In this document: one piece after another, positions 1 to 64,000 of the stretch
Layout: each line of letters begins with the position of its first letter
Position numbering within the stretch: the first letter of the stretch is position 1
Assembly (NCBI RefSeq): GCF_000022545.1
Contig: NC_012883.1
Span: forward strand, 984,276 to 1,048,275
Source of the DNA: Thermococcus sibiricus MM 739
GTDB lineage: Archaea; Methanobacteriota_B; Thermococci; Thermococcales; Thermococcaceae
DNA: 64,000 nt
Direction of reading: 5' to 3'
Program-made: the position numbers and the translations under genes
The notes under the pieces: generated by a model
What the model saw: only the letters and a program-made list of their open reading frames with translations
Database searches by the model: none
Told to the model about the DNA's origin: nothing

Positions 1-1137
1 GCTCTTTCCAGAACCCGGGGGGCCCGTTATGAGAATCCTCTCACCAGGCTTTATTTTGAGATTTAAGCCCTTGAGCACGGTCTTTCCGGTGTGGTATGTG
101 AGGTGAACGTTGCGGAACTCGATTTTTCCCCTCGGGTTCTTGAGCTCCACAGCATCCGGGGGATCAACCTCAGCCGGGGCCGAGTCTATAACCTCAAAGA
201 GCCTTGAAGCAGCGGCCAGACTCCTCTGGATGTCCCCAATTGTGAAGCCCAAAGCTCTCAACGGCCACGTCATCGTTAGCATATATGTGAGAAAAGCTGT
301 CAGTTCACCCACTGTTAGAGTGTTAGCCATTATTGCCCTCCCACCGTAATAGAGCATGGCACTCATGGCCGTTCCCATTATGAGAAATGGAGCGTTGCCG
401 TAGAGCGCTGTGATTTTCGTTGCCTCTACATTAAGGGAGTAGAGCTCCTCGTTCTCCTTCGAAAACTTTCCCTGGATGTTTTCCTCTACGGAGAGAGCCT
501 TTATCGTCTTGACCCCCGCTATACTGCCCGTTGATACAGAAGCTATAACGCCCGTCTGATGTCTCACCTTATCGTAGATGGGCCTTACTTTTCTTGCATA
601 AGTGGTGTTGAGAGCCACGACAACAGCTATTGTGACGAGAGCAACACCAGTAAGTGTCACATTCATCATGATCATGTAGTAGAGCGAGACAAGGATAAGA
701 AAGATGGAATACACAAACATCCTCACACGGAAGGAAAGAAAGCGTGTTATTCTTTCGGTGTCGTTTGTTATACGGCTTATAAGCTGGCCCGAGTAGGTTT
801 TATCAAAAAACTCCATCTGGTGCCTCTGGATCGCCCTAAAGGCATCCATGCGGAGGTGGTAGACCGCATACTGTGCCGCTTTGACTAGAAGGTACCTCCC
901 GCCGAAGCTGAAGACCCCATTTAGCACAGCCACCAGAAGGACGATAAGGGCGTAGCGAACGGCTACATGGTACTCTCCAGTCGTTATGCCTCCATCTATT
1001 GCCTCTCTTATGAGAACGGGGATTATTCCATTCGTGTAAGACATGAGGAGAACTATGGCTAAGCCGGTAATAAAATAAAGCTCATTATCCCTAAGATAGC
1101 TCAGGAGCCTTTTGAGTTGTTTTAGTGAGTTACTCAT
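1..1137 (-). CDS. ABC exporter, fused permease/ATPase (3' part beyond window)
   Basis: The start is at 1137 and the frame is open to the window edge, giving 379 residues of a longer protein. It begins MSNSLKQLKRLL and has hydrophobic segments of an ABC type-1 exporter membrane domain over about residues 20-300. The start of the nucleotide-binding domain follows, and the very last codons spell the Walker A motif GPPGSGKS. The family (MsbA/multidrug type) exports lipids, peptides or drugs as a dimer; the substrate cannot be told. Base composition is near 50% GC with Thermococcus-like GC-ending codons, clearly richer than the following genes, which suggests acquisition from a higher-GC relative. 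Confidence 0.9.
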   Translation of the reverse strand, partial: MSNSLKQLKRLLSYLRDNELYFITGLAIVLLMSYTNGIIPVLIREAIDGGITTGEYHVAVRYALIVLLVAVLNGVFSFGGRYLLVKAAQYAVYHLRMDAFRAIQRHQMEFFDKTYSGQLISRITNDTERITRFLSFRVRMFVYSIFLILVSLYYMIMMNVTLTGVALVTIAVVVALNTTYARKVRPIYDKVRHQTGVIASVSTGSIAGVKTIKALSVEENIQGKFSKENEELYSLNVEATKITALYGNAPFLIMGTAMSAMLYYGGRAIMANTLTVGELTAFLTYMLTMTWPLRALGFTIGDIQRSLAAASRLFEVIDSAPAEVDPPDAVELKNPRGKIEFRNVHLTYHTGKTVLKGLNLKIKPGERILITGPPGSGKS

Positions 1138-1161
1138 AGCGGAAAAATATACGTTCGCTAC

Positions 1162-1171
1162 TATAAATATT
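1162..1171 (-). promoter_or_regulatory. TATA box for the ABC exporter
   Basis: Read on the minus strand this is AATATTTATA, about 25-30 bases before the ATG at 1137, so the transcript is probably almost leaderless. The rest of 1172-1389 shows no gene. Confidence 0.5.
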
Positions 1172-1389
1172 TACCGGTTAAGATGTCTATCTGATGAAAA
1201 CTTTCAACATGCCTAAAGCTTAAGCATCAAAACCAATGTAGCTGGAACCACGTAATAATAGTCAGAAAAATTTCAGCGGGGTTTTTCTTATGGTATCTGC
1301 GTTGAGGAGGGTAAGTTAAGCCAGCTAATGGTGAGAGAAAATAAAAATCTATGAAGAGAGGGCAAGCCACCTTCTTCACAAATTCTCAC

Positions 1390-1950
1390 TTAAAACTCCG
1401 GAATCCTCAATGGTGTTTGAAGTTCCTTCTCATTTTTCTCCAAATCTGTTGCTAACATCTTTATTCTTTCTACTCCCTTAATCTCCTTTATATACTCCAC
1501 CACGCTCTTCGGCACTAATTCTTCCCAAGTTTGATCTTCTATCATTCTCCTTCTTATCTCTGTGGCGGAAAGAATGTCCTTTCTAAACATAGGCTGTACT
1601 ATGACCTTGTAGCCTCTCTCTCTGAAGAGCTGCGCGACAAGCGAATTACCTGTGAAAACGATGTCAAACTTCGGCACTATTGCCTCAACATAAGGAGCCC
1701 AGATTGAGTTGAAGTTTATGTCTGGCAGAGCAACGAGAAAGTATTTCCCCCTTGGAATTCCCTTTTCGTCTAAAGCTCTTATGAGCATCTCCATTCTTTC
1801 ACTCGTTGTGAATGGGTTTTTCAATGTATGGCTCACCTGAGCGCTTCCAATCCCGATTATAACCTCTTCAACTTCTTCAAAAACATATTCAAGGGCTTTT
1901 AAATGGCCATTATGAACAGGCTGAAACCGACCAACGAAGAGACCTCTCAT
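1390..1950 (-). CDS. nadM: Nicotinamide-nucleotide adenylyltransferase, archaeal type
   Basis: Makes NAD from NMN and ATP in the cytoplasm. The 186-residue length fits the archaeal NadM family. The N-terminal nucleotidyltransferase signature GRFQPVHNGH is at residues 7-16 (HxGH contacts the ATP phosphates), and a C-terminal SATEIRRRM matches the ISSTxIR-type second motif of the family. A good ribosome binding site, AGGAGGG, precedes the ATG. It lies 2 bases downstream of the SAM hydrolase gene and is probably in the same transcript; the same pairing is recalled from Pyrococcus. Confidence 0.95.
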   Translation of the reverse strand: MRGLFVGRFQPVHNGHLKALEYVFEEVEEVIIGIGSAQVSHTLKNPFTTSERMEMLIRALDEKGIPRGKYFLVALPDINFNSIWAPYVEAIVPKFDIVFTGNSLVAQLFRERGYKVIVQPMFRKDILSATEIRRRMIEDQTWEELVPKSVVEYIKEIKGVERIKMLATDLEKNEKELQTPLRIPEF

Positions 1951-1952
1951 TT

Positions 1953-2738
<786 letters not shown>

Positions 2739-2784
2739 CTAAAAATTATTAAGGTTCATCCTTAAAAGAACTTTGGGGAGAAAC

Positions 2785-4395
2785 ATGAAACATCTGAAGC
2801 TCATCTCAATTGCACTTATTTTCTTGATATTTGTTTCGGGGTGTTTAGTTAAAGAACCAGCTAAAGTTGATATAACAGTAGATAAAAGCGTTGTTAAGGA
2901 GGAGAATGTTTTCCATCTCATTGTTAAAATAAACAACACTGGAAAAGTTGCAATAACTGGAATAAACCTCTATTTAAATGATCCAAGGTTTAAAATTTCT
3001 CAAAACCCTAAATTTGACGCCCCCTTGGGAGTAGGGCAAGCTAGAGAGTTCATATGGATATTAACGGCCCCTAAAGACGCAGGTAGATACTTTCTCAAAG
3101 TTTCTGTTGAAGTGATTGATGAACTACAAAGAACCTGGGGCGGCTTTTATAAAGAGTTTATCATCAACGTGATTGAAAAAGAAAATGAAATTCCATCTCT
3201 AGGAATCCTGAATGCAATAATAACCTCTCCGACAGAGGTCATGGGTGGAAATGACTTTCAACTCCAAATAACTCTACAAAATGTTGGAAATGGGCCCGTA
3301 AAAATTAAAGGTATCTTTGTCTACCCCTTAGAGGGCATGGAAGTGACAAAAACTCCCTCCCTTCCAAATGATATTTCCCCAGGGGAGGTAATTAAGTTGA
3401 ATTACACAATTAAAACACCTTACATGCCAAAGACTGGTTACTTAACCATTTCAATAGTTTACATGGAAGGAGACATAGAAAAGAGGGAACTCAAAAATAA
3501 ATTTGTAAAAGTAATTTGGACGCCCTGGGATTATGGGGAAGAAATACTTAAAATGGCGTATGGGGAGGAGTACTACTGGATCAACCTCCAATACCTTGTA
3601 GACGAATACTGGAAAGAAAAATTCAATTCATCTCCTATTGTAGATAGAGATGTTCTGAGAAATACTTTTTTAAAAGTTATCAATGGAGCCCAATCGGAAA
3701 AAGAAGCAGCTCAAAAAGTCTATAACTTCATCACCAGCAAGTATTCACTAGGAAATAACACGACTTCATTGAACCTCACAGAAATAATGTCCAAAAAGGA
3801 AATAAGCTATGAAGAAGCTACGCTCCTGTTTACTGGAGCTTTACGATCACTCAACATCCCCTCCAGGGTTATCTCATTGTATAATGGCACAGATTGCACA
3901 CAAAATGTTATTTCCGAGTTTTATTCTGCTGGGCTATGGTACGTTGTCGATTTCAAGAGGGGATTCCTCGGGAGTAGAAAAGAGTATTTATCAACTCCTT
4001 ACTTCCCCAAGACCTATCAAATGCTAACCCAAGGAGCGTACAATCTGGTGGCCCATTCTCCCGAAGAATTCGAAGGGCATGAGCATTTAATTGTAACCCC
4101 AGAGTATTTAGTCAACATTGAAAAAGACCTCACTGAAGTTGTGATGGATAAGCTCTCTCCTCTATCTAAGCCGAGACTTTCAATGGTGCTTGCGGATATG
4201 GGTAAGAACGAACGAATATTTGCTCTTTTCCTTTTTGCCTCTGCACCTGAGGATGAACTAAACTTAATTTTTGAAAAAACTACACCAAAAAACCTTGCAA
4301 AGAATACAAACGCACTATACAGCTTTTATAAAGACAATCCATGGCCAGAAGATTTTAGAAAATACTGGAATATCCTAAAGGAGGTGTATGAATGA
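2785..4395 (+). CDS. Lipoprotein with a degenerate transglutaminase-like domain
   Basis: A secreted lipoprotein of 536 residues. The signal peptide ends in a lipobox (VSGC, Cys about residue 20) that would be lipid-anchored outside the membrane. Residues 30-125 and 150-240 look like two beta-rich CARDB/NEW3-type repeats ([29 protein letters not shown]). A transglutaminase-like fold follows at about 310-420 (AAQKVYNFI, then [12 protein letters not shown] and GLWYVVDF). The catalytic Cys expected before [11 protein letters not shown] and the His of the usual HxW motif are absent, so it is probably not a protease or transglutaminase but a binding protein. ATG at 2785 is preferred over the TTG at 2773 because GGGGAG sits just before it. 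It overlaps trm56 by 4 bases. Confidence 0.75.
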
Positions 4396-4934
4396 TAGTA
4401 GTGCTTAGACTTGGACACCGGCCAGAGAGAGATAAGAGGGTAACAACCCACGTAGCTTTAACTGCAAGGGCCTTTGGAGCTGACAAGATCATAATAGCAG
4501 CAGAAAGAGATGAACATGTATATGATAGTGTTATGGATGTTGTAACACGGTGGGGAGGGCCATTTGAGGTCGAATTCAATCCTCACTGGAGACAAGTCTT
4601 GAGGGAATGGAAAGGAAAGATAGTGCACCTCACAATGTACGGGATTCATATTGATAAAGCTCTTCCAGAAATAAAGGAGGCTCTAAAAATTGAAGATATA
4701 TTAATTGTTGTTGGAGCAGAGAAAGTGCCAAGAGAAGTCTATGAGATAGCCCATTACAATGTTGCTGTTGGGAATCAACCACACAGCGAAGTTGCAGCGT
4801 TAGCAGTCTTTTTGGATAGAGTTCTAGATGGGGAGGGTCTAAGAAAAGACTTCAAGAATGCAAAGGTTAAAATTATTCCCCAAGAGAGAGGAAAGAAAGT
4901 AATATCTCTGGAGGTTAGTCAAAATGCTGAATAA
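4392..4934 (+). CDS. trm56: tRNA (cytidine-56)-2'-O-methyltransferase
   Basis: Methylates the ribose of C56 in the T loop of tRNAs, a modification that in most archaea is made by this protein enzyme rather than by a guide RNA. The 180-residue length and N-terminus [21 protein letters not shown] match the SPOUT-class aTrm56 family; the C-terminal part ([33 protein letters not shown]) forms the trefoil-knot SAM site. The start codon overlaps the end of the lipoprotein gene (ATGA arrangement) behind GGAGGTG, so the genes are translationally coupled. Confidence 0.93.
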
Positions 4935-5484
4935 ATACCGCTCAAATGTTAAAGGTTACTTAGAAATCCTCGTTAAACCTTTAGCCAAAATGGGCCTTAC
5001 TCCAAATCAACTCACTCTCATTGGCTTGCTGATATCTCTAACTGGTGCCTATTTTTTTGCTCATGGTTCTCAACAAATAGCAGCTTTAGTGCTTCTTTTT
5101 GGATCACTTGTAGATGCTCTTGATGGGACTTTAGCAAGAGTTACGAGGAAAAGTTCACGATTTGGGGCTTTTTTAGATTCTACCTTTGATAGAATAAGTG
5201 ATGGTGCAGTTTTGTTTGGAATCGCATACGGTGGATTAGTAAAGTGGGAAATTGCCGTAATAGCATTAATAGGATCTTACCTTGTAAGTTATGAAAGATG
5301 TAGAGCAGAACGGGAGGGAAGTAGTACATTAGCAGTCGGCATAGCTGAAAGAGCAGAAAGACTACTCATAATAATTATAACTGCCCTCTTCAAAAGAGTA
5401 GATATAGGAGTTTATATTGTAGCAGTCTTAGCATGGATTACGGCCTTCCAAAGACTGCGGGAAGCCAAAAAGAGATTAAGTTAA
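4924..5484 (+). CDS. CDP-alcohol phosphatidyltransferase, probably archaetidylinositol-phosphate synthase
   Basis: An integral membrane enzyme that joins a CDP-lipid to an alcohol phosphate. The 186 residues contain the complete family signature DGxxAR-x8-GxxxDxxxD, read here as [15 protein letters not shown] then AFLDSTFD (about residues 64-86), which binds metal and CDP. Five or six hydrophobic helices surround it. Length and N-terminus ([19 protein letters not shown]) fit the archaeal AIP synthase group better than the phosphatidylglycerol group, but the alcohol substrate is inferred. It overlaps trm56 by 11 bases. Confidence 0.85.
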
Positions 5485-5488
5485 AGAG

Positions 5489-5550
5489 AAACGGGATGAT
5501 GAGAATTTCGCTAACGGATTTGTGAAGATCCCTGCCGTTACTGACCGTTT
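5489..5550 (+). ncRNA. C/D box guide sRNA 1
   Basis: A 62-base candidate with terminal stem AAACGG (5489-5494) / CCGTTT (5545-5550), C box ATGATGA (5496-5502), a weak D' box CTAA (5511-5514), a weak C' box around 5521-5527, a 12-base guide (5529-5540) and D box CTGA (5541-5544). There is no clear TATA box and it starts 4 bases after the preceding stop codon, so it is probably processed from that mRNA. Its D' guide plus D' box (GAATTTCGCTA) is complementary to the conserved 23S rRNA stretch UAGCGAAAUUC, recalled from E. coli. The 3' end overlaps the HAD gene at 5538 by 13 bases. Confidence 0.7.
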
Positions 5551-6248
5551 AGCTCTTCAAGTATGACTAATACCTCTCTCAAATCACTTATAACGAACTC
5601 ACATTCTTTCCAAAACTCTTTTTTGTCACCTTTTTTGTTTAAAAGTACACTTGTCATATCAACAGTCCTCGAACCTACACAGTCTTTGAGAGGATTATCC
5701 CCAACGTATATTGCTTCTTCTCCTTTCAAATTGGCTTTTTGAAGTGCCAATTCAAACATACGCGGGTGGGGCTTGTAAAAACCAGCTTCTTCGCTTGTAG
5801 TTATGCTATCAAAAAATTCAAGAATCCCTAATGCTTTAAGTTGGGCGTGGAGGTAATCATTATCGGAATCGGTTATCATTCCTATATGATACCCATTTAC
5901 TTTTAGGGTTTTAAGAACCTCAATAGCTTCATCATAAAGTTTACCATATTGCTGATGCATTTTAAGATGAATTTCCCAAAAATCATGAGGGACTTCAAAC
6001 TCATACTTCTTTGCAATTTCTTCCACAATTTCTTCCTCAAGCACTCTAATTGGTTTGTAAGGCTTGCCTGCATATTCCTTAAATTTCTCGCTTGTAAGAG
6101 CCTCGTATTCTTCCCAAACTTTCAAAGGATCTACGTTTTCTGCTTTTACTCTGCGTAGAGCTTCTCTTATTATGTTTTGATGGGTAATATCTTCAAATTC
6201 TTTGCTAAGTAGTGTACCAACAAAATCAAAAAACACTGCCTTTATCAT
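5538..6248 (-). CDS. HAD-superfamily hydrolase
   Basis: A 236-residue phosphatase-like protein of the haloacid dehalogenase superfamily. Motif I is DFVGTLL near residue 8 (nucleophile Asp; the usual second acidic residue is Val), motif II is in MITDSDND, and motif III/IV is KPHPRMF with YVGDNPLKDCVGS, typical of the TIGR02253/HAD-like archaeal group. The cap is helical (residues about 15-100). The substrate is unknown. The lone gene faces the preceding operon, and its stop codon lies inside the guide RNA at 5489-5550. GGTGATGGAG precedes the ATG. Confidence 0.88.
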   Translation of the reverse strand: MIKAVFFDFVGTLLSKEFEDITHQNIIREALRRVKAENVDPLKVWEEYEALTSEKFKEYAGKPYKPIRVLEEEIVEEIAKKYEFEVPHDFWEIHLKMHQQYGKLYDEAIEVLKTLKVNGYHIGMITDSDNDYLHAQLKALGILEFFDSITTSEEAGFYKPHPRMFELALQKANLKGEEAIYVGDNPLKDCVGSRTVDMTSVLLNKKGDKKEFWKECEFVISDLREVLVILEELNGQ

Positions 6249-6404
6249 TCTCCATCACCAATAAGAATTGAATTCTCTGTTTAAAAAGGCTTTTAGTTTA
6301 GAAGTTAGAGACATATTTAACATAAAGACAACATTTTAGCTTTTTTATTATCACATATGGTCAATTTAACATAATATCTTGAAAAATGCATTTATAGGAA
6401 GAAT

Positions 6405-6707
6405 ATGCCAAGAATAACAAATAAGGTGGTGATTGGGCTCAAAGCAGTTTTGATAATATGGTGTATAAAAGAGGATATCTTAGAGAAACTTACCATAGAA
6501 GGTCATTGGGCCTATGGAGAGTATAATTTTATATCAATCTTGGACTTTGATAACAGTAGAGAACTGGAAGAGTTTAAAGAGAAACTGCGGCATTTAATTG
6601 GAGATGAAAAATTTAAGGTATATCTAGTCAAGTATGAGGCTAAAAATGGAATTGATCTCAATGATATTTCAAATGACTTCACAGTTAAAATGAAGCATAA
6701 GCTATAA
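6405..6707 (+). CDS. Small protein resembling a stand-alone Lrp/AsnC effector (RAM) domain
   Basis: 100 residues from ATG 6405. The centre, EGHWAYGEYNFISILDFDN followed by a helix (SRELEEFKEKLRHLIG) and a beta strand (FKVYLVKYE), has the order and spacing of the beta-alpha-beta ligand-binding domain of Lrp/AsnC regulators, but there is no helix-turn-helix. A TATA-like TTTATAG at 6391-6397 would start transcription near 6417, so a GTG at 6426 or 6429 may be the true start. The 3' end overlaps the convergent ASCH gene by 6 bases. Function is inferred only. Confidence 0.55.
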   Translation: MPRITNKVVIGLKAVLIIWCIKEDILEKLTIEGHWAYGEYNFISILDFDNSRELEEFKEKLRHLIGDEKFKVYLVKYEAKNGIDLNDISNDFTVKMKHKL

Positions 6708-7271
6708 TTTCGGTTTCATGAGTCCCATCTTTTTAAGTTCTTCATAGGCCTTTCTTAAGATCTCTCTGATTTTATATCTCTTATCTAAACCTCCTAGTTT
6801 GTAAGCAGTCTTCCTAAGGCTACCTGATTGCAAGAATAGTTTTAATAGCACAACTTCCTCAAAACTTAGATTATTTAAATGCTTTAATGCGAGTTCCGCT
6901 ATTTCAATGGGATTATTCCCTTCATAAGGAAAATCCGCTGAAAGTACAGGATTATCAAGCATTTTGACAAACTCAAATTCAATCAATGTCACTTCTGCAT
7001 CTGGTTTTATATTTTTATAATGATCTCTAAGAGCTTCCATGAGTTTCTCCCTATCCTTGAATCCATCTAATTTAGCATCTTCATCTGTAAGTTCAGAAAC
7101 TTTCTTTTTCTCAACCCTCTTAACTTTAGCCTTGCCAAGAACGTAACCAGCTGAATGTATTAAAACTTCATCCCCTGGCGCCATGTTAACTTTTCCGAAT
7201 CTTATTGTGGCTCGTTTTTTTCCATTAAGGAGTAGTTCTTTGTATTTCCCATCAAACTTCAGATTCTTCAC
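6702..7271 (-). CDS. ASCH-domain protein with C-terminal helix-turn-helix-like region
   Basis: 189 residues. Residues 1-110 form an ASCH (PUA-like beta barrel) domain: [33 protein letters not shown] and a C-terminal EFEFV strand. ASCH proteins bind RNA or modified nucleosides; some are ribonucleases or N4-acetylcytidine hydrolases. Residues about 125-189 are helical ([23 protein letters not shown]) and look like a winged-helix or MarR-like region. Translation starts at GTG 7271 behind AGGAGGGAG, with a 20-base overlap with the upstream ASCH gene, so the two are coupled. The substrate is unknown. Confidence 0.75.
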
Positions 7272-7614
7272 CTTGCTCCCTCCTTGACCGTAGAAGGCGG
7301 AACTTTATTGCAAGTACTCCATATCTATTCTCTTTCCATTTTGGATACATATTATGAAATCTCTTTACGGCCTGTTCAAAACTTGGCTTATCAGGAAATA
7401 TTCTCTCAACTGATTCCTCTCTTAGAACCTGTCTAAAGGTTTCATACCGTTTTATAGTCAGAACTTCAGCAGGGATCGTGTTATTAAAGATTATTTTATC
7501 CTTTGGTTTAATGTTCCTAAGTTGTGGGTATGCCACTCTAACCTCTATGTCTTTCTTCCCACTCTCAATCATCTCTAGATATTCTTCCCTCACATAAAGC
7601 TTGTAGATTTTCAT
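7252..7614 (-). CDS. ASCH-domain protein (small)
   Basis: 120 residues made almost entirely of one ASCH fold: a first helix ([16 protein letters not shown]) carrying the family GxKxxExR pattern, [20 protein letters not shown] for the barrel, and [10 protein letters not shown] as the last strand. This single-domain size resembles bacterial YqfB-type amidohydrolases and RNA-binding ASCH proteins, so an RNA or nucleoside ligand is likely but unproven. It is the first gene of a two-gene operon with the second ASCH protein, and a TATA-like box (CTTTTTAAATG on the minus strand, about 7640-7650) lies upstream. Confidence 0.75.
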
Positions 7615-7672
7615 GGTTCCTCAAAAGCTGTAGGGGAAAGCATTTAAAAAGATTGCACAGAAAAATGAAAAG

Positions 7673-7680
7673 CTTTAAAT
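7673..7680 (+). promoter_or_regulatory. TATA box of the prepilin/peptidase operon
   Basis: CTTTAAAT preceded by the BRE-like GAAAAG. The predicted start near 7702 is just before the AGGTG ribosome binding site at 7703-7707. Confidence 0.5.
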
Positions 7681-7715
7681 CATTTGACATCTAAATGTAA
7701 TTAGGTGTGATAGGA

Positions 7716-7883
7716 ATGCTAAGAAAAGCTCAAAGTGCGCTTGAGTACTTATTCATATTAGCCGCAGTTCTTATATTGGTTACAGTTACTATAAGAGTTA
7801 TTTTCAGCAGTGTTCAGTCCATTAACTCATCAGTCACCCAATACGTAGAGACCATCAAGAATAAACTTCTCGAGACACTGTGA
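7716..7883 (+). CDS. Small prepilin with class III signal peptide
   Basis: A 55-residue protein, MLRKAQSALEYLFILAAVL at the start. The pattern basic-A|QSxxEYLF followed by a hydrophobic helix is the archaeal class III signal peptide (DUF361), cut between Ala5 and Gln6 by a dedicated prepilin peptidase so that the helix can pack into a type IV pilus-like fibre. The remainder is a short polar tail (SVQSINSSVTQYVETIKNKLLETL). AGGTG sits 8 bases before the ATG. It is 9 bases upstream of, and in one transcript with, the A24 peptidase gene, which supports the assignment. Confidence 0.85.
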   Translation: MLRKAQSALEYLFILAAVLILVTVTIRVIFSSVQSINSSVTQYVETIKNKLLETL

Positions 7884-7892
7884 GGTGGTTTA

Positions 7893-9020
7893 ATGGAACT
7901 TCTCTTAATACTCTTAGGGGTTATTATGGGAATTCTTACATCTTATACGGATATCAAAACTGGTTTTATTGATGACAAACATGTCTTTCCAATTGCAGGA
8001 TTGGGTATTTTGTATTACCTCTATATGGGGTTTTTTATAAAACATAATACAATTTTCGCTTTATCCGGGATAATTGGCCTTGGAACCGGGTTTTTGTTAG
8101 GTTATTTTCTTTATATGATGGGCGGCTGGGCAAGCGGAGATATAGTAATTTTAATGGGTTACTCAGCTCTTCTTCCATATGCCTCTAGATATGCAAAAGT
8201 CATACCTCCATACGCCTCAAAATATCCCCTTCATTCACTAACTCTCCTATTAAACAGCATCTTAGCTATTTTTCCCTTCATCTTTATTTATTCATTAGCA
8301 ATGCTCTTAAAAAATAAGAAAATGGATCGATTGAAACAAATTTTCACTGAGAAGTGGTTCAGGCCATTTGAATTTGCCCTTTGGGTATCAGGAGCATTTG
8401 TAGTTCTCAGATTACTGCAACAATTCTCGATTTCCGACAATCCCCTTTTTAGTTTTTTAATATGGGTGATTACAATAGCTCTGATGGCAAAACTTAGAAA
8501 AGTCGGAGACTTAATTGGGGCTGGCCTTTTAATTTATGATATTATCTTTAACACCCCTCAGGTAATTTACAGTTATCTAAAAATCGCCTTGACATTCTAT
8601 CTCTTCAAAACATTTTTCTCTCTTGTAAGTATTATGCGAGTAGAAGTGCTCACAAAAAAGGTTAGCGTGAACGAACTCAAAGAATGGGATATCCTTGGAG
8701 AGTGGATATACGAAAAAGATGGAAAAATCCAACGGGATCGAGAAGGATCATTTGATAAGCTCATCCGGGCCCTAAAAACATTGAATGTAAATGCTCTAAG
8801 AGTATATTATGACAAATTGATAGCTTACCCAACTGCCGAAGGCCTCACAAAAGAAAACATTGAAATACTGAAAAGACTCGTGGAGGAAGAAAAGCTTGAA
8901 GATGAGTTTCTGGTTAGGAATGCAATGCCCTTTGCCCCTGCACTCTTCCTAGGCTTCTTAATCTCTGTGCTTTATGGGGATTTGTTCTGGACCTTGTTAA
9001 CAAAAACCAACGGCCTTTAA
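7893..9020 (+). CDS. Prepilin peptidase, A24 family (EppA/FlaK-like)
   Basis: A 375-residue membrane aspartyl protease that removes prepilin leaders and follows directly after a class III prepilin. The two catalytic aspartates can be seen: Asp20 in SYTDIKTG and Asp83 in GGWASGD, the archaeal form of the GxGD motif. About six hydrophobic segments span residues 1-215. A soluble part at about 245-345 and a last hydrophobic helix near the C-terminus are an extension compared with FlaK (about 230 residues). AGGTGG stands 5 bases before the ATG. Confidence 0.88.
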   Translation: MELLLILLGVIMGILTSYTDIKTGFIDDKHVFPIAGLGILYYLYMGFFIKHNTIFALSGIIGLGTGFLLGYFLYMMGGWASGDIVILMGYSALLPYASRYAKVIPPYASKYPLHSLTLLLNSILAIFPFIFIYSLAMLLKNKKMDRLKQIFTEKWFRPFEFALWVSGAFVVLRLLQQFSISDNPLFSFLIWVITIALMAKLRKVGDLIGAGLLIYDIIFNTPQVIYSYLKIALTFYLFKTFFSLVSIMRVEVLTKKVSVNELKEWDILGEWIYEKDGKIQRDREGSFDKLIRALKTLNVNALRVYYDKLIAYPTAEGLTKENIEILKRLVEEEKLEDEFLVRNAMPFAPALFLGFLISVLYGDLFWTLLTKTNGL

Positions 9021-9021
9021 A

Positions 9022-9031
9022 TTTTTAAAAC
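9022..9031 (+). promoter_or_regulatory. TATA box of C/D sRNA 2
   Basis: TTTTTAAAAC lies about 25 bases before the C box side of the guide RNA at 9052, the right distance for an archaeal promoter. Confidence 0.5.
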
Positions 9032-9051
9032 TTCGGGACACTTTTAAACAT

Positions 9052-9107
9052 GGGATGATGAGCTTTTGCTTTGCTGAAAGATGAAGAACACGCCCTTCAC
9101 TGACCGC
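9052..9107 (+). ncRNA. C/D box guide sRNA 2
   Basis: Canonical layout: C box ATGATGA (9055-9061), a 12-base guide, D' box CTGA (9074-9077), a short spacer with a C'-like ATGAAGA (9081-9087), a 12-base guide (9088-9099) and D box CTGA (9100-9103). Spacing is exactly that of Thermococcales C/D guides, which direct ribose methylation of rRNA or tRNA at the fifth base from each D box. It has its own promoter at 9022. The D box overlaps the end of the convergent HAD phosphatase gene. Targets were not identified. Confidence 0.82.
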
Positions 9108-9729
9108 TTTCCTTTAAAATTTTCTCAATTATTTCTTTTACCTCGTAGAGGTCCTTTGCCAAATAATCCCCTTCCACTCCCTCATGAGGATTTATAGCTA
9201 TACTAACATCAGCAACCTTGAACATGGCAATGTCATTATGGCCATCTCCTACAGCTACCGTGAGTTTAGGCTTAAGCTTCTCCTTGAGTTCAAGCAAAAT
9301 ATCGCCCTTATTCCTGAAGTCTACCCAAGAGAGAACATCTCCAGTGACTTTTTCTTCTTCATCAAAGAGAAGCTCATTAGCATAGACAAAATCCGCTTTG
9401 AGTTCTTTTCCAATTCTCTCTGCCAGACATTTAAGACCTCCACTAATTATGGCTATTTTAAACTTATTCCTTTTTAAAAACTCAAAGAGTTCTTTAACTC
9501 CTTCAAAATATTCTACAGACTCTACCCATTCCATGATTTCCTTTCTACTTTTTCCCCTCCATAATGAAGCATCTAACTTTGCCCATGTTGCATAATCAAA
9601 TTCACCTTTGAAAAAACGTTCTGCATATTCCTCTCCTTTATCCCATGTCCCAAATCTCTTGTGAAGTTCCACCCAGCTTGATTTTGATTTCACTAATGTG
9701 CCTTCCAAGTCAAATGCTATTAGATACAT
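9097..9729 (-). CDS. HAD phosphatase, phosphoserine phosphatase-like
   Basis: 210 residues from the ATG at 9729, chosen because GGAGGGAG precedes it; the longer reading to 9756 has no such site. Motif I is AFDLEGTLV (nucleophile Asp, residues 5-9), motif II is IISGG, a conserved Lys lies in RNKGD, and motif IV is VGDGHNDIAMF, the arrangement of the SerB subgroup. A phosphoserine phosphatase role is possible, but the DLEGT variant and divergent cap leave the substrate open. It starts 1 base after the PIMT stop codon, so the two are one operon. Confidence 0.82.
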   Translation of the reverse strand: MYLIAFDLEGTLVKSKSSWVELHKRFGTWDKGEEYAERFFKGEFDYATWAKLDASLWRGKSRKEIMEWVESVEYFEGVKELFEFLKRNKFKIAIISGGLKCLAERIGKELKADFVYANELLFDEEEKVTGDVLSWVDFRNKGDILLELKEKLKPKLTVAVGDGHNDIAMFKVADVSIAINPHEGVEGDYLAKDLYEVKEIIEKILKESGQ

Positions 9730-9730
9730 T

Positions 9731-10447
<717 letters not shown>

Positions 10448-11053
10448 CTAGTTCTTTCCGTATCCTCTATAAATTTCCAAGTTTCTACTTGCTCTACCAC
10501 GTATAGGACGGCCTATTATCCTAACTATCTCATCGGCCTTTGCTCTTCCATCCTTAAGCATCTTACCCTCTATCTTTATCTTGTCTATCTTGAATGTATA
10601 ACCTCCAACCTCAAGCACTTCCCCAATTGCAAATTCTTCTTCTCTGTCAACTTTGACCTTGAATGACTGTGTAATTCCTTTGGGGAGATATATTGAAACT
10701 CCTATAACCTTGGGATACGCCAAGCTTTCCCCCCACAACACCTTTACATCCTTTATCTCAGCTTTTTCGACTCTTTTATTATCTTCAAGCTCGATACTGC
10801 TTATTCTCACCTCATCGTCTTCAAGCTCTACAATGTCTCCTACTCTTATTTCTTCATCAACCGGTAGTTCGACAGTTTTCTTAAAGCTTTTCTCATGTTT
10901 GCTAACTATTATGGGCACTTGAATCATTTTGCCCACTATTATCTGCCAAACATGACCACATTCGGCACATCTTAAAGTTAGATCTCTCCCTCGTTCTTTA
11001 ATTATCTCAACGTCCTCACTTTTACATTCAGGGCAAACAAAATATTCTTCCAT
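10448..11053 (-). CDS. HVO_0476-type zinc-ribbon protein
   Basis: 201 residues from the ATG at 11053, which follows GAGGTGA at normal spacing. The N-terminal zinc ribbon is CPECKSEDVEII then LRCAECGHVW (two CxxC knuckles, residues 7-37). The rest consists of two related beta-rich repeats rich in charged residues (VGDIVELEDDEVRISSIEL; IGEVLEVGGYTFKIDKIKI). This architecture is conserved in euryarchaea but has no known function; an RNA- or protein-binding role is only a guess. A TATA box at 11088-11098 gives it its own promoter. Confidence 0.75.
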   Translation of the reverse strand: MEEYFVCPECKSEDVEIIKERGRDLTLRCAECGHVWQIIVGKMIQVPIIVSKHEKSFKKTVELPVDEEIRVGDIVELEDDEVRISSIELEDNKRVEKAEIKDVKVLWGESLAYPKVIGVSIYLPKGITQSFKVKVDREEEFAIGEVLEVGGYTFKIDKIKIEGKMLKDGRAKADEIVRIIGRPIRGRASRNLEIYRGYGKN

Positions 11054-11087
11054 TTCTTTCACCTCGCTTCTTTGGGCTAGTATATTC

Positions 11088-11098
11088 ACTTTATAAAG
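11088..11098 (-). promoter_or_regulatory. TATA box for the zinc-ribbon gene
   Basis: Minus-strand CTTTATAAAGT, about 20-25 bases before the predicted transcript start near 11068 and 35 bases before the ATG. Confidence 0.55.
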
Positions 11099-11100
11099 CT

Positions 11101-12030
11101 TCACATCTCTTTTAGTTTAACAAGGTATGTTCTACCATCTTTAACCCGTTCTATTAACCCTCTCTTCTCCATATTCTTTAATAAAAGGCTAACTTTTGCT
11201 TTTGAGAATCCCAACCTTTTTACAAGCTCACTTTGATACATCGGTCTCTCTCTCAAGATTTCAATAACTTTTTCTTCATCCGATCTTAGGTTTATTCCAC
11301 TTCTTTCTTTGCCCTTATAGAGAATCCCAGCAAAAAATCCCCCTACAAAGGCTATTAATATAGGAATTACAAAATACATTAGTGGAAAAGTGTTGTTTAG
11401 TTCTCCAGAAAAACCAACTATGAAATAAAACTCTTCTCCTGATCTAACTTCTTGTTTTTTCCATTCCATTAAAAGCGCATCTCCACTGCTTTCAACTTTG
11501 TCGGGAGATGGAACAATGGGAGAGAGAATTGCATAACCTCTAGGAATGTATAACCTTGCATAAAAGTAACCCACTGGTTGTTCAAATTTTAGATAATATG
11601 AAAACTGCTTTTTACCATTGATATCTTGAAGCATTCCCTCAGAGTAAAAGCTTATTCGTATTTTCAAGTTGTCCCCTGAGGATACCTCAGAAAATCCTAT
11701 GTAAATTGCATTTATGTCTCCTACAACCTTAGAAACACTAACATTTGCTATTTGGGTTCTACCATTTATCTCAACTATTGCTTCGGGATTTTCAATGGGA
11801 TACTGTGAGTAAAACGTGTATCTCGATAATGGCACGTTTGGAGAAATAGTAATCTCTATGGTCTCTTTAACCCTTGTCTCATCCAGTATGTCAAAATATA
11901 GAGAGTAACCATCTATATTATACTCATACTCCTCCTGGGATCTCACGGGTTTGAGAAATAGGAGAATAAATATAAGCAGAATTAAAGCTGACTTCCTTCT
12001 TGTGGATTTTTTATTTTTAACAATGGGCAT
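11101..12030 (-). CDS. Membrane-anchored protein with extracytoplasmic beta domain and cytoplasmic winged helix
   Basis: About 309 residues. A signal-type hydrophobic helix (SALILLIFILLFL) is followed by a beta-rich outside domain of about 180 residues, one membrane helix (MYFVIPILIAFVGGFFAGIL, near residue 225) and a C-terminal winged helix of MarR/ArsR type (VIEILRERPMYQSELVKRL, then VSLLLKNMEKRGLIERV). Such one-helix DNA-binding sensors may pass an outside signal to transcription. The start is uncertain: ATG 12030 lies inside the end of the upstream gene (49-base overlap), and no clear ribosome binding site is seen. Confidence 0.72.
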   Translation of the reverse strand: MPIVKNKKSTRRKSALILLIFILLFLKPVRSQEEYEYNIDGYSLYFDILDETRVKETIEITISPNVPLSRYTFYSQYPIENPEAIVEINGRTQIANVSVSKVVGDINAIYIGFSEVSSGDNLKIRISFYSEGMLQDINGKKQFSYYLKFEQPVGYFYARLYIPRGYAILSPIVPSPDKVESSGDALLMEWKKQEVRSGEEFYFIVGFSGELNNTFPLMYFVIPILIAFVGGFFAGILYKGKERSGINLRSDEEKVIEILRERPMYQSELVKRLGFSKAKVSLLLKNMEKRGLIERVKDGRTYLVKLKEM

Positions 12031-13868
12031 ACTTCCACACACTCCCTACAGTGAATACACTTCTCCCAATCAACCTCTATCTTTCTTGTATTGGAGTTTA
12101 TTCTTAAAGCATTTTCTGGACACCTTCCAACACACACACCACACCCTACACATTCATAGGCTCTTTTTATCAGATAGTAGGCCTGCATGATTTCATTTTC
12201 ATCACTTGCCCTCACTTCATTTTCCGTGAATATTATATTGCTCGCCTTAAGGAAGTTTTCTCCTTCAAAAACTGGACCAAGTATCGGAGCCACTTCTTTC
12301 ATCCTATTAAGAACAATTTTTGTGTTTATTTTAAGGACAAATTCTTCATTTTCTTTTTTGATAGTATACCGTATTGGTTCCCAGATCCTTTTTTCAGGAA
12401 TTTTGATCCCAAGTTCTCTCGCTACAGCCTTCTGTCCCTTAGTAAGTTCCCTCCATCTCCAGAAACCATATTCTATCCATGCTTCAGGCATTCCAAAGCG
12501 TTTTCCCCATTTCCTCAGTTCATTTTCCCAATTTTTCCAAATTTCTGGCTTTTCCTCTTTTAAAGTCTGAAATTCCGCTAAAGATGAACTTGGACACATG
12601 AAACACCCAATTCTATCGACTCTGTTTTCATATAAGGGGTTATACTTTAACTCACGGGAAAATATGTAAAGCCATACCTCAAGAGCATTCCAGTGAAAGA
12701 TAGGAGATGCTCCAATTTCATTTGGCACCCATGGGTTCTTCCAAACTCTGGGTTGTTTATACCGTTGTATACTTTCATATTTCCTCTGACCCACAAACAT
12801 TAGAACTCCATCAGGATAATACCTTTTTATTGTCAAGGTAATCGGCCCAAGTTTTGTAACTTTGCAACACCACCGATAATCTCTTCCTGGAGGAGAAAAA
12901 ATACTTAAAGCACGCCAAAAAGCATCTTTTGCGTCTGCAATGATGAATTTTATGTTCTTCTCCTTTAAGTTCTCTTTCACCATATCTATATACTCAAGTG
13001 TCTCTGGGAATTCTATTCCTGTATTATTAAAGAAAACGAAGAAGTTTTCTCCAAATTCTTCGAGCATGAGCCCCAAGACCGCTAGGCTGTCTTTTCCACC
13101 ACTAAAAGCCACTCCTACTGGTCGGTTTATATTTTCGAAAGTTTTTCGCATAAACTTTCTGGCTTCATTTACCTTTTCTTCCAGAGCAGATTTGTTAGCC
13201 TTTATCACGTCCTCCATCTTTGCCCTTCTGCCTTCTCTATAAATAACCACCTTTTGATGACGTGTCTTTACCCCTGTACCTCTTTCATTCTTATCAATTA
13301 ACTTCTCCCAGCCTTTCTTTGCTATTCCTGTGGCAATAACATCACCATCTTCGCTAACCACTACTACATCGTCACCAACTTTAATACTGGCCTCTGCCTC
13401 AATAATTCCAACCGGAAGGACATTTGCTCCATTTTTTATAGGCTCTTTTGCACCCTTATCCACTATAACCCATTTTTTCATTTCTTTTCCAAAATGTTTC
13501 CAAAGGGCAATTGCTCCCTCAACCTTTAGGCCTGGATTCCATTTAAGTTTTATAGGATCAAACCGAAGCCACCCAAAAATGTACCCATCCAAAATAATCT
13601 CATATACATCGTCTTCGCCTGGAGTCTTATTTAGAAGAACTATCTTCCCATTAATTATCTCTCCTATATCAACCCCGTAATGCCTATTAAATTCTCGTTT
13701 AATGAAATCTAAATCTTTTTTAAATGCAAATCGAACGTCCGCTGGCGGGGTAAGATTTAATCTAAAGCCCTTTCCATGAATATCACACTTCTCACTTATT
13801 AACGGAACATTGCACTCTTCACACCAGTAAATGTGAGCTTTACCAAGAAATACAGGACCTTTCCTCAT
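11982..13868 (-). CDS. PAPS reductase-family PP-loop protein with zinc ribbon, PUA-like and 2[4Fe-4S] domains
   Basis: 628 residues from the ATG at 13868 (GGTGAGAGG before it). An N-terminal zinc knuckle (YWCEECNVPL) comes first. A PUA-like RNA-binding domain follows at about 150-215 (LPVGIIEAEASIKVGDDVVVV). The ATP-pyrophosphatase PP-loop is VAFSGGKDSLAVLGL (about 255-269), and a PAPS-reductase core ends with CMCPSSSLAEF-type cysteines. Last is a ferredoxin pair CVGCGVCVGRCP and CIHCRECVEVCP. The family is common in Thermococcales. Its domains suggest reduction or transfer of sulfur, perhaps onto RNA, rather than simple PAPS reduction, but this is inferred. Confidence 0.82.
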   Translation of the reverse strand: MRKGPVFLGKAHIYWCEECNVPLISEKCDIHGKGFRLNLTPPADVRFAFKKDLDFIKREFNRHYGVDIGEIINGKIVLLNKTPGEDDVYEIILDGYIFGWLRFDPIKLKWNPGLKVEGAIALWKHFGKEMKKWVIVDKGAKEPIKNGANVLPVGIIEAEASIKVGDDVVVVSEDGDVIATGIAKKGWEKLIDKNERGTGVKTRHQKVVIYREGRRAKMEDVIKANKSALEEKVNEARKFMRKTFENINRPVGVAFSGGKDSLAVLGLMLEEFGENFFVFFNNTGIEFPETLEYIDMVKENLKEKNIKFIIADAKDAFWRALSIFSPPGRDYRWCCKVTKLGPITLTIKRYYPDGVLMFVGQRKYESIQRYKQPRVWKNPWVPNEIGASPIFHWNALEVWLYIFSRELKYNPLYENRVDRIGCFMCPSSSLAEFQTLKEEKPEIWKNWENELRKWGKRFGMPEAWIEYGFWRWRELTKGQKAVARELGIKIPEKRIWEPIRYTIKKENEEFVLKINTKIVLNRMKEVAPILGPVFEGENFLKASNIIFTENEVRASDENEIMQAYYLIKRAYECVGCGVCVGRCPENALRINSNTRKIEVDWEKCIHCRECVEVCPLLKIKNPQEGSQL

Positions 13869-13897
13869 CCTCTCACCTAACGGGAGAAACAAAGCAG

Positions 13898-13910
13898 AGT
13901 TTATAACTCC
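13898..13910 (-). promoter_or_regulatory. TATA box of the PAPS reductase-family gene
   Basis: Minus-strand GAGTTATAAACTC, about 35 bases before the ATG at 13868. Confidence 0.5.
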
Positions 13911-14036
13911 TTTGGTTAGACTTTTCTGTATCTCAAAAAGAAAATAACCAGTATGCGAAACTTGTTGATAGAAAGTTCATTAAAAGTCCAACAGTTCTCC
14001 CCCACAAAATGCCTCTAATCTTGGAATAGACCAAAA

Positions 14037-14046
14037 ACTTTATAAG
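14037..14046 (+). promoter_or_regulatory. TATA box of tRNA-Lys
   Basis: ACTTTATAAG, with A-rich BRE bases before it. It is about 26 bases before a start just 5' of the tRNA at 14072. Confidence 0.65.
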
Positions 14047-14071
14047 CGCATCATAATCTCTAACTTATCGA

Positions 14072-14149
14072 GGGCCGGTAGCTCAGCCTGGTTAGAGCAC
14101 CGGGCTTTTAACCCGGTGGTCGCGGGTTCGAATCCCGTCCGGCCCGCCA
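14072..14149 (+). tRNA. tRNA-Lys (anticodon TTT), CCA encoded
   Basis: Full cloverleaf. The acceptor stem GGGCCGG (14072-14078) pairs with CCGGCCC (14139-14145). The anticodon stem CCGGG/CCCGG encloses loop CTTTTAA with anticodon TTT, and the T arm GCGGG-TTCGAAT-CCCGT follows. G is the discriminator base and CCA is encoded in the gene at 14147-14149. No intron. The GC-rich stems are as expected for a hyperthermophile. Confidence 0.98.
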
Positions 14150-14217
14150 TCTCACAACTTTTCTAAAAATCGAAAGAGCTTAAAGTCTTGAATACTAATT
14201 ATTTCTGGGGTGATGAG

Positions 14218-14454
14218 ATGACAGATGTTTTTGAACTAGCTAGAAAATATCATAGTGAATTAGGAATAAAAGAGCCAAGCTTTGCCACTCTCGCAGCTGA
14301 ACTTTTTGGAGATTTAGGCCTTAGCGTGATGAATCACTTACAAAAAGAAGGCTACTCGTTAAAGGGAACCAGATTCTTAGATTATGAAAAAAGCCTTGTG
14401 CTGGAAGTAGTAAAAGAAAATAAAAACTATGAGATTCTCTTAAGAAGACTCTAA
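14218..14454 (+). CDS. Small conserved hypothetical protein
   Basis: 78 residues from the ATG at 14218, directly behind GGGGTGATGAG; a longer in-frame start at 14188 has no such site. The predicted fold is helical at the N-terminus (VFELARKYHSELG, TLAAELFGDLGLSVMNHL), then a beta strand (LVLEVVKENKNYEILLRRL). No Cys, membrane segment or known motif is seen. It overlaps the convergent gene at 14451 by 4 bases. Function unknown. Confidence 0.6.
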   Translation: MTDVFELARKYHSELGIKEPSFATLAAELFGDLGLSVMNHLQKEGYSLKGTRFLDYEKSLVLEVVKENKNYEILLRRL

Positions 14455-15773
14455 TATCTAACTTCGTAATCGAATATTATCTCTTCCTTTTCCCCTGGAT
14501 TAACTGTTACTTTGAACTCTACGTAATCTGCCGTTTCGTTTATGGGGCTTATTGAGCTTTCTAGTATTTTTCCACGCCACTTGTAATGTCTCACAATTAC
14601 CTCTTTACTCTCCTCTCCAAAATTCCTCAGTGTAACTCTAATCTTGTAGTATCCGTAGTGATCATCATGTCTTTCTTCTAGAACCTCCGTGGTTCCTTTC
14701 AAGTCAATATCCCTTCCAAGTTTGAGTCGTAGTGTATCTCCTTTCGCTGTATGATCAATCATTTGTTCGCCAATTAAAACGTTTTTATCTTCCATCTCTT
14801 TGTAAATTTCCACAATACCTTTTGGAAGAACATCATTTGTCTTCAGAGAAATTATTTCGTAGATGTCTTGGGCTCCACCGTAAGGGTAGCTCTCATAGAG
14901 ATACTCCCTAATAAAGTCAGTCTTTTGGTAAATGTATGGAATCATTTTCGTTTCAAATGCTCCTATATCTACCGTACCGAGCTTATAGAGATAGAAGGCC
15001 TCTATTTTTGTCTGCTGAATTGGCTCTTCTGGAACTTCCTTTCCTACCATTGACTCGGTTGCATAATATTTGTCAAAGATTACTTGAAGAGGTTGATAAA
15101 ACTGGACATCTCCTGAAACCAAGAGAACTTCCGTATTTTCAAATGTTTTGTTTGTAGGATTGTTAATTAAAATATACCCATAAAACTCTGCATTATCACT
15201 TAAATACAACTTGTACCTTGAATTCCACCCTATTCCTTTAACCCTGTAAATAAGTTTGAAGAAATACTTACCATCTTCATCAGCATTTATCAAAGCATAG
15301 GTGTTTGATATGCTCTCCTCTCCCAGAGTGGCTGTTTTTATATATTCAATCTCTGTAGGTTCTATGAGGTAGTATGCGTTTCCCTGAACGGCCACTTTTC
15401 CATCGTGATACCCCAAAAATTTCCCACTTATAGTCTCACCACTTTTGAGTTTTATTGTTATCTCTTTCCCAATGTTCGCCTCTATAAGATCTTTCCCTGT
15501 AACTTCCTTGTTTATGATTCCTAAAACCTTAACTTTTTCATCTAAGGGTTTTAATGTTATTTGGCCAACATCAAGGCCTTCTAAAACGTCTAATGGTACT
15601 TCATTTATCCCTTGCTTTAATTCAAGCTGGAGAGTTTTTTCCACTACTCCAATTTTCGCAGAGTCGTAGAGGGCAATACTTGTTTGATCTTCTTGTGCCT
15701 GTGTTTGGTGGAAAATCACCATGGCCAGAAGAACAAAACTCACCAAAATTCCCCCAATAATTTTCTGTTTCAT
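14451..15773 (-). CDS. Secreted DUF4139-like protein
   Basis: 440 residues with an N-terminal signal helix (IIGGILVSFVLLAMVIFHQTQA). The mature part resembles the DUF4140/DUF4139 surface-protein family: an N-terminal beta domain (LQLELKQGINEVPLDVLEG), an inserted Sm-like turn (LKSGETISGKFLGYHDGKV), and the C-terminal beta sandwich with GWNSRYKLYLS, ILINNPTNKTFENTEVLLVSG and DIDLKGTTEV, all typical of that family. It is probably a cell-surface or secreted protein of unknown role. ATG 15773 is chosen since GGTGA lies 5 bases before it. It is divergent from acdB. Confidence 0.75.
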   Translation of the reverse strand: MKQKIIGGILVSFVLLAMVIFHQTQAQEDQTSIALYDSAKIGVVEKTLQLELKQGINEVPLDVLEGLDVGQITLKPLDEKVKVLGIINKEVTGKDLIEANIGKEITIKLKSGETISGKFLGYHDGKVAVQGNAYYLIEPTEIEYIKTATLGEESISNTYALINADEDGKYFFKLIYRVKGIGWNSRYKLYLSDNAEFYGYILINNPTNKTFENTEVLLVSGDVQFYQPLQVIFDKYYATESMVGKEVPEEPIQQTKIEAFYLYKLGTVDIGAFETKMIPYIYQKTDFIREYLYESYPYGGAQDIYEIISLKTNDVLPKGIVEIYKEMEDKNVLIGEQMIDHTAKGDTLRLKLGRDIDLKGTTEVLEERHDDHYGYYKIRVTLRNFGEESKEVIVRHYKWRGKILESSISPINETADYVEFKVTVNPGEKEEIIFDYEVRY

Positions 15774-15906
15774 ATTTTTCACCATCTATATATTAGTGCC
15801 CGTTCTATTTATACTAATCGACAGCTTCAACCTGATTCAAAATGGAAAGACTTTTAATATTGTCAACATAACTGAAACTGTCATCATTATAATCGAGGTG
15901 GTAGAT

Positions 15907-16605
15907 ATGGATAGAGTTGCAAAAGCTAAGGAAATAATCGAAAAAGCAAAAGCTGAGAATAGACCACTTGTAGAGCCCGAAGCAAAGGAAATTCTTCAGC
16001 TATACGGAGTTCCTGTTCCCGAGTTCAAGGTTGCTACAAATGAGGAAGAGGCCGTCCAATTTGCAAGGGAAATAGGATATCCCGTAGTTATGAAGATTGT
16101 CTCTCCACAAATTATCCACAAGAGCGATGCGGGTGGTGTTAAGGTCAACATAAAAAGCGATGAGGAGGCTAAAGAAGCCTTTAATACCATTATGAAGAAC
16201 GCCAAGAACTATAAACCTGATGCTGACCTTTGGGGGGTTATTATCTACAAGATGCTTCCACTTGGAAAGGAAGTCATCGTGGGTATGATAAGAGACCCAC
16301 AATTCGGACCGGCCATCATGTTTGGTCTTGGTGGAATTTTTGTCGAAATCTTAAAAGATGTTAGCTTTAGAGTTGCTCCAATAAGCAAAGAGGAAGCACT
16401 TGAAATGATAAAAGAGATCAAGGCCTATCCAATCCTTGCTGGGGCAAGGGGAGAAAAACCAGTAAACATTGAAGCTCTAGCTGAGATCATCATGAAAGTT
16501 GGAGAGCTTGCTCTAGAGCTCCCAGAAGTAAAAGAATTAGATATCAATCCAGTATTTGCCTACGAAGACACCTCTGTTGCTGTCGATGCAAGAATACTTC
16601 TTTAA
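15907..16605 (+). CDS. acdB: ADP-forming acetyl-CoA synthetase I, beta subunit
   Basis: The ATP-grasp subunit of acetyl-CoA synthetase (ADP-forming), which converts acetyl-CoA, ADP and phosphate to acetate, CoA and ATP. This is the main energy-yielding last step of sugar and peptide fermentation in Thermococcales. The 232-residue length and sequence (MDRVAKAKEIIEKAKAEN; VMKIVSPQIIHKSDAGGV; GMIRDPQFGPAIMFGLGG with the ATP-grasp core; ELDINPVFAY) match the separate beta subunit of isoenzyme I. GAGGTGG precedes the ATG. The alpha subunit is not in the window. A T-rich terminator follows at 16606-16615. Confidence 0.96.
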   Translation: MDRVAKAKEIIEKAKAENRPLVEPEAKEILQLYGVPVPEFKVATNEEEAVQFAREIGYPVVMKIVSPQIIHKSDAGGVKVNIKSDEEAKEAFNTIMKNAKNYKPDADLWGVIIYKMLPLGKEVIVGMIRDPQFGPAIMFGLGGIFVEILKDVSFRVAPISKEEALEMIKEIKAYPILAGARGEKPVNIEALAEIIMKVGELALELPEVKELDINPVFAYEDTSVAVDARILL

Positions 16606-16637
16606 TCTTTTTTCTTTATAATTTAAAAAAGAGGATG

Positions 16638-17435
16638 TTAATTCCATGTTTCTGCAATTACATCGTGTTTGTGGATACTTTCATGACTTAAAACTCTTAC
16701 ATGAATATTTCCCTTAAATCTCTGCCTTGCCTTGAAAATAATTTCTCTAGCTACATCCTCCACGAATTTAGGATTAGAGTACATGGCTTGGACCACTGCA
16801 TTTTCATCTGCAGTTTTCAACAAAGTGTAAGTTGGAGAACTAAATGACTCCTCAACAACATCTATCATGTCCTCCAATGGGATTTCTTCATCATAATCAG
16901 TTCTTATTTCAAGAGTTGCAATTGCCCTTTGAATATGTGTCTTTCCCTGATTATTTGCCATAGCATGTGGACAGGCCGTGTTACCAATAGCTATAACTTT
17001 TAAGACTTTTTCAACTTTCTCGGGTTCTTTTATTACTCCTACCTCCACATCATATGTTTCAAGGGTTACTTTTTTGCTGGCCGGAGTTTCTCTTTCCATA
17101 ATCAACTGTGTCTTGATCCAAGCTTCAGCCCTTCTGTGAGGATGCTTCTTCTCCAAACGCCTTATTATAGCAAGCCCAAGCTCCTCCAATGAGGTATGGG
17201 CCTCTTTTACTTCCTCTTCCACTGCTTCACTCATCGTCTCAGTGATACTTTCCACAAGACGACTCATATGAATACCTTTCTTCTCTTCGGGTACATCTAT
17301 AGTTATCTCAAATGTTGGAATGAACGTGTAAAATTTTCCTTTCCAATTTATCCTTGCAATTGTTCGTAAGTTAGTTATCCCAACCCTATGAAGTCTCTCT
17401 CTGATTTCCGGAATTTCTTCTTGAGTTTCGAACAT
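16638..17435 (-). CDS. mptA: GTP cyclohydrolase MptA (type IV)
   Basis: Opens the ring of GTP to give 7,8-dihydroneopterin cyclic phosphate, the first step of archaeal pterin synthesis. In this organism that pathway feeds modified folates and possibly other pterins. The 265 residues have the FolE2/MptA features: IHMSRLVES, a zinc site with the conserved Cys in [11 protein letters not shown] and His in KTHIQRA, the Glu in [13 protein letters not shown], and a closing [12 protein letters not shown]. It faces acdB across a shared T-rich terminator zone. The preceding gap of 42 bases holds no other gene. Confidence 0.93.
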
Positions 17436-17477
17436 TTTCTCACCACCATTAGGGAAACCTAAACACTTCTTTTAAAC

Positions 17478-18242
17478 TTATCTCAAAAAGTGCATCAGCT
17501 TTTCATAACTCTCCCTAGCAATTTTAATGTCTTCTTTATCCAGTTTGTATCCATACTTTGCCTTTTCAAAAACTCTTGTAATATTGTCTAAGTCTTCCAA
17601 ATCCTCAAAGATGTCTTTCAATTTATCTTCGTGCTCCCAATGAGTCCAACTCTTTTGATAAGGATATCCTCTTTTTATAAGGCCTGCAACAACATTTTTG
17701 TACATTTTAATTATTCTCTCTTCAGGTGACCCTTCAATTGTATCGAAAGTTATCTCGGGATCAAATTTGGTAATTTCAATTTTTTGAGGTTCTTTTTTTC
17801 TATAAAAGAGCAGAACGGCAATAATAACAATAAACACGAAAATAGGAATAAAATAAGCATAATCCGGAAGAGGTTCGTAGGTAATTGTAAAAGTGTCGTT
17901 AGAAAAGCCAAGCTTGGGATATTTTATCACCGGAGCCTTAATACCTCTATAAGGCTCTACTCTTTTGCTAAAAAGTGCTCTAAGTGCTATAACAATTGCT
18001 AGGATTATAATCAGTTCCCTCAAATACTCTCCCTTGGTTCGTTTACGTCTCTTTACTGACATTATTGGTATTCCTTTTTTAAAGAGAAACCATATAGCAT
18101 ATCCAAGAAATCCAAAAAAAAGAGTTGCCCATGCAAGATATAGAATTTCAATGTTGAACGAACTTTGTCCATGTTCTACGGTAGCTCTAAAGAGCATTGT
18201 AATGAAAAGCAACAGTATCATAAAAGGTACCAATCGCTTCAT
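17478..18242 (-). CDS. Membrane protein with C-terminal DUF4129-like domain
   Basis: 254 residues. Helices at about 1-22 (LVPFMILLLFITMLF), 28-52 (LYLAWATLFFGFLGYAIWFLF), 72-90 and 128-148 (YFIPIFVFIVIIAVLLFYR). The cytoplasmic C-terminal domain (SPEERIIKMYKNVVAGLIKRGYP ... YEKLMHFL) is DUF4129-like; in other proteins this domain ends membrane proteins linked to transglutaminase/MoxR modules. None of those partners is next to it here. It is 3 bases downstream of the DUF1699 gene and probably cotranscribed. Confidence 0.72.
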   Translation of the reverse strand: MKRLVPFMILLLFITMLFRATVEHGQSSFNIEILYLAWATLFFGFLGYAIWFLFKKGIPIMSVKRRKRTKGEYLRELIIILAIVIALRALFSKRVEPYRGIKAPVIKYPKLGFSNDTFTITYEPLPDYAYFIPIFVFIVIIAVLLFYRKKEPQKIEITKFDPEITFDTIEGSPEERIIKMYKNVVAGLIKRGYPYQKSWTHWEHEDKLKDIFEDLEDLDNITRVFEKAKYGYKLDKEDIKIARESYEKLMHFLR

Positions 18243-18245
18243 CTG

Positions 18246-18635
18246 TTATCGCCCGTTAATTATGTAATAAACTGTTCTCAGTGGAATTTTTAGCTCTTGA
18301 CTTATCTCTTTGGGAGTTTTGCCCTTCCTCACTAACTCCTCAATCTGCTTTATAATAGCAGCATCATATTTTTTAGGCCTTCCACGGGAATGATTTGCTG
18401 GAACTAGCTTTATTCCCATCTGACTGAGGGCCCTTATGATTTTCTTAGAAACTTTAGGGTAAAGACTTGAGGGACATTTAATAATCTTGACATTAGGAGC
18501 CCTTTCTAATATTTTCACAAGAATTACCTTGGTAGGACGGAGATTTATGTATACTTCAGTAACTTCTCCGTTTAATGTTTCGTCTATTTTTTTCAAGAGT
18601 TCCTCATTATTTCCCGCCTTTATCTCCACCTTCAT
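18246..18635 (-). CDS. DUF1699 family protein with resolvase-like helix-turn-helix
   Basis: 129 residues. The N-terminal half (MKVEIKAGNNEELLKKID ... VILVKILERAPNVKIIKCPSSLYPKVS) is the DUF1699 domain of euryarchaea. The C-terminal 50 residues, starting SRGRPKKYDAAIIKQIEELVRKGKTP, form a helix-turn-helix like those of resolvases and Mor regulators (ISQELKIPLRTVYYII). A DNA-binding regulator is likely. ATG 18635 follows GGTGA at 5 bases; the GTG at 18644 is an alternative. It starts inside the operon with DUF530 and topoisomerase VI. Confidence 0.8.
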   Translation of the reverse strand: MKVEIKAGNNEELLKKIDETLNGEVTEVYINLRPTKVILVKILERAPNVKIIKCPSSLYPKVSKKIIRALSQMGIKLVPANHSRGRPKKYDAAIIKQIEELVRKGKTPKEISQELKIPLRTVYYIINGR

Positions 18636-18640
18636 CCTAC

Positions 18641-19891
18641 TCACCCTTGGAGGAGTTCCAAAAATTGTTTGGCCTTATCACTCTTAGGCATGAATTTCTC
18701 AAATTTTCCTACATCTTCAAAAAGTGATATATGGAGCCCAGAAAGAACGAACTTCTCTATGGCATCTTTTAATTCAGTCTCATCAATCTGGAGGAGGTTA
18801 CTGACCTTCTTCTCATCAAATGAACTAACACCATATAGAATAACCCCTCCCAGGAGATAATTGGGAATATTTGAGATCTCACTTCTTCTTCCACTCAAAA
18901 AGCTTTCTATCTCACATTTCTTGATAATTAACATGCTTCCAAAGCCAGTTCGGAACTCTGGCTCATTCATAAAAGGAACATCAAAGATTGAATAATGACA
19001 ATCGATACAAGGCTTTATCTGAGGATAAAGGCTGATAGATTCTCTTTCTTTTTCGGAAGTGAGATAATAATACCTGAAAAAGTCAAGAGCAAGAGCTTTA
19101 ACACCTTTTTTTGGATATGTTGAGGCATATGCCAAAGCAATGTTATCAACGGTGTAATGACTAGTTATTAGAACTCCCTTAGTTTTGACATAGCTTAAAA
19201 CTCTCCATCTATATTTCTGTCCAAAACGTTTTCTTAATTCGCTATCTATATCTGCTTCTACCGGAAAATCTAAACGTTCTTTCTTTAATCTGCCCTCTTG
19301 CCAATACTCTACTTCAATTCTTATACCTTTCTTCCTTATCTGCCCTTTTTCTTTGAGTTTCGATTTTATTTCCTTAAATGTGTCTCTTACCTTGTTATCT
19401 TGCTGACTAAGAATTTTAAGAACATCTCCTGAATATGCAAGGTGTGGAAGAACTTCAAGTCTTCCAAGTTTTATGCTCTTTTCAGCCACCTTTAACTTCT
19501 CAAGATCTCTCTTGTTTGTGATATTTTTGATATCTACTCCTTTTTTTCCTTTGTAAAAAGTATAATGGGAGTCTATCGTAGCAAGGGCAATTTTATGGGC
19601 AGTTATGGCTATTCTAAGTCTCTCTAGAGTTAGCATTCGGTAGTGATTTCTTAAGAAAATTCTACGAATATGGGGATCTCTTTCTTTTTTGCCCAAAGAC
19701 CCCACATAGATATGAGCTTCACCAACTCTACGGGAAAGCTCATCTTCCATGTTTTTGAGGATCATAAGGTTTCTATTTAAATTAAAAGCTAAATAACGAG
19801 GATCGAAATTTTCAAATAACCTGTTTATATTTATCCTTATATCATCTAAACCCCTGTTAATTTGAGCTATGAGCTCCTCCGTTGTTGTCAT
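18641..19891 (-). CDS. DUF530 family protein
   Basis: 416 residues with a long helical first half (residues 1-120, possibly coiled: [37 protein letters not shown]-like heptads) and a C-terminal mixed domain holding a [20 protein letters not shown] segment whose paired Cys may bind metal. The family is restricted to archaea and its function is unknown. The start codon overlaps the end of top6A by 4 bases, and the whole block 18.2-24.5 kb reads as one minus-strand run, so a link to DNA topology or chromosome maintenance is possible but untested. Confidence 0.7.
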
Positions 19892-21033
19892 GGAAGCAAT
19901 TCCTCGTTACCGATTTTTTCAGGAAGGTACTCTTTAGCAACGAATTCTAAGCTCTTATTGGCTAGAGCCTGCTGCTCAATCCTAACTCCCCATTCAAGGG
20001 CCAATTTAAGTTGTCTTTGCCACTCTTTGTTCTGGAACCAAGGATAGTTCATCTCCTCTATGATACGTTTGTAATCTCCTGTGGGGCCGCCTTTTTTGTT
20101 GGGGGGAATCCCTTTAAGTTTTTCAGTTACATTCTCAAGGCCGTATTTCTTTATATCGTCCATTGTCATTCCTACAAATTTTGCTTCTGGGGTAGCAAGT
20201 TTTTCACTAAGGTACGCCAAGTTTATTGAACCTTGTTTTATTGTGGAATAAATGTACCATCCATATGGATCCCCATCAGTAAAGACAATTATTGGAAGGC
20301 CTTCCTCATAATGAAGCCTATGTATTAAACGTCTAACACCACGAGAAGCCTGTCCTTGGGTGGCAACTACTAATGCTTTCTCCTTCTTTGGATATTTTTC
20401 TTCAATCAACCTATCTGCCATAGCAGCAGTCTCAACCACCAATACATAATCAACATTTATTTCTGGAAACTCTATGTGCTCCACTGTCCCAGGTACTGCC
20501 CATCCACCCATACCAAGCTTTGAAGCATTAAACTCATCTTCGCCATCCTTGATGACAACATCTCCATAAATATAACCTCTCCTATCTGCTGTGATATGCA
20601 TTTCTTCTCTAAGAACACCAAACATACGCTCCAAATCCTCTATAATCGGATCGCTCTCACTTTGATCTTCAAATGTGTTTTCCTTACTACCAGGAATGGT
20701 GTGCTTGTTCGCATAATATGCTTCTCTCAAACTTGCATGTTTTCCTTCACTTACAAGCCGTTTTATGTAGGCCGATATCAAAAGAGTCTGCATAAATTTT
20801 CTAGCATGAGCAACATGGAAGAGATACCTTCTCGAAGTTTTATCCCCCATTTTAATCAAACGATCCCTCTCATCAAAGTAAACGTTACTGAGCCCCCTTG
20901 TAGGAACATCTATGAATGGATTCCTTCCTCTAGTTATTTCTTCCAGAACTTTTTTTCCAAACCTTTCCAATTGTTGGAGAACCTTTTTAGGATCATAGCT
21001 AAATCTTTCTTTTGGTTTTTCACGTTTAAGCAT
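19888..21033 (-). CDS. top6A: DNA topoisomerase VI subunit A
   Basis: The DNA-cleaving subunit of the type IIB topoisomerase, related to Spo11. The 381 residues have the winged-helix region with the catalytic Tyr in REAYYANKH (about residue 106), and the Toprim domain with the conserved Glu in [13 protein letters not shown] and the DxD metal site in [11 protein letters not shown]. It overlaps top6B by 8 bases, the usual archaeal arrangement, which keeps the subunits at equal dose. Length is normal for the family. Confidence 0.98.
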
Positions 21034-22726
21034 CGCTCTCAGCCTCCACTGCTTCGTCTATACTCTCAAACTTTTTCTCGATAATTGTTACCAACATTTT
21101 CTTAATCTCACCTTCCGGGAGACCTGTAAGTATGCTTAAAGCTCTTGAAACTTCAGGAACGTACTTTTCAAGCGTCTTTCTTCTTTTAACTTGGTAAAGT
21201 TTGCGGTGTTTTCCACCTAAGTACTTTGCAAGCCTTCTTGCAACATCCATCACTGCAAGCCTTATCTCCTCATATATTTCCTCTTCATTTGCAACGCTTT
21301 GCTTCCCAGTAGATGTATAGGGAACATGAACACTGACTACATTAACTAGAAGTGCTAATGGCGCTCTGTCAACGTCATCAACTCTATAACGTTTCCAATC
21401 AATATTTCTCGCTGCAGAGGTTATCACACATGAACCTGCATCAAAGAGCAATGGCACTCTATTCGCGTATCTTAAGAGATCAAAGCCACTACTTAGCTCT
21501 CCACCAAAGGCAAGCCCTACTTCAACTTGGAATGGAATGCCGCCCCTATAGACCTTCGGTGGTCTAGTTACAGAAGTTACAAATTCTGGCCTTAAAATTC
21601 CAGTGAGTCCTTTTTCTATATTCTCCTCTCCAATAGGCCTTAATCCGTGAGTAGGGGGTGCCAAAAACGTCATGTATTTAAATGCCTCAACAATTTCTTC
21701 TGCCTCGTGCCACGTTAGTTTTTTTGGAGGTTTTTCCATTATCTTTCTGACTTCTCTAAGAACTTTTTTTCCCCTTTTTCCAAAGCTTGCGATTATTTTA
21801 TCTACTTCACCATCTACAAGTCTCTTCATGAGCTGCTCTTTTACATTTTGCTCTTCTTCCTCTTTTATAAGCCTCAATGCAGTTATATACTGTACCAGCT
21901 CATCTATTTTTTTGTCACTTATTCTCGAAAATTCTCCTATGAGAAAAGTTCTTACAGTCGTTCTCGTTGTTCTTTGGGCCATCCGATAAATGTCATCAGT
22001 TATAATTCCCTTAGGATGTGGTTTCATTTCCTCTGGAGGTTCTGGAAGCTCCTCACTGCTCCTTGAGAAAACTATGAGTTTACCATCAGGTTCTATAAAC
22101 TCTATGTGTGCATGAGGATTAGCTATCGCAGTAAGCTTTAGATACCAGTAAACACCTTGTTTTGAGCGAATGTAACGAACATCCTTAACTTCCATCTCTA
22201 TTCTTGTTCCTCTCCATCCTGTTGGGTTTGGATGTTTTATTTTCTTGAAGATCTTGCCCTCATTTTTATCTACATCAATACCTACCCAAGCTTCTATTAT
22301 CTCCTCCTCACCTGTGGAAGTGATAATTCTAGTGGCTTTACCACTTGTAATCTGAGCAAACATCACGGCACCGCTAATACCTATACCTTGTTGTCCCCTA
22401 CTTTGAATATTTCTGTGAGCCTTTGTACCTGCAAGCATCTTACCAAACACGTGTGCAATAAACTTTTCAGGAATTCCAGGACCATTATCTTCCACTATTA
22501 TCTTATAATGTTCTGTACCAAGTTCCTCTATTTCAACTCTAACATAGGGAAGTATTCCAGCCTCTTCACAAGCATCAAGAGAATTTGTCACTGCTTCATG
22601 AATCAGTGTTGTTAATGAACGCAGTTTTCCAGTATAACCAAGCATTGCAGCATTTCTTCTAAAAAATTCACTGACACTCTGGATTTTAAACTCTTTAAAT
22701 AGTTTGTCTGCCTCAGAATTCGCCAT
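21026..22726 (-). CDS. top6B: DNA topoisomerase VI subunit B
   Basis: The ATPase subunit that opens and closes the enzyme around DNA. The 566 residues begin with the GHKL ATP-binding fold: [19 protein letters not shown] (N box with the Mg-binding Asn), [11 protein letters not shown] (G1 box) and the [18 protein letters not shown] lid. A helix-two-turns-helix and the transducer domain follow (residues about 220-480), with the switch Lys expected near [16 protein letters not shown] strong GGAGGT leads the ATG. It overlaps the KH protein gene upstream by 14 bases. Confidence 0.98.
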
Positions 22727-23375
22727 AATACATACCTCCTTCGAGTTCTAAGTCTTTCTTTCTTCTCTCTAGATACTTGTAAACGGTTCCATGAGGGGAA
22801 CCTTTGACAAGTTTTTCAATAGCAGTTTTCGCCACTTGGACTTGAAGGGGATTTCCAATAATTGCAACAGTTTTTCCATAAACACTTATTTCCGTTCCAC
22901 TCATTTCTTCAATGATTTCTCTAGTTCTCCCTTTTCTTCCAATAATCCTCCCTCTAACTCGTGGGAGAGCATTTCTTTCATTGCCTATAATAATATCAGT
23001 CAACTCCACAACTTCAAGAACTTCTCCCTCATTTAGAAGCCTAAATGCCCTTTCTGGAGAAAACCCTCTTCCAATAGCAAGAACTATATCTCTGGCTTTC
23101 CAAACTGCTAATGGGTCTTCTGTTTCTTCAGTTGAAGTGATGAACACTTCTCCCGTGTTACTATCAATATCTATTTTAGTCTTTGTAGCATCTTCAATTT
23201 TTTTCTTTGTCTCACCGTTCTTACCAATGACTACTCCAATCCTCTCTTTAGGAATTCTCACAAACTCTTCTTGCTCACCAACTACCACAAACTCTTCAAC
23301 CTCAAATGGATCTTTTCCACTCTCTTTTTTATCCAAATATTCATACTTTTTCAACTTTTCTTCAAACTCGTCCAT
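22713..23375 (-). CDS. KH-domain RNA-processing protein (Dim2/Pno1-like)
   Basis: 220 residues with two KH domains: VRIPKERIGVVIGKNGETKKKIE (GxxG loop GKNG) and RVRGRIIGRKGRTREIIE (GRKG). It is the archaeal Dim2/Pno1 (KRR1-like) protein, which binds the 3' end region of 16S rRNA during small-subunit maturation. The ATG at 23375 is behind AGGTGATT; the ORF extends further but without support. Its position between topoisomerase VI and rio1/aIF1A is the usual euryarchaeal order and fits a role with Rio1 in ribosome assembly. Confidence 0.93.
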   Translation of the reverse strand: MDEFEEKLKKYEYLDKKESGKDPFEVEEFVVVGEQEEFVRIPKERIGVVIGKNGETKKKIEDATKTKIDIDSNTGEVFITSTEETEDPLAVWKARDIVLAIGRGFSPERAFRLLNEGEVLEVVELTDIIIGNERNALPRVRGRIIGRKGRTREIIEEMSGTEISVYGKTVAIIGNPLQVQVAKTAIEKLVKGSPHGTVYKYLERRKKDLELEGGMYYGEF

Positions 23376-23376
23376 A

Positions 23377-24153
23377 TTAATCACCTGCAAGCTCTCTAAA
23401 CTTTTCATCAGGGTTATCAACTTTGATTCCTTTTTTAGCGAAGTAATTAGTTATATTTCTTAAATCCCTATAAAGCAGTGTTAAAGCCATCCTGTTTCTC
23501 CTTACAGTCGCTTGAGACCAATCAATTATTACGGGCTTCTCCCAAATTAAAATATTATATTCACTTAGGTCACCATGAACCATGTCCCCTCTTTTCCAGA
23601 GTTTTTCAATCGATTCCATTGCAAATTCATAAAGCTCTTCAAATTCTTTTTTATCTAAATCACGTTCAACATCCTTTAATCTGGGGGCTGGGGATTCATC
23701 CCCTATGTACTCCATTATTAGGACATTATTACTAAATACTATTGGTTCTGGGGCCCTAACTGCATATTTCATAGCTCTTTGGAGGTTTTTAAACTCTCTT
23801 CTTGTCCATACAAATACCATTTTTCGTATATCCTTTGGCAGGTAACTTATTCTCGGATCTGCTGCCAAATATTCCCATATCCTTCTAAACTCAGTGGTAT
23901 AAGTACGATAAACTTTAATCGCTACATAATTACCATCCTCGTCAACACCCTTAAACACATTCGCCTCTTTTCCAGTGGAAATCACGCCCAATAGACGCTT
24001 TATTTTTCCTCTTTTATGAAAGTACGCAAGGGTGTCGATCGTTGTTTTATCAAACACTTCGCTAAATACTTTATAGAGCTCATTATCCCTTTCTCTACGT
24101 TCATCTAATCCTAAAATCTGAAAGATTTTCTTATCAAGATCCTTAGGGTTCAT
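23377..24153 (-). CDS. rio1: RIO1-type serine/threonine kinase
   Basis: An atypical kinase of late small-subunit ribosome maturation. In the 258 residues one sees the flexible P-loop ISTGKEANVF (the Rio1-specific STGKEA), Lys in VAIKVYRT, the catalytic loop MVHGDLSEYNIL and the metal-binding Asp in PVIIDWSQAT. Length is typical for archaeal Rio1. The stop codon is at the start region of the KH protein gene (1-base gap), so the two ribosome-assembly factors are coupled. Confidence 0.96.
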   Translation of the reverse strand: MNPKDLDKKIFQILGLDERRERDNELYKVFSEVFDKTTIDTLAYFHKRGKIKRLLGVISTGKEANVFKGVDEDGNYVAIKVYRTYTTEFRRIWEYLAADPRISYLPKDIRKMVFVWTRREFKNLQRAMKYAVRAPEPIVFSNNVLIMEYIGDESPAPRLKDVERDLDKKEFEELYEFAMESIEKLWKRGDMVHGDLSEYNILIWEKPVIIDWSQATVRRNRMALTLLYRDLRNITNYFAKKGIKVDNPDEKFRELAGD

Positions 24154-24159
24154 TGTTCA

Positions 24160-24501
24160 TCACAGGGTTAAACCGCCGCTAAGAAACTCTTGTGTAATTT
24201 TTTTCTTTCTTAAAAGCCAATCTATCTGGGTTTTTGTATAACGATACACAATATCTCCTCTTTCGTCACTTTGAACTTCCCAAGGCTCTACTATTACCAC
24301 GTCCCCGATTCTAATCCACATTTTTCTCCTAAGTCTACCAGGAATTCTGCATCTTCTTATCTTATTATCGACACATCTAACATCCATCCACCCTGATCCT
24401 AGTGCTTGTTCTACTACTCCAAATACTTGGTTATTCCTTGGAAGAGGAACTCTAATAACCTCTTCACCCTCAACACTCCTATTTTTATCGTTTCTTGGCA
24501 T
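24160..24501 (-). CDS. eif1A: Translation initiation factor aIF1A
   Basis: Binds the A site of the small ribosomal subunit during initiation. The 113 residues from the ATG at 24501 (GAGGTGAT before it) contain the OB/S1-like core: [46 protein letters not shown], and [23 protein letters not shown]. The ORF continues 51 codons upstream, but that part contains the promoter at 24531-24540 and is not translated. It is the first gene of the aIF1A-rio1-KH-top6 transcript. Confidence 0.97.
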
Positions 24502-24530
24502 GAACATCACCTCAGGTAGTTTATTTAATA

Positions 24531-24540
24531 CCTTTATAAG
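24531..24540 (-). promoter_or_regulatory. TATA box of the aIF1A-rio1-KH-top6 operon
   Basis: Minus-strand CTTATAAAGG, predicted transcript start near 24510, just before the aIF1A ribosome binding site. No other clear promoter is seen down to about 18.2 kb, so this may drive the whole run. Confidence 0.65.
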
Positions 24541-24679
24541 TCTACTCTTTTGCAAATATTTTCTACTATCAGTTGTTAGTGCTACTTTAAAAATTTTTGC
24601 ATGAGTGCATTTAAACATCCAAAAAGTTGAAAAAGAAAAGAGGCTAAATTCCAATTACGGAAATTAGGAGGTACTACTT

Positions 24680-25843
24680 ATGAAAGAAACAGTTCTTCTC
24701 ACAGGCCCTCCTTTAAATGGGCGAGATGAATACACAAAGGAGGCCTTAAGGTTAGCAAAAAATGAAAATTTCCAATATTATCATGTCTTTGATTATCTCA
24801 AGGAAATTGGAAGAGAAAAAGGAGTCAAAATAACCAGAAAAAATGTCTTGGACTTTGCAATAAGCCATCCAGATCTAATGAATACTATAAGAGATGAAGC
24901 TTTTAAAAGAATAAGAGATGAAATTGACAGGAGTGACAAGAGCTTTCACCTAGTATCTACTCCTGCCCTTTTTAGATGGGGAAGTGGAAGTGTTTTGGGC
25001 TTCACTTTAAGCAACTTGAAACTTCTAAAGCCAAGTAGGGTAATAATCGTTCTGGATGATATTCTGAGTGTAAGAAGAAGAATAATACATGATGAAGAGT
25101 GGTTTGAACGCTTTAGAAGAAACGAGGAAAACATAAAGCTGACGACCCTCGTGATGTGGCGTGAAGATGCTATAAATCATGTAAAAACCCTTGTACACGA
25201 GTTGAATAAAGAAGAGATTCAGGTTCGTTATGTCCTCCATTTTGGCATTAGACACCCCCATCAAACTTTCATTGACTTAATTTTCCATGAAAATGAAAAG
25301 CCCCTTATTTATCTCAGCTATCCCATGACCGGCCATGAGGAAGAATATTACCATAAAGTTAGAGGATTCTACAAAAAGTTGAGCAAATATTTCACCATCT
25401 TAGACCCGGGAGCACTTGATGATTGGTGGATTGTTGCTGAGTATGATGCTCAAGTGGAGAAGAATCCGGAGATACAAAAGATAAAGATAAAAAATATTTT
25501 CGATGGAGAGGAAATAGAAGAGCTCGATAGGGATGATATAGAACAAGCTACCGACATTTTGAGAAGACAGCTTGTTGAAAGGGATTTCAACTTAGTGGAT
25601 GTCAGCAAAGCCATAGCAGTCTATCACTATGCTCAAGGAGTTTCTGCAGGGGTTATAAGCGAGATGGCAGAGGCTTACAGAACTTTGGGAGCAATTTATC
25701 TCTATTATCCTTTTAAGAAGAGGCCAAGTCCGTTTATGGAATTCTACGGCATGCAAAACCCTTCAAGGAGAACCATGTTTAAAGATGAGGATGAGATGAT
25801 CCAAGCAATGGTGGAAGAGAAGGAGTACTGGACAAAAGCCTAG
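24680..25843 (+). CDS. P-loop kinase-like protein fused to a nucleoside deoxyribosyltransferase-like domain
   Basis: 387 residues. The N-terminal half starts VLLTGPPLNGRDEYTKEALRLA, placed like the P-loop of adenylate-kinase-type enzymes, but the Lys of the usual GK[ST] is replaced (GRD). A lid-like basic segment (VRRRIIHDEEWFERFRR) follows. The C-terminal half (residues about 205-370) resembles nucleoside 2-deoxyribosyltransferases: LIYLSYPMTGHEEEY, a central DPGALDDWW, then DVSKAIAVYHYAQGVSAGVISEMAEAYRTLG (Asp and Glu at the active-site positions). It may handle a nucleotide or a damaged base. AGGAGGT precedes the ATG. Family name unknown to me. Confidence 0.7.
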   Translation: MKETVLLTGPPLNGRDEYTKEALRLAKNENFQYYHVFDYLKEIGREKGVKITRKNVLDFAISHPDLMNTIRDEAFKRIRDEIDRSDKSFHLVSTPALFRWGSGSVLGFTLSNLKLLKPSRVIIVLDDILSVRRRIIHDEEWFERFRRNEENIKLTTLVMWREDAINHVKTLVHELNKEEIQVRYVLHFGIRHPHQTFIDLIFHENEKPLIYLSYPMTGHEEEYYHKVRGFYKKLSKYFTILDPGALDDWWIVAEYDAQVEKNPEIQKIKIKNIFDGEEIEELDRDDIEQATDILRRQLVERDFNLVDVSKAIAVYHYAQGVSAGVISEMAEAYRTLGAIYLYYPFKKRPSPFMEFYGMQNPSRRTMFKDEDEMIQAMVEEKEYWTKA

Positions 25844-25974
25844 GGCAGATTGTACTCTTTAAGACTCCAGCTACCTTTACTTATACTGAGACAAAGAGAT
25901 AAAATCTTTAACTTTACAAAAATCCAAACTTCAGAATTTATTTATGAAACTAAGAGAAAAAGAAGGAAAAGAAA

Positions 25975-27234
25975 TCACTTCTTGACCCATCCGCGGGCCT
26001 TCATAGCTTCGTATACTCTGCTAACTGCCCTTACATAGGCAGCGTCTCTCATGTGAATATTCTTCTCCTTATGAATGTTGTAAACACCCCAGAATGCTTC
26101 AGTCATCTTCCTATCGAGCTTCTCTCTCACTTCATCTTCTGTCCAGTAGTAGCCCATCAAGTTTTGTACCCACTCAAAGTAGCTGACTGTAACACCACCA
26201 GCGTTACAGAGGAAGTCTGGGATCTGGAGGATGCCCTTCTCGTGGAGTATATCATCTGCTTCTGGAGTGACTGGACCGTTTGCAACCTCAGCGACTATCT
26301 TTGCTTTCACTTTGTCAGCATTATCTTTGTTTATTACCCCTTCAATAGCTGATGGAGCAAGAACCTCCACTTCCAACTCAAGGAGTTCTTCATTTGTTAT
26401 GTTTGTAGCACCTGGGAAGTCCTTAACTGATCCGTGCTCTTCTTTCCACTTGAGGACTTCATCTGGGTCAAGGCCGTCTGGGTTGTAAATACCACCTTTG
26501 CTGTCGCTAACTGCAACTACCTTCATGCCTAATTGCTCTTTAGATAGTTTGGCCATGTAATAACCAGCATTACCATAACCTTGAACTGCAATTGTCTTTC
26601 CATTTAGATCAATGCCCAAGGCCTTTGCAGCTTCTCTAACTGTGAAGACAGCGCCTTGAGCAGTAGCAGTGCCTCTTCCTAAAGAACCGCCAACTATAAC
26701 TGGCTTACCTGTGATGATACCGAAGGATGGGACCTTCCTCCTTGAGATTGCTTCATACTCATCCATCATCCAAGCCATGATTTGTGGATTGGTATATACG
26801 TCAGGAGCAGGAACATCAGTATATGGGCTTATTATGTCGTAAATAGCCCTTATATAACCTCTAGCGAGTTTTTCCTTCTCTCTATCACTGAGCTTCTTAG
26901 GATCAACTATTACTCCACCCTTACCTCCACCATAGGGTAATCCCAAAGTAGCACATTTCCATGTCATCCAAGTAGCCAATGCCTTGACAGTGCTTAGGGT
27001 TTCTTCAGGGTGCCATCTAATACCACCCTTTGTTGGACCGAGAGCCCAGTTGTGTTGAACTCTAAAACCAGTGAAAACCTTTACAGAACCATCGTCCATC
27101 TCAACTGGAATGCTAACTTCAAGAATTCTTTGTGGTTTCTTAAGGAACTCAAGGGCCTCTTCACTTATCTCCATATATTGAGCAGCCCTTTCCAACTGCT
27201 TAATTGCCATCTCAAATGGGTCTAGCTCAACCAT
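25975..27234 (-). CDS. gdhA: Glutamate dehydrogenase
   Basis: The hexameric cytosolic enzyme that interconverts glutamate and 2-oxoglutarate plus ammonia, mainly with NADP in Thermococcales, and one of the most abundant proteins there. It has 419 residues from the ATG at 27234, which is 6 bases after GGAGGG; the ATG at 27240 is too close. The substrate site is in [11 protein letters not shown] and the catalytic Lys in [10 protein letters not shown]; the Rossmann dinucleotide motif is [14 protein letters not shown], and [18 protein letters not shown] is family-specific. Strong promoter at 27282-27293. It closely resembles Thermococcus litoralis GDH but is not identical. Confidence 0.98.
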
Positions 27235-27281
27235 GTTCATCCCTCCAAATTAGTTGATTAGCGATACAAATTTGAGCAATA

Positions 27282-27293
27282 GCCTATATAAAC
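27282..27293 (-). promoter_or_regulatory. gdhA promoter TATA box
   Basis: Minus strand GTTTATATAGG with the A-rich BRE CGAAAA before it, about 50-55 bases ahead of the ATG at 27234. A good match to strong Thermococcales promoters. Confidence 0.7.
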
Positions 27294-27483
27294 TTTTCGT
27301 TAGAAGGGGTTAGAGAACCGATATTTTTAAACAAAAGGTTGTGTACACACATTTCCTTATAAATAAAAAGTTTTTAAAAAGTTTTTAACAAAAATGACTT
27401 TGGAGGTTCTTTTTAACATGCATCAATGTATAAAACAGAGTATTGATGTATGGAAAAATTTGTATTTGTCAAAGAAAAATATA

Positions 27484-27547
27484 ATAACCCTCAGCGAGAA
27501 GTCGGTCATCACAACTCAGCTCACTCTTGTTCCAATCATCGGGTTAT
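27484..27547 (-). ncRNA. C/D box guide sRNA 3
   Basis: Read on the minus strand: terminal stem ATAACCC (27547-27541) pairing perfectly with GGGTTAT (27490-27484); a degenerate C box ATGATTG (27539-27533); D' box CTGA (27519-27516); 3-base spacer; perfect C' box GTGATGA (27512-27506); an 11-base guide (27505-27495); D box CTGA (27494-27491). A TATA box, TTTAAAAAGG (27575-27566), lies at the right distance upstream. The imperfect C box is the one weak point; the 7-bp stem compensates. Targets not identified. Confidence 0.75.
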
Positions 27548-27565
27548 GTATAATAACATCAAAAT

Positions 27566-27575
27566 CCTTTTTAAA
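27566..27575 (-). promoter_or_regulatory. TATA box of C/D sRNA 3
   Basis: Minus-strand TTTAAAAAGG, centred about 23 bases before the 5' end of the guide RNA at 27547. Confidence 0.5.
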
Positions 27576-27743
27576 TTCAAGGGTGACAGGAAACTCAGAT
27601 ATTATTCAGTTAATCTTTAATCCTTGACAATTTTTCAAAGTATGTTTTTGTAACTCTTTTTTGTGCTGTCACATTGACAAATACCAAAATCTATGTTTTA
27701 AGTCCATGTAAATCGTCTTTTGTCGAAATAGGGCAAGAGAAAA

Positions 27744-27795
27744 GTTTATTAACCCTCCAAGACATAGACACAATTGCTGATATTTGTACATCAGC
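27744..27795 (+). promoter_or_regulatory. Promoter and possible operator of the NSS transporter operon
   Basis: A BRE-like GAGAAAA with the TATA box GTTTATT (27744-27750) predicts a start near 27774. At that point sits a perfect inverted repeat GCTGAT-8 bases-ATCAGC (27776-27795). It could be a repressor site covering the start or a hairpin at the mRNA 5' end. Confidence 0.45.
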
Positions 27796-27831
27796 ATAGT
27801 TTTTAGTACAACACTATACGAGGTGAAATGA

Positions 27832-29400
27832 ATGGAGCAAAGAGATAGATGGGCAACCAAATTGGGTTTAATCTTAGCGATGGCAGGAAACGCAATAGGT
27901 CTAGGAAACTTCTGGAGATTCCCATACCAGGCCGCTGTGAATGGTGGCGGTGCATTCATGATACCCTACTTTGTTGCATTGTTCCTCCTCGGAGTCCCCA
28001 TCATGTGGGTAGAGTGGGTCACAGGTAGATATGGAGGTAAGTATGGGCACGGTACTTTAGGCCCAACATTCTACCTAATGGCTAGAGAAAGCTTGAAACC
28101 AAGAAGCGCTGTTATCTTTGGTATGATCGGTGGTATGTTAGCATTCTCAGTCACAACACTGCTTAACAGCTATTATCTGCACATTGTAGGATGGTCAGCA
28201 GCTTATACCTACTTCAGTATAACAGGAGCATACTTTGGAAAAGACTCCGTAGAGTTCCTTCTTGGCTATCTCAGCAACAATATGCAAGTGTTCATATTCT
28301 GGGGCCTTTCAGTTGCACTCCTTGGTATCGCAGTAGGCCAAGGTGTTAGCAAAGGTATTGAGAGATGGGTCAAGGTTATGATGCCTGCATTATATGTGGC
28401 AGCTATTTTATTGGTTTTAAGATCTCTCACTCTCGGTTCACCAGTGAAACCAGAGTGGAGTTCAATTAAAGGATTTGAATTCCTATGGGAGCCAAGATTT
28501 AGTGAAGTGACATTTAAGTCAGCTCTAGCAGCAGCAGGACAGATATTCTTCACTCTATCACTTGGTATGGGTATTATACAAAACTATGCTTCTTACCTAG
28601 GCCCAGAAGACGATGTAGCCCTCTCAGGCCTTGCAACAGTCTCACTTAACGAGTTTGCTGAAGTTATCCTCGGTGGTTCAATAGCCATACCAATAGCCTT
28701 CGCTTACCTAGGCCCAGAAAAGGCTATAGCAGGTGGTGTCGGTTTAGCATACATAGCATTACCAAACGTCTTTATGAGAATGCCTGGTGGACAGCTCTTC
28801 GGTGCTGTATGGTTCCTACTATTATGGTTCGCAGGATTCACGTCAGCTATAGCAATGTACAACTACCTAACAGCGTTGCTAGAGGAAGATCTTAAGATAA
28901 ACAGAAAAACCGGTGCAGCAATTGTGTTCATACTCTACTTGATCCTTGGTCTTCCAGTTGTCCTTGATCCAACAAAAGCAACACTTGACCTCTATTACCT
29001 AACAGAGCTTGATAACTGGGTTGGTTCATACTTGCTCGTCGTGCTTGGACTCTTCGATATCATAGTTGCAGTGTGGCTCTTCAAACCAGACAACTTCTGG
29101 GAGGAACTTCACAAAGGAGCGTACATTAAAGTTCCTGGCTGGATCAAACCTATTATTGTGTACATAGCTCCAATTTACACAATAATACTTCTATTAGGAA
29201 GCACAAGAGACTACTACAAAGCAGGCTACTTCAAGGCAGTGCCTGGTTACGTTGGTGCACCAGAATATGCTAACTGGGTCTGGTTTGCAAGAGGTATGAT
29301 GCTATTCATCCTCATCATTGGTGCCATTGAAGCATACTTTGCTATCAAGAAGAAGTACGCCGAAGAACTAGAAAAGAACGAGGTAATAGTAAAGCTTTGA
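27832..29400 (+). CDS. Sodium-dependent transporter, neurotransmitter:sodium symporter (NSS/SNF) family
   Basis: Imports an amino acid together with Na+. The 522 residues have 12 hydrophobic helices. Helix 1 carries the family hallmark GNAIGLGNFWRFPYQAA (Na+ and substrate sites, as in LeuT), followed by NGGGAFMIPYF. Helix 8 has SGLATVSLNEFAEV and helix 6 SLGMGIIQNYASYL, both typical. GAGGTGA precedes the ATG. It is followed at once by a one-helix MetS-like partner gene, so it resembles the MetP/MetS methionine or alanine importer type; the substrate is inferred. Confidence 0.92.
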   Translation: MEQRDRWATKLGLILAMAGNAIGLGNFWRFPYQAAVNGGGAFMIPYFVALFLLGVPIMWVEWVTGRYGGKYGHGTLGPTFYLMARESLKPRSAVIFGMIGGMLAFSVTTLLNSYYLHIVGWSAAYTYFSITGAYFGKDSVEFLLGYLSNNMQVFIFWGLSVALLGIAVGQGVSKGIERWVKVMMPALYVAAILLVLRSLTLGSPVKPEWSSIKGFEFLWEPRFSEVTFKSALAAAGQIFFTLSLGMGIIQNYASYLGPEDDVALSGLATVSLNEFAEVILGGSIAIPIAFAYLGPEKAIAGGVGLAYIALPNVFMRMPGGQLFGAVWFLLLWFAGFTSAIAMYNYLTALLEEDLKINRKTGAAIVFILYLILGLPVVLDPTKATLDLYYLTELDNWVGSYLLVVLGLFDIIVAVWLFKPDNFWEELHKGAYIKVPGWIKPIIVYIAPIYTIILLLGSTRDYYKAGYFKAVPGYVGAPEYANWVWFARGMMLFILIIGAIEAYFAIKKKYAEELEKNEVIVKL

Positions 29401-29410
29401 GGTGATAAAA

Positions 29411-29515
29411 ATGAAAGGAAGTGCTTTAGCATTTATGGCCCTTGCATGGGGCATAATATTCATCTGGATGTACTTGGCAGTAAGCAAATTGCTCAAGGCA
29501 GAGCAAAAATCTTAA
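29411..29515 (+). CDS. MetS-like small subunit of the NSS transporter
   Basis: A 34-residue single-helix protein, MKGSALAFMALAWGIIFIW then MYLAVSKLLKAEQKS. One membrane helix with a basic C-terminal tail matches the small MetS-type subunits that bacteria need for activity of the NSS transporter MetP. It begins 10 bases after the transporter stop codon, with GGTGAT 4-9 bases before the ATG. Too short for normal gene finders. A T-rich terminator follows (29518-29535). Confidence 0.85.
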   Translation: MKGSALAFMALAWGIIFIWMYLAVSKLLKAEQKS

Positions 29516-29557
29516 ATCCTTTTTCTTTCCTTTTAATATTTAGAGGAGGTGTTTTTT

Positions 29558-30286
29558 ATGAAAAGTCCAGACCTTCTTAAAGAAACTGCAGAAATTTTAG
29601 AAGAAGTTGAAGAAAGGATTAGAAATCTAAATTCACTCTCACCGAGGAAAAAGCAAAATGCTTTAAACCAAATAAGAGAGGCAAAGGAAAATTTTAGAAA
29701 AATGGCAAGTGAGGTTGTTATTGACAATGATGAACTCGCCAGTTTCTTTTTAAAACGTGCAAATAAATTGAAGAACAGCACAAATGATAAAACAATAGAA
29801 AAACTTGGCGAAAAAACTTATATGAAAGACGTAGAAGCCATGTATAAATATTCCAAGGCCGCCCCATATGATTTTGCGGGATATATGAAATATGTAAATA
29901 GGGGATATAAAGCCTATGTGTGGGGAATGGTAAGCTTTTTTGTTGTAACAGCATTCTTGCCGTTGGAATTCAAGATAACCTCCCTCATTCTGCTCATTCC
30001 AATAATCCTCTCTCTATTAAGCTTGAGAAAGAGAGGTTATAGTGGCCTTATGTTAGCATTTGCTGCAATCCCTATACCACTAATAACTGGTGCTCTAGCT
30101 CTCAGGGCATATATGGAAGTTTTTATAAATCCCACTGCACTTCAAGAAGCTGCACAAGGTTTAGGAGTCTCTACAAGTACTGCTCAACTCATTGCAGGCG
30201 TAATGGTACTCTTTGGAATTGCAGAGGTATTCCTCTTAAGCTACGCCATTTACATGTTCTATAAGCACAGGCACGCTTTCCTTTGA
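29558..30286 (+). CDS. Membrane protein of unknown function
   Basis: 242 residues. An N-terminal coiled-coil-like soluble part of about 115 residues (LLKETAEILEEVEERIRNL, KQNALNQIREAKENFRKM) is followed by four hydrophobic helices (about 120-140, 145-160, 165-185, 210-235). No catalytic motif is seen and I do not recognise the family. ATG 29558 is supported by AGGAGGT at 29543-29549; an in-frame GTG at 29549 overlaps that site. It lies between the NSS operon and the convergent PII gene. Confidence 0.68.
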   Translation: MKSPDLLKETAEILEEVEERIRNLNSLSPRKKQNALNQIREAKENFRKMASEVVIDNDELASFFLKRANKLKNSTNDKTIEKLGEKTYMKDVEAMYKYSKAAPYDFAGYMKYVNRGYKAYVWGMVSFFVVTAFLPLEFKITSLILLIPIILSLLSLRKRGYSGLMLAFAAIPIPLITGALALRAYMEVFINPTALQEAAQGLGVSTSTAQLIAGVMVLFGIAEVFLLSYAIYMFYKHRHAFL

Positions 30287-30315
30287 AAAAAAAGAAAGCC
30301 CTCAGTAAAGGGCTT
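30285..30315 (-). terminator. Hairpin/poly-T terminator of the PII gene
   Basis: On the minus strand AAGCCCT-loop-AGGGCTT (30315-30309 / 30302-30296) is followed by a T run (30293-30286), the form of a bacterial intrinsic terminator. It overlaps the PII stop codon. Confidence 0.65.
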
Positions 30316-30619
30316 CGTTTCCTCTCTCCTCCGTTCTTATCCTTATTGCTTCATAAACCGGTAGAATGAATATTTTGCCATCCCCCGGGATGCCCCTTCT
30401 TGCATTCTGGATTATCACATTAACAACCTTCTCAACATCTTCATCCTTAACGACAATCTCAATTTTCATTTTTGGCATAAGCTCATAAGGGGGCACCCCT
30501 CCTTGTACACCCCTACCTTTAACTGGATAAGCTGTCATAGGGACTATACCCATTTGTTTTAGGGCCTTATGAACCCTATCAAACTCCTCTTCCCTAACAA
30601 TTGCTTCAATTTTTTTCAT
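30302..30619 (-). CDS. glnB: PII-family nitrogen signalling protein
   Basis: A trimeric sensor of 2-oxoglutarate, ATP and ADP. The 105 residues start KKIEAIVREEEFDRVHKAL, then the T-loop base KGRGVQGGVPPYELMPKMKIEIVV and the B-loop RRGIPGDGKIFILPV, both part of the ATP site. The T loop is short and lacks the usual modified Tyr, so it is not controlled by uridylylation. No amtB is adjacent; the neighbours are gdhA and an amino acid importer, so it may respond to overall nitrogen state. ATG 30619 follows GGTGG at 5 bases. A hairpin terminator ends the gene. Confidence 0.88.
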   Translation of the reverse strand: MKKIEAIVREEEFDRVHKALKQMGIVPMTAYPVKGRGVQGGVPPYELMPKMKIEIVVKDEDVEKVVNVIIQNARRGIPGDGKIFILPVYEAIRIRTEERGNEALY

Positions 30620-30668
30620 AAATTCCACCAAATATAATAGGGCAGAAGAAAAAATAAACTTTTCTAAA

Positions 30669-30980
30669 TCAAATCGAGAGATATTTTAATGCTTTTTCAA
30701 GTCTCTTCTTTGGAATTCTAGTTTCTTTTGCCAGCTTTGTTAAATCAACATTTTTAAGATCTTCAACACTTCTGATTCCGGCTTTTTTCAGTTTTTCAAC
30801 TGTCTTTGGCCCTATTCCCTTTACGGCCAAAAGCTTTTTCTCAAAGTCTTTCTCCTCTTTTTCTAAATCTCTTTCCTCTTTTGTTGTTTTTTCAAGCTGT
30901 AGAGTGGCCTTACTGATTTCCCACTTTCCCTCTAACTTTTGAGCACTTGCGATGCTTATATTTTCTCTTACTTCTTTTTT
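30669..30980 (-). pseudogene. Out-of-frame helix-hairpin-helix tail of the branching enzyme
   Basis: Reading the minus strand from the A6 run at 30980-30975 in the frame one base off the branching enzyme gives about 100 further residues without a stop: KEVRENISIASAQKLEGKW, a charged helix, then a classic helix-hairpin-helix VKGIGPKTVEKLKKAGI and IPKKRLEKALKYLSI, ending at TGA 30669-30671. One extra A in the A6 run would join it to the enzyme and give about 666 residues, the size of the Thermococcus kodakarensis enzyme, which has such a tail. It is either a real frameshift mutation, slippage, or a sequencing error. Confidence 0.85.
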
Positions 30981-32668
30981 ATTTCCTTTAATTCTTTTGA
31001 TTCTTCTAATGGAGCCTCAGGTGGCTCGATATACTCCGAAACACTTGGAGATTCTTCACTTACATAAACATCAATGTCTATGGAGCTAAACGGGTTGTCT
31101 TTTTCTTCAATTTCTTCCAAGAATTTCATATCCTTAAATTCTCCGCTTTGGAAGTACTTCTCCAGAGCATTTGCCAAGTGATGGAAACTGTTTGCGTGTT
31201 CCAAAAGGCGCCTCTTCCCATACTCTTTTGCCTGACTCGTGGTAACAAGGAATGGCCAATCACTGCTTTCAATAAGGAGCAATTCTCTTCCAAGTTGCTC
31301 TAAAACTCTATCGCCAAATTTATCCTTGTGCAAGTATTTACTCGCAAGAGCTACCATTCTTCTCTCCGCAAGATGTATATGCTCCCACATCCACTCCACT
31401 TCTGGATTCCACCAGGTGTAATGGGTTCCATACATCCCCCAGGATCCTTCTGGAAGCTCGATCTCATATCTTTCTCCCTGGTAGTTCTCTAAGAACTTTG
31501 AAATTGTTATAGTTTCTATATTTTCTTCTGCCATTAACTCCAGCACTTTTCCAAGCCATTTAACACCCTCAAACCACCAGTGGCCGAAGAGCTCTGTGTC
31601 GTAAGGTGCCACGACTATTCCCTTAGCTCCATGTTCTCTCTCGTATTCCTCTAAGAGGGATTTAACTAAACCTACAAAATGTTTTGCATGCTCTTCCACT
31701 CTTTCTAAAGCCTTCTCAGGAACATAAGGCTCTTTTTCTCCTAAACCAATAGCCTTGGATGTAATTCTCCAATATTGGCCGCCACTTTTCTCTGCTTTTT
31801 TGTGGAATTCTCTATACCAAAAGTCTCCTGGATAGCCTATGTCTGCACTCCACACTTGAAGACCAGTCTCTCTGTTCCTAGCGAATACAGCTATATTAGT
31901 TCCTTTTATGAAGTAGGGCCTCAGTGTGGACTTTTTAGTTTTCGCAGGGAGTATTTTTCCATAACCAAAACTTGCTGGACCTTCATCTATCAAATGACTT
32001 TCAACAAAGAAAAACTTCAACCCGTGCTTTTCCAGAAACTTCTCGAGTCCTTTTCTCCACACAATTTCTCCACTGCTTGGACTTTGCCAAAGCCCCTCTG
32101 GTCTATATGCACACTCCGGGAGCCATATTCCTTTTGGTTTTCTTCCAAAATGTTTCTCGTAAGTAAGAATACCATTGGTAATCTGTCCTTCAATTGCCTC
32201 ATCTCTCTCCAAAAGAGGCAGATACCCGTGGGTCGCGGCGGAGGTAATTATCTCAATGTATCCCTCATCTTGAAGTTGCCTAAAAACTCCCAATATGTCC
32301 CCGTTTATGTTTTTCCAATATTCATAAACCTCCATAAAGTACTTGATCATATACGAGATTGCGTTTTTAAGTCGTTCATCGTCATATTTCTCTAGGTCTT
32401 CTTGCATGGCCTTAAGCTTTCTCTCCATATATTGCTCAAATTCTTTCTTCATGTACTCATCTGCAAGTTGTTCTGCTAATATCGGTGTAATGCCGATCAT
32501 CAGTTGAAACTTCACCCCTTTTTTCTTGAACCTTTCAAACTCCATCAAAAGGGGTATGTAAGTCTCCGAGATTGCCTCAAAGACCCATTCTTCACCAAAA
32601 GGCCATTTGCCATGCTTCCTTACATAGGGAATATGGGTGTGAAAAACAAAAGTAAAGTAACCTTTCAT
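30968..32668 (-). CDS. GH57 1,4-alpha-glucan branching enzyme (truncated by frameshift)
   Basis: Makes alpha-1,6 branches in glycogen. The 566 residues cover the whole GH57 catalytic fold: FVFHTHIPYVRKHGKWPFGEEW at the start (motif 1), GYLPLLERD, nucleophile Glu in KGIWLPECAYRP, acid Asp in VVAPYDTELFGHWWFEG, and motif 5 in TWWNPEVEWMWEHIHLAERR. The frame then ends in KELKEIKKK at an A6 run, losing the helix-hairpin-helix tail found in the alternate frame (30669-30980). The core should remain active, as the tail is thought dispensable. A TATA-like CTTAAATACT lies upstream near 32705. A decayed second copy is at 37370-37705. Confidence 0.93.
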   Translation of the reverse strand: MKGYFTFVFHTHIPYVRKHGKWPFGEEWVFEAISETYIPLLMEFERFKKKGVKFQLMIGITPILAEQLADEYMKKEFEQYMERKLKAMQEDLEKYDDERLKNAISYMIKYFMEVYEYWKNINGDILGVFRQLQDEGYIEIITSAATHGYLPLLERDEAIEGQITNGILTYEKHFGRKPKGIWLPECAYRPEGLWQSPSSGEIVWRKGLEKFLEKHGLKFFFVESHLIDEGPASFGYGKILPAKTKKSTLRPYFIKGTNIAVFARNRETGLQVWSADIGYPGDFWYREFHKKAEKSGGQYWRITSKAIGLGEKEPYVPEKALERVEEHAKHFVGLVKSLLEEYEREHGAKGIVVAPYDTELFGHWWFEGVKWLGKVLELMAEENIETITISKFLENYQGERYEIELPEGSWGMYGTHYTWWNPEVEWMWEHIHLAERRMVALASKYLHKDKFGDRVLEQLGRELLLIESSDWPFLVTTSQAKEYGKRRLLEHANSFHHLANALEKYFQSGEFKDMKFLEEIEEKDNPFSSIDIDVYVSEESPSVSEYIEPPEAPLEESKELKEIKKK

Positions 32669-32773
32669 CTAGTATCACCGGGAGTGTTATTGTATCCAGA
32701 GTATTTAAGATTATCCCAAACAGAGTTGAACTGTAATTGATTACGACACAGGTTAGTTTTAAAGGAAAAAGGA

Positions 32774-33050
32774 ACAATCCAAGCCCAGAAGAGACTGGTT
32801 AAAGATCTGGTGTTTGGAATAGAGAGAAACCAGTGACAGTCTCAATAAAGGGCGTACTTCTCATGAAAGCCAACTCAAAATGTTACAAATGCTAATTCTT
32901 CGAACTCAGCAAAAACGAATTCGTCCTTGCAACTCAAATAAAGGGTTTCATGGTATACTTCAGGATGGAAGCAAGCAAAAACTGGATGAAGAAGTCTACC
33001 CAGAACTCTTGAGAGCTTTACTCGAATATCCCACATCCCACTCCTACTAA
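32774..33050 (+). pseudogene. Decayed copy of the gene at 39825-40265
   Basis: Translation in three successive frames gives TIQAQKRLVKDLVFGI, then VTVSIKGVLLMKANSKCYK, a TAA at 32893-32895, FFELSKNEFVLATQIKGFMVYF, then KLDEEVYPELLRALLEYP. The intact protein at 39825 has AIAQRELAKDLLFEI, VTLSVKGIMIAKSVSKTYN, FVEVTDNEFVLAVQMKGYVIYL and IIDEDAYPELVRALINHL at the matching places. So this is a paralogous copy broken by two frameshifts (near 32836 and 32975) and one stop. It fills most of the 395-base gap between the branching enzyme and asd. Confidence 0.85.
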
Positions 33051-33063
33051 CCCTCTTTCTTTT

Positions 33064-34068
33064 TTAGATATATCCCAGTTTCTTTGCCAGTTCTGCATTG
33101 AGCAGAGACCCTCCCGCGGCCCCGCGAACAAGGTTGTGACCGGTAATCACGTACTTAAAAGCCGAGTCACTCCCCTCCACTCTTCCCACGGTTACGGTTA
33201 ACCCCTTTCCTCTCTCACGGTGAAACCTCGGCTGGGGAACTTCAGTGTAAACAAGGGGTTTTTCGTAGCTCGGCAGACTGAGACTTTTCAGCGGATCAAA
33301 GGACTCAAAAGCTTCCTTTATCTTCTCAGTACTTCCGTGCTCAAGTTCTATAAAAACGGCCTCCGTGTGGCCATGCAGAACTGGGACACGTGTCGCTATT
33401 GCAGAGACTTCGAAGAGCGCTGGTTTTATCCTTCCATTCTCAATCTTTCCAAGAATTTTTCTGCTCTCGTTCTCAATCTTCCATTCCTCGCCACTTATGA
33501 AGGGAATCACATTGTCGTGAATTGCCAGCGCTGAAAGGCCGAAAAATCCTGCACCGCTTATGGCTTGCATTGTAGCCACGTGAACCCTTTTTATCCCAAA
33601 ATCTCTGAGAGGAGCGAGAGATACGGCCAAGATCGCCGTGGAACAGTTCGGGTTCGTTACTATGAAACCATTCCAGCCTTTCCTCTCACGCTGAACCTCG
33701 GTAAGCCTCAAGTGCTCTGGGTTGACTTCAGGAACCAGTATCGGCACGTCGTCGTCATAGCGGTGAACCCTCGCGTTGGTAAAAATGGGAATGTCTTTAG
33801 CGAGTCTCTCCTCAACATCCCCAGCCAGAGAAGCCGGAAGAGCATTGAAAACGAGGTCAACTCCCGGATCTTTGAGGAAGTCTTCCAAGGAAATGACCTC
33901 AAAATCTCTGAACTCCTCTGGAGAATCCTCGACCAGTTCACCATATCGAATTCCTGCCGAACGCTCCGATGCTACGAGTTTCTCAACTTCAAACCATGGA
34001 TGGCCCTCTAGAAGTTTCACGAAGGTTCTTCCAACCATGCCAGTCGCTCCAAGAACAGCTACCTTCAT
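33064..34068 (-). CDS. asd: Aspartate-semialdehyde dehydrogenase
   Basis: Reduces aspartyl phosphate to aspartate semialdehyde with NADPH, the second step towards threonine and methionine. The 334 residues have the Rossmann start KVAVLGATGMVGRTFVKLL, the catalytic Cys in FIVTNPNCSTAILAVSL, and the closing VTVGRVEGSDSAFKYVITGHN with RGAAGGSLLNAE. GAGGTGAT lies before the ATG, which overlaps the threonine synthase stop by 4 bases. It is the last gene of the lysC-thrB-thrC-asd operon. GC content is about 50%, above its surroundings. Confidence 0.96.
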   Translation of the reverse strand: MKVAVLGATGMVGRTFVKLLEGHPWFEVEKLVASERSAGIRYGELVEDSPEEFRDFEVISLEDFLKDPGVDLVFNALPASLAGDVEERLAKDIPIFTNARVHRYDDDVPILVPEVNPEHLRLTEVQRERKGWNGFIVTNPNCSTAILAVSLAPLRDFGIKRVHVATMQAISGAGFFGLSALAIHDNVIPFISGEEWKIENESRKILGKIENGRIKPALFEVSAIATRVPVLHGHTEAVFIELEHGSTEKIKEAFESFDPLKSLSLPSYEKPLVYTEVPQPRFHRERGKGLTVTVGRVEGSDSAFKYVITGHNLVRGAAGGSLLNAELAKKLGYI

Positions 34069-35243
34069 CGTATCACCTCTTTAAACGCATCAAGTGTTGG
34101 TTCTATTGGCTCAGGAAGTGTGAACCTGTTGAGAACAACATTTGGATCCTTCAACCCGTGACCTGTCGTTATGAGAACATAGCTTTCACTTCTATCAACC
34201 TCACCTATCTCAAGAAGCTTTATAAGTCCTGCCAGTGATGCAGCGGATGCGGGTTCAACAAACAGGCCTTCTTTACTCGCCAGTAGTTGTTGAGCCTGGA
34301 GTATTTCCTCGTCGCTTACGCTTTCAAATAGCCCCCCTGATTCTTTGACGGCACGCCATGCCTTGGGCCAGTTGGCAGGGTTGCCTATTCTTATGGCGGT
34401 TGCAACGGTCTCCGGCTTTTCGATAGGTTTAAACTTCTCCCCTGTTTTCCAAGCCCTCACGAGAGGGGATGCGCCTTCTGCCTGTATCCCCATCATTCTC
34501 GGGAGTTTCTCCGTTATTCCTTTCTCGTAAAGCTCCTTGAACCCCTTCCAAATTGCCGAGATGTTACCTGCATTTCCAACGGGTAGGACGATGTTGTCGG
34601 GTACGAAACCGAGTTGGTCATAAATCTCTAGTGCTATTGTCTTCTGACCTTCCAGCCTAAAGGGGTTTATGGAATTGAGCATGTAAACACCAAGCTTTGC
34701 GCTCGCTTCCACTACAACTCTGAGTGCATCGTCAAAGTTGCCTCTTACAGGTACAACCCTGGCTCCGTAAATTATAGCCTGTGCAAGCTTTCCAAGAGCT
34801 ATCTTTCCGCTAGGCACTAGGACATAAGCTTTAATCCCCGCCCTCGCTGCGTAAGCTGCCAAAGACGCTGATGTATTGCCAGTGGATGCACATATCACCT
34901 TGTCCATACCGAGTTCTAGGGCTTTGGAGACGCCAACTGTCATCCCTCTATCCTTAAAAGAACCCGTAGGGTTTGCTCCTTCGTTTTTGGCATATATTTC
35001 GACACCAAAGCCCTTTTCAAGGTTCTTGAGCTTGTAGAGTGGTGTTCCACCTTCATTCAGCGAAACCCTGCTCTTAACTGGTAGCCAACTCTTGTATTTC
35101 CACAGCGTTACATTCTTGCCGTCGAAGACGTCCTCTGCTCTATCGAGGTCCGTGACGACCTCAAGTAGCCCACCACACTCACAGCGGTAGCGGAGGTCAT
35201 TTTCGTCATATTTTCTTCCACACTCAATACACTTCAAAACCAT
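34065..35243 (-). CDS. thrC: Threonine synthase
   Basis: A pyridoxal-phosphate enzyme that converts O-phosphohomoserine to threonine. The 392 residues start with a zinc-ribbon-like CIECGRKYDENDLRYRCECGG, then the PLP lysine in GANPTGSFKDRGMTVGV, CASTGNTSASLAAYAARAG (phosphate loop) and VLPVGNAGNISAIWKGF. Length and motifs match the archaeal short form. Overlaps thrB by 10 bases and asd by 4, so translation is coupled across the operon. Shares the raised GC of the operon. Confidence 0.96.
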   Translation of the reverse strand: MVLKCIECGRKYDENDLRYRCECGGLLEVVTDLDRAEDVFDGKNVTLWKYKSWLPVKSRVSLNEGGTPLYKLKNLEKGFGVEIYAKNEGANPTGSFKDRGMTVGVSKALELGMDKVICASTGNTSASLAAYAARAGIKAYVLVPSGKIALGKLAQAIIYGARVVPVRGNFDDALRVVVEASAKLGVYMLNSINPFRLEGQKTIALEIYDQLGFVPDNIVLPVGNAGNISAIWKGFKELYEKGITEKLPRMMGIQAEGASPLVRAWKTGEKFKPIEKPETVATAIRIGNPANWPKAWRAVKESGGLFESVSDEEILQAQQLLASKEGLFVEPASAASLAGLIKLLEIGEVDRSESYVLITTGHGLKDPNVVLNRFTLPEPIEPTLDAFKEVIR

Positions 35244-36112
35244 ATGGCACCCCTTCCAACTTTTGTAACATAAACATCAGCCTTAATATCCATTCCGCTG
35301 AAAGTCTCAGCTATGACCTTCCCTATTTGGGCCACATCCTCTCCTATGGCAAACACTGCTGGGCCGGAACCGGAGACTGAGAAACCGTAAGCACCTGCTT
35401 CAAGTGCGGCCTCTCTTACAGTTTCATACCACTGCATGAGCTGTTTCCTGTATGGCAGGGCTATCCTGTCATCGAGAAGCCTCCCAACAGTCTGAAGGTC
35501 ATTTTCCTTTAGAGCGAGGATTAGAGATGCTGCTAGGGCGAGATTTCTAATAGCATCTTTCCTTGGGATTTTTGATGGAAGAATCTTTCTCGCCTCGCTC
35601 GTCGGAATTTCGATCGCGGGAAGAACCACCACAACTTCGAAGTTCACTGGAATTCTCCAGATCTTCAGTGGCTCGTAGGATTCTATAATCGTGAAGTCGC
35701 CATAGTAAGCTGGAATCACATTATCTCCGTGGACACTGCCCGAAGCCACTCGTTCTCCCTCCATTGCCGCCCGAAGTATCATCTCATCATCCTCAACACC
35801 AAGAACCTTTGCCATCGCAAGCGCTCCGGCCAGTGATGATGCTCCCGAGCTTCCAATCCCACTTTTGGGCCTTATCCCCTTGGTAAGTTTCATTTCTAAG
35901 GCGGTCTCCTCTCCCACCATTGCCGCGAGAGCTTTTGCCGAAACTATGGCAATATTGTTGGAATTCTCCGGTACTTGGTAGCCCTTGACTCTCACCATCC
36001 ATTCATCTGATTCCTTGAAGCTCAGCTCGTCGTAAGGCTTCCCTACACCTACACCAAAGACATCAAACCCTGGTCCAAAGTTAGCTATAGTCGCATGAAC
36101 TCGTACTTTCAT
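35234..36112 (-). CDS. thrB: Homoserine kinase
   Basis: A GHMP-family kinase that phosphorylates homoserine for threonine synthase. It has 292 residues from the ATG at 36112, chosen because GAGGTGGT lies 5 bases before it and the protein then begins MKVRVHATIANFGPGFDVFG like other ThrB proteins. The ATP loop is GIRPKSGIGSSGASSLAGA, with GFSVSGSGPAVFAI as the third GHMP motif. The first 32 bases overlap the end of lysC. Homoserine dehydrogenase, needed between Asd and ThrB, is not in the window. Confidence 0.95.
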   Translation of the reverse strand: MKVRVHATIANFGPGFDVFGVGVGKPYDELSFKESDEWMVRVKGYQVPENSNNIAIVSAKALAAMVGEETALEMKLTKGIRPKSGIGSSGASSLAGALAMAKVLGVEDDEMILRAAMEGERVASGSVHGDNVIPAYYGDFTIIESYEPLKIWRIPVNFEVVVVLPAIEIPTSEARKILPSKIPRKDAIRNLALAASLILALKENDLQTVGRLLDDRIALPYRKQLMQWYETVREAALEAGAYGFSVSGSGPAVFAIGEDVAQIGKVIAETFSGMDIKADVYVTKVGRGAIWF

Positions 36113-37118
36113 CAAAGACCACCTCATGGATTTCTCTAAGGGCGGGAACAAGCTCCTCCTTCTCGATGGTGAGTGAGAAGTACCCCCTTCCTCTTCTGCC
36201 TTTCCAACCTGGAAGTTTCTTCACACCGACAACTGCTATCCTAGCAATCTTCCCTTCGACACGGTGAACAACTATCGGCCACTCCTCCCCGAATTCAGAG
36301 ACAAGGGTCCCCATGTTCCAGTCTTCAGTCTTTCCGAGTATCAAGGGGATTCCTTGGAGCGGCTTGAGGGCTTCCGGGTGGAGAGCCTTCATGCCAAGCC
36401 TTGCCGCCAGCATGGCTCTGTCTCTTGATATGAAGTGAAAGAGTCTTGCCTCAGGTACAAGTCTCGGATCGGCAGTGTAAATACCCTCCACATCACTCAT
36501 TATCAGCACGGCCTTCGCTTTAAGCATCGCCCCTAGAGCAGAAGCAGTATAGTCACTTCCACCCCTGCCAAGCGTTGCGGTTCTTCCGTTAAGGTTACCT
36601 ATGAATCCAGTAACAACTGGAACTACCTTCTCTGTTAGTTCTCCCAGTTTTTGAACGTGAGGTAGGCTTGCTGAAAAATCAATTTTCGCATTTCCGAAGC
36701 TTCCACGAAGCATCAAAACCTCAGTAGCATCCAGAGAAAGTGCTGGAACCCCCTCATTCTCTAAGGCTTTTGCAAAGAGGGCTGCTGAGAGCTTTTCTCC
36801 GAAGGAAAGAATATAGTCTCTCCATGCAAGGTCATGGCGACGCTTGGTAATTGCCTTCTCTAGGTCGCTTAGAATCGGCTCTATATCCACCCCAAGCCTG
36901 TTAGCCATTTTTGAATGTTCTAGAATGATGCTTTCAAAGATACCCAAATCGGACTGCTCTGAAAGCTGTATCAACTTCTCTGTGACACCCTTAAGAGCAG
37001 AAACGACAACTACAAGCTTGCTTCCCTCTAGGAGATATTCAACTAACTTCAATGCGCTCCAAAACGAGTTCTTCACTGAGCTTCCTCCAAACTTTACTAC
37101 TCTGAGTTTCTCCATCAC
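36081..37118 (-). CDS. lysC: Aspartate kinase
   Basis: Phosphorylates aspartate, the first step of the threonine pathway. The 345 residues begin KLRVVKFGGSSVKNSFWSAL (amino acid kinase KFGGSS), with TATLGRGGSDYTASALGAML and VEGIYTADPRLVPEARLF for the nucleotide and aspartate sites. Only one short ACT-like region remains at the C-terminus, so feedback control may be weak or different from that of the usual 450-residue, two-ACT enzymes. The start is GTG 37118 or ATG 37115. First gene of the operon; no strong TATA box was pinned down. Confidence 0.93.
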   Translation of the reverse strand: MMEKLRVVKFGGSSVKNSFWSALKLVEYLLEGSKLVVVVSALKGVTEKLIQLSEQSDLGIFESIILEHSKMANRLGVDIEPILSDLEKAITKRRHDLAWRDYILSFGEKLSAALFAKALENEGVPALSLDATEVLMLRGSFGNAKIDFSASLPHVQKLGELTEKVVPVVTGFIGNLNGRTATLGRGGSDYTASALGAMLKAKAVLIMSDVEGIYTADPRLVPEARLFHFISRDRAMLAARLGMKALHPEALKPLQGIPLILGKTEDWNMGTLVSEFGEEWPIVVHRVEGKIARIAVVGVKKLPGWKGRRGRGYFSLTIEKEELVPALREIHEVVFDESTSSCDYS

Positions 37119-37875
37119 CCATAAATAATCACCACAGCTTAGGGAGTTTTTTAGAAGATATAAAGTTTTCCCGATTTTTTTCAGATTGATGGCAACAATT
37201 CCCAGTCTTTGATAGGAAATTTACAATGACTATGTGGAAATCTACCTCTCCAGTTGGATAGCTGACAGTACCCTAGAGATGTTTGTTCTACTGCTAACTA
37301 CCTCCCAGTGTATCGTGTTAAGGACACTCACATCCCCGAACTCTCTCTCCCGAGAAGGGGGCCGAGTTACTGGGCCTTCATCTATCAAATGGTTTTCAAC
37401 AAAGAAAAATTTTAGCCCGTATTTTTCCAAAAATTTTTTCTAAGTCCGTTCTTTACAAAACTTCACCAGTACCTGAACGCTACCTACCATTAACTATTAA
37501 AAATTAAAGTTTTTGTAAATCTCCCTCTCATCCCTACCTTAAAAGGCGAGGCCTTCAGTTGTAATCATCTGCAAGTTGCTCTGCTAAAATTAGTGTTATC
37601 CGAAAAGGGGTATGTAAGTCTCGGGTATACCCTCAAAAACCTACTCCTCACTAAAAAGCCATTTACCATGTAAGGAATATGGATATGAAGTGCAAAAGTA
37701 AAATTACAACCAAGTATTTAACATTTTTGCCCTTTTTGAAACAGTTTTGAGTCGACAAAATGATCTACAAGAATAAAATAGACTTTAATGGAAGAATTCT
37801 GTTTTTTGAGCAATTAATATTTCATAGAAAAAGGGTTTAAAAAGTATCCCTCTAATTACACCAGGTGAAAAGAGA
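37119..37875. other. 757-base region with no intact gene
   Basis: It holds the upstream side of the threonine operon (37119-37200, A/T-rich), an unassigned stretch (37200-37369), the wreck of a second branching enzyme gene (37370-37705), and the upstream side of the NEMF gene including the A/T-rich promoter zone around 37825-37850 (GGGTTTAAAAAG). Confidence 0.6.
37370..37705 (-). pseudogene. Decayed second copy of the GH57 branching enzyme (N-terminal part)
   Basis: On the minus strand 37430-37374 encodes EKYGLKFFFVENHLIDEGP, against EKHGLKFFFVESHLIDEGP in the intact enzyme at 32050-31976. The bases at 37372-37425 match 31980-32033 with few changes. A second block, 37565-37705, matches 32455-32662 (shared features: CATCTGCAAGTTG, AAGGGGTATGTAAGTCTC, GGAATATG). 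The parts between are deleted or scrambled, and stops and frameshifts are frequent, so it cannot code. It lies on the far side of the threonine operon from the intact gene. Confidence 0.85.
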
Positions 37876-39828
37876 ATGAAACAAGAAATGAGCAGTGTCG
37901 ACATAAAGTACATAGTGGAGGAGCTAAAAACCTTGGAAGGTGCTAGAGTCGATAAAATATACCAAGACAAGAACCGAGTTAGAATTAAACTACATACAAC
38001 GGGAGAGGGGAGAAACGATTTAATCATAGAAGCCGGTAAAAGGATTCATTTAACTACTTACATAAAAGAAGCTCCCCAGCATCCATCTTCATTCACAATG
38101 CTGCTCAGAAAGTATTTAAGCGGATCACGAGTGGAAAAAATAGAACAACACGATTTTGATAGAATTGTAAAGCTAAAAATTGGCAACTATACTTTAATTG
38201 CAGAACTTTTCCAGAAAGGGAATATAATATTAGTTGATGAAAACAACGTGATAATCTCTGCCATGAGATATGAAGAGTTTAAAGACAGAACAATAAAACC
38301 ACAACACGTGTACCTACTCCCGCCTGCAAGAGAGAATCCAGTTGACATCTTATGGGAAAACTTTAGGGAACTTATTTCCTCTCAAGATGTGGAGATAGTA
38401 AGAGCACTAGCAAGAAAACTCAATATGGGCGGACTATATGCAGAAGAAATCCTCTTAAGGGCCGGAATAGAGAAAACAAAACGAGCCAATGCTCTTGATG
38501 AAAATGAGCTTAAAGTTATATTTGAAAAAATAAAAGAGGTCTTCAATGCCCCTAAAAAGGCCAATATCATATACAAAAACGACAATCCTATAGACGTCGT
38601 ACCTATCGAGCTTAAATGGTATGAAAGTTATAAGAAAAAATTCTTCACTACCTTTAGTGAGGCACTTGATGAATATTTTGGAAAGATTCTTCTTGAGAGT
38701 GCAAAGATAGAAAGAACAAAGAAACTTCAGAATAAGAAAAGACAACTCGAAGCCACTCTTAGAAAACAAGAAGAGATGATAAACGGATTTAAGAACCAAA
38801 TACAAGAAAATCAAGAAATTGGAGACTTGATATATACCAACTTCGCCTTTATTGAGAATCTACTGAAAGAGCTTTCAAAGGCTGTAGAAAAACTTGGATG
38901 GAAAGAATTCAAAGAGAGAGTAGAAAATGGCAAAAAATCTGGGAATAAAATTGCTCAGATAATCAAAAACATAGACGCTAAAGAGAAGGCAGTCACAATT
39001 GAACTTGATGGAAAAAAAGTAAAACTCTATTTAAACAAAAGTGTTGGAGAAAATGCAGAAATCTACTATGAAAAAGCCAAAAAAGCAAAACATAAACTCG
39101 AAGGGGCCCAAAAAGCCCATAAAGAAACACTAAAGAAAATCAAGGAAATAGAAAAACTAATAGAAGAGGAGGAGAAAAAAGAGCTTAGCGTGAGGAAGCT
39201 CGAAAAAAGAAAGAAGAAGTGGTTTGAAAAGTTTAGGTGGTTCTTAAGTAGTGAAGGATTCTTAATAATAGCTGGAAAGGATGCCACAACGAATGAAATT
39301 GTAGTTAAAAGATATATGAGTGAAAACGACCTCTATTGTCATGCTGATATTTATGGTGCCCCCCATGTAGTAATAAAAGATGGTAAAAAAGCTGGAGAAA
39401 AGACACTATTTGAAGCCTGTCAGTTCGCCGTTTCAATGTCAAGAGCTTGGAAAGAGGGATTATACTCCGGAGATGCTTACTGGACAGACCCCAACCAAGT
39501 TACAAAAAAAGCCCCAAGTGGAGAATATCTTGGCAAAGGAGCATTCATGGTTTATGGAAAGAGGAACTGGATGCATGGCTTACCCGTAAAGCTCGCTGTT
39601 GGAATAGTGCAATACGAGGAAGAGAAACTACCTATGTGCGGGCCGGTGGAAGCGGTAAAAGCCCATACTGACAAATACATTATTATTCGTCCAGGAAGAA
39701 TGAAAAAAAGCGAATTTGCAAAAAAGTTAGCGAAAATTCTAGAGAGATGTGGATACAAAGTTGATCTTGATGAGCTTATGCAAATTCTTCCTCCTGGCAA
39801 TAGCGAAATTGTGGAGGTGATTGAATGA
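37876..39828 (+). CDS. NEMF/Rqc2-family ribosome rescue protein
   Basis: A 650-residue archaeal relative of Rqc2/NEMF/FbpA, which bind stalled large ribosomal subunits and recruit tRNA. The N-terminal NFACT-N domain starts MSSVDIKYIVEELKTLEGARVDKIYQ. Helix-hairpin-helix and long coiled-coil regions lie at about 260-330 and 390-440 (LQNKKRQLEATLRKQEEMING; KETLKKIKEIEKLIEEEEKK). The NFACT-R domain is near 455-560 (WFEKFRWFLSSEGFLIIAGKD, NDLYCHADIYGAPHVVIKDG). GGTGA precedes the ATG. It is followed with a 4-base overlap by the 146-residue gene. Confidence 0.92.
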   Translation: MKQEMSSVDIKYIVEELKTLEGARVDKIYQDKNRVRIKLHTTGEGRNDLIIEAGKRIHLTTYIKEAPQHPSSFTMLLRKYLSGSRVEKIEQHDFDRIVKLKIGNYTLIAELFQKGNIILVDENNVIISAMRYEEFKDRTIKPQHVYLLPPARENPVDILWENFRELISSQDVEIVRALARKLNMGGLYAEEILLRAGIEKTKRANALDENELKVIFEKIKEVFNAPKKANIIYKNDNPIDVVPIELKWYESYKKKFFTTFSEALDEYFGKILLESAKIERTKKLQNKKRQLEATLRKQEEMINGFKNQIQENQEIGDLIYTNFAFIENLLKELSKAVEKLGWKEFKERVENGKKSGNKIAQIIKNIDAKEKAVTIELDGKKVKLYLNKSVGENAEIYYEKAKKAKHKLEGAQKAHKETLKKIKEIEKLIEEEEKKELSVRKLEKRKKKWFEKFRWFLSSEGFLIIAGKDATTNEIVVKRYMSENDLYCHADIYGAPHVVIKDGKKAGEKTLFEACQFAVSMSRAWKEGLYSGDAYWTDPNQVTKKAPSGEYLGKGAFMVYGKRNWMHGLPVKLAVGIVQYEEEKLPMCGPVEAVKAHTDKYIIIRPGRMKKSEFAKKLAKILERCGYKVDLDELMQILPPGNSEIVEVIE

Positions 39829-40265
39829 TAACACTCTATGCAATAGCCCAAAGGGAACTTGCGAAAGACCTGCTTTTTGAAATAGATGATGAAGTCGTTA
39901 CCTTATCTGTTAAAGGAATTATGATAGCCAAAAGTGTTTCAAAAACATACAACTTCTCTTTTGTGGAAGTTACAGATAATGAGTTTGTTCTAGCAGTTCA
40001 AATGAAGGGGTATGTGATCTACTTGGGACTTGAAAGTGATGAGATAATAGATGAAGATGCGTATCCTGAACTGGTAAGAGCCTTAATAAATCATCTCTTG
40101 TCTAGTCTTCATAACCTGGTTAGAGAAGCTGAAAAAGAATATCAAGGAAAGGCTGACTTGCTTTTGGATGACAATATGAGTGCGGAAATGAAAGAGTTCT
40201 TCTATGAGCTACTTCTCAAACATCAACGGGGTTTACCTACTCACGAACAGGTCGATGTGGCATGA
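39825..40265 (+). CDS. Conserved hypothetical protein coupled to NEMF
   Basis: 146 residues: a beta-rich N-terminal half (LLFEIDDEVVTLSVKGIMIAKSV, FVEVTDNEFVLAVQMKGYVIYL) and a helical C-terminal half (PELVRALINHLLSSLHNLVREAEK; AEMKEFFYELLLKHQRGLP). No known motif. It overlaps the NEMF gene by 4 bases behind GAGGTGATTG, so it may act in the same ribosome-rescue process; that is inferred from position. A decayed copy exists at 32774-33050 beyond the threonine operon. Confidence 0.78.
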   Translation: MITLYAIAQRELAKDLLFEIDDEVVTLSVKGIMIAKSVSKTYNFSFVEVTDNEFVLAVQMKGYVIYLGLESDEIIDEDAYPELVRALINHLLSSLHNLVREAEKEYQGKADLLLDDNMSAEMKEFFYELLLKHQRGLPTHEQVDVA

Positions 40266-40304
40266 GCAAAGGATTTTTAAGCCTCAGGAGTGAGGAGAAG
40301 AAAC

Positions 40305-41387
40305 ATGAAAGAGACAAATTACTATTCATACGTTGTTGGTGAGCTTCCAAAAGGATGTAAACTCTGTGTCAAGGGCACAAAATTAGTACTATTCACCACC
40401 GGAATATGTCCTAGAGAGTGCTTCTATTGTCCTCTTAGTCCCTGGAGGAGAGAAGATGTTAGTTATGCAAATGAACGGCCGATAAAAAATGTCAATGACA
40501 TCATAGAAGAAGCAAAAATCCAGGAAGCGTTAGGAGCGGGTGTTACTGGAGGGGACCCACTCTCAAGAATAGATAGAACTGTCAAGTACATTAAAACACT
40601 GAAAGAAAATTTTGGAAAGAAATTTCATATTCATTTATATACAACCGGCCTTCTTGCAACAGAGGAGAACTTAGGAAAACTCTACGACGCTGGTCTTGAC
40701 GAAATTCGATTTCATCCAGATATTTTTAATCCAAACTCTAATATCTTTCAAAGGGAAATAGAACACATAAAAGGCGCCTTTGACTTTGAATGGGATGTTG
40801 GAGGGGAAGTTCCTGCGTTTCCGGGACAAGAAGAGAGAATAAAGTGGTATGCCGAATTTTTAGATAAACATGGGGCAAAATTCCTAAACATAAATGAGCT
40901 TGAATTTAGTGAAACTAATCTTGAGGCCCTGCTATCAAGAGGATTTAGGACAGTAAGTGATGAGAGTTCTGCAATAAAAGGAAGTTTAGAATCTGGATTG
41001 ACAATTCTGCAATGGGGTGAAAAGAATACGTCTCTGAATTATCACCTCTGTACAGCCAAACTTAAAGATGCAGTACAACTCAAAAATCGGCTTAAAAGAA
41101 TGGCAAAAAACGTCGCCAGATCCTACATGGAGATAACCCAAGATGGGACACTTAAATTTGCAGTGGCTGAGTATGAGGACCTTATGGAGCTCTATGATCT
41201 CCTCGTAAATGAGGCAGAGGTTCCAGAAGAATGGCTCTACCTAAATCTGAAAAAAAGAAGGATTGAAATGCCCATAGAAGTTGCAGAAGAACTTGTCGGC
41301 GCTGTAGAAGGGGATGTAAAGTTTTATGTGGTTGAAGAATATCCCACATGGGATAGAATTGAAGTCGAGAGAATTCCGTTATCATAA
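40305..41387 (+). CDS. Radical SAM protein (COG2108-like)
   Basis: 360 residues from the ATG at 40305 (GTGAGGAG 7 bases before). The iron-sulfur motif is CPRECFYCPL (CxxxCxxC, about residues 35-42), followed by GGDPL for SAM binding and a TIM-barrel order of strands (KKFHIHLYTTGLLAT, LDEIRFHPDIF, WDVGGEVPAFPG). It resembles the archaeal group described as related to pyruvate formate-lyase activating enzyme. The substrate is unknown. A TATA-like GGATTTTTAAG at 40271-40281 gives it its own promoter. Confidence 0.85.
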   Translation: MKETNYYSYVVGELPKGCKLCVKGTKLVLFTTGICPRECFYCPLSPWRREDVSYANERPIKNVNDIIEEAKIQEALGAGVTGGDPLSRIDRTVKYIKTLKENFGKKFHIHLYTTGLLATEENLGKLYDAGLDEIRFHPDIFNPNSNIFQREIEHIKGAFDFEWDVGGEVPAFPGQEERIKWYAEFLDKHGAKFLNINELEFSETNLEALLSRGFRTVSDESSAIKGSLESGLTILQWGEKNTSLNYHLCTAKLKDAVQLKNRLKRMAKNVARSYMEITQDGTLKFAVAEYEDLMELYDLLVNEAEVPEEWLYLNLKKRRIEMPIEVAEELVGAVEGDVKFYVVEEYPTWDRIEVERIPLS

Positions 41388-41463
41388 TCTTTTTCCTGAC
41401 CTTCCTTAATGATCATTCAAACATCTATAAAATAACAAAATGAGATTATAAAAAAGAGAAGAT

Positions 41464-44400
41464 TCATCCAACCTTCTCTATACCTATTTTTGCCTCCACT
41501 TCTGGCCACTCGACTACATATCCCCTTGGCTCTTCAAACTTAACTTCAATAGCCCGTGTTTCTCCCTTTATGTAATCAAGCATCTCTTCGAGAAGTTCTT
41601 TGTTTTCCTCCGTTGTCTCAACGTAAGCCATTATCCTATCATTTACGTCTAGATCCAGTTGTTTTCTCATCTCCTGAATTCTCCTTACAAACTCCCTCGC
41701 TAAGCCCTCCGTCATTAATTCCCTAGTGATGATCTTGTCAACAAAGACTTTTCCATGATCAAATTCTTCCCCTATTAAGAACTCTGGAAGCTCTTCTTCC
41801 ATGATTATGTGTTCCTTCTCAATCGTAAACTCCTTATCTCCTACTTCTACCTTGAGCTTTCCTTGCATAAGTCTCTCATAAAGTTCTTTGCCATTCTGCT
41901 CACTTATCCACTTTGCAACTACCTTTGCATCTCCCTTGAAATGAGGTCCAAGTTTAGCAAAGTTGGGCTTTACTTTTATTTCCCTCTCAATTTTTGCCAC
42001 TTTGACCTCCTTAGCATTCAATTGATCTCTTAAAAGCCGGTTGAGTCTCTCTACAGCTTTCTTAGTTATTTCATCTTCAGTTTCTACTATTACTTGCTTT
42101 ACAGGGTAGCGAAGTTTTATTTTAGCTTTTTGTCTTGCTGCTGAGCCAGCTTCTACTATCTTTCTAACTATTTCCATCTCTTTTTCAAGATCTCCATCCA
42201 CCCAGCTTTCATCTTTTTTCGGCCAATCTTCTAAATGAACACTTTCTTTATTGCTAAATGGCCTTATTAGGTTTTGATAGATTTCTTCAGTTATGTACGG
42301 TGTAAAGGGAGCCATTAGCCTGAGCAAGACATCAAATATTTTCCAAAGAGTCCAGTAAGCCGCTAATTTATCAGGATCATCTCTTTCAACCCATAGCCTT
42401 TTTCTTATGACTCTAACATACCATCTGCTGAGATCCTCTATAATGAAGTTTTCTATTCCTCTAGTAGCTTTTGTTAGATAGAAACTCTCTAGGCCATCTT
42501 CCACAGTACTGATTAGATTATTAACCTTCGAAAGTATCCACTTGTCTTCCTCTCTAAATGGAAGTTCCTCGGGATTAAGTTTAGTAGGATCAAAGTTATC
42601 CAGGCTCATGTACGTTGAGCTCAGTATATAGACATTCCATAGTATGTTGAGCATTCTCTTAACTTGGGCCAGACCTTTCCAGCTGAATCTAAGATTCTCC
42701 CATGGAGTAGTTGCCCAAAGCATATAGAACCTAAACGGATCTCTACCATCTTTTTGAATAACATCCTCAGGCCTTATTATATTCCCAAGGCTCTTACTCA
42801 TCTTGTCTCCTTTTTCATCTAGGACATAACCATGCATTGCCACTTTTCTGTAGGGGACTGTGTCAAAAGCCACAACTGAAGCTGCCTGCTGGGAGTAGAA
42901 CCACTTTGTAACCTGATCTTCTCCTTCTACAATGAAGTCTGCTGGCCATAGCCTCTCAAATAGATCTTTTCTCCTTGGATAATCTAAAGATGCCCAACTT
43001 GCTATTCCACTATCAAACCATACATCGAGCACATCTTTGACACGTTTCATTTCCTTGTTGTTTACTTTTATAACAAAGGCATCAACGTATGGTCTGTGAA
43101 GATCCTCTGGCCCTAGTTTTTCTTCTATGACTCTAAGCTTTTCGTCATAACTCTCTGGAAGTTCTATTCTCTCACCATTAACTTCAATGGCTACTGAAAG
43201 CTCAACAAGTTCTTCAAAAGTACCTACTATGTATATCTCCCCATCTTCACTACTCCATATTGGGAGGGGTATTCCCCAATATCTTTGCCTTGAGATACAC
43301 CAATCACCTGAGTGCATGACACCGTTGTCATACCTTATCTTTACCCAATCGGGATACCAAGTGACTTTTTTGTCATTTTCTTCTATTATTTTGTCCTTAA
43401 CTTTGCTTATCTTAAGAAACCATTGATCAGTGGCCCTAAATATGAGGGGTGTTTTACAACGCCAGCAGTGCGGATACTTGTGTTCTATTGTTCCTGCTTT
43501 GAGGAGAAGGCCCTTTTCTCTTAGGTATTCTACTATCTCTGGATCAGCATCTTTAACGAATTTGCCCTTCCACTTTCCTTCATAGTACCTTCCTTCATCA
43601 TCAAGGGGTGAATAAATTGGAATTCCATACTGTTTTCCTATTTCAAAGTCTTCTTCACCATGGCCTGGAGCTGTGTGAACTAATCCAGTACCCTCTCCAA
43701 GAGTTACATGTTCACCGAGTATCAATTTATGGGCCCACTTGTATTTCTCTCTAAATTCTTTCTGTCTTGGATATTCCTCTAAGAATGGATGCACATAGCG
43801 GAGCCCTTCCAGTTCTTCACCCTTGAATTCTTCCACTATCTCCCCTTTAGCTCCAGTTTCTTCGAGAATTCTCCCAACAAGTGCCTTTGCTACTATCCAA
43901 TATTCTTCTTTCCCTTCATGAGATACCTTCACCTTTGCATACTCATATTCCGGATGAACTGTAACGGCCAAGTTGGCTGGAAGAGTCCATGGCGTAGTTG
44001 TCCATATTAGAACATATTCGTTATCTTTCCCCTCTACTGGGAATTTTACATAGATACTAGGATCTTCTCTTATTTTGTACTCTCCTCTTACTTCATGCTC
44101 TGCTAAAGCCGTTTCACATCTAGGACACCAGTGGAGAACCCTTTGGTCTTTTTCGAGAAGACCATTTTCCCATGCCCTCTTTAAAGTAAACCATGCAGAT
44201 TCTATATACTCATTTTTGATTGTCATGTACGGATTATCCCAATCCATCCAAACTCCGAGCATTTTAAACTGCTCTGTCATGATTTTAAGATTAGTTAAAG
44301 CAAAATCCCTACACTTCTTTATGAAGTTCTCAACTCCCACCTTCTCTTCTATATCTTTCTTGTATTTCAATCCTAGGGCCTGTTCAACTTTAACTTCTAT

Positions 44401-44676
44401 TGGAAGGCCATGCATATCAAACCCTGGTTGTCTTCTAACATTGTACCCTTGCATGCTTCTGAAACGTATGACCATGTCTTTTATTATTTTGTTCCATGCA
44501 GTACCTAAATGAATGGCACCACTTACATATGGGGGTCCATCAAGGAAATAATAATCAGGGCCAGTTTCTCGGGCTTTTTTTACTTTATTGTAGATTTCAT
44601 TTTCCTTCCAGAGCTTTTCTATTTTTTCTTCTAAGACCTGTGGATTATATTCTTTCATCTCTGGCTCTTTTATCAT
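41464..44676 (-). CDS. ileS: Isoleucyl-tRNA synthetase
   Basis: Charges tRNA-Ile. The 1070 residues form a class I synthetase: HIGH motif in PPYVSGAIHLGTAWNK (residues about 48-63), a large CP1 editing domain (TTTPWTLPANLAVTVHPEYEY; GTGLVHTAPGHGEEDF), KMSKS in DKMSKSLGNIIRPEDV, and an anticodon-binding plus C-terminal region. Length is normal for archaeal IleRS. GGAGGT stands before the ATG. A predicted transcript start near 44786 would leave an unusually long 5' leader of about 110 bases with a hairpin. Confidence 0.98.
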   Translation of the reverse strand: MIKEPEMKEYNPQVLEEKIEKLWKENEIYNKVKKARETGPDYYFLDGPPYVSGAIHLGTAWNKIIKDMVIRFRSMQGYNVRRQPGFDMHGLPIEVKVEQALGLKYKKDIEEKVGVENFIKKCRDFALTNLKIMTEQFKMLGVWMDWDNPYMTIKNEYIESAWFTLKRAWENGLLEKDQRVLHWCPRCETALAEHEVRGEYKIREDPSIYVKFPVEGKDNEYVLIWTTTPWTLPANLAVTVHPEYEYAKVKVSHEGKEEYWIVAKALVGRILEETGAKGEIVEEFKGEELEGLRYVHPFLEEYPRQKEFREKYKWAHKLILGEHVTLGEGTGLVHTAPGHGEEDFEIGKQYGIPIYSPLDDEGRYYEGKWKGKFVKDADPEIVEYLREKGLLLKAGTIEHKYPHCWRCKTPLIFRATDQWFLKISKVKDKIIEENDKKVTWYPDWVKIRYDNGVMHSGDWCISRQRYWGIPLPIWSSEDGEIYIVGTFEELVELSVAIEVNGERIELPESYDEKLRVIEEKLGPEDLHRPYVDAFVIKVNNKEMKRVKDVLDVWFDSGIASWASLDYPRRKDLFERLWPADFIVEGEDQVTKWFYSQQAASVVAFDTVPYRKVAMHGYVLDEKGDKMSKSLGNIIRPEDVIQKDGRDPFRFYMLWATTPWENLRFSWKGLAQVKRMLNILWNVYILSSTYMSLDNFDPTKLNPEELPFREEDKWILSKVNNLISTVEDGLESFYLTKATRGIENFIIEDLSRWYVRVIRKRLWVERDDPDKLAAYWTLWKIFDVLLRLMAPFTPYITEEIYQNLIRPFSNKESVHLEDWPKKDESWVDGDLEKEMEIVRKIVEAGSAARQKAKIKLRYPVKQVIVETEDEITKKAVERLNRLLRDQLNAKEVKVAKIEREIKVKPNFAKLGPHFKGDAKVVAKWISEQNGKELYERLMQGKLKVEVGDKEFTIEKEHIIMEEELPEFLIGEEFDHGKVFVDKIITRELMTEGLAREFVRRIQEMRKQLDLDVNDRIMAYVETTEENKELLEEMLDYIKGETRAIEVKFEEPRGYVVEWPEVEAKIGIEKVG

Positions 44677-44994
44677 ATCAAAAACCTCCTACAGTTTATA
44701 GAATAGACTATGTTAGTAGAATAGCCCAAGGAATCATGGGCAAAATGCAAAGCAAAGGATAAAACACTCCCCCCTCATGGGCATCGGTCAAAATTGTGGG
44801 GTTTTGTTTATAAATCTTTTGCCAAAACTTAACAACAAATAATGAAAAACAAGCGTAAGTATTCGCTTCTGTAAGTCTCTCTTCTTCGGGCCTCCCCCTT
44901 AACTTCAATATTAACTCTTTGGTGTTAAAACTGGAGATAATTTTATAAACCTCGCTAAGATACTCATCTACACTTTAATATCTCGGTGAAAAGC
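44677..44994. other. Divergent promoter region between ileS and DUF401 gene
   Basis: The minus-strand TATA box TTTATAAA (44814-44807) serves ileS; its leader contains the hairpin GCCCA-TGATTCCT-TGGGC (44741-44724). The plus-strand TATA box TTTTATAAA (44941-44949) serves the DUF401 gene. The open frame 44708-44908 on the minus strand overlaps the promoter and is not taken as a gene. Confidence 0.55.
44807..44814 (-). promoter_or_regulatory. ileS promoter TATA box
   Basis: TTTATAAA preceded by AAAAGA (BRE-like) on the minus strand; predicted start near 44786. Confidence 0.6.
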
Positions 44995-46185
44995 ATGAAT
45001 GAGATCCTTTATCTTTTGGTATCATTTGGAGTTATCATCGGATTCATCAGACTAAGGATAAACATCGGGATATCAATACTTCTAGGATCTCTCCTTTTGG
45101 GAGTTCTTTTTGGTTTAGGTCCCAAAAAACTTCTCACTTCTCTTTATATTTCCTCAACTGAATGGTCTACAATGCGGCTTATTATAATTATAGTTTCTAT
45201 AACGGCTCTAACTGGCATCTTTTCTCAAATAGGATACCTAAAACTAATGGAAAAGGCCACAAAAGATCTTTTCCCAAATGAAAAATATTCTCTAGCCGCC
45301 CTTCCTGCTTTAATAGGATTACTACCAATGCCTGCTGGAGCCTTAGTTTCTGCCCCTATGATAGAAACCATCGCTGATAAACTTAATGTCTCACCAGAGA
45401 GAAAAACCATCATCAATTACTGGTTCAGGCACATTTGGGAACACTCTTGGCCCATGTATCAAGCGATAATAATCGCATCAGCCATTTTAGATATAAGTGT
45501 TAGAGAATTTAGCACTAAAATGTTTTTGTTAACACTAGTTATGGTCTTAATTGGATACCTTTTTTTCCTGCGACCAATAAAATCACAAGAAGATAAAAAT
45601 AAAAATACAAAAAAGGGATTAAAGCTATTTCTTAAAAGCACCTACCCCATTATGGTAATAATCCTCGTCTCCATTGTTTTAGGTTATGATATGGTCTATG
45701 GTGCCCTTATTGGATTCTTATCCGCTTTAATACCTCACTTTAATAAGATAAACCATAAAGAAGTCGTGAAATATGCACTTCAACCAAAAATAATATTTCT
45801 CCTGTTTTCCGTTATGTATTTCAAGAAGCTCCTAGAGGTCACCGGAGCTGTTGAAGCCCTACCCAAAACAATCATAGAATTAAATCTACCTGTTGTACTT
45901 GTAATAGCGTTAACTCCATTTTTGATAGGATTAATGACGGGAATTAGTTTTGCTTATGTTGGTATGGCCTTCCCCCTCTTGCTTCCTTTCTTCACAAGCT
46001 TTGATAAGATAGCCCTTGCCTACTTAAGCGGGTATATGGGGATGCTCTTTAGCCCGATTCACCTATGTTTAGTATTTTCTGCAGAATATTACAACGCAGA
46101 CCTGGGTAAAGTTTACAGAGAGATGCTGCTCCCAGGGTTAGTTCTTTTCCTTTTAGGAGTGGCTTATATTTCCTTCCTCCTCTAA
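44995..46185 (+). CDS. DUF401 family membrane protein (permease-like)
   Basis: 396 residues with about ten hydrophobic helices (NEILYLLVSFGVIIGFIRLR, NIGISILLGSLLLGVLFGLG, RLIIIIVSITALTGIF and others). The repeated central pattern LPALIGLLPMPAGALVSAPM with LTPFLIGLMTGISFAYVGMAFP is like ion-transporter superfamily permeases (DUF401 group), suggesting two inverted repeats. The substrate is unknown. The start is ATG 44995 with GGTGA 5 bases before; the in-frame GTG at 44986 belongs to that site. Own promoter at 44941. Confidence 0.82.
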   Translation: MNEILYLLVSFGVIIGFIRLRINIGISILLGSLLLGVLFGLGPKKLLTSLYISSTEWSTMRLIIIIVSITALTGIFSQIGYLKLMEKATKDLFPNEKYSLAALPALIGLLPMPAGALVSAPMIETIADKLNVSPERKTIINYWFRHIWEHSWPMYQAIIIASAILDISVREFSTKMFLLTLVMVLIGYLFFLRPIKSQEDKNKNTKKGLKLFLKSTYPIMVIILVSIVLGYDMVYGALIGFLSALIPHFNKINHKEVVKYALQPKIIFLLFSVMYFKKLLEVTGAVEALPKTIIELNLPVVLVIALTPFLIGLMTGISFAYVGMAFPLLLPFFTSFDKIALAYLSGYMGMLFSPIHLCLVFSAEYYNADLGKVYREMLLPGLVLFLLGVAYISFLL

Positions 46186-46205
46186 ACACCAAATGATGCC
46201 TTAAT

Positions 46206-47273
46206 TCAGAGACCCAGAGGGAACTTCACGTAGTCAAGAATGCTCCCCCTGCTCTTCCTTATCTCCACGTGCTCCACGAGCTCTTTAAATTCCCCGCCAG
46301 CGAGGCCGTCCGCTATTATCGCACTTCCTTGAGCGGCCTCTTTAGCTTTACCTTCAAGACCCCTCTGCTTGACGACTGGAAGACCAAAAAGCTCCTCAAA
46401 GGTGTCTTTGACATCCTTTCTCAGCTCCTCTATGCGCATCAATCTGCCCGATAGGACTATTTCTCTGGGGTTGCGTACAATGGCTAGCTCAGCTGCGACT
46501 GCCTTAATGAAACCGTCCTTCATCGCCTCCCAGGCTCTGGAGAAGGACTCCTCATCGAGCCGTTTGGCGAACTCCTCTGGGGGGAGGATCTCGTTGGCCG
46601 CTATCACTGTGGCCCCGCCCCAGAAAAGGTGCCACTTCTCCACCTTCCCTAGTAAGTAAGCAACCTCACCGTCGAGGGCACCGCTGTTCACGTAAGCCGG
46701 GCCGGGGAATATTGTCCCCCCGATGCCGTCAACGATTTTCCCGCCCTTAACACCTCCAGCGTAGTTGTAGCCAAAACCAACTTCGAGGAGGACGAAAGAG
46801 ACATCGTTATACTCAACGCCAAGTCTCTTTGCCTGGTCGTATATGCCGAGCACAGTTATCGCCATCTTGTCCGCTGTTCCCATATCGATCTTATTGTACT
46901 TCCTCCACTCCGGAACCGTCGGGAGGTGAATAACGCCCGGAATGAACCAGACGTTCATGTCCTTCTCTGCCATCTCATCTACCATCTTCTGCAGCCCTAT
47001 GAGAACAGGAATTTTTTTCATCTCCTCCCCTCTCACGAGCGTCATCTCGAAGCGGTCTTTATCCGTCAGCTCGCTTATGTGCTTTAGCGGGACCCCATAG
47101 CCAGAGGGCCCGATTATAAGGTTTGCATCGAAATTTTCTATCACCTTAACTATCTGCTCCGGTTTTTCCGCAACTACCTCGCTTGGAAAAGTTAGATCAA
47201 GCCTTATCCTCCCATCCTCAAGCCCGATAACATCAAAGCTCTTTGTCCCTGGATCAACGCCTATGACCCTCAT
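46206..47273 (-). CDS. DUF1464 family protein (ASKHA kinase fold)
   Basis: 355 residues. It starts VIGVDPGTKSFDVIGLEDG (the phosphate-1 loop of the sugar kinase/Hsp70 fold) and has FVLLEVGFGYNYAGGVKGGKI and LWGGATV-like FWGGATVIAANEI plus IVLSGRLMRIEEL in the second half, so it is probably a small-molecule kinase or an ATPase of unknown substrate. GC is about 55% with GC-ending codons, unlike both neighbours. The gene and a truncated fragment beyond its promoter form a GC-rich patch (46206-47530). GGTGG precedes the ATG. Confidence 0.82.
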   Translation of the reverse strand: MRVIGVDPGTKSFDVIGLEDGRIRLDLTFPSEVVAEKPEQIVKVIENFDANLIIGPSGYGVPLKHISELTDKDRFEMTLVRGEEMKKIPVLIGLQKMVDEMAEKDMNVWFIPGVIHLPTVPEWRKYNKIDMGTADKMAITVLGIYDQAKRLGVEYNDVSFVLLEVGFGYNYAGGVKGGKIVDGIGGTIFPGPAYVNSGALDGEVAYLLGKVEKWHLFWGGATVIAANEILPPEEFAKRLDEESFSRAWEAMKDGFIKAVAAELAIVRNPREIVLSGRLMRIEELRKDVKDTFEELFGLPVVKQRGLEGKAKEAAQGSAIIADGLAGGEFKELVEHVEIRKSRGSILDYVKFPLGL

Positions 47274-47611
47274 GAAAAACCACCACTCTGGATTTTGGCC
47301 TTATTAAGAAAGGGAATGGTGTATTTAAAAACTTTCCCGCCGCCCTTGTCCTTCTCGAGCTTGCTGACGACGATGAGATTATCGATCCTGAGGATCAACT
47401 TAGAGCGGAGGAAGAGCCCTGGCTGAGTGAGGAGTACATTGAAAAAATCGTGACCATAGTGAACGAACAGGGGAGGCACTTCAAGGCCAAGCTGAAGAGA
47501 CCGGAAGAAGAGGTTGAAAATCTTCACTAAATTATGCACTACTCAAAAACAGTGCCAAAGAGACAAAAAGTTATTATAACAGTTAAGCTATAATACTAAA
47601 AGGGAAATGCA
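47274..47611. other. Gap with DUF1464 promoter, gene fragment and DUF835 promoter
   Basis: The minus-strand TATA-like TTTTTAAATA (about 47330-47321) serves the DUF1464 gene. The region 47333-47530 is a gene fragment described separately. 47531-47611 is A/T-rich and carries the plus-strand promoter zone of the DUF835 gene (AGCTATAATAC near 47585-47597). Confidence 0.5.
47333..47530 (+). pseudogene. 3' fragment of a GC-rich gene, start missing
   Basis: An open frame with no start codon ends at TAA 47528-47530. It encodes FPAALVLLELADDDEIID, PEDQLRAEEEPWLSEEYIEK and IVTIVNEQGRHFKAKLKRPE. The acidic, Glu-rich content and GC-ending codons look like real Thermococcus coding sequence. Beyond 47530 the composition falls sharply to A/T-rich. 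It is probably the remaining C-terminus of a gene whose front was lost when the GC-rich patch arrived; I do not recognise the parent gene. Confidence 0.6.
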
Positions 47612-48682
47612 ATGAACCAAATGGTGCTCCTCCTTGGCCAATCCCTCAGCCTTTCGGCAAAAATAGTGGGAGCTTTATTTCTCGCCTATACTTACTGGAA
47701 ACACAAACGAGAACCTGCCCTTTATTGGTTTCTTTCTTGGGTTGCCGCTGCTTCTTCGATATTTGCCGACATAAGTAGGAATATATACATACTTTCGCTA
47801 TCAGGAGCCTTTTGGGCAACATTCTTGTTTTATGGAACACTCATCCTCCTAGAGGAAAATGAGATTGTAAGTGGGAAAATAAGAGGCTGGTGTTGGAAAA
47901 CACTATCAGCAATTCCTGTTGCAACGAGCTTATACGGGATTCTAATCGGTGTTATAGGCTATTCTTCTGATTGGTTTGCCCTTCTAGGCCTGCCTTATGC
48001 AGTTTCAGCCCTTTTTATCGTAGTCTCGGGACTCATGATATTATCCGCTAGAGAATTTTACAACAATAAGGCTCTTTATCTGGGAGGCATTCTCTTCGTT
48101 TATGGACTTCACCAGCTCGACTTCCCAATTTTGAGGCTCGTGGAGTGGTTTGCCCCGATCGGATTTGCCCTTGGGTCGATATTTACGGTTCTCTCTGCCT
48201 ACTTTATGATAAAATTCGTCTTTGCAGAGGAATTCATAAGGGTTGAAAAACCCTCTGTGGAAATTTACTTCAAGCCAGGAGTGATGATAATCAAGCCTCT
48301 GGAATATACTACAATAAAAGAGAAGCTCGAAAAAGTGTCAGCGCTGGCATTTGTTAGGGACTTAAAGGCCCCAAAGACATGGAATACATTTTTCGTCTCA
48401 ACTACAGAGGTAAGAAACTCCGTATCTCCCACTAACTTGGCTTTCATAATTGATACCTCTGTTAGATACCTCAAAGAAGCCAAAAACAAAGGATTTGGAG
48501 GAGTTATTATTATAGACTGTCCGGAGTACCTAAAAGCATACAATGGATTTGAATCATTGGCAAAATTCTTTGCTTCATTAAAAGATTTCACGATTTCATA
48601 TGAAGGAACTCTTATATTAGTGATTGAAGAAAAGGCTTGGGATGAAAGAGAACTACAAATCCTAAAGAGAATACTTGTATGA
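47612..48682 (+). CDS. Membrane protein with C-terminal DUF835 domain
   Basis: 356 residues. Seven hydrophobic helices fill residues 1-215 (LVLLLGQSLSLSAKIVGALFL onwards, WFLSWVAAASSIFADI, LPYAVSALFIVVSGLMIL, FTVLSAYFMIKFVF). The cytoplasmic C-terminal domain of about 140 residues has the DUF835 pattern LAFVRDLKAPKTWNTFFVST, SPTNLAFIIDTSVRYLKEA, GVIIIDCPEYLKAYNGFE. This combination is common and multi-copy in Thermococcales; DUF835 may bind nucleotides or mediate signalling, but its role is unknown. Confidence 0.82.
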   Translation: MNQMVLLLGQSLSLSAKIVGALFLAYTYWKHKREPALYWFLSWVAAASSIFADISRNIYILSLSGAFWATFLFYGTLILLEENEIVSGKIRGWCWKTLSAIPVATSLYGILIGVIGYSSDWFALLGLPYAVSALFIVVSGLMILSAREFYNNKALYLGGILFVYGLHQLDFPILRLVEWFAPIGFALGSIFTVLSAYFMIKFVFAEEFIRVEKPSVEIYFKPGVMIIKPLEYTTIKEKLEKVSALAFVRDLKAPKTWNTFFVSTTEVRNSVSPTNLAFIIDTSVRYLKEAKNKGFGGVIIIDCPEYLKAYNGFESLAKFFASLKDFTISYEGTLILVIEEKAWDERELQILKRILV

Positions 48683-48731
48683 GTCCAAAAGTTTATAACT
48701 TTAAATTCCGTGCATTCCAAAAGGTGAAAAA

Positions 48732-49346
48732 ATGGGAATTGAAAACATAATAGCAAAATTGGCCTCAATTGGGTCCGACCTAAGCACACGAAATGCAGTT
48801 AGAATGGCCCTATCCCTAATAAGCGAGGATGAAGAACTCACCGATCAAATTTACGTCGAGATAAAAAATAAGGCATACAAAGAGGACTTCACAAGAATAC
48901 CTATCGAAAAACGTGCCGTTTTCATTCCACAGTGTCTAAGGAATGTAAAAGAATGCCCTGCTGAATTTGGCGAATATGGTTGGGAATGCACAAAATGTGG
49001 GAAATGCGCTATAGGTGAGATAATCGAATACGGGGAAAAGCTCGGCTACAAGCATTTTTACATAGTTCCTGGAGGAAGTTTAGTTAAGAAAGTACTCAAA
49101 GAGAAAGTTCCAAGGGGTGAAATAAAAGCAGCAATTGGAATAGCATGCTGGCCCGAGCTGGCCGAGGCCAGTGAAAAACTTTCCATCTTAAAGATTCCCC
49201 TCCAAGCTGTTCCATTACTAAGAACAGGATGTATAAACACGATAGTGGATATCAAAAGGGCCAAAGAAGTTCTGGAAATTGGAACCAACCTAAAAGTACA
49301 AAAACCACTAACTTCCCCCGATACAAGTCTACAGATTAGCTTTTAA
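48732..49346 (+). CDS. DUF116 family protein
   Basis: 204 residues. The N-terminal helix region (IENIIAKLASIGSDLSTRNAVRMALSL) is followed by the DUF116 core with the Cys cluster PQCLRNVKECPAEF and CTKCGKC, probably an iron-sulfur or zinc site, then YKHFYIVPGGSLVKKVL and IGIACWPELAEASEKL and a last Cys in LRTGCINTIVD. The family often stands beside formyltransferase or radical SAM genes elsewhere; here it follows DUF835. GGTGA precedes the ATG. It meets the convergent EamA gene with a 4-base overlap. Confidence 0.82.
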   Translation: MGIENIIAKLASIGSDLSTRNAVRMALSLISEDEELTDQIYVEIKNKAYKEDFTRIPIEKRAVFIPQCLRNVKECPAEFGEYGWECTKCGKCAIGEIIEYGEKLGYKHFYIVPGGSLVKKVLKEKVPRGEIKAAIGIACWPELAEASEKLSILKIPLQAVPLLRTGCINTIVDIKRAKEVLEIGTNLKVQKPLTSPDTSLQISF

Positions 49347-50176
49347 CCAATATCCCCTCTTATTTCATTCCATATTGCAACTAGAATTAATATTGCCCCT
49401 AGATACCCTCTTAAACTCAACACTTCCCCTATAGTCAAAAATGAAGAAATATGTCCAAATATAGGTTCAGCTGAATAAATCAATGCTGCTTTATGGGCTT
49501 TTGTTTCTTTTTGATACTTTATCTGAAAAGTAAAGCCAATTACTGTTGCTAAAACTGCAGTGTAAAGTATTCCAACCAATGGGGCTGTTTCTCTTGAGAA
49601 AGCGAATCCTTCTACAATTAAGGCATAACTCAATGAAAATACAAAATTCCAGAATATTTGCCAGAATGCCAAGCTTAAATAATCCTTTTCCTTAAACTTA
49701 TGGACCAAGACTATCTGAAATGCAAATGAAATTGCACAAAGAACTGTTAATAGATCCCCATAATTAAAGTGGAGTGTTGCATCCGATATCAAATATAAAC
49801 CAACTATAGCAGCACCCAAAGATAGAAAATCCTTACCCTTCAACTTATCTCCAAGGAGCCCATAAGCCACGAAAGGAGTAAAAACAACGTAGAGAGAGGT
49901 TATAAATGCAGAATTCGATGCAGAGGTATACTTCAACCCAACGATTTGAGAGGCATGTCCAAAAAACAAAGTAGACCCTAAAACAAAACCCTCAAAAAGT
50001 GTTTCTTTTTTCAGAACCGTTCTACCAAAAAATAGTAACATAAGAAGGGAAGCAACGCCAAAGCGATATGTCAAGAAAAGAACTGGAGAGAGATATTCAA
50101 GACTAACCTTCATGACCGGAAAGGTAAGCCCCCATATGACTGTAATTCCTAGAAGGACCAGTTCTGCTTTTTTCAT
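49343..50176 (-). CDS. EamA-family (DMT superfamily) transporter
   Basis: Ten hydrophobic helices in two five-helix repeats make this a drug/metabolite transporter of the EamA type: KKAELVLLGITVIWGLTFP then SPVLFLTYRFGVASLLMLL in repeat one, and PLVGILYTAVLATVIGFTFQI with AEPIFGHISSFLTIGEVL in repeat two. The start at 50176 (277 residues) is chosen because a TATA box lies at 50207-50200 and would be inside the gene if translation began at 50215. The substrate is unknown. Confidence 0.83.
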   Translation of the reverse strand: MKKAELVLLGITVIWGLTFPVMKVSLEYLSPVLFLTYRFGVASLLMLLFFGRTVLKKETLFEGFVLGSTLFFGHASQIVGLKYTSASNSAFITSLYVVFTPFVAYGLLGDKLKGKDFLSLGAAIVGLYLISDATLHFNYGDLLTVLCAISFAFQIVLVHKFKEKDYLSLAFWQIFWNFVFSLSYALIVEGFAFSRETAPLVGILYTAVLATVIGFTFQIKYQKETKAHKAALIYSAEPIFGHISSFLTIGEVLSLRGYLGAILILVAIWNEIRGDIG

Positions 50177-50199
50177 GTCTCTTTTTACAAGAATTAGGA

Positions 50200-50207
50200 T
50201 TTTTAAA
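50200..50207 (-). promoter_or_regulatory. TATA box of the EamA transporter gene
   Basis: Minus-strand TTTAAAAA, predicted start near 50178, 2 bases before the ATG chosen: an essentially leaderless message. Confidence 0.45.
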
Positions 50208-50249
50208 TGTTTCATTCAGAGATTAGTTTGAACGCTCTAATTTGCATAA

Positions 50250-50261
50250 TCTTTATATAAA
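50250..50261 (+). promoter_or_regulatory. TATA box of the tungsten oxidoreductase operon
   Basis: CTTTATATAAAA, about 26 bases before a start near 50280 and followed by GGTGATATT before the GTG at 50292. Confidence 0.65.
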
Positions 50262-50291
50262 AAGAAAACATAGAGTATTTTTGGTGATATT

Positions 50292-50843
50292 GTGAGTGAG
50301 AATGAACCCCAACCCCCCCAGCATGAAACTTTCGAGAGAGTTTGGATTTTAATAACCCCTGATAAATGCAGTGGCTGCAGGCTATGTGAAATAACATGCT
50401 CTTTAGAACATGAAGGAATTATCTGGCCAGAAGCATCAAGGATAAGAGTTTTTGAGCTCTTGCCTGGCGTTAATGTGCCTCAAACTTGTGTTCAGTGCCC
50501 CGACTATCCATGTGTAAAAGCCTGTCCGGTGGATGCTTTAAGTGTAAATGAAAAAACAGGCGCGGTTCTTGTTGATGAAGAGAAATGTATAGAGTGTGGT
50601 GCGTGCATTACAGCATGTCCAGGAAAAGTTCCGAGAATTCCAACAGACAAAGGGAGCGTAGTTATATGTGATCTCTGTGGAGGAGAACCCAAGTGTGTTG
50701 AAGTCTGTCATGAGGCCGGTCATGATGCTCTAAAACTAGTTAAAGGAAACTACAGATCTGTTTTCAAGACCTTTGCAAAAGAGCCCATAGAGAAAAGCTT
50801 TGAGATTGCAAGAAAAATGTACGGAGAAGAATTTTTAAGGTGA
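50292..50843 (+). CDS. Polyferredoxin electron-transfer subunit of a tungsten oxidoreductase
   Basis: 183 residues starting at GTG behind GGTGATATT. Four four-Cys clusters are visible: CSGCRLCEITC, CVQCPDYPCVKACP, CIECGACITACP and CDLCGGEPKCVEVC, so four [4Fe-4S] clusters in the style of DMSO reductase B subunits. It overlaps the next gene's ribosome binding site and ends 5 bases before its start, so it is surely the electron acceptor of that oxidoreductase, as the PF1479 protein is for PF1480 (WOR5) of Pyrococcus furiosus, recalled from memory. Confidence 0.9.
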   Translation: MSENEPQPPQHETFERVWILITPDKCSGCRLCEITCSLEHEGIIWPEASRIRVFELLPGVNVPQTCVQCPDYPCVKACPVDALSVNEKTGAVLVDEEKCIECGACITACPGKVPRIPTDKGSVVICDLCGGEPKCVEVCHEAGHDALKLVKGNYRSVFKTFAKEPIEKSFEIARKMYGEEFLR

Positions 50844-50848
50844 TGAAA

Positions 50849-52723
50849 ATGAACGGTTATACCGGAAAGCTTCTTGACATAAATTTAACAAAGGAGAAAA
50901 TAAAAGAAACTAAACTTGATGAAGAGATTCTTAAGAAGTTCTATGGAGGCAGAGGGTTAGGTACCTACCTTCTCTGGAAAGAGCTCGGAGATAGATGGGA
51001 GACTGTTGACCCTCTTGATGAGGAGAACTTGCTCTTGATTCTAAGTGGGCCTCTAACTGGTTATTATCCCGGAATGAAGACTGCTGTTATTTCCAAATCC
51101 CCAGAAAGCAACGGTGTTGTGGGGAGTGTACTAAGCAGCGAAGTCGCTTTGGAACTTAAAACTTCGGGCTATGATGGAGTTATAATACGGGGAAAAGCTA
51201 AAAGCCCCGTATATCTTTTTGTCCACAACGATACCGTGGAGATAAGGGATGCAAATAAATACTGGGGTATGGGAGGAACTGAACTCTACAAAACCCTTCT
51301 TAAAGAAGTTCACGAAGAGATAAAAAAGAAAGAAATGCTGAAAGGAATCCCAAAAGAGCCTGCAATGATGTATATAGGACGAGCTGGAGAGAACCAAGTG
51401 CGTATTGCTGCCATAATGACAAAACTTATGCATGCGGCTGGCTATGGCGGTTATGGAGCCGTTATGGGAAGCAAGAATCTCAAAGCCATACTCGTAAAAG
51501 GAAGCAAAGCCCTTCCAGAAGTTTATGATAAAGAGAAAGTAAAGATCCTTTTAAGGGAGTTTTGGAAAAAATCATTCTTATCAACCACATTTAGAGAATG
51601 GGGGACTGGAGCTGGAGGTTATAGTGTTGGCCACGATCGCTCAAGTGAACCTATAAGAAACTGGCAAGAAGAGTATCACAATAACGAAGAGATAAGCGTA
51701 GTTAATTTCGAGGATAGAGCTTGGATAAAGAAATACTGGGCCGACTATGGATGTCCGATTAATTGTATGAAGATTTCATACCTTCGTTACGGCCCATACA
51801 AGGGAGCAATTACAGATGCACCTGACTATGAGCTCCAAGCATACATGGGGAGTAATCTTGGAATATTCGAGCCAGAAAAAATCGTTTATCTATCATACCT
51901 TGTGGATGAACTCGGACTAGATGGTATAAACGCCGGAAATACTTTGGGATTTGTGGCTGAACTTTACCAGAGAGGAATTCTAACGAAAGATGATATTGGT
52001 TTTGAACTTAATTGGGGAGATGAAAAAGCTTTTGCAAAACTTTTGCACTTAATAGCCAATAAAGAAGAGATTGGTGAGATATTAGCAGATGGGACATATA
52101 GGGCCGCATTAAAAGTTTCCAAAATAAAAGGAATAGATGTCACAAAATACGCTGTCCACGTGAAAGGAATAGGTATCGGAGCACATGGAATAAGAAGCGA
52201 GCTTGATTACACAAAAGATATCAGTTATGCAGTCTCAGTTCAAGGTGGGGATCACACTTCAACAGCAGGCTTGCCAGCTAAAAGTTATGAAGGCGAAATG
52301 GTCAACACCTTCTATGACTCAGCTGTAATATGTTTCTTCGTCACACAACCAGGCTTCGAGAATATCCTAGAGTTTGGAAACGCAGTAACTGGTTTTAACA
52401 TAAGTCCCGAACAGTGGCTGAATGAAATCGGAAGAAGAATAATACATCTCCAAAGGATCCTTCTCCTCCTAGGGGGCCCGGATGTTTACTGGGATCCAAG
52501 AAAAGATGACGATAACCCCCCAAGGTTCTACGAACCATTGCCAAGTGGACCCATGAGAGGAAAAGCACCAAGCGAGGAAGAGATAAAAGCAAAAGTGAAG
52601 CAGTACTATGAGGAGATTGGCTACGACGAAAACGGCATTCCGAAGGAAGAGGTTCTTGAAGAACTTGGGCTTGGCGAGGCAAAGAAAGAAATCAAAAGAA
52701 TCAAAAGACACTTGAACATTTAA
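50849..52723 (+). CDS. Aldehyde:ferredoxin oxidoreductase-family tungsten enzyme (WOR5-like)
   Basis: Oxidises aldehydes to acids using a tungsten bis-pterin and a [4Fe-4S] cluster. The 624 residues start NGYTGKLLDINLTKEKIKET, with GGRGLGTYLLWKEL and pterin-binding ILSGPLTGYYPG typical of the family. The iron-sulfur ligands, usually Cys-x2-Cys-x3-Cys plus a distant Cys, read here Asp299-x2-Cys302-x3-Cys306 and Cys495, so one Cys is an Asp. The start ATG 50849 fits AAGGTGAT; GTG 50840 and ATG 50843 are alternatives. Paired with a polyferredoxin it best fits WOR5; a physiological aldehyde cannot be named. Confidence 0.88.
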   Translation: MNGYTGKLLDINLTKEKIKETKLDEEILKKFYGGRGLGTYLLWKELGDRWETVDPLDEENLLLILSGPLTGYYPGMKTAVISKSPESNGVVGSVLSSEVALELKTSGYDGVIIRGKAKSPVYLFVHNDTVEIRDANKYWGMGGTELYKTLLKEVHEEIKKKEMLKGIPKEPAMMYIGRAGENQVRIAAIMTKLMHAAGYGGYGAVMGSKNLKAILVKGSKALPEVYDKEKVKILLREFWKKSFLSTTFREWGTGAGGYSVGHDRSSEPIRNWQEEYHNNEEISVVNFEDRAWIKKYWADYGCPINCMKISYLRYGPYKGAITDAPDYELQAYMGSNLGIFEPEKIVYLSYLVDELGLDGINAGNTLGFVAELYQRGILTKDDIGFELNWGDEKAFAKLLHLIANKEEIGEILADGTYRAALKVSKIKGIDVTKYAVHVKGIGIGAHGIRSELDYTKDISYAVSVQGGDHTSTAGLPAKSYEGEMVNTFYDSAVICFFVTQPGFENILEFGNAVTGFNISPEQWLNEIGRRIIHLQRILLLLGGPDVYWDPRKDDDNPPRFYEPLPSGPMRGKAPSEEEIKAKVKQYYEEIGYDENGIPKEEVLEELGLGEAKKEIKRIKRHLNI

Positions 52724-52794
52724 CGTTTCTTTCTAAACTTTTAGTTTTGGTGAATCTTTTAAAGCACTATACCCAAAAATTTAACGGTGATGTT

Positions 52795-53226
52795 ATGCCT
52801 GAGTACAAAGATATGGTTCTGAAGGTCGTGGGGGAAAGGCTCTCCCCGATGAAGATGAAGGTCAGGGCCGGGAATTTTGAGATGGTGATGGACAAGCTCG
52901 GTGGGGAGGCCCCGAGCCCGATAGAGTACGTCCTCGCCGCCCTTGCCGGCTGCATAAACATAGTCGCGACCCTTGTTGCCCAGGATATGGGGATAAACAT
53001 CGAGGACTTAAGCGTTGAGGTTGAAGGTGTCTTTAATCCAGCAAAATTCCTTGGCCAGGAAAATGGAAGAGCAGGCTACAAGGAGATTACGGCCAAGATT
53101 AAAGTAAAGACCGATGCTGACGAAGAGACTCTTAAGAAGTGGCTTGAACAAGTTGAAGAGCGCTGCCCAGTTAGCGATAATTTATCAAACCCAACTCCAA
53201 TAAAAGTTGAATTTGAAAAATGCTGA
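52795..53226 (+). CDS. OsmC family protein
   Basis: 143 residues. OsmC proteins reduce organic peroxides with two Cys; here the first is in ALAGCINIVATLVAQDMGI and the second in VEERCPVSDNL, both in the conserved places. ATG 52795 follows GGTGATGTT; the ORF upstream has no support. Composition changes inside the gene: 52801-52980 is about 58% GC, while the last 120 bases are about 39% GC like the surroundings. That suggests that the front half was replaced by recombination with a higher-GC relative. Confidence 0.88.
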   Translation: MPEYKDMVLKVVGERLSPMKMKVRAGNFEMVMDKLGGEAPSPIEYVLAALAGCINIVATLVAQDMGINIEDLSVEVEGVFNPAKFLGQENGRAGYKEITAKIKVKTDADEETLKKWLEQVEERCPVSDNLSNPTPIKVEFEKC

Positions 53227-53228
53227 AG

Positions 53229-53238
53229 ATTTTTAAAT
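53229..53238 (+). promoter_or_regulatory. TATA box of the 53269 gene
   Basis: ATTTTTAAAT right after the OsmC stop codon; predicted start near 53258, next to GGTGAGATT. Confidence 0.5.
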
Positions 53239-53268
53239 TCTCTTTTCTATTCTTTTCTGGTGAGATTA

Positions 53269-53595
53269 ATGTGGCGTGAAAAACTAAGACAAGGCTTTCT
53301 TGAAAATGATAAAATCATGATTGAGCTTAGCATAGGAGGGGAATGTGGAGAATGGTTCCCGAGCCTAGCTTTATATGATAAGGGGAAAGATATGTGGTAT
53401 TATTTTGATAACGACATCCTCCCTGGAGCAACTGAAGAGGAAGCATTAGAGAATGCAATTAGGTTCTTTGAAAAGCTAATTATAGGCTTAGAAAAACCTA
53501 AAATAAAGAGTTCACCCTTAAAAGAAGCTCCCGAGGAGGTATACACAAAGCTAAGGGAATTATTGGAGGAGCTTAAGAATGAAGATAAAGGTTAG
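53269..53595 (+). CDS. Conserved hypothetical protein next to MoaD-like carrier
   Basis: 108 residues from the ATG at 53269 (GGTGAG before it). The beta-rich first half (IMIELSIGGECGEWFPSLALYDKGKDMWYYF) and helical second half (EEEALENAIRFFEKLI; YTKLRELLEELKN) show no known motif. Its end overlaps the MoaD-like gene by 17 bases, so the two are translationally coupled. Position suggests a part in molybdo/tungstopterin or sulfur-carrier chemistry, but that is inference. Confidence 0.7.
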   Translation: MWREKLRQGFLENDKIMIELSIGGECGEWFPSLALYDKGKDMWYYFDNDILPGATEEEALENAIRFFEKLIIGLEKPKIKSSPLKEAPEEVYTKLRELLEELKNEDKG

Positions 53596-53800
53596 GCTCT
53601 ATGGGGAGCTCGCTCTAAAACACGGTGCAGAGGTTGAAATAGAGATTGAAAAAGAAGCAACCGTTGGGGATATACTTAAACTCTTGAGAATAAGCGAATC
53701 AGAGCACCATTTAATTCTGAATGAAAAGAAAGTTTCGAAAAATCATCCACTAAAAGAGGGTGATACTTTAAAGGTACTCTCGGTAGTTTACGGTGGTTAA
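53579..53800 (+). CDS. MoaD/ThiS-like sulfur carrier protein
   Basis: 73 residues of the beta-grasp fold ending in VYGG. The C-terminal Gly-Gly is the site that is adenylated and converted to a thiocarboxylate for sulfur transfer, as in MoaD during pterin-cofactor synthesis. The pattern KIKVRLYGELALKHGAEVEIEIE, then LKEGDTLKVLSVVYGG fits. It is 850 bases downstream of a tungsten enzyme that needs such a cofactor. A role in tRNA thiolation or as the archaeal ubiquitin-like SAMP cannot be ruled out. Confidence 0.88.
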   Translation: MKIKVRLYGELALKHGAEVEIEIEKEATVGDILKLLRISESEHHLILNEKKVSKNHPLKEGDTLKVLSVVYGG

Positions 53801-54081
53801 CTCTCTCCCAAACCCACGTCTTCTCCAAAGGTGAGCGTTAGATAGAGCTCTACAACTCCTTTTTTGATATTTTCTAGGATTTTCTCTTCAAATCTTTCTA
53901 TCTCTTCAGGAGAAAGATATCTACCTTCCTCTAGAACCTTTATTTTCTGGTTCTGCCTGTCAAATACAATTGTTCTTTCCTCAATCACAAGGGGAACATA
54001 CCTTATTCTAACACCATAAAGCTCTTCTGCATAACCCGCTTTACGACTTATATGCTCCAGATATAATTTTAGCCTTTCCAT
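53797..54081 (-). CDS. Conserved hypothetical protein
   Basis: 94 residues: a helix (RLKLYLEHISRKAGYAEEL), a beta hairpin (IRYVPLVIEERTIVFDRQN, KIKVLEEGRYLS) and a helix (PEEIERFEEKILENIKKG) before a last strand (VELYLTLTFGEDV). GGTGAT stands before the ATG, and the frame and composition are coherent, so it is probably real. It meets the MoaD-like gene tail to tail with a 4-base overlap and is divergent from the GH57 gene. Function unknown. Confidence 0.62.
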   Translation of the reverse strand: MERLKLYLEHISRKAGYAEELYGVRIRYVPLVIEERTIVFDRQNQKIKVLEEGRYLSPEEIERFEEKILENIKKGVVELYLTLTFGEDVGLGES

Positions 54082-54136
54082 AAAATCACCGCAAATCTTA
54101 ATACCTCCCTCTCCTTTAAACCTTTAAGGTGGTATA

Positions 54137-55936
54137 ATGTATCAGAAGTTTGGTTATCATTTTCATGGATATCAACCAGGTGATATTATATATATCCACG
54201 ATGGTTCTGGATGGGATCCAATAAAGTATTCAGAACGTTTAAGCCCTGTTTCTTTGAAAATAAGAGACATAGAAGTAAATTCCAGAAACTGGACAAGAAC
54301 AGTTATTAAAGCATATGAATATACTAGTGATGCTTTAGGATCCTTAAAGCCCCACTCAGTAAGCGTCGATTTTGAGCCGTTTACTCTCTATATGATTCTC
54401 AGATACAAGCCGAAGATATATGGAGAAATAGTTGATCTGCTCATGAATAAAGTCGAGCCTGTTCCTACAACATCTTTTCATCCGATAATGCCTCATCTCA
54501 GTACTTTCGAACAGGAGATCCTTGCAAAAATTTCTTTTGATTTTTATGAGCCTTTTATCAAAGATAAGAATGTTGTTGGGTACTGGCTTCCAGAAAATGT
54601 TATAACAAAGGAAACCGCCAAAATTGTTGCTGAATCCACGCAAAGGGAGGTTTTATTCCTCTTGGATGAGAGACAGTTCGTTGGTCTTCACTTTCCCCAA
54701 GCAAAGTTCTCTTGCAACACCTACAAATGTGACGACAAAATAGTCTACGTCTTTGGAAGGGATCACCAGCTGAGCGATGCTTTTGCATTTAACACACTTG
54801 ACGCTAATGGTCTTGTAAGAGCCGTTGTAGAGGGAAAGGTAGATGTCTTCAAGGAGAACTCTGGTATCCCCTACTTAGTTTACTTAGCGAGCGACCTTGA
54901 AGCCTTATTAAGCAATCCACAGCAACTGGATAAGTTCTTAAGCTGGATATCAAAACTCGAAGAAAGAGAAGTTGAAGTAATCAACGCGGTGGATTTCATT
55001 AGAAAAAAGAAAAATGGAGAGTTCCAAAAGCTAGAAGGAGAATGCAGTGAGTACTTTAGAATCAATATCAAAGATTACTCAAGCTGGAGCGATTATTACG
55101 ATTTAAGTGTCGATGGAAGAACAAGTGACATAAGATGGCTTGGTATGAGAAGGGAAGACGGAAGAGTAATTAATCGCATCTATAAAGATAGAAAAGTTTC
55201 ACAACTCTGGAAGTTTGCCTTTACAAAGCTGTTCAGAGAGCTTAACAGAAGTATACGCTTTGGTGTAATTGACCTAGTCCGTAAATATCTCCCAGAGGCA
55301 AGTATAGAGAATATAAAGGAATTTCTAACAAGATATGCAAGGATATTTTTCAGAGAGCATTATGAGTACTTTGAAATGGATACGACAGTTGAGTACGTAA
55401 TGGAACCTCTAAAGGGCATCGACCCAACGTTGGCTCTAAAACTTGGAAGAATATACTACATAATGCTTCTAGCAAACCATTCAGATCCTAGATTCTGGGA
55501 AAATATAGATACAAGAGTAACCTTTGGAAACGTTTCCGCAATCAGCAAGGCTCTAATAGAACTCATGAAGGTCTACATCGAAGAAAACATGTACGAAAAA
55601 GCCAACTATCTCTTCCTGGAATATATGAAACTCCTTGCTTTCCCACAGCTTTATTACGATTATGAACTCTTCAAAATGCCAGGACTGGAAGGATGGGAAA
55701 CTACAGAAAAAGCATGGTTCGACAGCCTGAAAAGCGAAGTTCCAAACTGTGATTACAATGTGATAACAAGAGGTGCTCTTTATGTTGGAAATGAAGATCT
55801 TCCTGAAGACATAAAAGGGGCTTTAGAAGTGCTTTACGACTTAAAGAAAGCTGTAGCTGACACTGGACACATTTCCGGAGAGATGCACGGCGATTGGGAG
55901 AATAAAAAGTGGTGTGAACATCGGGCCAGAGTTTAG
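54137..55936 (+). CDS. GH57 glycoside hydrolase-family protein
   Basis: 599 residues. GH57 motif 1 is YHFHGYQPGD; TTSFHPIMPHL is motif 2; the nucleophile-bearing motif 3 is VGYWLPENVIT (Glu); the acid motif is VYLASDLEALL (Asp). The enzyme family cleaves or transfers alpha-glucans in the cytoplasm. Overall layout resembles the uncharacterised Pyrococcus protein recalled as PF0870, not amylopullulanase or the branching enzyme, so the activity is unknown. GGTGG precedes the ATG. It overlaps the convergent cca gene by 4 bases. Confidence 0.85.
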   Translation: MYQKFGYHFHGYQPGDIIYIHDGSGWDPIKYSERLSPVSLKIRDIEVNSRNWTRTVIKAYEYTSDALGSLKPHSVSVDFEPFTLYMILRYKPKIYGEIVDLLMNKVEPVPTTSFHPIMPHLSTFEQEILAKISFDFYEPFIKDKNVVGYWLPENVITKETAKIVAESTQREVLFLLDERQFVGLHFPQAKFSCNTYKCDDKIVYVFGRDHQLSDAFAFNTLDANGLVRAVVEGKVDVFKENSGIPYLVYLASDLEALLSNPQQLDKFLSWISKLEEREVEVINAVDFIRKKKNGEFQKLEGECSEYFRINIKDYSSWSDYYDLSVDGRTSDIRWLGMRREDGRVINRIYKDRKVSQLWKFAFTKLFRELNRSIRFGVIDLVRKYLPEASIENIKEFLTRYARIFFREHYEYFEMDTTVEYVMEPLKGIDPTLALKLGRIYYIMLLANHSDPRFWENIDTRVTFGNVSAISKALIELMKVYIEENMYEKANYLFLEYMKLLAFPQLYYDYELFKMPGLEGWETTEKAWFDSLKSEVPNCDYNVITRGALYVGNEDLPEDIKGALEVLYDLKKAVADTGHISGEMHGDWENKKWCEHRARV

Positions 55937-57282
55937 GCCTTTACATTCCACTTTTCTTTGCTTAAAAAGAGATATGCTTCTTCCTCTAGTTCATGAGGCA
56001 CAAAGTTTATTAAAATATCTGCATTTTTTACGCTCTCTCTAATATTCTTACCCAATGAAATCTGATCTTTAGCAAAGAGATTTTCAATGACCTCCACCAC
56101 TCCTTCTTCAACAACTTTCTCTGAATAAAGTCTTTTCCCTCTTATCCATACTTTCTGGTTTTTTCCATAAAAATCTAAAGCTCTATTAGTAAGAAATTCT
56201 GGGCCTAGTTTTAGTTTTGTCCTTGGCCGGTTTATCCTATCAACCTCGAGCATGATGAAAGCTTTATCTTTATATCCCCAGTTCAAATCAAAAACTTCAA
56301 AGCCTTCTTTTTTCAAGCTTTTTTCGAGGCCTTTTGCACTTCTCTCAAGCTGAGGAATGAGAACATCGTCTACGAGCTCGGGTTTTGGAAAGAGAATAAC
56401 AATTAAGTTTGTACCTTTCTCTCTAAGCAAGACTTTGTAATCCCCAATTTTCTTTTTTGACGGGAAGAAAAACTCGAGTTTTAGATTTTCTTTAAGTTCC
56501 ATTGCCTTAAAGTAAAACACTCCAAACTTTTCCCAACTTAATGCAGAGGCAACGTTCCTTCTAGGATCTACAGGATCTATAACTACCAATGGCTTTTCTC
56601 CTTCTCTTTCTATGGTTTTGTACGCTATTTCTGGTTCCTTCTTAAGCCACCCTTCCAAGTCTATTATTTTGATCTTCCCTAAAAATTCGATGTTTTCCAT
56701 TAACTTCAAAAAAGAGCCATATTTTATTATCAAAAGCTCAGTCAGATATCCCGAGAATCCTCTTACATAAACTTCACTACCATAAGCATTTATCCCTTTT
56801 AAAAACCGCTTTAATAACCTAACTTCATCGTTTCTGCCGTTTAAATGCTCAATTACCCACTTTGTATGAAGTATTGATCTATCAACAGCAGTTCTAACCT
56901 CTTTCCAGCTCTTCACATTATAACACGGGACAATGTCAACGTCAAAACCTTTATAGATGGCCCTTACATAGGGATGCTCAGCATAAGTAACTTCATAATT
57001 TTCAAAATGGTTCCCGATGGCTTTTGCAAGCTCCAATCCTCTTTTTCTTAATTCTTCTAGAGAATAATCAAGAGGAAAGGCTAAGAAAAGATCAATATCA
57101 TGGTCTCCAGAAAGATAAGTATCTTTGGCTATTGAACCCACAAGATGAAGAGTAACCTCACTCTCAACTTTTTCTATTTCGGCTTTTGCAATATCTACTA
57201 CTTCACGTATTACTTCATTAATTAATCTCCTCTCTTCTTCGGAGGGTTTTATCATTCCTAAAACTTCCTCTAACAGCTTCAT
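55933..57282 (-). CDS. cca: CCA-adding tRNA nucleotidyltransferase (archaeal class I)
   Basis: Adds or repairs the CCA end of tRNAs. The 449 residues have the nucleotidyltransferase signature LVGSIAKDTYLSGDHDIDLFLAF (GS...DxD, residues about 48-70), a third carboxylate in FDVDIVPCYNV, and the PAP-associated and tail domains of class I enzymes (RRNVASALSWEKFGVFYFKA). The ATG at 57282 is 7 bases after GGTGG. It sits 11 bases after the thpR stop; both act on tRNA ends, so the neighbourhood makes sense. Confidence 0.96.
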   Translation of the reverse strand: MKLLEEVLGMIKPSEEERRLINEVIREVVDIAKAEIEKVESEVTLHLVGSIAKDTYLSGDHDIDLFLAFPLDYSLEELRKRGLELAKAIGNHFENYEVTYAEHPYVRAIYKGFDVDIVPCYNVKSWKEVRTAVDRSILHTKWVIEHLNGRNDEVRLLKRFLKGINAYGSEVYVRGFSGYLTELLIIKYGSFLKLMENIEFLGKIKIIDLEGWLKKEPEIAYKTIEREGEKPLVVIDPVDPRRNVASALSWEKFGVFYFKAMELKENLKLEFFFPSKKKIGDYKVLLREKGTNLIVILFPKPELVDDVLIPQLERSAKGLEKSLKKEGFEVFDLNWGYKDKAFIMLEVDRINRPRTKLKLGPEFLTNRALDFYGKNQKVWIRGKRLYSEKVVEEGVVEVIENLFAKDQISLGKNIRESVKNADILINFVPHELEEEAYLFLSKEKWNVKA

Positions 57283-57293
57283 CAAAACTCCAC

Positions 57294-57851
57294 CTAATCT
57301 TGCAATTCAAATCTTGCAAGAGTCTCATATATTGGACCCTTTGGTGTAAGAGTGCTCTTTTTAAGTTCTATTGCCTCAACTTTAAACTTCCCAAACTCTT
57401 CATTAGATAGCTCCTTTAATACCAACATGAGCCCCACTTTGTCTTTTACGAACTTTACTCTACCTATTGTTATATGAGAGACAAAATTCTTCTCTCGTTT
57501 AAACCCGAGTTGGAAAAGGGCATTGTCTATTTCTTCCGCCATCTTCTTTATCTCCTCATCGTTATCCACTCCAGCCCAGATGACCCTCACATAGTTATAA
57601 TTTGGGAAAACTCCTACTCCTTTTGCATTCACTTCATGCTTTTTGTGATTCTTTGCTATAGATTCAAGAATTCGTTTAATATCTTCAGCCTGTTCTTCGG
57701 TTATCTCTCCCAAAAATTTCAACGTGATGTGGATGTTTTCTGGTTCTACAAACTTGATTTTTGCAGACTTCGTCCTATCTATCTTCTCCTGAATCTCAAC
57801 TAATTTCTTTCTAACTTCATCATTAATTTCAACGGCTATAAATGCCCTCAT
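57294..57851 (-). CDS. thpR: RNA 2',3'-cyclic phosphodiesterase
   Basis: A LigT/2H-family enzyme that opens 2',3'-cyclic phosphates and in vitro joins tRNA halves. The 185 residues carry the two catalytic HxTx motifs: [11 protein letters not shown] (near residue 45) and [10 protein letters not shown] (near residue 128). The protein starts [11 protein letters not shown] as is typical. It overlaps the end of the phosphoribosyltransferase gene upstream by 23 bases and forms a chain with cca. Confidence 0.95.
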
Positions 57852-58308
57852 CTCTAACCACCACAGGGAATTCTTCCCACGGAAAAACTATCCATTTATC
57901 TGTTCTAAATACATAAAAATCCGGTACCACTAAAGTCCAAGGTTTCATGGCAAGGCAAGCAACTTTAATGTCCTTTGCACCTTTTTTCTTTACTTCATCG
58001 ATGACAACTTGAAGAGTCTTTCCGGTATCGCTAACATCGTCAACTATAACTACTCTTTTCCCTTCCAAACTCCCATGAATGGGGATCGTTATTTTGGGTT
58101 CTTCTGCTCTCTCATCGATTCCCTTATAAAACTTAACATCAATAACCTTAAAATCAACATCTCCAAGGATGTGGCTGAGTCTCACTGCAGGGATTAAGCC
58201 CCCTCTAGAAATACCTACAATAGTATCAGGATTGTACCTTCTTAAAACGTCAGCCAGTGAAAATATAGCTCTATCCACCTGCCACCATGTGAGATAAACT
58301 TTGTCCAT
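57829..58308 (-). CDS. Purine phosphoribosyltransferase (xanthine-guanine type)
   Basis: Salvages a purine base with PRPP to give the nucleotide. The 159 residues have the PRPP-binding motif [17 protein letters not shown] (about residues 85-100) and [17 protein letters not shown], where the type I PRTase loop is found. A hydrophobic/aromatic tail ([11 protein letters not shown]) closes the base site, as in xanthine-guanine PRTases. Base preference is inferred. A TATA-like TTTTTAAAC lies upstream near 58355, so this is the first gene of the PRTase-thpR-cca run. Confidence 0.88.
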
Positions 58309-58394
58309 TTTCTCACCCTCCTTTATTATATGGTAGAGTAGAATAGTTCGAGTTTAAAAACCCAGCGTTTTATGAAGAAATTTTAAAAAAGAAG

Positions 58395-61106
<2,712 letters not shown>

Positions 61107-61121
61107 TTATTTTAGTATTTG

Positions 61122-61142
61122 TGATACCTTGTATAAGTATCA
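61122..61142. promoter_or_regulatory. nrdJ promoter with inverted repeat over the TATA box
   Basis: TGATAC (61122-61127) and GTATCA (61137-61142) form a perfect 6-base inverted repeat around the minus-strand TATA box ACTTATACAAG (61138-61128). A repressor bound here would block TBP. The start is predicted near 61108, 20 bases before the ATG. Confidence 0.5.
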
Positions 61143-61249
61143 GTATAAGATAGTGAGTAACAAAGGTAAATATATCTTACTCCACTATAGATTGCCAACA
61201 TGACAAACAGTGAAAATTAATTCTGTCGGAATAATAAAAAATAGAAAAT

Positions 61250-61274
61250 GAAAAAGTCGGATATTTTATCCAAC
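61250..61274 (-). terminator. Hairpin/poly-T terminator of the ferritin-like gene
   Basis: Minus strand GTTGGATA-AAA-TATCCGAC (61274-61256) with one G-T pair, followed by TTTTT. It begins at the stop codon. Upstream (61143-61249) is a gap with no gene. Confidence 0.55.
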
Positions 61275-61714
61275 TACTTACCCAAACTTTCATATATTAT
61301 CTTCAATCTGTAAGCATGTTTTAGTTCTTCCTGACTCATCATTCCAAAGATTTCTTTTAAAGAACCTTTCATTATTTCACCAAGCTTCTTATATAACTCA
61401 TAACTATGTTTTTCTCTGACTAATGCCTCTAAGATCAGATCCTCAATACTTTCTGGCTCTGCTCTAGTGTCTTGGAAATAAGGTTCTAGACTTAAAGTTT
61501 CCAAGTAATCTACAACTGGTGTATTCTCAAGACTACCACTTTTAAGAAAGTTTTCTATTGTTTGTCTATGTCTTAGTTCCTCACTAGCAAGCCATTGAAA
61601 ATGTTCAATCAAAATAGGATTTTCATACGTAGCAAACGTTTCTCCAAGCTTATATAAATTGTAAAGTTCATTTTCCTGGTGAATTATGTTTTTGAGGAGT
61701 TCCTCAACTTTCAT
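61274..61714 (-). CDS. Ferritin-like (rubrerythrin-type) di-iron protein
   Basis: 146 residues forming a four-helix bundle. The iron ligands expected in rubrerythrin-type proteins are present: Glu in HQENELYNLYKLGE, the ExxH in SEELRHRQTIE, Glu in VREKHSYELYKKLGE and the ExxH in QEELKHAYRLK. No rubredoxin domain follows, so electron supply must be separate. It probably removes peroxide or stores iron in the cytoplasm. It lies 7 bases downstream of a CDF metal exporter, which fits a joint role in metal balance. Confidence 0.85.
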   Translation of the reverse strand: MKVEELLKNIIHQENELYNLYKLGETFATYENPILIEHFQWLASEELRHRQTIENFLKSGSLENTPVVDYLETLSLEPYFQDTRAEPESIEDLILEALVREKHSYELYKKLGEIMKGSLKEIFGMMSQEELKHAYRLKIIYESLGK

Positions 61715-61721
61715 GCTCTCA

Positions 61722-62582
61722 CTACTCCGTTATTCCCTTAATATCAACATGAACAAATGCCAATTCAACTTCTTCAAGCCTTTCAATACGTTTTTTGACA
61801 GTTTCACTTATATCATGGGCCTCTTTAAGTGTGAGCTCAGGAGGCACTTCTATATGAAGCTCAACATGGAGCCTCGGTCCTACATAATGGGCCCTCAGAT
61901 CATGAACGTCTACAACTCCAGTAACACTGAGTGCAGCATTTTTAATTTCCTCTAGAATCTCATGAGGGGCAGATGTACCTGTTAAATAACCTACATTTTT
62001 GAGAACAATTTCAACAGCAACTTTTCCGATTAAAATAACTACAACTACGCTCGCTAAAGCATCACCATACCTGAATCCAAATCTTTGAAGTCCCAATCCT
62101 ACTAAAACTGCCACGCTACTCAATGCATCGCTTCTATGATGATAAGCATCGGCTATGAGGATCTGATTATTTAGTCTTCTTCCTACCTTCAAAGAGTATT
62201 GAGTCATTGCCTCTTTTGAAAATATTGAAAGGAGTACCACCCCAATCATAATAGCATTTACTTCAATTGTGGAGTCCCCAAAAATTCGTTTTATAGCATC
62301 CTTCCCTATCTCATAAGCAACCAAAAAGAGTGCCATTCCGATAAAAAATGCAAAAAAAGATTCAAATCGTGAATGACCGAATGGATGAGTCTGATCTGCA
62401 GGTTTTGACGCAATTTTTGCTCCAAAATATCCAAAAATACTGGTTATAACATCCGAAAGAGAATGTACACCATCTGATATTAAAGCTAGACTAGAGTATA
62501 GGACTCCTACAGTAATTTTCACAATAGCCAAGACAATATTTCCAAATATGCTCACGATCAAGGGTCTATAAATTATTTCCAT
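61722..62582 (-). CDS. Cation diffusion facilitator (CDF) metal exporter
   Basis: 286 residues with six membrane helices (1-200) and a C-terminal metallochaperone-like domain. Metal sites are in helix 2 SLALISDGVHSLSDV (HxxxD type) and helix 5 ILIADAYHHRSDALSSVAVL (HxxxD). The cytoplasmic part (ILEEIKNAALSVTGVVDVHDLRAHYVG, then LHVELHIEVPPELTLKEAH) is as in YiiP. It exports divalent metals such as Zn, Mn, Fe or Co; which one is unknown. It is the first gene of a pair with the ferritin-like protein. Confidence 0.92.
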   Translation of the reverse strand: MEIIYRPLIVSIFGNIVLAIVKITVGVLYSSLALISDGVHSLSDVITSIFGYFGAKIASKPADQTHPFGHSRFESFFAFFIGMALFLVAYEIGKDAIKRIFGDSTIEVNAIMIGVVLLSIFSKEAMTQYSLKVGRRLNNQILIADAYHHRSDALSSVAVLVGLGLQRFGFRYGDALASVVVVILIGKVAVEIVLKNVGYLTGTSAPHEILEEIKNAALSVTGVVDVHDLRAHYVGPRLHVELHIEVPPELTLKEAHDISETVKKRIERLEEVELAFVHVDIKGITE

Positions 62583-62601
62583 GATATCACCACAATTGAA
62601 T

Positions 62602-62657
62602 CCCTCAGTCCGTCACTCCTTCATCACAAATCAGGTAAGGCTGAACTCCTCATTGGG
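62602..62657 (-). ncRNA. C/D box guide sRNA 4
   Basis: A 56-base RNA on the minus strand: terminal CCC (62657-62655) pairs with GGG (62604-62602); C box ATGAGGA (one change from consensus); a 12-base guide; D' box CTGA; 3-base spacer; perfect C' box GTGATGA; a 12-base guide; D box CTGA (62608-62605). A TATA box at 62687-62678 (CTTTAAAAAC) is 26 bases upstream. Its first guide pairs with AAGGCTGAA, a stretch I recall from archaeal 16S rRNA near position 905. Confidence 0.85.
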
Positions 62658-62677
62658 TGTTATAAAATTCTTCACAT

Positions 62678-62687
62678 GTTTTTAAAG
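62678..62687 (-). promoter_or_regulatory. TATA box of C/D sRNA 4
   Basis: Minus-strand CTTTAAAAAC, about 26 bases before the predicted 5' end of the guide RNA at 62657. Confidence 0.55.
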
Positions 62688-62739
62688 GTTTTTTCAAAAG
62701 GCTTTTATTATTAGGTCTCCAGTATCTGATGGTGAAAGG

Positions 62740-62907
62740 ATGACAAACAATCCAATATACACTATAAGAGAATGCATGGGGGCAAAAGATGAATATATTG
62801 CTCTAAACTTGTGGGAAACCCACACTGATGAACATGGCAATTTTAGACCTGCCAGATTTCTTCTTGAAAACGAGGAAGAAGAAATTCTAGAAAATGTGGA
62901 AAAATAG
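62740..62907 (+). CDS. Small conserved-looking acidic protein
   Basis: A 55-residue protein, missed by length-filtered gene finding. GGTGAAAGG precedes the ATG, and a TATA-like GGCTTTTATTA (62700-62710) lies upstream. The sequence begins MTNNPIYTIRECMGAKDEY, then IALNLWETHTDEHGNFRPA, RFLLENEEEEILENVEK. It looks like a compact beta domain with an acidic tail; one Cys. It is 28 bases before the radical SAM gene and probably in its transcript, so it may be its partner, but function is unknown. Confidence 0.65.
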   Translation: MTNNPIYTIRECMGAKDEYIALNLWETHTDEHGNFRPARFLLENEEEEILENVEK

Positions 62908-62935
62908 AAGCAACTGTTAATGAGGAGTGATTCAT

Positions 62936-63763
62936 GTGAAAAAGCTTAAAATTTATATTCCCGGAATCTCCTTTCCCTCCCTTTCACTTACAGGGAATTA
63001 CTGCACACTAGACTGTGCTCATTGTGGAAAACACTATCTTGAGAGTATGAAAAAAGTCGAAAAATCAAACCTTGTAGATTACTGCAAGAACTTAGAAAAA
63101 GAAGGATATAAAGGGTGTCTCTTAAGTGGGGGAATGGATTCGAGACTAAAAGTACCTTTAGACATATACACTGATGAGATAAAACAAATAAAAAAAGAAA
63201 CAAAGCTCAAGCTCAATGTCCATGTGGGGTTCATCGATGAAAGTGACTTAGAGTGGTTAAAATACGTTGATGTGGTTTCTCTAGACTTTGTTGGTGAAGA
63301 TGATGTCATCAAAAGAGTGTACAAAATCAAGAAACGAGTTGAAGATTATCTTAAAATAATTGAGCTATTGACATCAAATGGAATTAAAGTTGCTCCTCAT
63401 ATAACAGTAGGCCTTGATTTTGGGAAAATTTGGTGGGAGTATAAAGCTATTGAATTACTTGCCCACTATCCAGTTGATGTTCTTGTTCTTGATGTTCTAA
63501 TCCCTACTAGGGGTACTGAAATGGAAAACACAACCTCCCCTTCTGTAGACAAATCCTTAGAGGTTGTCAAATATGCACGAGACACGTTCAATGGAGAGCT
63601 AAGCATTGGATGCATGAGGCCCCCTGGGAAATGGCGTTTAGAATTCGACAAGGGAGCCATATTGATAGGGGTTGACCGAATAACAAATCCACCAAGAAAG
63701 GTTATTGAATGGGCAAAAAAAATAAGAGATGTGGAAATTATTTATGAGTGTTGTGTTATTTGA
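62936..63763 (+). CDS. Radical SAM protein (COG1856-like)
   Basis: 275 residues from GTG 62936, 9 bases after GAGGAG; the GTG at 62927 overlaps that site. The SAM-cluster motif is CTLDCAHCGKHY (CxxxCxxC, about residues 24-31), with LLSGGMD as the GGE-like SAM-binding strand. The rest (LNVHVGFIDESDLEWLKYVDVVSLDFVG; GIKVAPHITVGLDFG; IGCMRPPGKWR) follows the biotin synthase-like TIM barrel. The CCVI at the C-terminus adds a Cys pair. The product is unknown. It overlaps the exchanger gene by 8 bases. Confidence 0.85.
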   Translation: MKKLKIYIPGISFPSLSLTGNYCTLDCAHCGKHYLESMKKVEKSNLVDYCKNLEKEGYKGCLLSGGMDSRLKVPLDIYTDEIKQIKKETKLKLNVHVGFIDESDLEWLKYVDVVSLDFVGEDDVIKRVYKIKKRVEDYLKIIELLTSNGIKVAPHITVGLDFGKIWWEYKAIELLAHYPVDVLVLDVLIPTRGTEMENTTSPSVDKSLEVVKYARDTFNGELSIGCMRPPGKWRLEFDKGAILIGVDRITNPPRKVIEWAKKIRDVEIIYECCVI

Positions 63764-64000
63764 AGTTAGCATAAAGAAAATACCCATAAAGGATCAGAAG
63801 CACGGCACTTGTTTTTCTCCCTACTCTGTTATTCAGCTTTAAGGAGATTGCCAAAACCATCATCACAACCAAAGTTAAGGGTACAGTGAAAGAATAAATT
63901 CCAGAATCTACTTTTATTGGATTTATCAAGGCAGCTATTCCGATTACCATTAAGATATTCAGGATATTGGCTCCAACAATATTTCCCACACTTATATTAG
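63756..64000 (-). CDS. Sodium/calcium exchanger family protein, C-terminal end (5' part beyond window)
   Basis: The frame is open to the window edge. It starts at NISVGNIVGANILNILMVIG, the alpha-2 repeat of CaCA-family cation exchangers (GNxxGxNxxN contacts the ions), and continues with two hydrophobic helices (IYSFTVPLTLVVMMVLAISL; TSAVLLILYGYFLYA). The last 80 or so residues are seen. It exchanges Na+ or H+ for Ca2+ across the membrane in related proteins. Confidence 0.88.
   Translation of the reverse strand, partial: NISVGNIVGANILNILMVIGIAALINPIKVDSGIYSFTVPLTLVVMMVLAISLKLNNRVGRKTSAVLLILYGYFLYANFK

Follow-up and report, generated by a model that had tools for sequence, protein, structure and literature searches.

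The branching-enzyme gene and its out-of-frame tail

The window analysed here is a stretch of 64,000 nucleotides of the Thermococcus sibiricus MM 739 genome (G000:C1:984276-1048275; genome 1,845,800 bp). It carries a gene for a GH57 1,4-alpha-glucan branching enzyme (BE) that closes just past a run of six A, together with a helix-hairpin-helix (HhH) tail that continues in another frame. Read along the minus strand, the locus comprises the following features.

30968..32668, minus strand: GH57 1,4-alpha-glucan branching-enzyme ORF, 566 aa, with catalytic and BE_C domains, ending just past the A6 run
30974..30980, minus strand: heptamer A_AAA_AAG (A6 plus G) in the zero frame; the frame changes here by one base, and the tail lies in relative frame 2
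30980-30975, minus strand: the A6 run, read from the sequence
30968..30970, minus strand: zero-frame TAA stop, one codon (AAG) past the heptamer
30672..30971, minus strand: tail of 100 open codons in the -1 frame, a Lys/Glu-rich linker followed by the HhH
30693..30839, minus strand: HhH domain within the tail (HHH_5, Pfam PF14520, tail residues 45-93, E 3.1e-12)
30669..30671, minus strand: TGA stop of the tail frame, from the sequence and the open-frame reading

The ORF matches the NCBIfam equivalog NF041133 with 1108.6 bits against a cut-off of 1000 (BE residues 3-555 on model positions 1-553), and its two Pfam matches are both nearly complete (PF03065, E 4.5e-61; PF09210, E 2e-30). The NF041133 model has 553 positions and does not cover the tail. 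In the zero frame, ATA AAA AAG AAG TAA encodes the end of the C-terminus ...KELKEIKKK, while the tail frame from 30971 reads VRENISIAS...LLAVKGIGPKTVEKLKKAGIRSVEDL...LKYLSI. The tail is homologous to tails that are in frame elsewhere, with 68-74% identity to those of five same-genus genes, and its relative frame 2 is equivalent to -1. One added A, or one -1 slip, would thus join the two parts into 666 aa, compared with 651-664 aa in intact same-genus relatives, about 651-665 aa in close relatives and 675 aa in L034. These results bear out the original prediction in its description of the locus, namely a branching enzyme ending in KEIKKK at a six-A run (32668-30968), a second frame of about 100 stop-free residues with an HhH, and a restored length of about 666 residues, the size of the related enzyme. 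The length of the open tail frame exceeds chance, because at least 100 open -1 codons follow only 1 of the 43 in-frame A_AAA_AAG heptamers in a 400-kb sample of the genome (343 ORFs, the BE gene included), which was used for both the heptamer and the A6 counts.

Surroundings of the locus

In relatives, BE and a conserved 650-aa gene are divergent neighbours, and a P-II gene comes after BE. In MM 739, a threonine-type operon has been inserted between BE and this usual neighbour, and a fragment of a second BE copy lies beyond it.

33064-37118, minus strand: threonine-type operon (aspartokinase, homoserine kinase, threonine synthase, aspartate-semialdehyde dehydrogenase)
37367-37702, minus strand: decayed relict of the 5' end of a second BE copy, including the region upstream of it; it resembles G083/G079/G076 most

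The relict adjoins the divergent 650-aa gene and is separated by the operon from the functional copy. The region 37876-44676, which holds the 650-aa gene and its neighbours, is 92-97% identical to G079/G076/G083 and 83-86% identical to G074. In contrast, G074 is the closest match for BE, gdhA and two distant genes, and most of the other genes checked also lie nearer to it. This pattern marks the locus as a mosaic formed by recombination, in a genome that is itself mosaic. The BE relict was probably brought in by the segment that resembles G079/G083. Given that the flanks are closer to G079/G083, we also considered whether the whole BE gene had been imported from a G074-like donor. This was rejected, since by the two distant genes G074 is the nearest genome overall, which makes the other flank, and not BE, the mosaic part.

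Several further observations concern individual genes. The operon's aspartate-semialdehyde dehydrogenase shares 87% identity with its counterpart in G052, from another genus, and a second paralog at G000:C1:1442088 only 66%. A sodium/alanine-type symporter gene at about 916,600 of G000:C1 (L094:1587-1760 region) lacks one A, with A5 against A6 in G074, and the broken gene is otherwise 92% identical to G074's 515-aa gene. An MFS-type transporter gene at about 980,760-981,990 of G000:C1 (L097) is broken because one of its C runs is one C longer than in G074. At G078:C1:108081-110526, a gene is split into three frames that elsewhere in the genus form a single frame of 816+ aa.

Presence and loss of the tail across Thermococcaceae

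We searched 94 Thermococcaceae genomes and read the 3' ends of about 80 BE genes, 78 of which were usable. A full tail is in frame in 63 of the 78; the other 15, the MM 739 gene among them, are without one. On the tree, the state of the tail changes at least seven times, five of the changes being forced by starred branches, and the differences among the lesions suggest that the losses probably number about ten. The lesions are deletions in L006, L020/L021, L024, L031 and L063, nonsense mutations in L013 and L033 and, with progressive decay, in L043/L048/L055, and a separate frameshift with the HhH intact in L045. By genome, the genes are as follows.

G074: tail deleted, with a decayed HhH remnant left
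G089: TGA ahead of a decayed tail
G076/G079: tail gone
G012, G006, G008: tail gone, with the stop near a convergent gene
G004: TGA within an otherwise intact HhH
G041/G039/G026: a stop in common, then frameshift decay of varying degree
G027: a different frameshift, with the HhH intact
G087, G059: no in-frame full tail

The BE gene L085 (G029) is a separate case, a whole-gene pseudogene with five in-frame stops (four TGA, one TAG) in a complete genome.

One of these tail-less enzymes is known biochemically. The P. horikoshii protein of PDB entry 5wu7 matches the L031 gene, tail-less and ending at 560 aa, to its very end, and the primer used to clone the P. horikoshii BE ends at the same codons (PMC6835866). 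The recombinant tail-less enzyme makes alpha-1,6 branches and is hence active (PMC6835866), which shows that the tail is dispensable for catalysis. On this comparison of gene ends, the tail is an accessory part of BE that has been lost repeatedly in Thermococcaceae. Such recurrent loss of an HhH from a glycogen enzyme suggests a conditional or minor role for the tail; a literature search on the HhH of branching enzyme returned nothing.

Age of the frame change

The out-of-frame tail of MM 739 shows no decay. The pN/pS of its HhH against five intact relatives is 0.08-0.15, comparable to 0.06-0.12 for four relatives against the equally distant G084 and to 0.09-0.11 for the catalytic domain against the same relatives. 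A single substitution would turn 53 of its 100 codons into a stop. When neutral evolution was simulated, a tail free of stops and with four or fewer replacements in the HhH was retained with a frequency of 12% at 0.05 substitutions per site and of 0.9% at 0.08. Since the HhH is conserved as in intact genes, the shift is recent; by this simulation, the neutral substitutions behind it come to no more than about 0.05-0.08 per site. The divergence at 4-fold sites between MM 739 and G074, whose BE is the nearest to that of MM 739 (88%), amounts to 0.64, or about 0.32 per lineage. The shift would then have arisen within, at most, the final quarter of the period after MM 739 and G074 diverged, unless the cell does not carry it or continues to make the tail.

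Because both genes are without an in-frame tail and group together, we asked whether the frameshift could be common to MM 739 and its sister G074. This was rejected: the tail here is constrained while that of G074 is a deleted remnant, and with so recent a loss in MM 739, the loss in G074 is a separate one.

Explanations for the frame change

We consider a genuine recent contraction of the homopolymer at A6 the most likely reading, with a probability of roughly 0.6; this figure, like our gradings of sequencing error, recoding and transcriptional slippage, is a judgement and not a computed posterior. The Lys/Glu-rich, A-rich linker would recently have lost one A from its homopolymer, so that translation would now end at 566 aa and the C-terminal HhH would no longer be made. 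As the catalytic and BE_C domains are complete, glycogen branching should persist, and the truncated MM 739 enzyme should be active, judging from its domains and by analogy with its tail-less counterpart. The repeated loss of the tail in the family favours plain loss as the simpler reading, and indels in homopolymers would readily become established in a Lys-rich tail that the enzyme can do without. The linker is A-rich, and 18 of the 63 intact relatives also carry runs of A6 or longer in the 80 codons past residue 537. What counts against a contraction is that the tail has not decayed at all; this would also be expected from a read error, or if the tail were still translated. We hold it probable, to about the same degree, that the deletion of the A is real in the DNA of the living cell and not just in the assembly. 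In either event, the frame change amounts to the usual decay of a gene, or else to a slip in sequencing, and conceals no special coding mechanism; the original prediction had listed a recent mutation or read error among its options, and these are the ones now supported.

The main competitor is a miscounted homopolymer, such that the cell holds A7 and a single intact 666-aa enzyme; we regard this as rather unlikely, though worth serious attention. The constraint on the tail, equal to that in intact genes, is what an error would leave, and a comparison of 203 orthologs (about 62,000 aligned aa, G074 as reference) revealed two other clean one-base homopolymer shifts in the same assembly, those of the symporter gene (A5 for A6) and the MFS-type transporter gene (one added C), so an assembly error is not negligible. 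The MM 739 genome was reportedly published in 2009, in the pyrosequencing era, which we take as favouring an error. Nevertheless, clean homopolymer shifts are rare in conserved genes of this assembly, since 2 of 203 orthologs corresponds to about 1% of genes and to about 0.004 expected per 390 nt, the length of the stretch in question. Among the 77 other genomes, about two show a clean, real-looking loss of the tail (the frameshift of G027 and the nonsense mutation of G004), which would give a real loss the higher prior. If the G027 and G004 lesions are real, the prior of a fresh loss would be about six times that of an error, and less if some of them are errors themselves.

Frameshifting in dnaX makes gamma and tau, and -1 shifts are stimulated by a structure 5-9 nt downstream or a Shine-Dalgarno (SD) sequence about 10 nt upstream. 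A programmed -1 shift (PRF) at A_AAA_AAG in the BE gene would likewise yield two isoforms, one carrying the HhH and one lacking it. The resemblance is real in several respects. The site has the form X_XXY_YYZ in phase (30980-30974) and is followed by a -1 ORF of 100 open codons; heptamer, phase and direction of the shift are exactly those of dnaX, whose shift site is A_AAA_AAG (PMC5009743); fucA1 of Saccharolobus solfataricus is an archaeal gene rescued by -1 PRF, at A_AAA_AAT (PMC8211752); and the tail appears to be under purifying selection. The heptamer, however, is common, being present in frame in 39 of 343 genes (11%) of the 400-kb sample. Comparison of the tract across relatives, which the original prediction had proposed as a check, found A_AAA_AAG at this position in none of the 63 intact genes, nine of which have one farther into the tail (residues 581-645). 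We found neither a stimulatory structure 5-9 nt downstream of the heptamer nor an SD some 10 nt ahead of it: in a model of pseudoknot-free folds, the 95 nt that follow are no more stable than shuffled sequences (z -0.61), the first weak hairpin begins about 18 nt past the heptamer, and the sole SD-like stretch, AAAGGA, sits 3 nt upstream. Additionally, the genome has tRNA-Lys genes for both the CUU and the UUU anticodon, which weakens slippage at A_AAA_AAG; Atkins et al. name the same state as a likely reason for A_AAA_AAG being unused for ribosomal shifting in Thermus (PMC5009743). The tail is, moreover, dispensable in relatives.

On heptamer frequency, conservation, structure, SD spacing and the tRNA-Lys set, we rejected recoding as the leading reading and consider it improbable. 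Still a little less probable is its specific form, in which -1 shifting would give a soluble 566-aa BE and a minority 666-aa form whose HhH binds nucleic acid; if true, it would be a case of archaeal recoding producing two isoforms of a metabolic enzyme. The original prediction that slippage could make both forms is therefore unsupported, and the locus instead illustrates clearly how a dnaX-like heptamer can arise by coincidence, in an A-rich archaeal genome where one gene in nine has such a heptamer. Least credible of all is slippage by RNA polymerase on A6, giving some A7 mRNAs and, from them, a share of full-length enzyme. The gene does contain an A run, and slippage on A/T runs is documented, but the runs cited for it have n > 7-8 (PMC3711429) against n = 6 in MM 739, and the 375 A6 runs in the coding sequence of the 400-kb sample imply that A6 is not strongly slippery genome-wide.

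Comparison with known systems

The likeness of the MM 739 gene to dnaX (A_AAA_AAG) and the archaeal fucA1 (A_AAA_AAT) lies in the heptamer, its phase, the direction of the shift and the stop just after it. Unlike in dnaX and fucA1, the site is unconserved, stimulators were not found around it, the genome encodes a tRNA-Lys(CUU) and the domain past the site can be dispensed with. The enzyme itself belongs with the TK1436-type GH57 BEs of Thermococcales (NF041133; PDB 3n8t), sharing the catalytic domain and BE_C with a full-length equivalog match. L034 has a like tail in frame, whereas that of MM 739 lies in the -1 frame, beyond the reach of standard translation. A parallel in extent is the P. 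horikoshii BE (5wu7), which ends at the same place as the MM 739 ORF (about 560 aa) and is likewise without the HhH; in P. horikoshii the tail DNA is wholly gone, whereas in MM 739 it is intact and out of frame.

Follow-up and report, generated by a model that had tools for sequence, protein, structure and literature searches.

The threonine operon at 33064-37118 of our window is recently acquired foreign DNA whose composition and phylogeny both depart from those of its host, Thermococcus sibiricus MM 739, and the gene remnants on its two sides are probably the scar of an import between species: a mosaic of DNA from three sources, joined at one end through homology and at the other illegitimately. 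The window is the whole stretch of 64,000 nucleotides that we analyzed (positions 984,276-1,048,275 of the single-contig genome, 1,845,800 bp), and coordinates refer to it unless another locus is named. The features needed to follow the argument are listed below; gene 39825 is named after its start.

27489-27543, minus strand: C/D-box sRNA sR58 (Rfam RF01308, 80.9 bits).
27832-29400, plus strand: SNF-family transporter, sister to G074 (tree 96/97); a different gene stands here in G083.
30968-32668, minus strand: intact 1,4-alpha-glucan branching enzyme (BE, GH57), foreign allele (NF041133, 1108 bits).
32646-32780, plus strand: g4-type BE-NEMF spacer, holding the BE first codons and promoter and the leader of the deleted NEMF (aligns with L009, L015 and G019).
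32782-33035, plus strand: decayed g4-type copy of gene 39825 (tblastn E 1.8e-11; sister to Thermococcus L009, 96/90).
33064-34068, minus strand: asd, aspartate-semialdehyde dehydrogenase, g4 type (TIGR00978, 453 bits; 87% to G052).
34065-35243, minus strand: thrC, threonine synthase, g4 type (TIGR00260; 92% to G052).
35234-36109, minus strand: thrB, homoserine kinase, g4 type (NF002288; 82% to G052).
36081-37118, minus strand: aspartokinase, first of the g4 pair (ask1; NF006234, 494 bits; TIGR02078, 320 bits; groups with g4 ask1 in the tree).
37119-37332, minus strand: operon upstream region and 3'-end remnant of the donor's second aspartokinase (74-75% to G052).
37333-37364, no strand: junction stretch without assignable origin, matching neither the donor nor the native side (illegitimate joint).
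37365-37711, minus strand: decayed native BE gene, codons 1 to ~233 with internal deletions (85% to G083 BE).
37876-39828, plus strand: intact native NEMF/RqcH-type ribosome rescue protein (NF041120, 767 bits; 93% DNA identity to G083).
39825-40265, plus strand: intact native gene 39825 (clade with G079/G083/G084/G076).

The host belongs to g1, which we take to be a genus-level group that includes the T. litoralis group. The largest genome group, g4, is a genus-level group other than the host's and apparently represents Thermococcus proper, and g3 presumably fits Pyrococcus. Closest to the host are G082 and G083, with 91-96% identity across three control regions in which the remaining g1 genomes reach 71-85% over long stretches, and we used host identity to G082/G083 in these regions as the yardstick for native versus foreign DNA. 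Window positions 37500-44900 are mostly 85-94% identical in DNA to G076/G079, most of the remaining region being ~71-80% identical; this stretch, like 62.5-63.5 kb, is a recombination tract common to the host lineage and the G076/G079 clade. We dropped the idea that the right flank of the operon is a tract imported from G076/G079 once G082/G083 had turned out to be closest to the host across the genome. Elsewhere in the window, a DUF1464 gene (46206-47273, minus strand; GC3 ~0.62) is the strongest outlier in codon use; no counterpart was found near the locus in five g1 relatives, and it is probably another foreign gene. Many dispersed copies of a ~280-bp sequence (L138 3336-3614), perhaps a miniature mobile element, occur in G082, G083, G076 and the host genome.

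The operon itself consists of four intact, adjacent open reading frames on the minus strand (asd, thrC, thrB and aspartokinase) that match curated threonine-pathway families; no ACT domain was found in the aspartokinase. In the thrC tree, the window copy is nested in g4. Operon GC is 48.8%, compared with 39% for host window genes and 58% for the G052 operon. The original prediction had proposed comparing the codon usage of the operon with that of the host, and the operon is an outlier, its four genes being among the window's five least host-like (GC3 z 1.8-2.4). The similarity to G052 extends upstream: 37119-37332 matches this genome and otherwise just two short scraps in one g3 genome, and the GATATAAAGTTTT element upstream of the imported operon is common to G052. 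Judged by its letters, GATATAAAGTTTT has the look of an archaeal TATA region when read on the strand of the operon. Of the g4 aspartokinase pair, the second member (ask2) survives only as a tail remnant (37250-37332) within this right relic zone, where the original prediction had missed it.

Left of the operon, the remnants also point to g4. The spacer at 32646-32780 is 80% identical to G034 and stops 16 bp short of the G034 NEMF start codon, after which the match jumps at 32780/32782 directly into the 39825 coding sequence. Because the spacer ends just before that start codon, we infer that there was once a foreign NEMF copy, of which all but the leader has been deleted, whereas it had previously been supposed that the NEMF copy left no remains. 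The 39825 relic is without a start codon, truncated, and carries frameshifts and one stop. Spacer and relic together match many g4 genomes; g1 genomes match over no more than the first ~40 bp (the BE start) and a single 29-bp scrap. In the g4 genomes G063, G054 and G069, the gene order is NEMF, 39825, other genes and asd-thrC-thrB-ask1-ask2, and the left relics stand in exactly this order, contiguous with the operon. The stretch 32646-37332 thus derives from a contiguous chromosome segment of a Thermococcus-proper (g4) cell. Its exact donor is unsampled, because BE is absent from the sampled contig of G052, the closest sampled donor of the operon.

The intact BE next to this segment has yet another origin. 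It is sister to BE of G074 (tree support 100/100) and only 76% identical in DNA to that of G083, the host's closest relative, and is a foreign third-party allele from the T. litoralis group.

The right flank is native, because NEMF, gene 39825 and the BE relic all side with G083 by the control-region yardstick. The product of gene 39825 is a conserved protein of 146 aa, encoded beside NEMF, that found no match in Pfam/NCBIfam. In the BE relic (E ~4e-8), codons 1-40, 60-72 and 209-233 remain, with one stop and large deletions. It is sister to the G083 BE (85% over 273 columns, tree support 98/94), and it is 54-60% identical to most g4 BE genes, 64% to that of G064 and 75.5% to the intact BE on the other side of the operon. 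The corrected distance between the relic and G083 is 0.164 substitutions per site, and the NEMF genes of host and G083 differ by a dS of 0.31 and a total of 0.071; by rough arithmetic, the native BE may have lost constraint fairly soon after the host-G083 split.

The original prediction had described the flanks as complementary, with an intact BE and a decayed 39825 on the left and a decayed BE and intact NEMF and 39825 on the right, and had taken each pair as two copies from one duplication. The arrangement was confirmed, and aligning flank against flank as proposed, by an independent method, recovered direct repeats of 84%, 82% and 85% identity. The origin of the pairs is different: the truncated BE is native, the surviving BE is foreign and the 39825 relic is of g4 type. 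One recent duplication as the source of the BE pair is ruled out by the 75.5% mutual identity and by the different clades of the two copies. The site is empty in G074-G079, G081 and G083, BE standing directly upstream of NEMF-39825 in close relatives, and the donor order is found in g4. An arrangement of BE, NEMF, 39825 and the threonine operon without duplicates, which had been expected to argue for another history, does exist in g4, for example in G063; because g4 is the source group, it supports import and does not refute it.

The two joints differ in kind. At the left joint, g1-type BE switches to the g4 spacer within the first BE codons, where donor and host have a run of bases in common, so that the joint falls at a homologous position. 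At the right joint, the ask2 tail is set against BE codon ~233, without homology and with 32 unassigned bp between them, a decayed stretch that blurs the exact position. The recipient DNA between the joints was not deleted; part of the anchor gene was repeated instead, both in T. sibiricus and in G080 (see below).

We therefore favor an import in which the incoming DNA, whether linear or circular, would have paired with the chromosome through the BE/NEMF neighbor, while its far end would have closed illegitimately onto another chromosome copy, landing inside BE and creating a second, truncated BE. Thermococcales have been described as polyploid (PMC12713403). The redundant foreign NEMF and 39825 copies would then have been deleted or have decayed, and likewise the truncated native BE. 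The third-party BE might have arrived with the import, from an already mosaic cell, or by later homologous exchange, and both orders are allowed. Against this reading stands the difference between the two BE copies: duplicating a single host gene in one step would not account for it unless an allele had been exchanged in addition.

In contrast to the decayed copies, all four operon genes are open, with dN/dS of ~0.04-0.15 relative to G052. Because the operon stayed open while unselected copies crumbled, it appears to have been maintained, probably retained by selection. A complete native threonine operon has also been kept, at 1.44 Mb in the host, with a thrC that clusters with those of G083, G082 and G076. 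The aspartokinase of this native operon (L065 10128-11183) is 72% identical to that of G083 and departs from the G082/G083 kinship of the rest of the operon, and for this reason the native operon seems to be itself a mosaic.

How far foreign DNA extends to the left of BE is uncertain, as the G082/G083 MAG contigs end there. To the left of the block, the glutamate dehydrogenase gene is native, and the alignment to G083 on this side of the scar breaks off sharply at 27543, its final stretch being sR58. In G079 (L102 ~13725-14135), truncated genes for glutamate dehydrogenase and MP29549 adjoin each other, the transporter between them having been deleted. In a variant of our explanation, a ready-made mosaic, an unsampled T. 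litoralis-group cell already carrying SNF-MP-PII-BE joined to the g4 segment, supplied ~9.8 kb (27543-37332) that was taken whole. The sharp end of G083 homology, the position of both SNF and BE as sisters of G074, and the meeting of BE with the g4 spacer at a homologous position are all consistent with such a transfer. However, G083 has its own, different transporter past 27543, so this edge may be a change in G083 and we did not adopt it as a certain import boundary; moreover, the MP and PII gene trees give no firm placement with G074, and no such intermediate genome was found. We consider this variant plausible but probably not the actual course of events.

A second g1 species, G080, has acquired the same cluster independently. 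Its copy (L180, termed the met-threonine cluster; G080:C1:683000-697000) comes from a G069-like donor (83-89% DNA identity), has a GC of ~53%, and its ask1 and thrC are already broken. On one side of the cluster stands an intact L15e gene; on the other, the 3' end of L15e recurs as a 154-bp copy, followed by the native DNA downstream of L15e. The two L15e copies are 98% alike and host-type, the left copy being 93% identical to G078 and 82% to G069. Here, the L15e stop codon marks the homologous joint; the far joint is blunt and non-homologous, and no microhomology was found at it. The g4 genomes have L15e at the other end of the cluster from NEMF/39825. Two independent imports thus each landed beside a gene that neighbors the cluster in the donor, and each left a truncated native copy of that neighbor.

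Both cases speak to the mechanism put forward in the original prediction, a single crossover with DNA that bears the threonine operon along with BE, NEMF and 39825, after which one of the two copies of each gene would have decayed; such DNA would be a circle or a re-circularized linear fragment. The gene order and the positions of the relics suit a tandem arrangement, and the repeats of ~690 bp in T. sibiricus and 154 bp in G080 compare with partial duplications of 109-950 bp in E. coli (PMC3240628), where single crossovers of shortened circles accounted for most duplications (PMC3240628). A single crossover, however, predicts a truncated BE that is donor-type up to the crossover, whereas the BE relic is native-type throughout, and both L15e copies of G080 are host-type, so that later gene conversion would be needed to rescue the model in both cases. 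The locus does record the integration of DNA with NEMF, 39825 and the threonine operon, but a plain single crossover followed by decay is an unlikely way to have produced it. That the operon came by a mobile element or plasmid and the BE and 39825 copies decayed in unrelated small events is highly improbable: mosaic tracts show that recombination is frequent in the genus, but no integrase, transposase or inverted repeats were found at the block edges, and the g4 ancestry of the left relics and their donor gene order, contiguous with the operon, contradict it.

Returning to the favored reading, the two species might share a neighbor-anchored route, in which the donor's cluster-adjacent gene pairs with the corresponding gene of the recipient, and the opposite end closes illegitimately inside that gene on another chromosome copy. 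We propose this route tentatively and regard it as a rather doubtful generalization; if true, its hallmark would be a foreign cluster between intact and truncated native copies of the anchor gene, of which we have two cases, one for each flank of the donor cluster. Homology-facilitated illegitimate recombination (HFIR), known in naturally competent bacteria and E. coli, is predicted to produce deletions (PMC3240628). As in HFIR, one incoming end was joined by homology and the other without it, and a foreign block was added beside a homologous gene; the difference is that we observe an evolutionary scar in archaea, with the anchor gene partly duplicated instead of the usual predicted deletion. 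Campbell-type single-crossover insertion-duplication likewise places a foreign block between direct repeats of a homologous gene, but the repeat copies at our locus do not form the ordered pair of donor and host halves that it predicts. Atypical GC and phylogeny, together with a retained resident operon, are shared with xenologous cluster gains in Thermococcales, from which our case differs in that flanking relics record the mechanism and that two species gained the same cluster independently from opposite flanks. A literature search of incomplete coverage for this locus or this type of integration in Thermococcales found no match.

The event thus belongs to an ordinary class, gene import, and is unusually well preserved, with an informative parallel. 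Foreign clusters are usually known by composition or trees, and their entry route is normally lost; here, the relics of both neighbors survive, leaving the donor group, gene order, homologous joint and native copy all readable. T. sibiricus carries two threonine operons that differ in origin, and one of its core glycogen genes has been replaced by a foreign allele. The entry from the other flank in the sister species makes the neighbor-anchored rule testable across archaeal genomes and in transformable Thermococcus.
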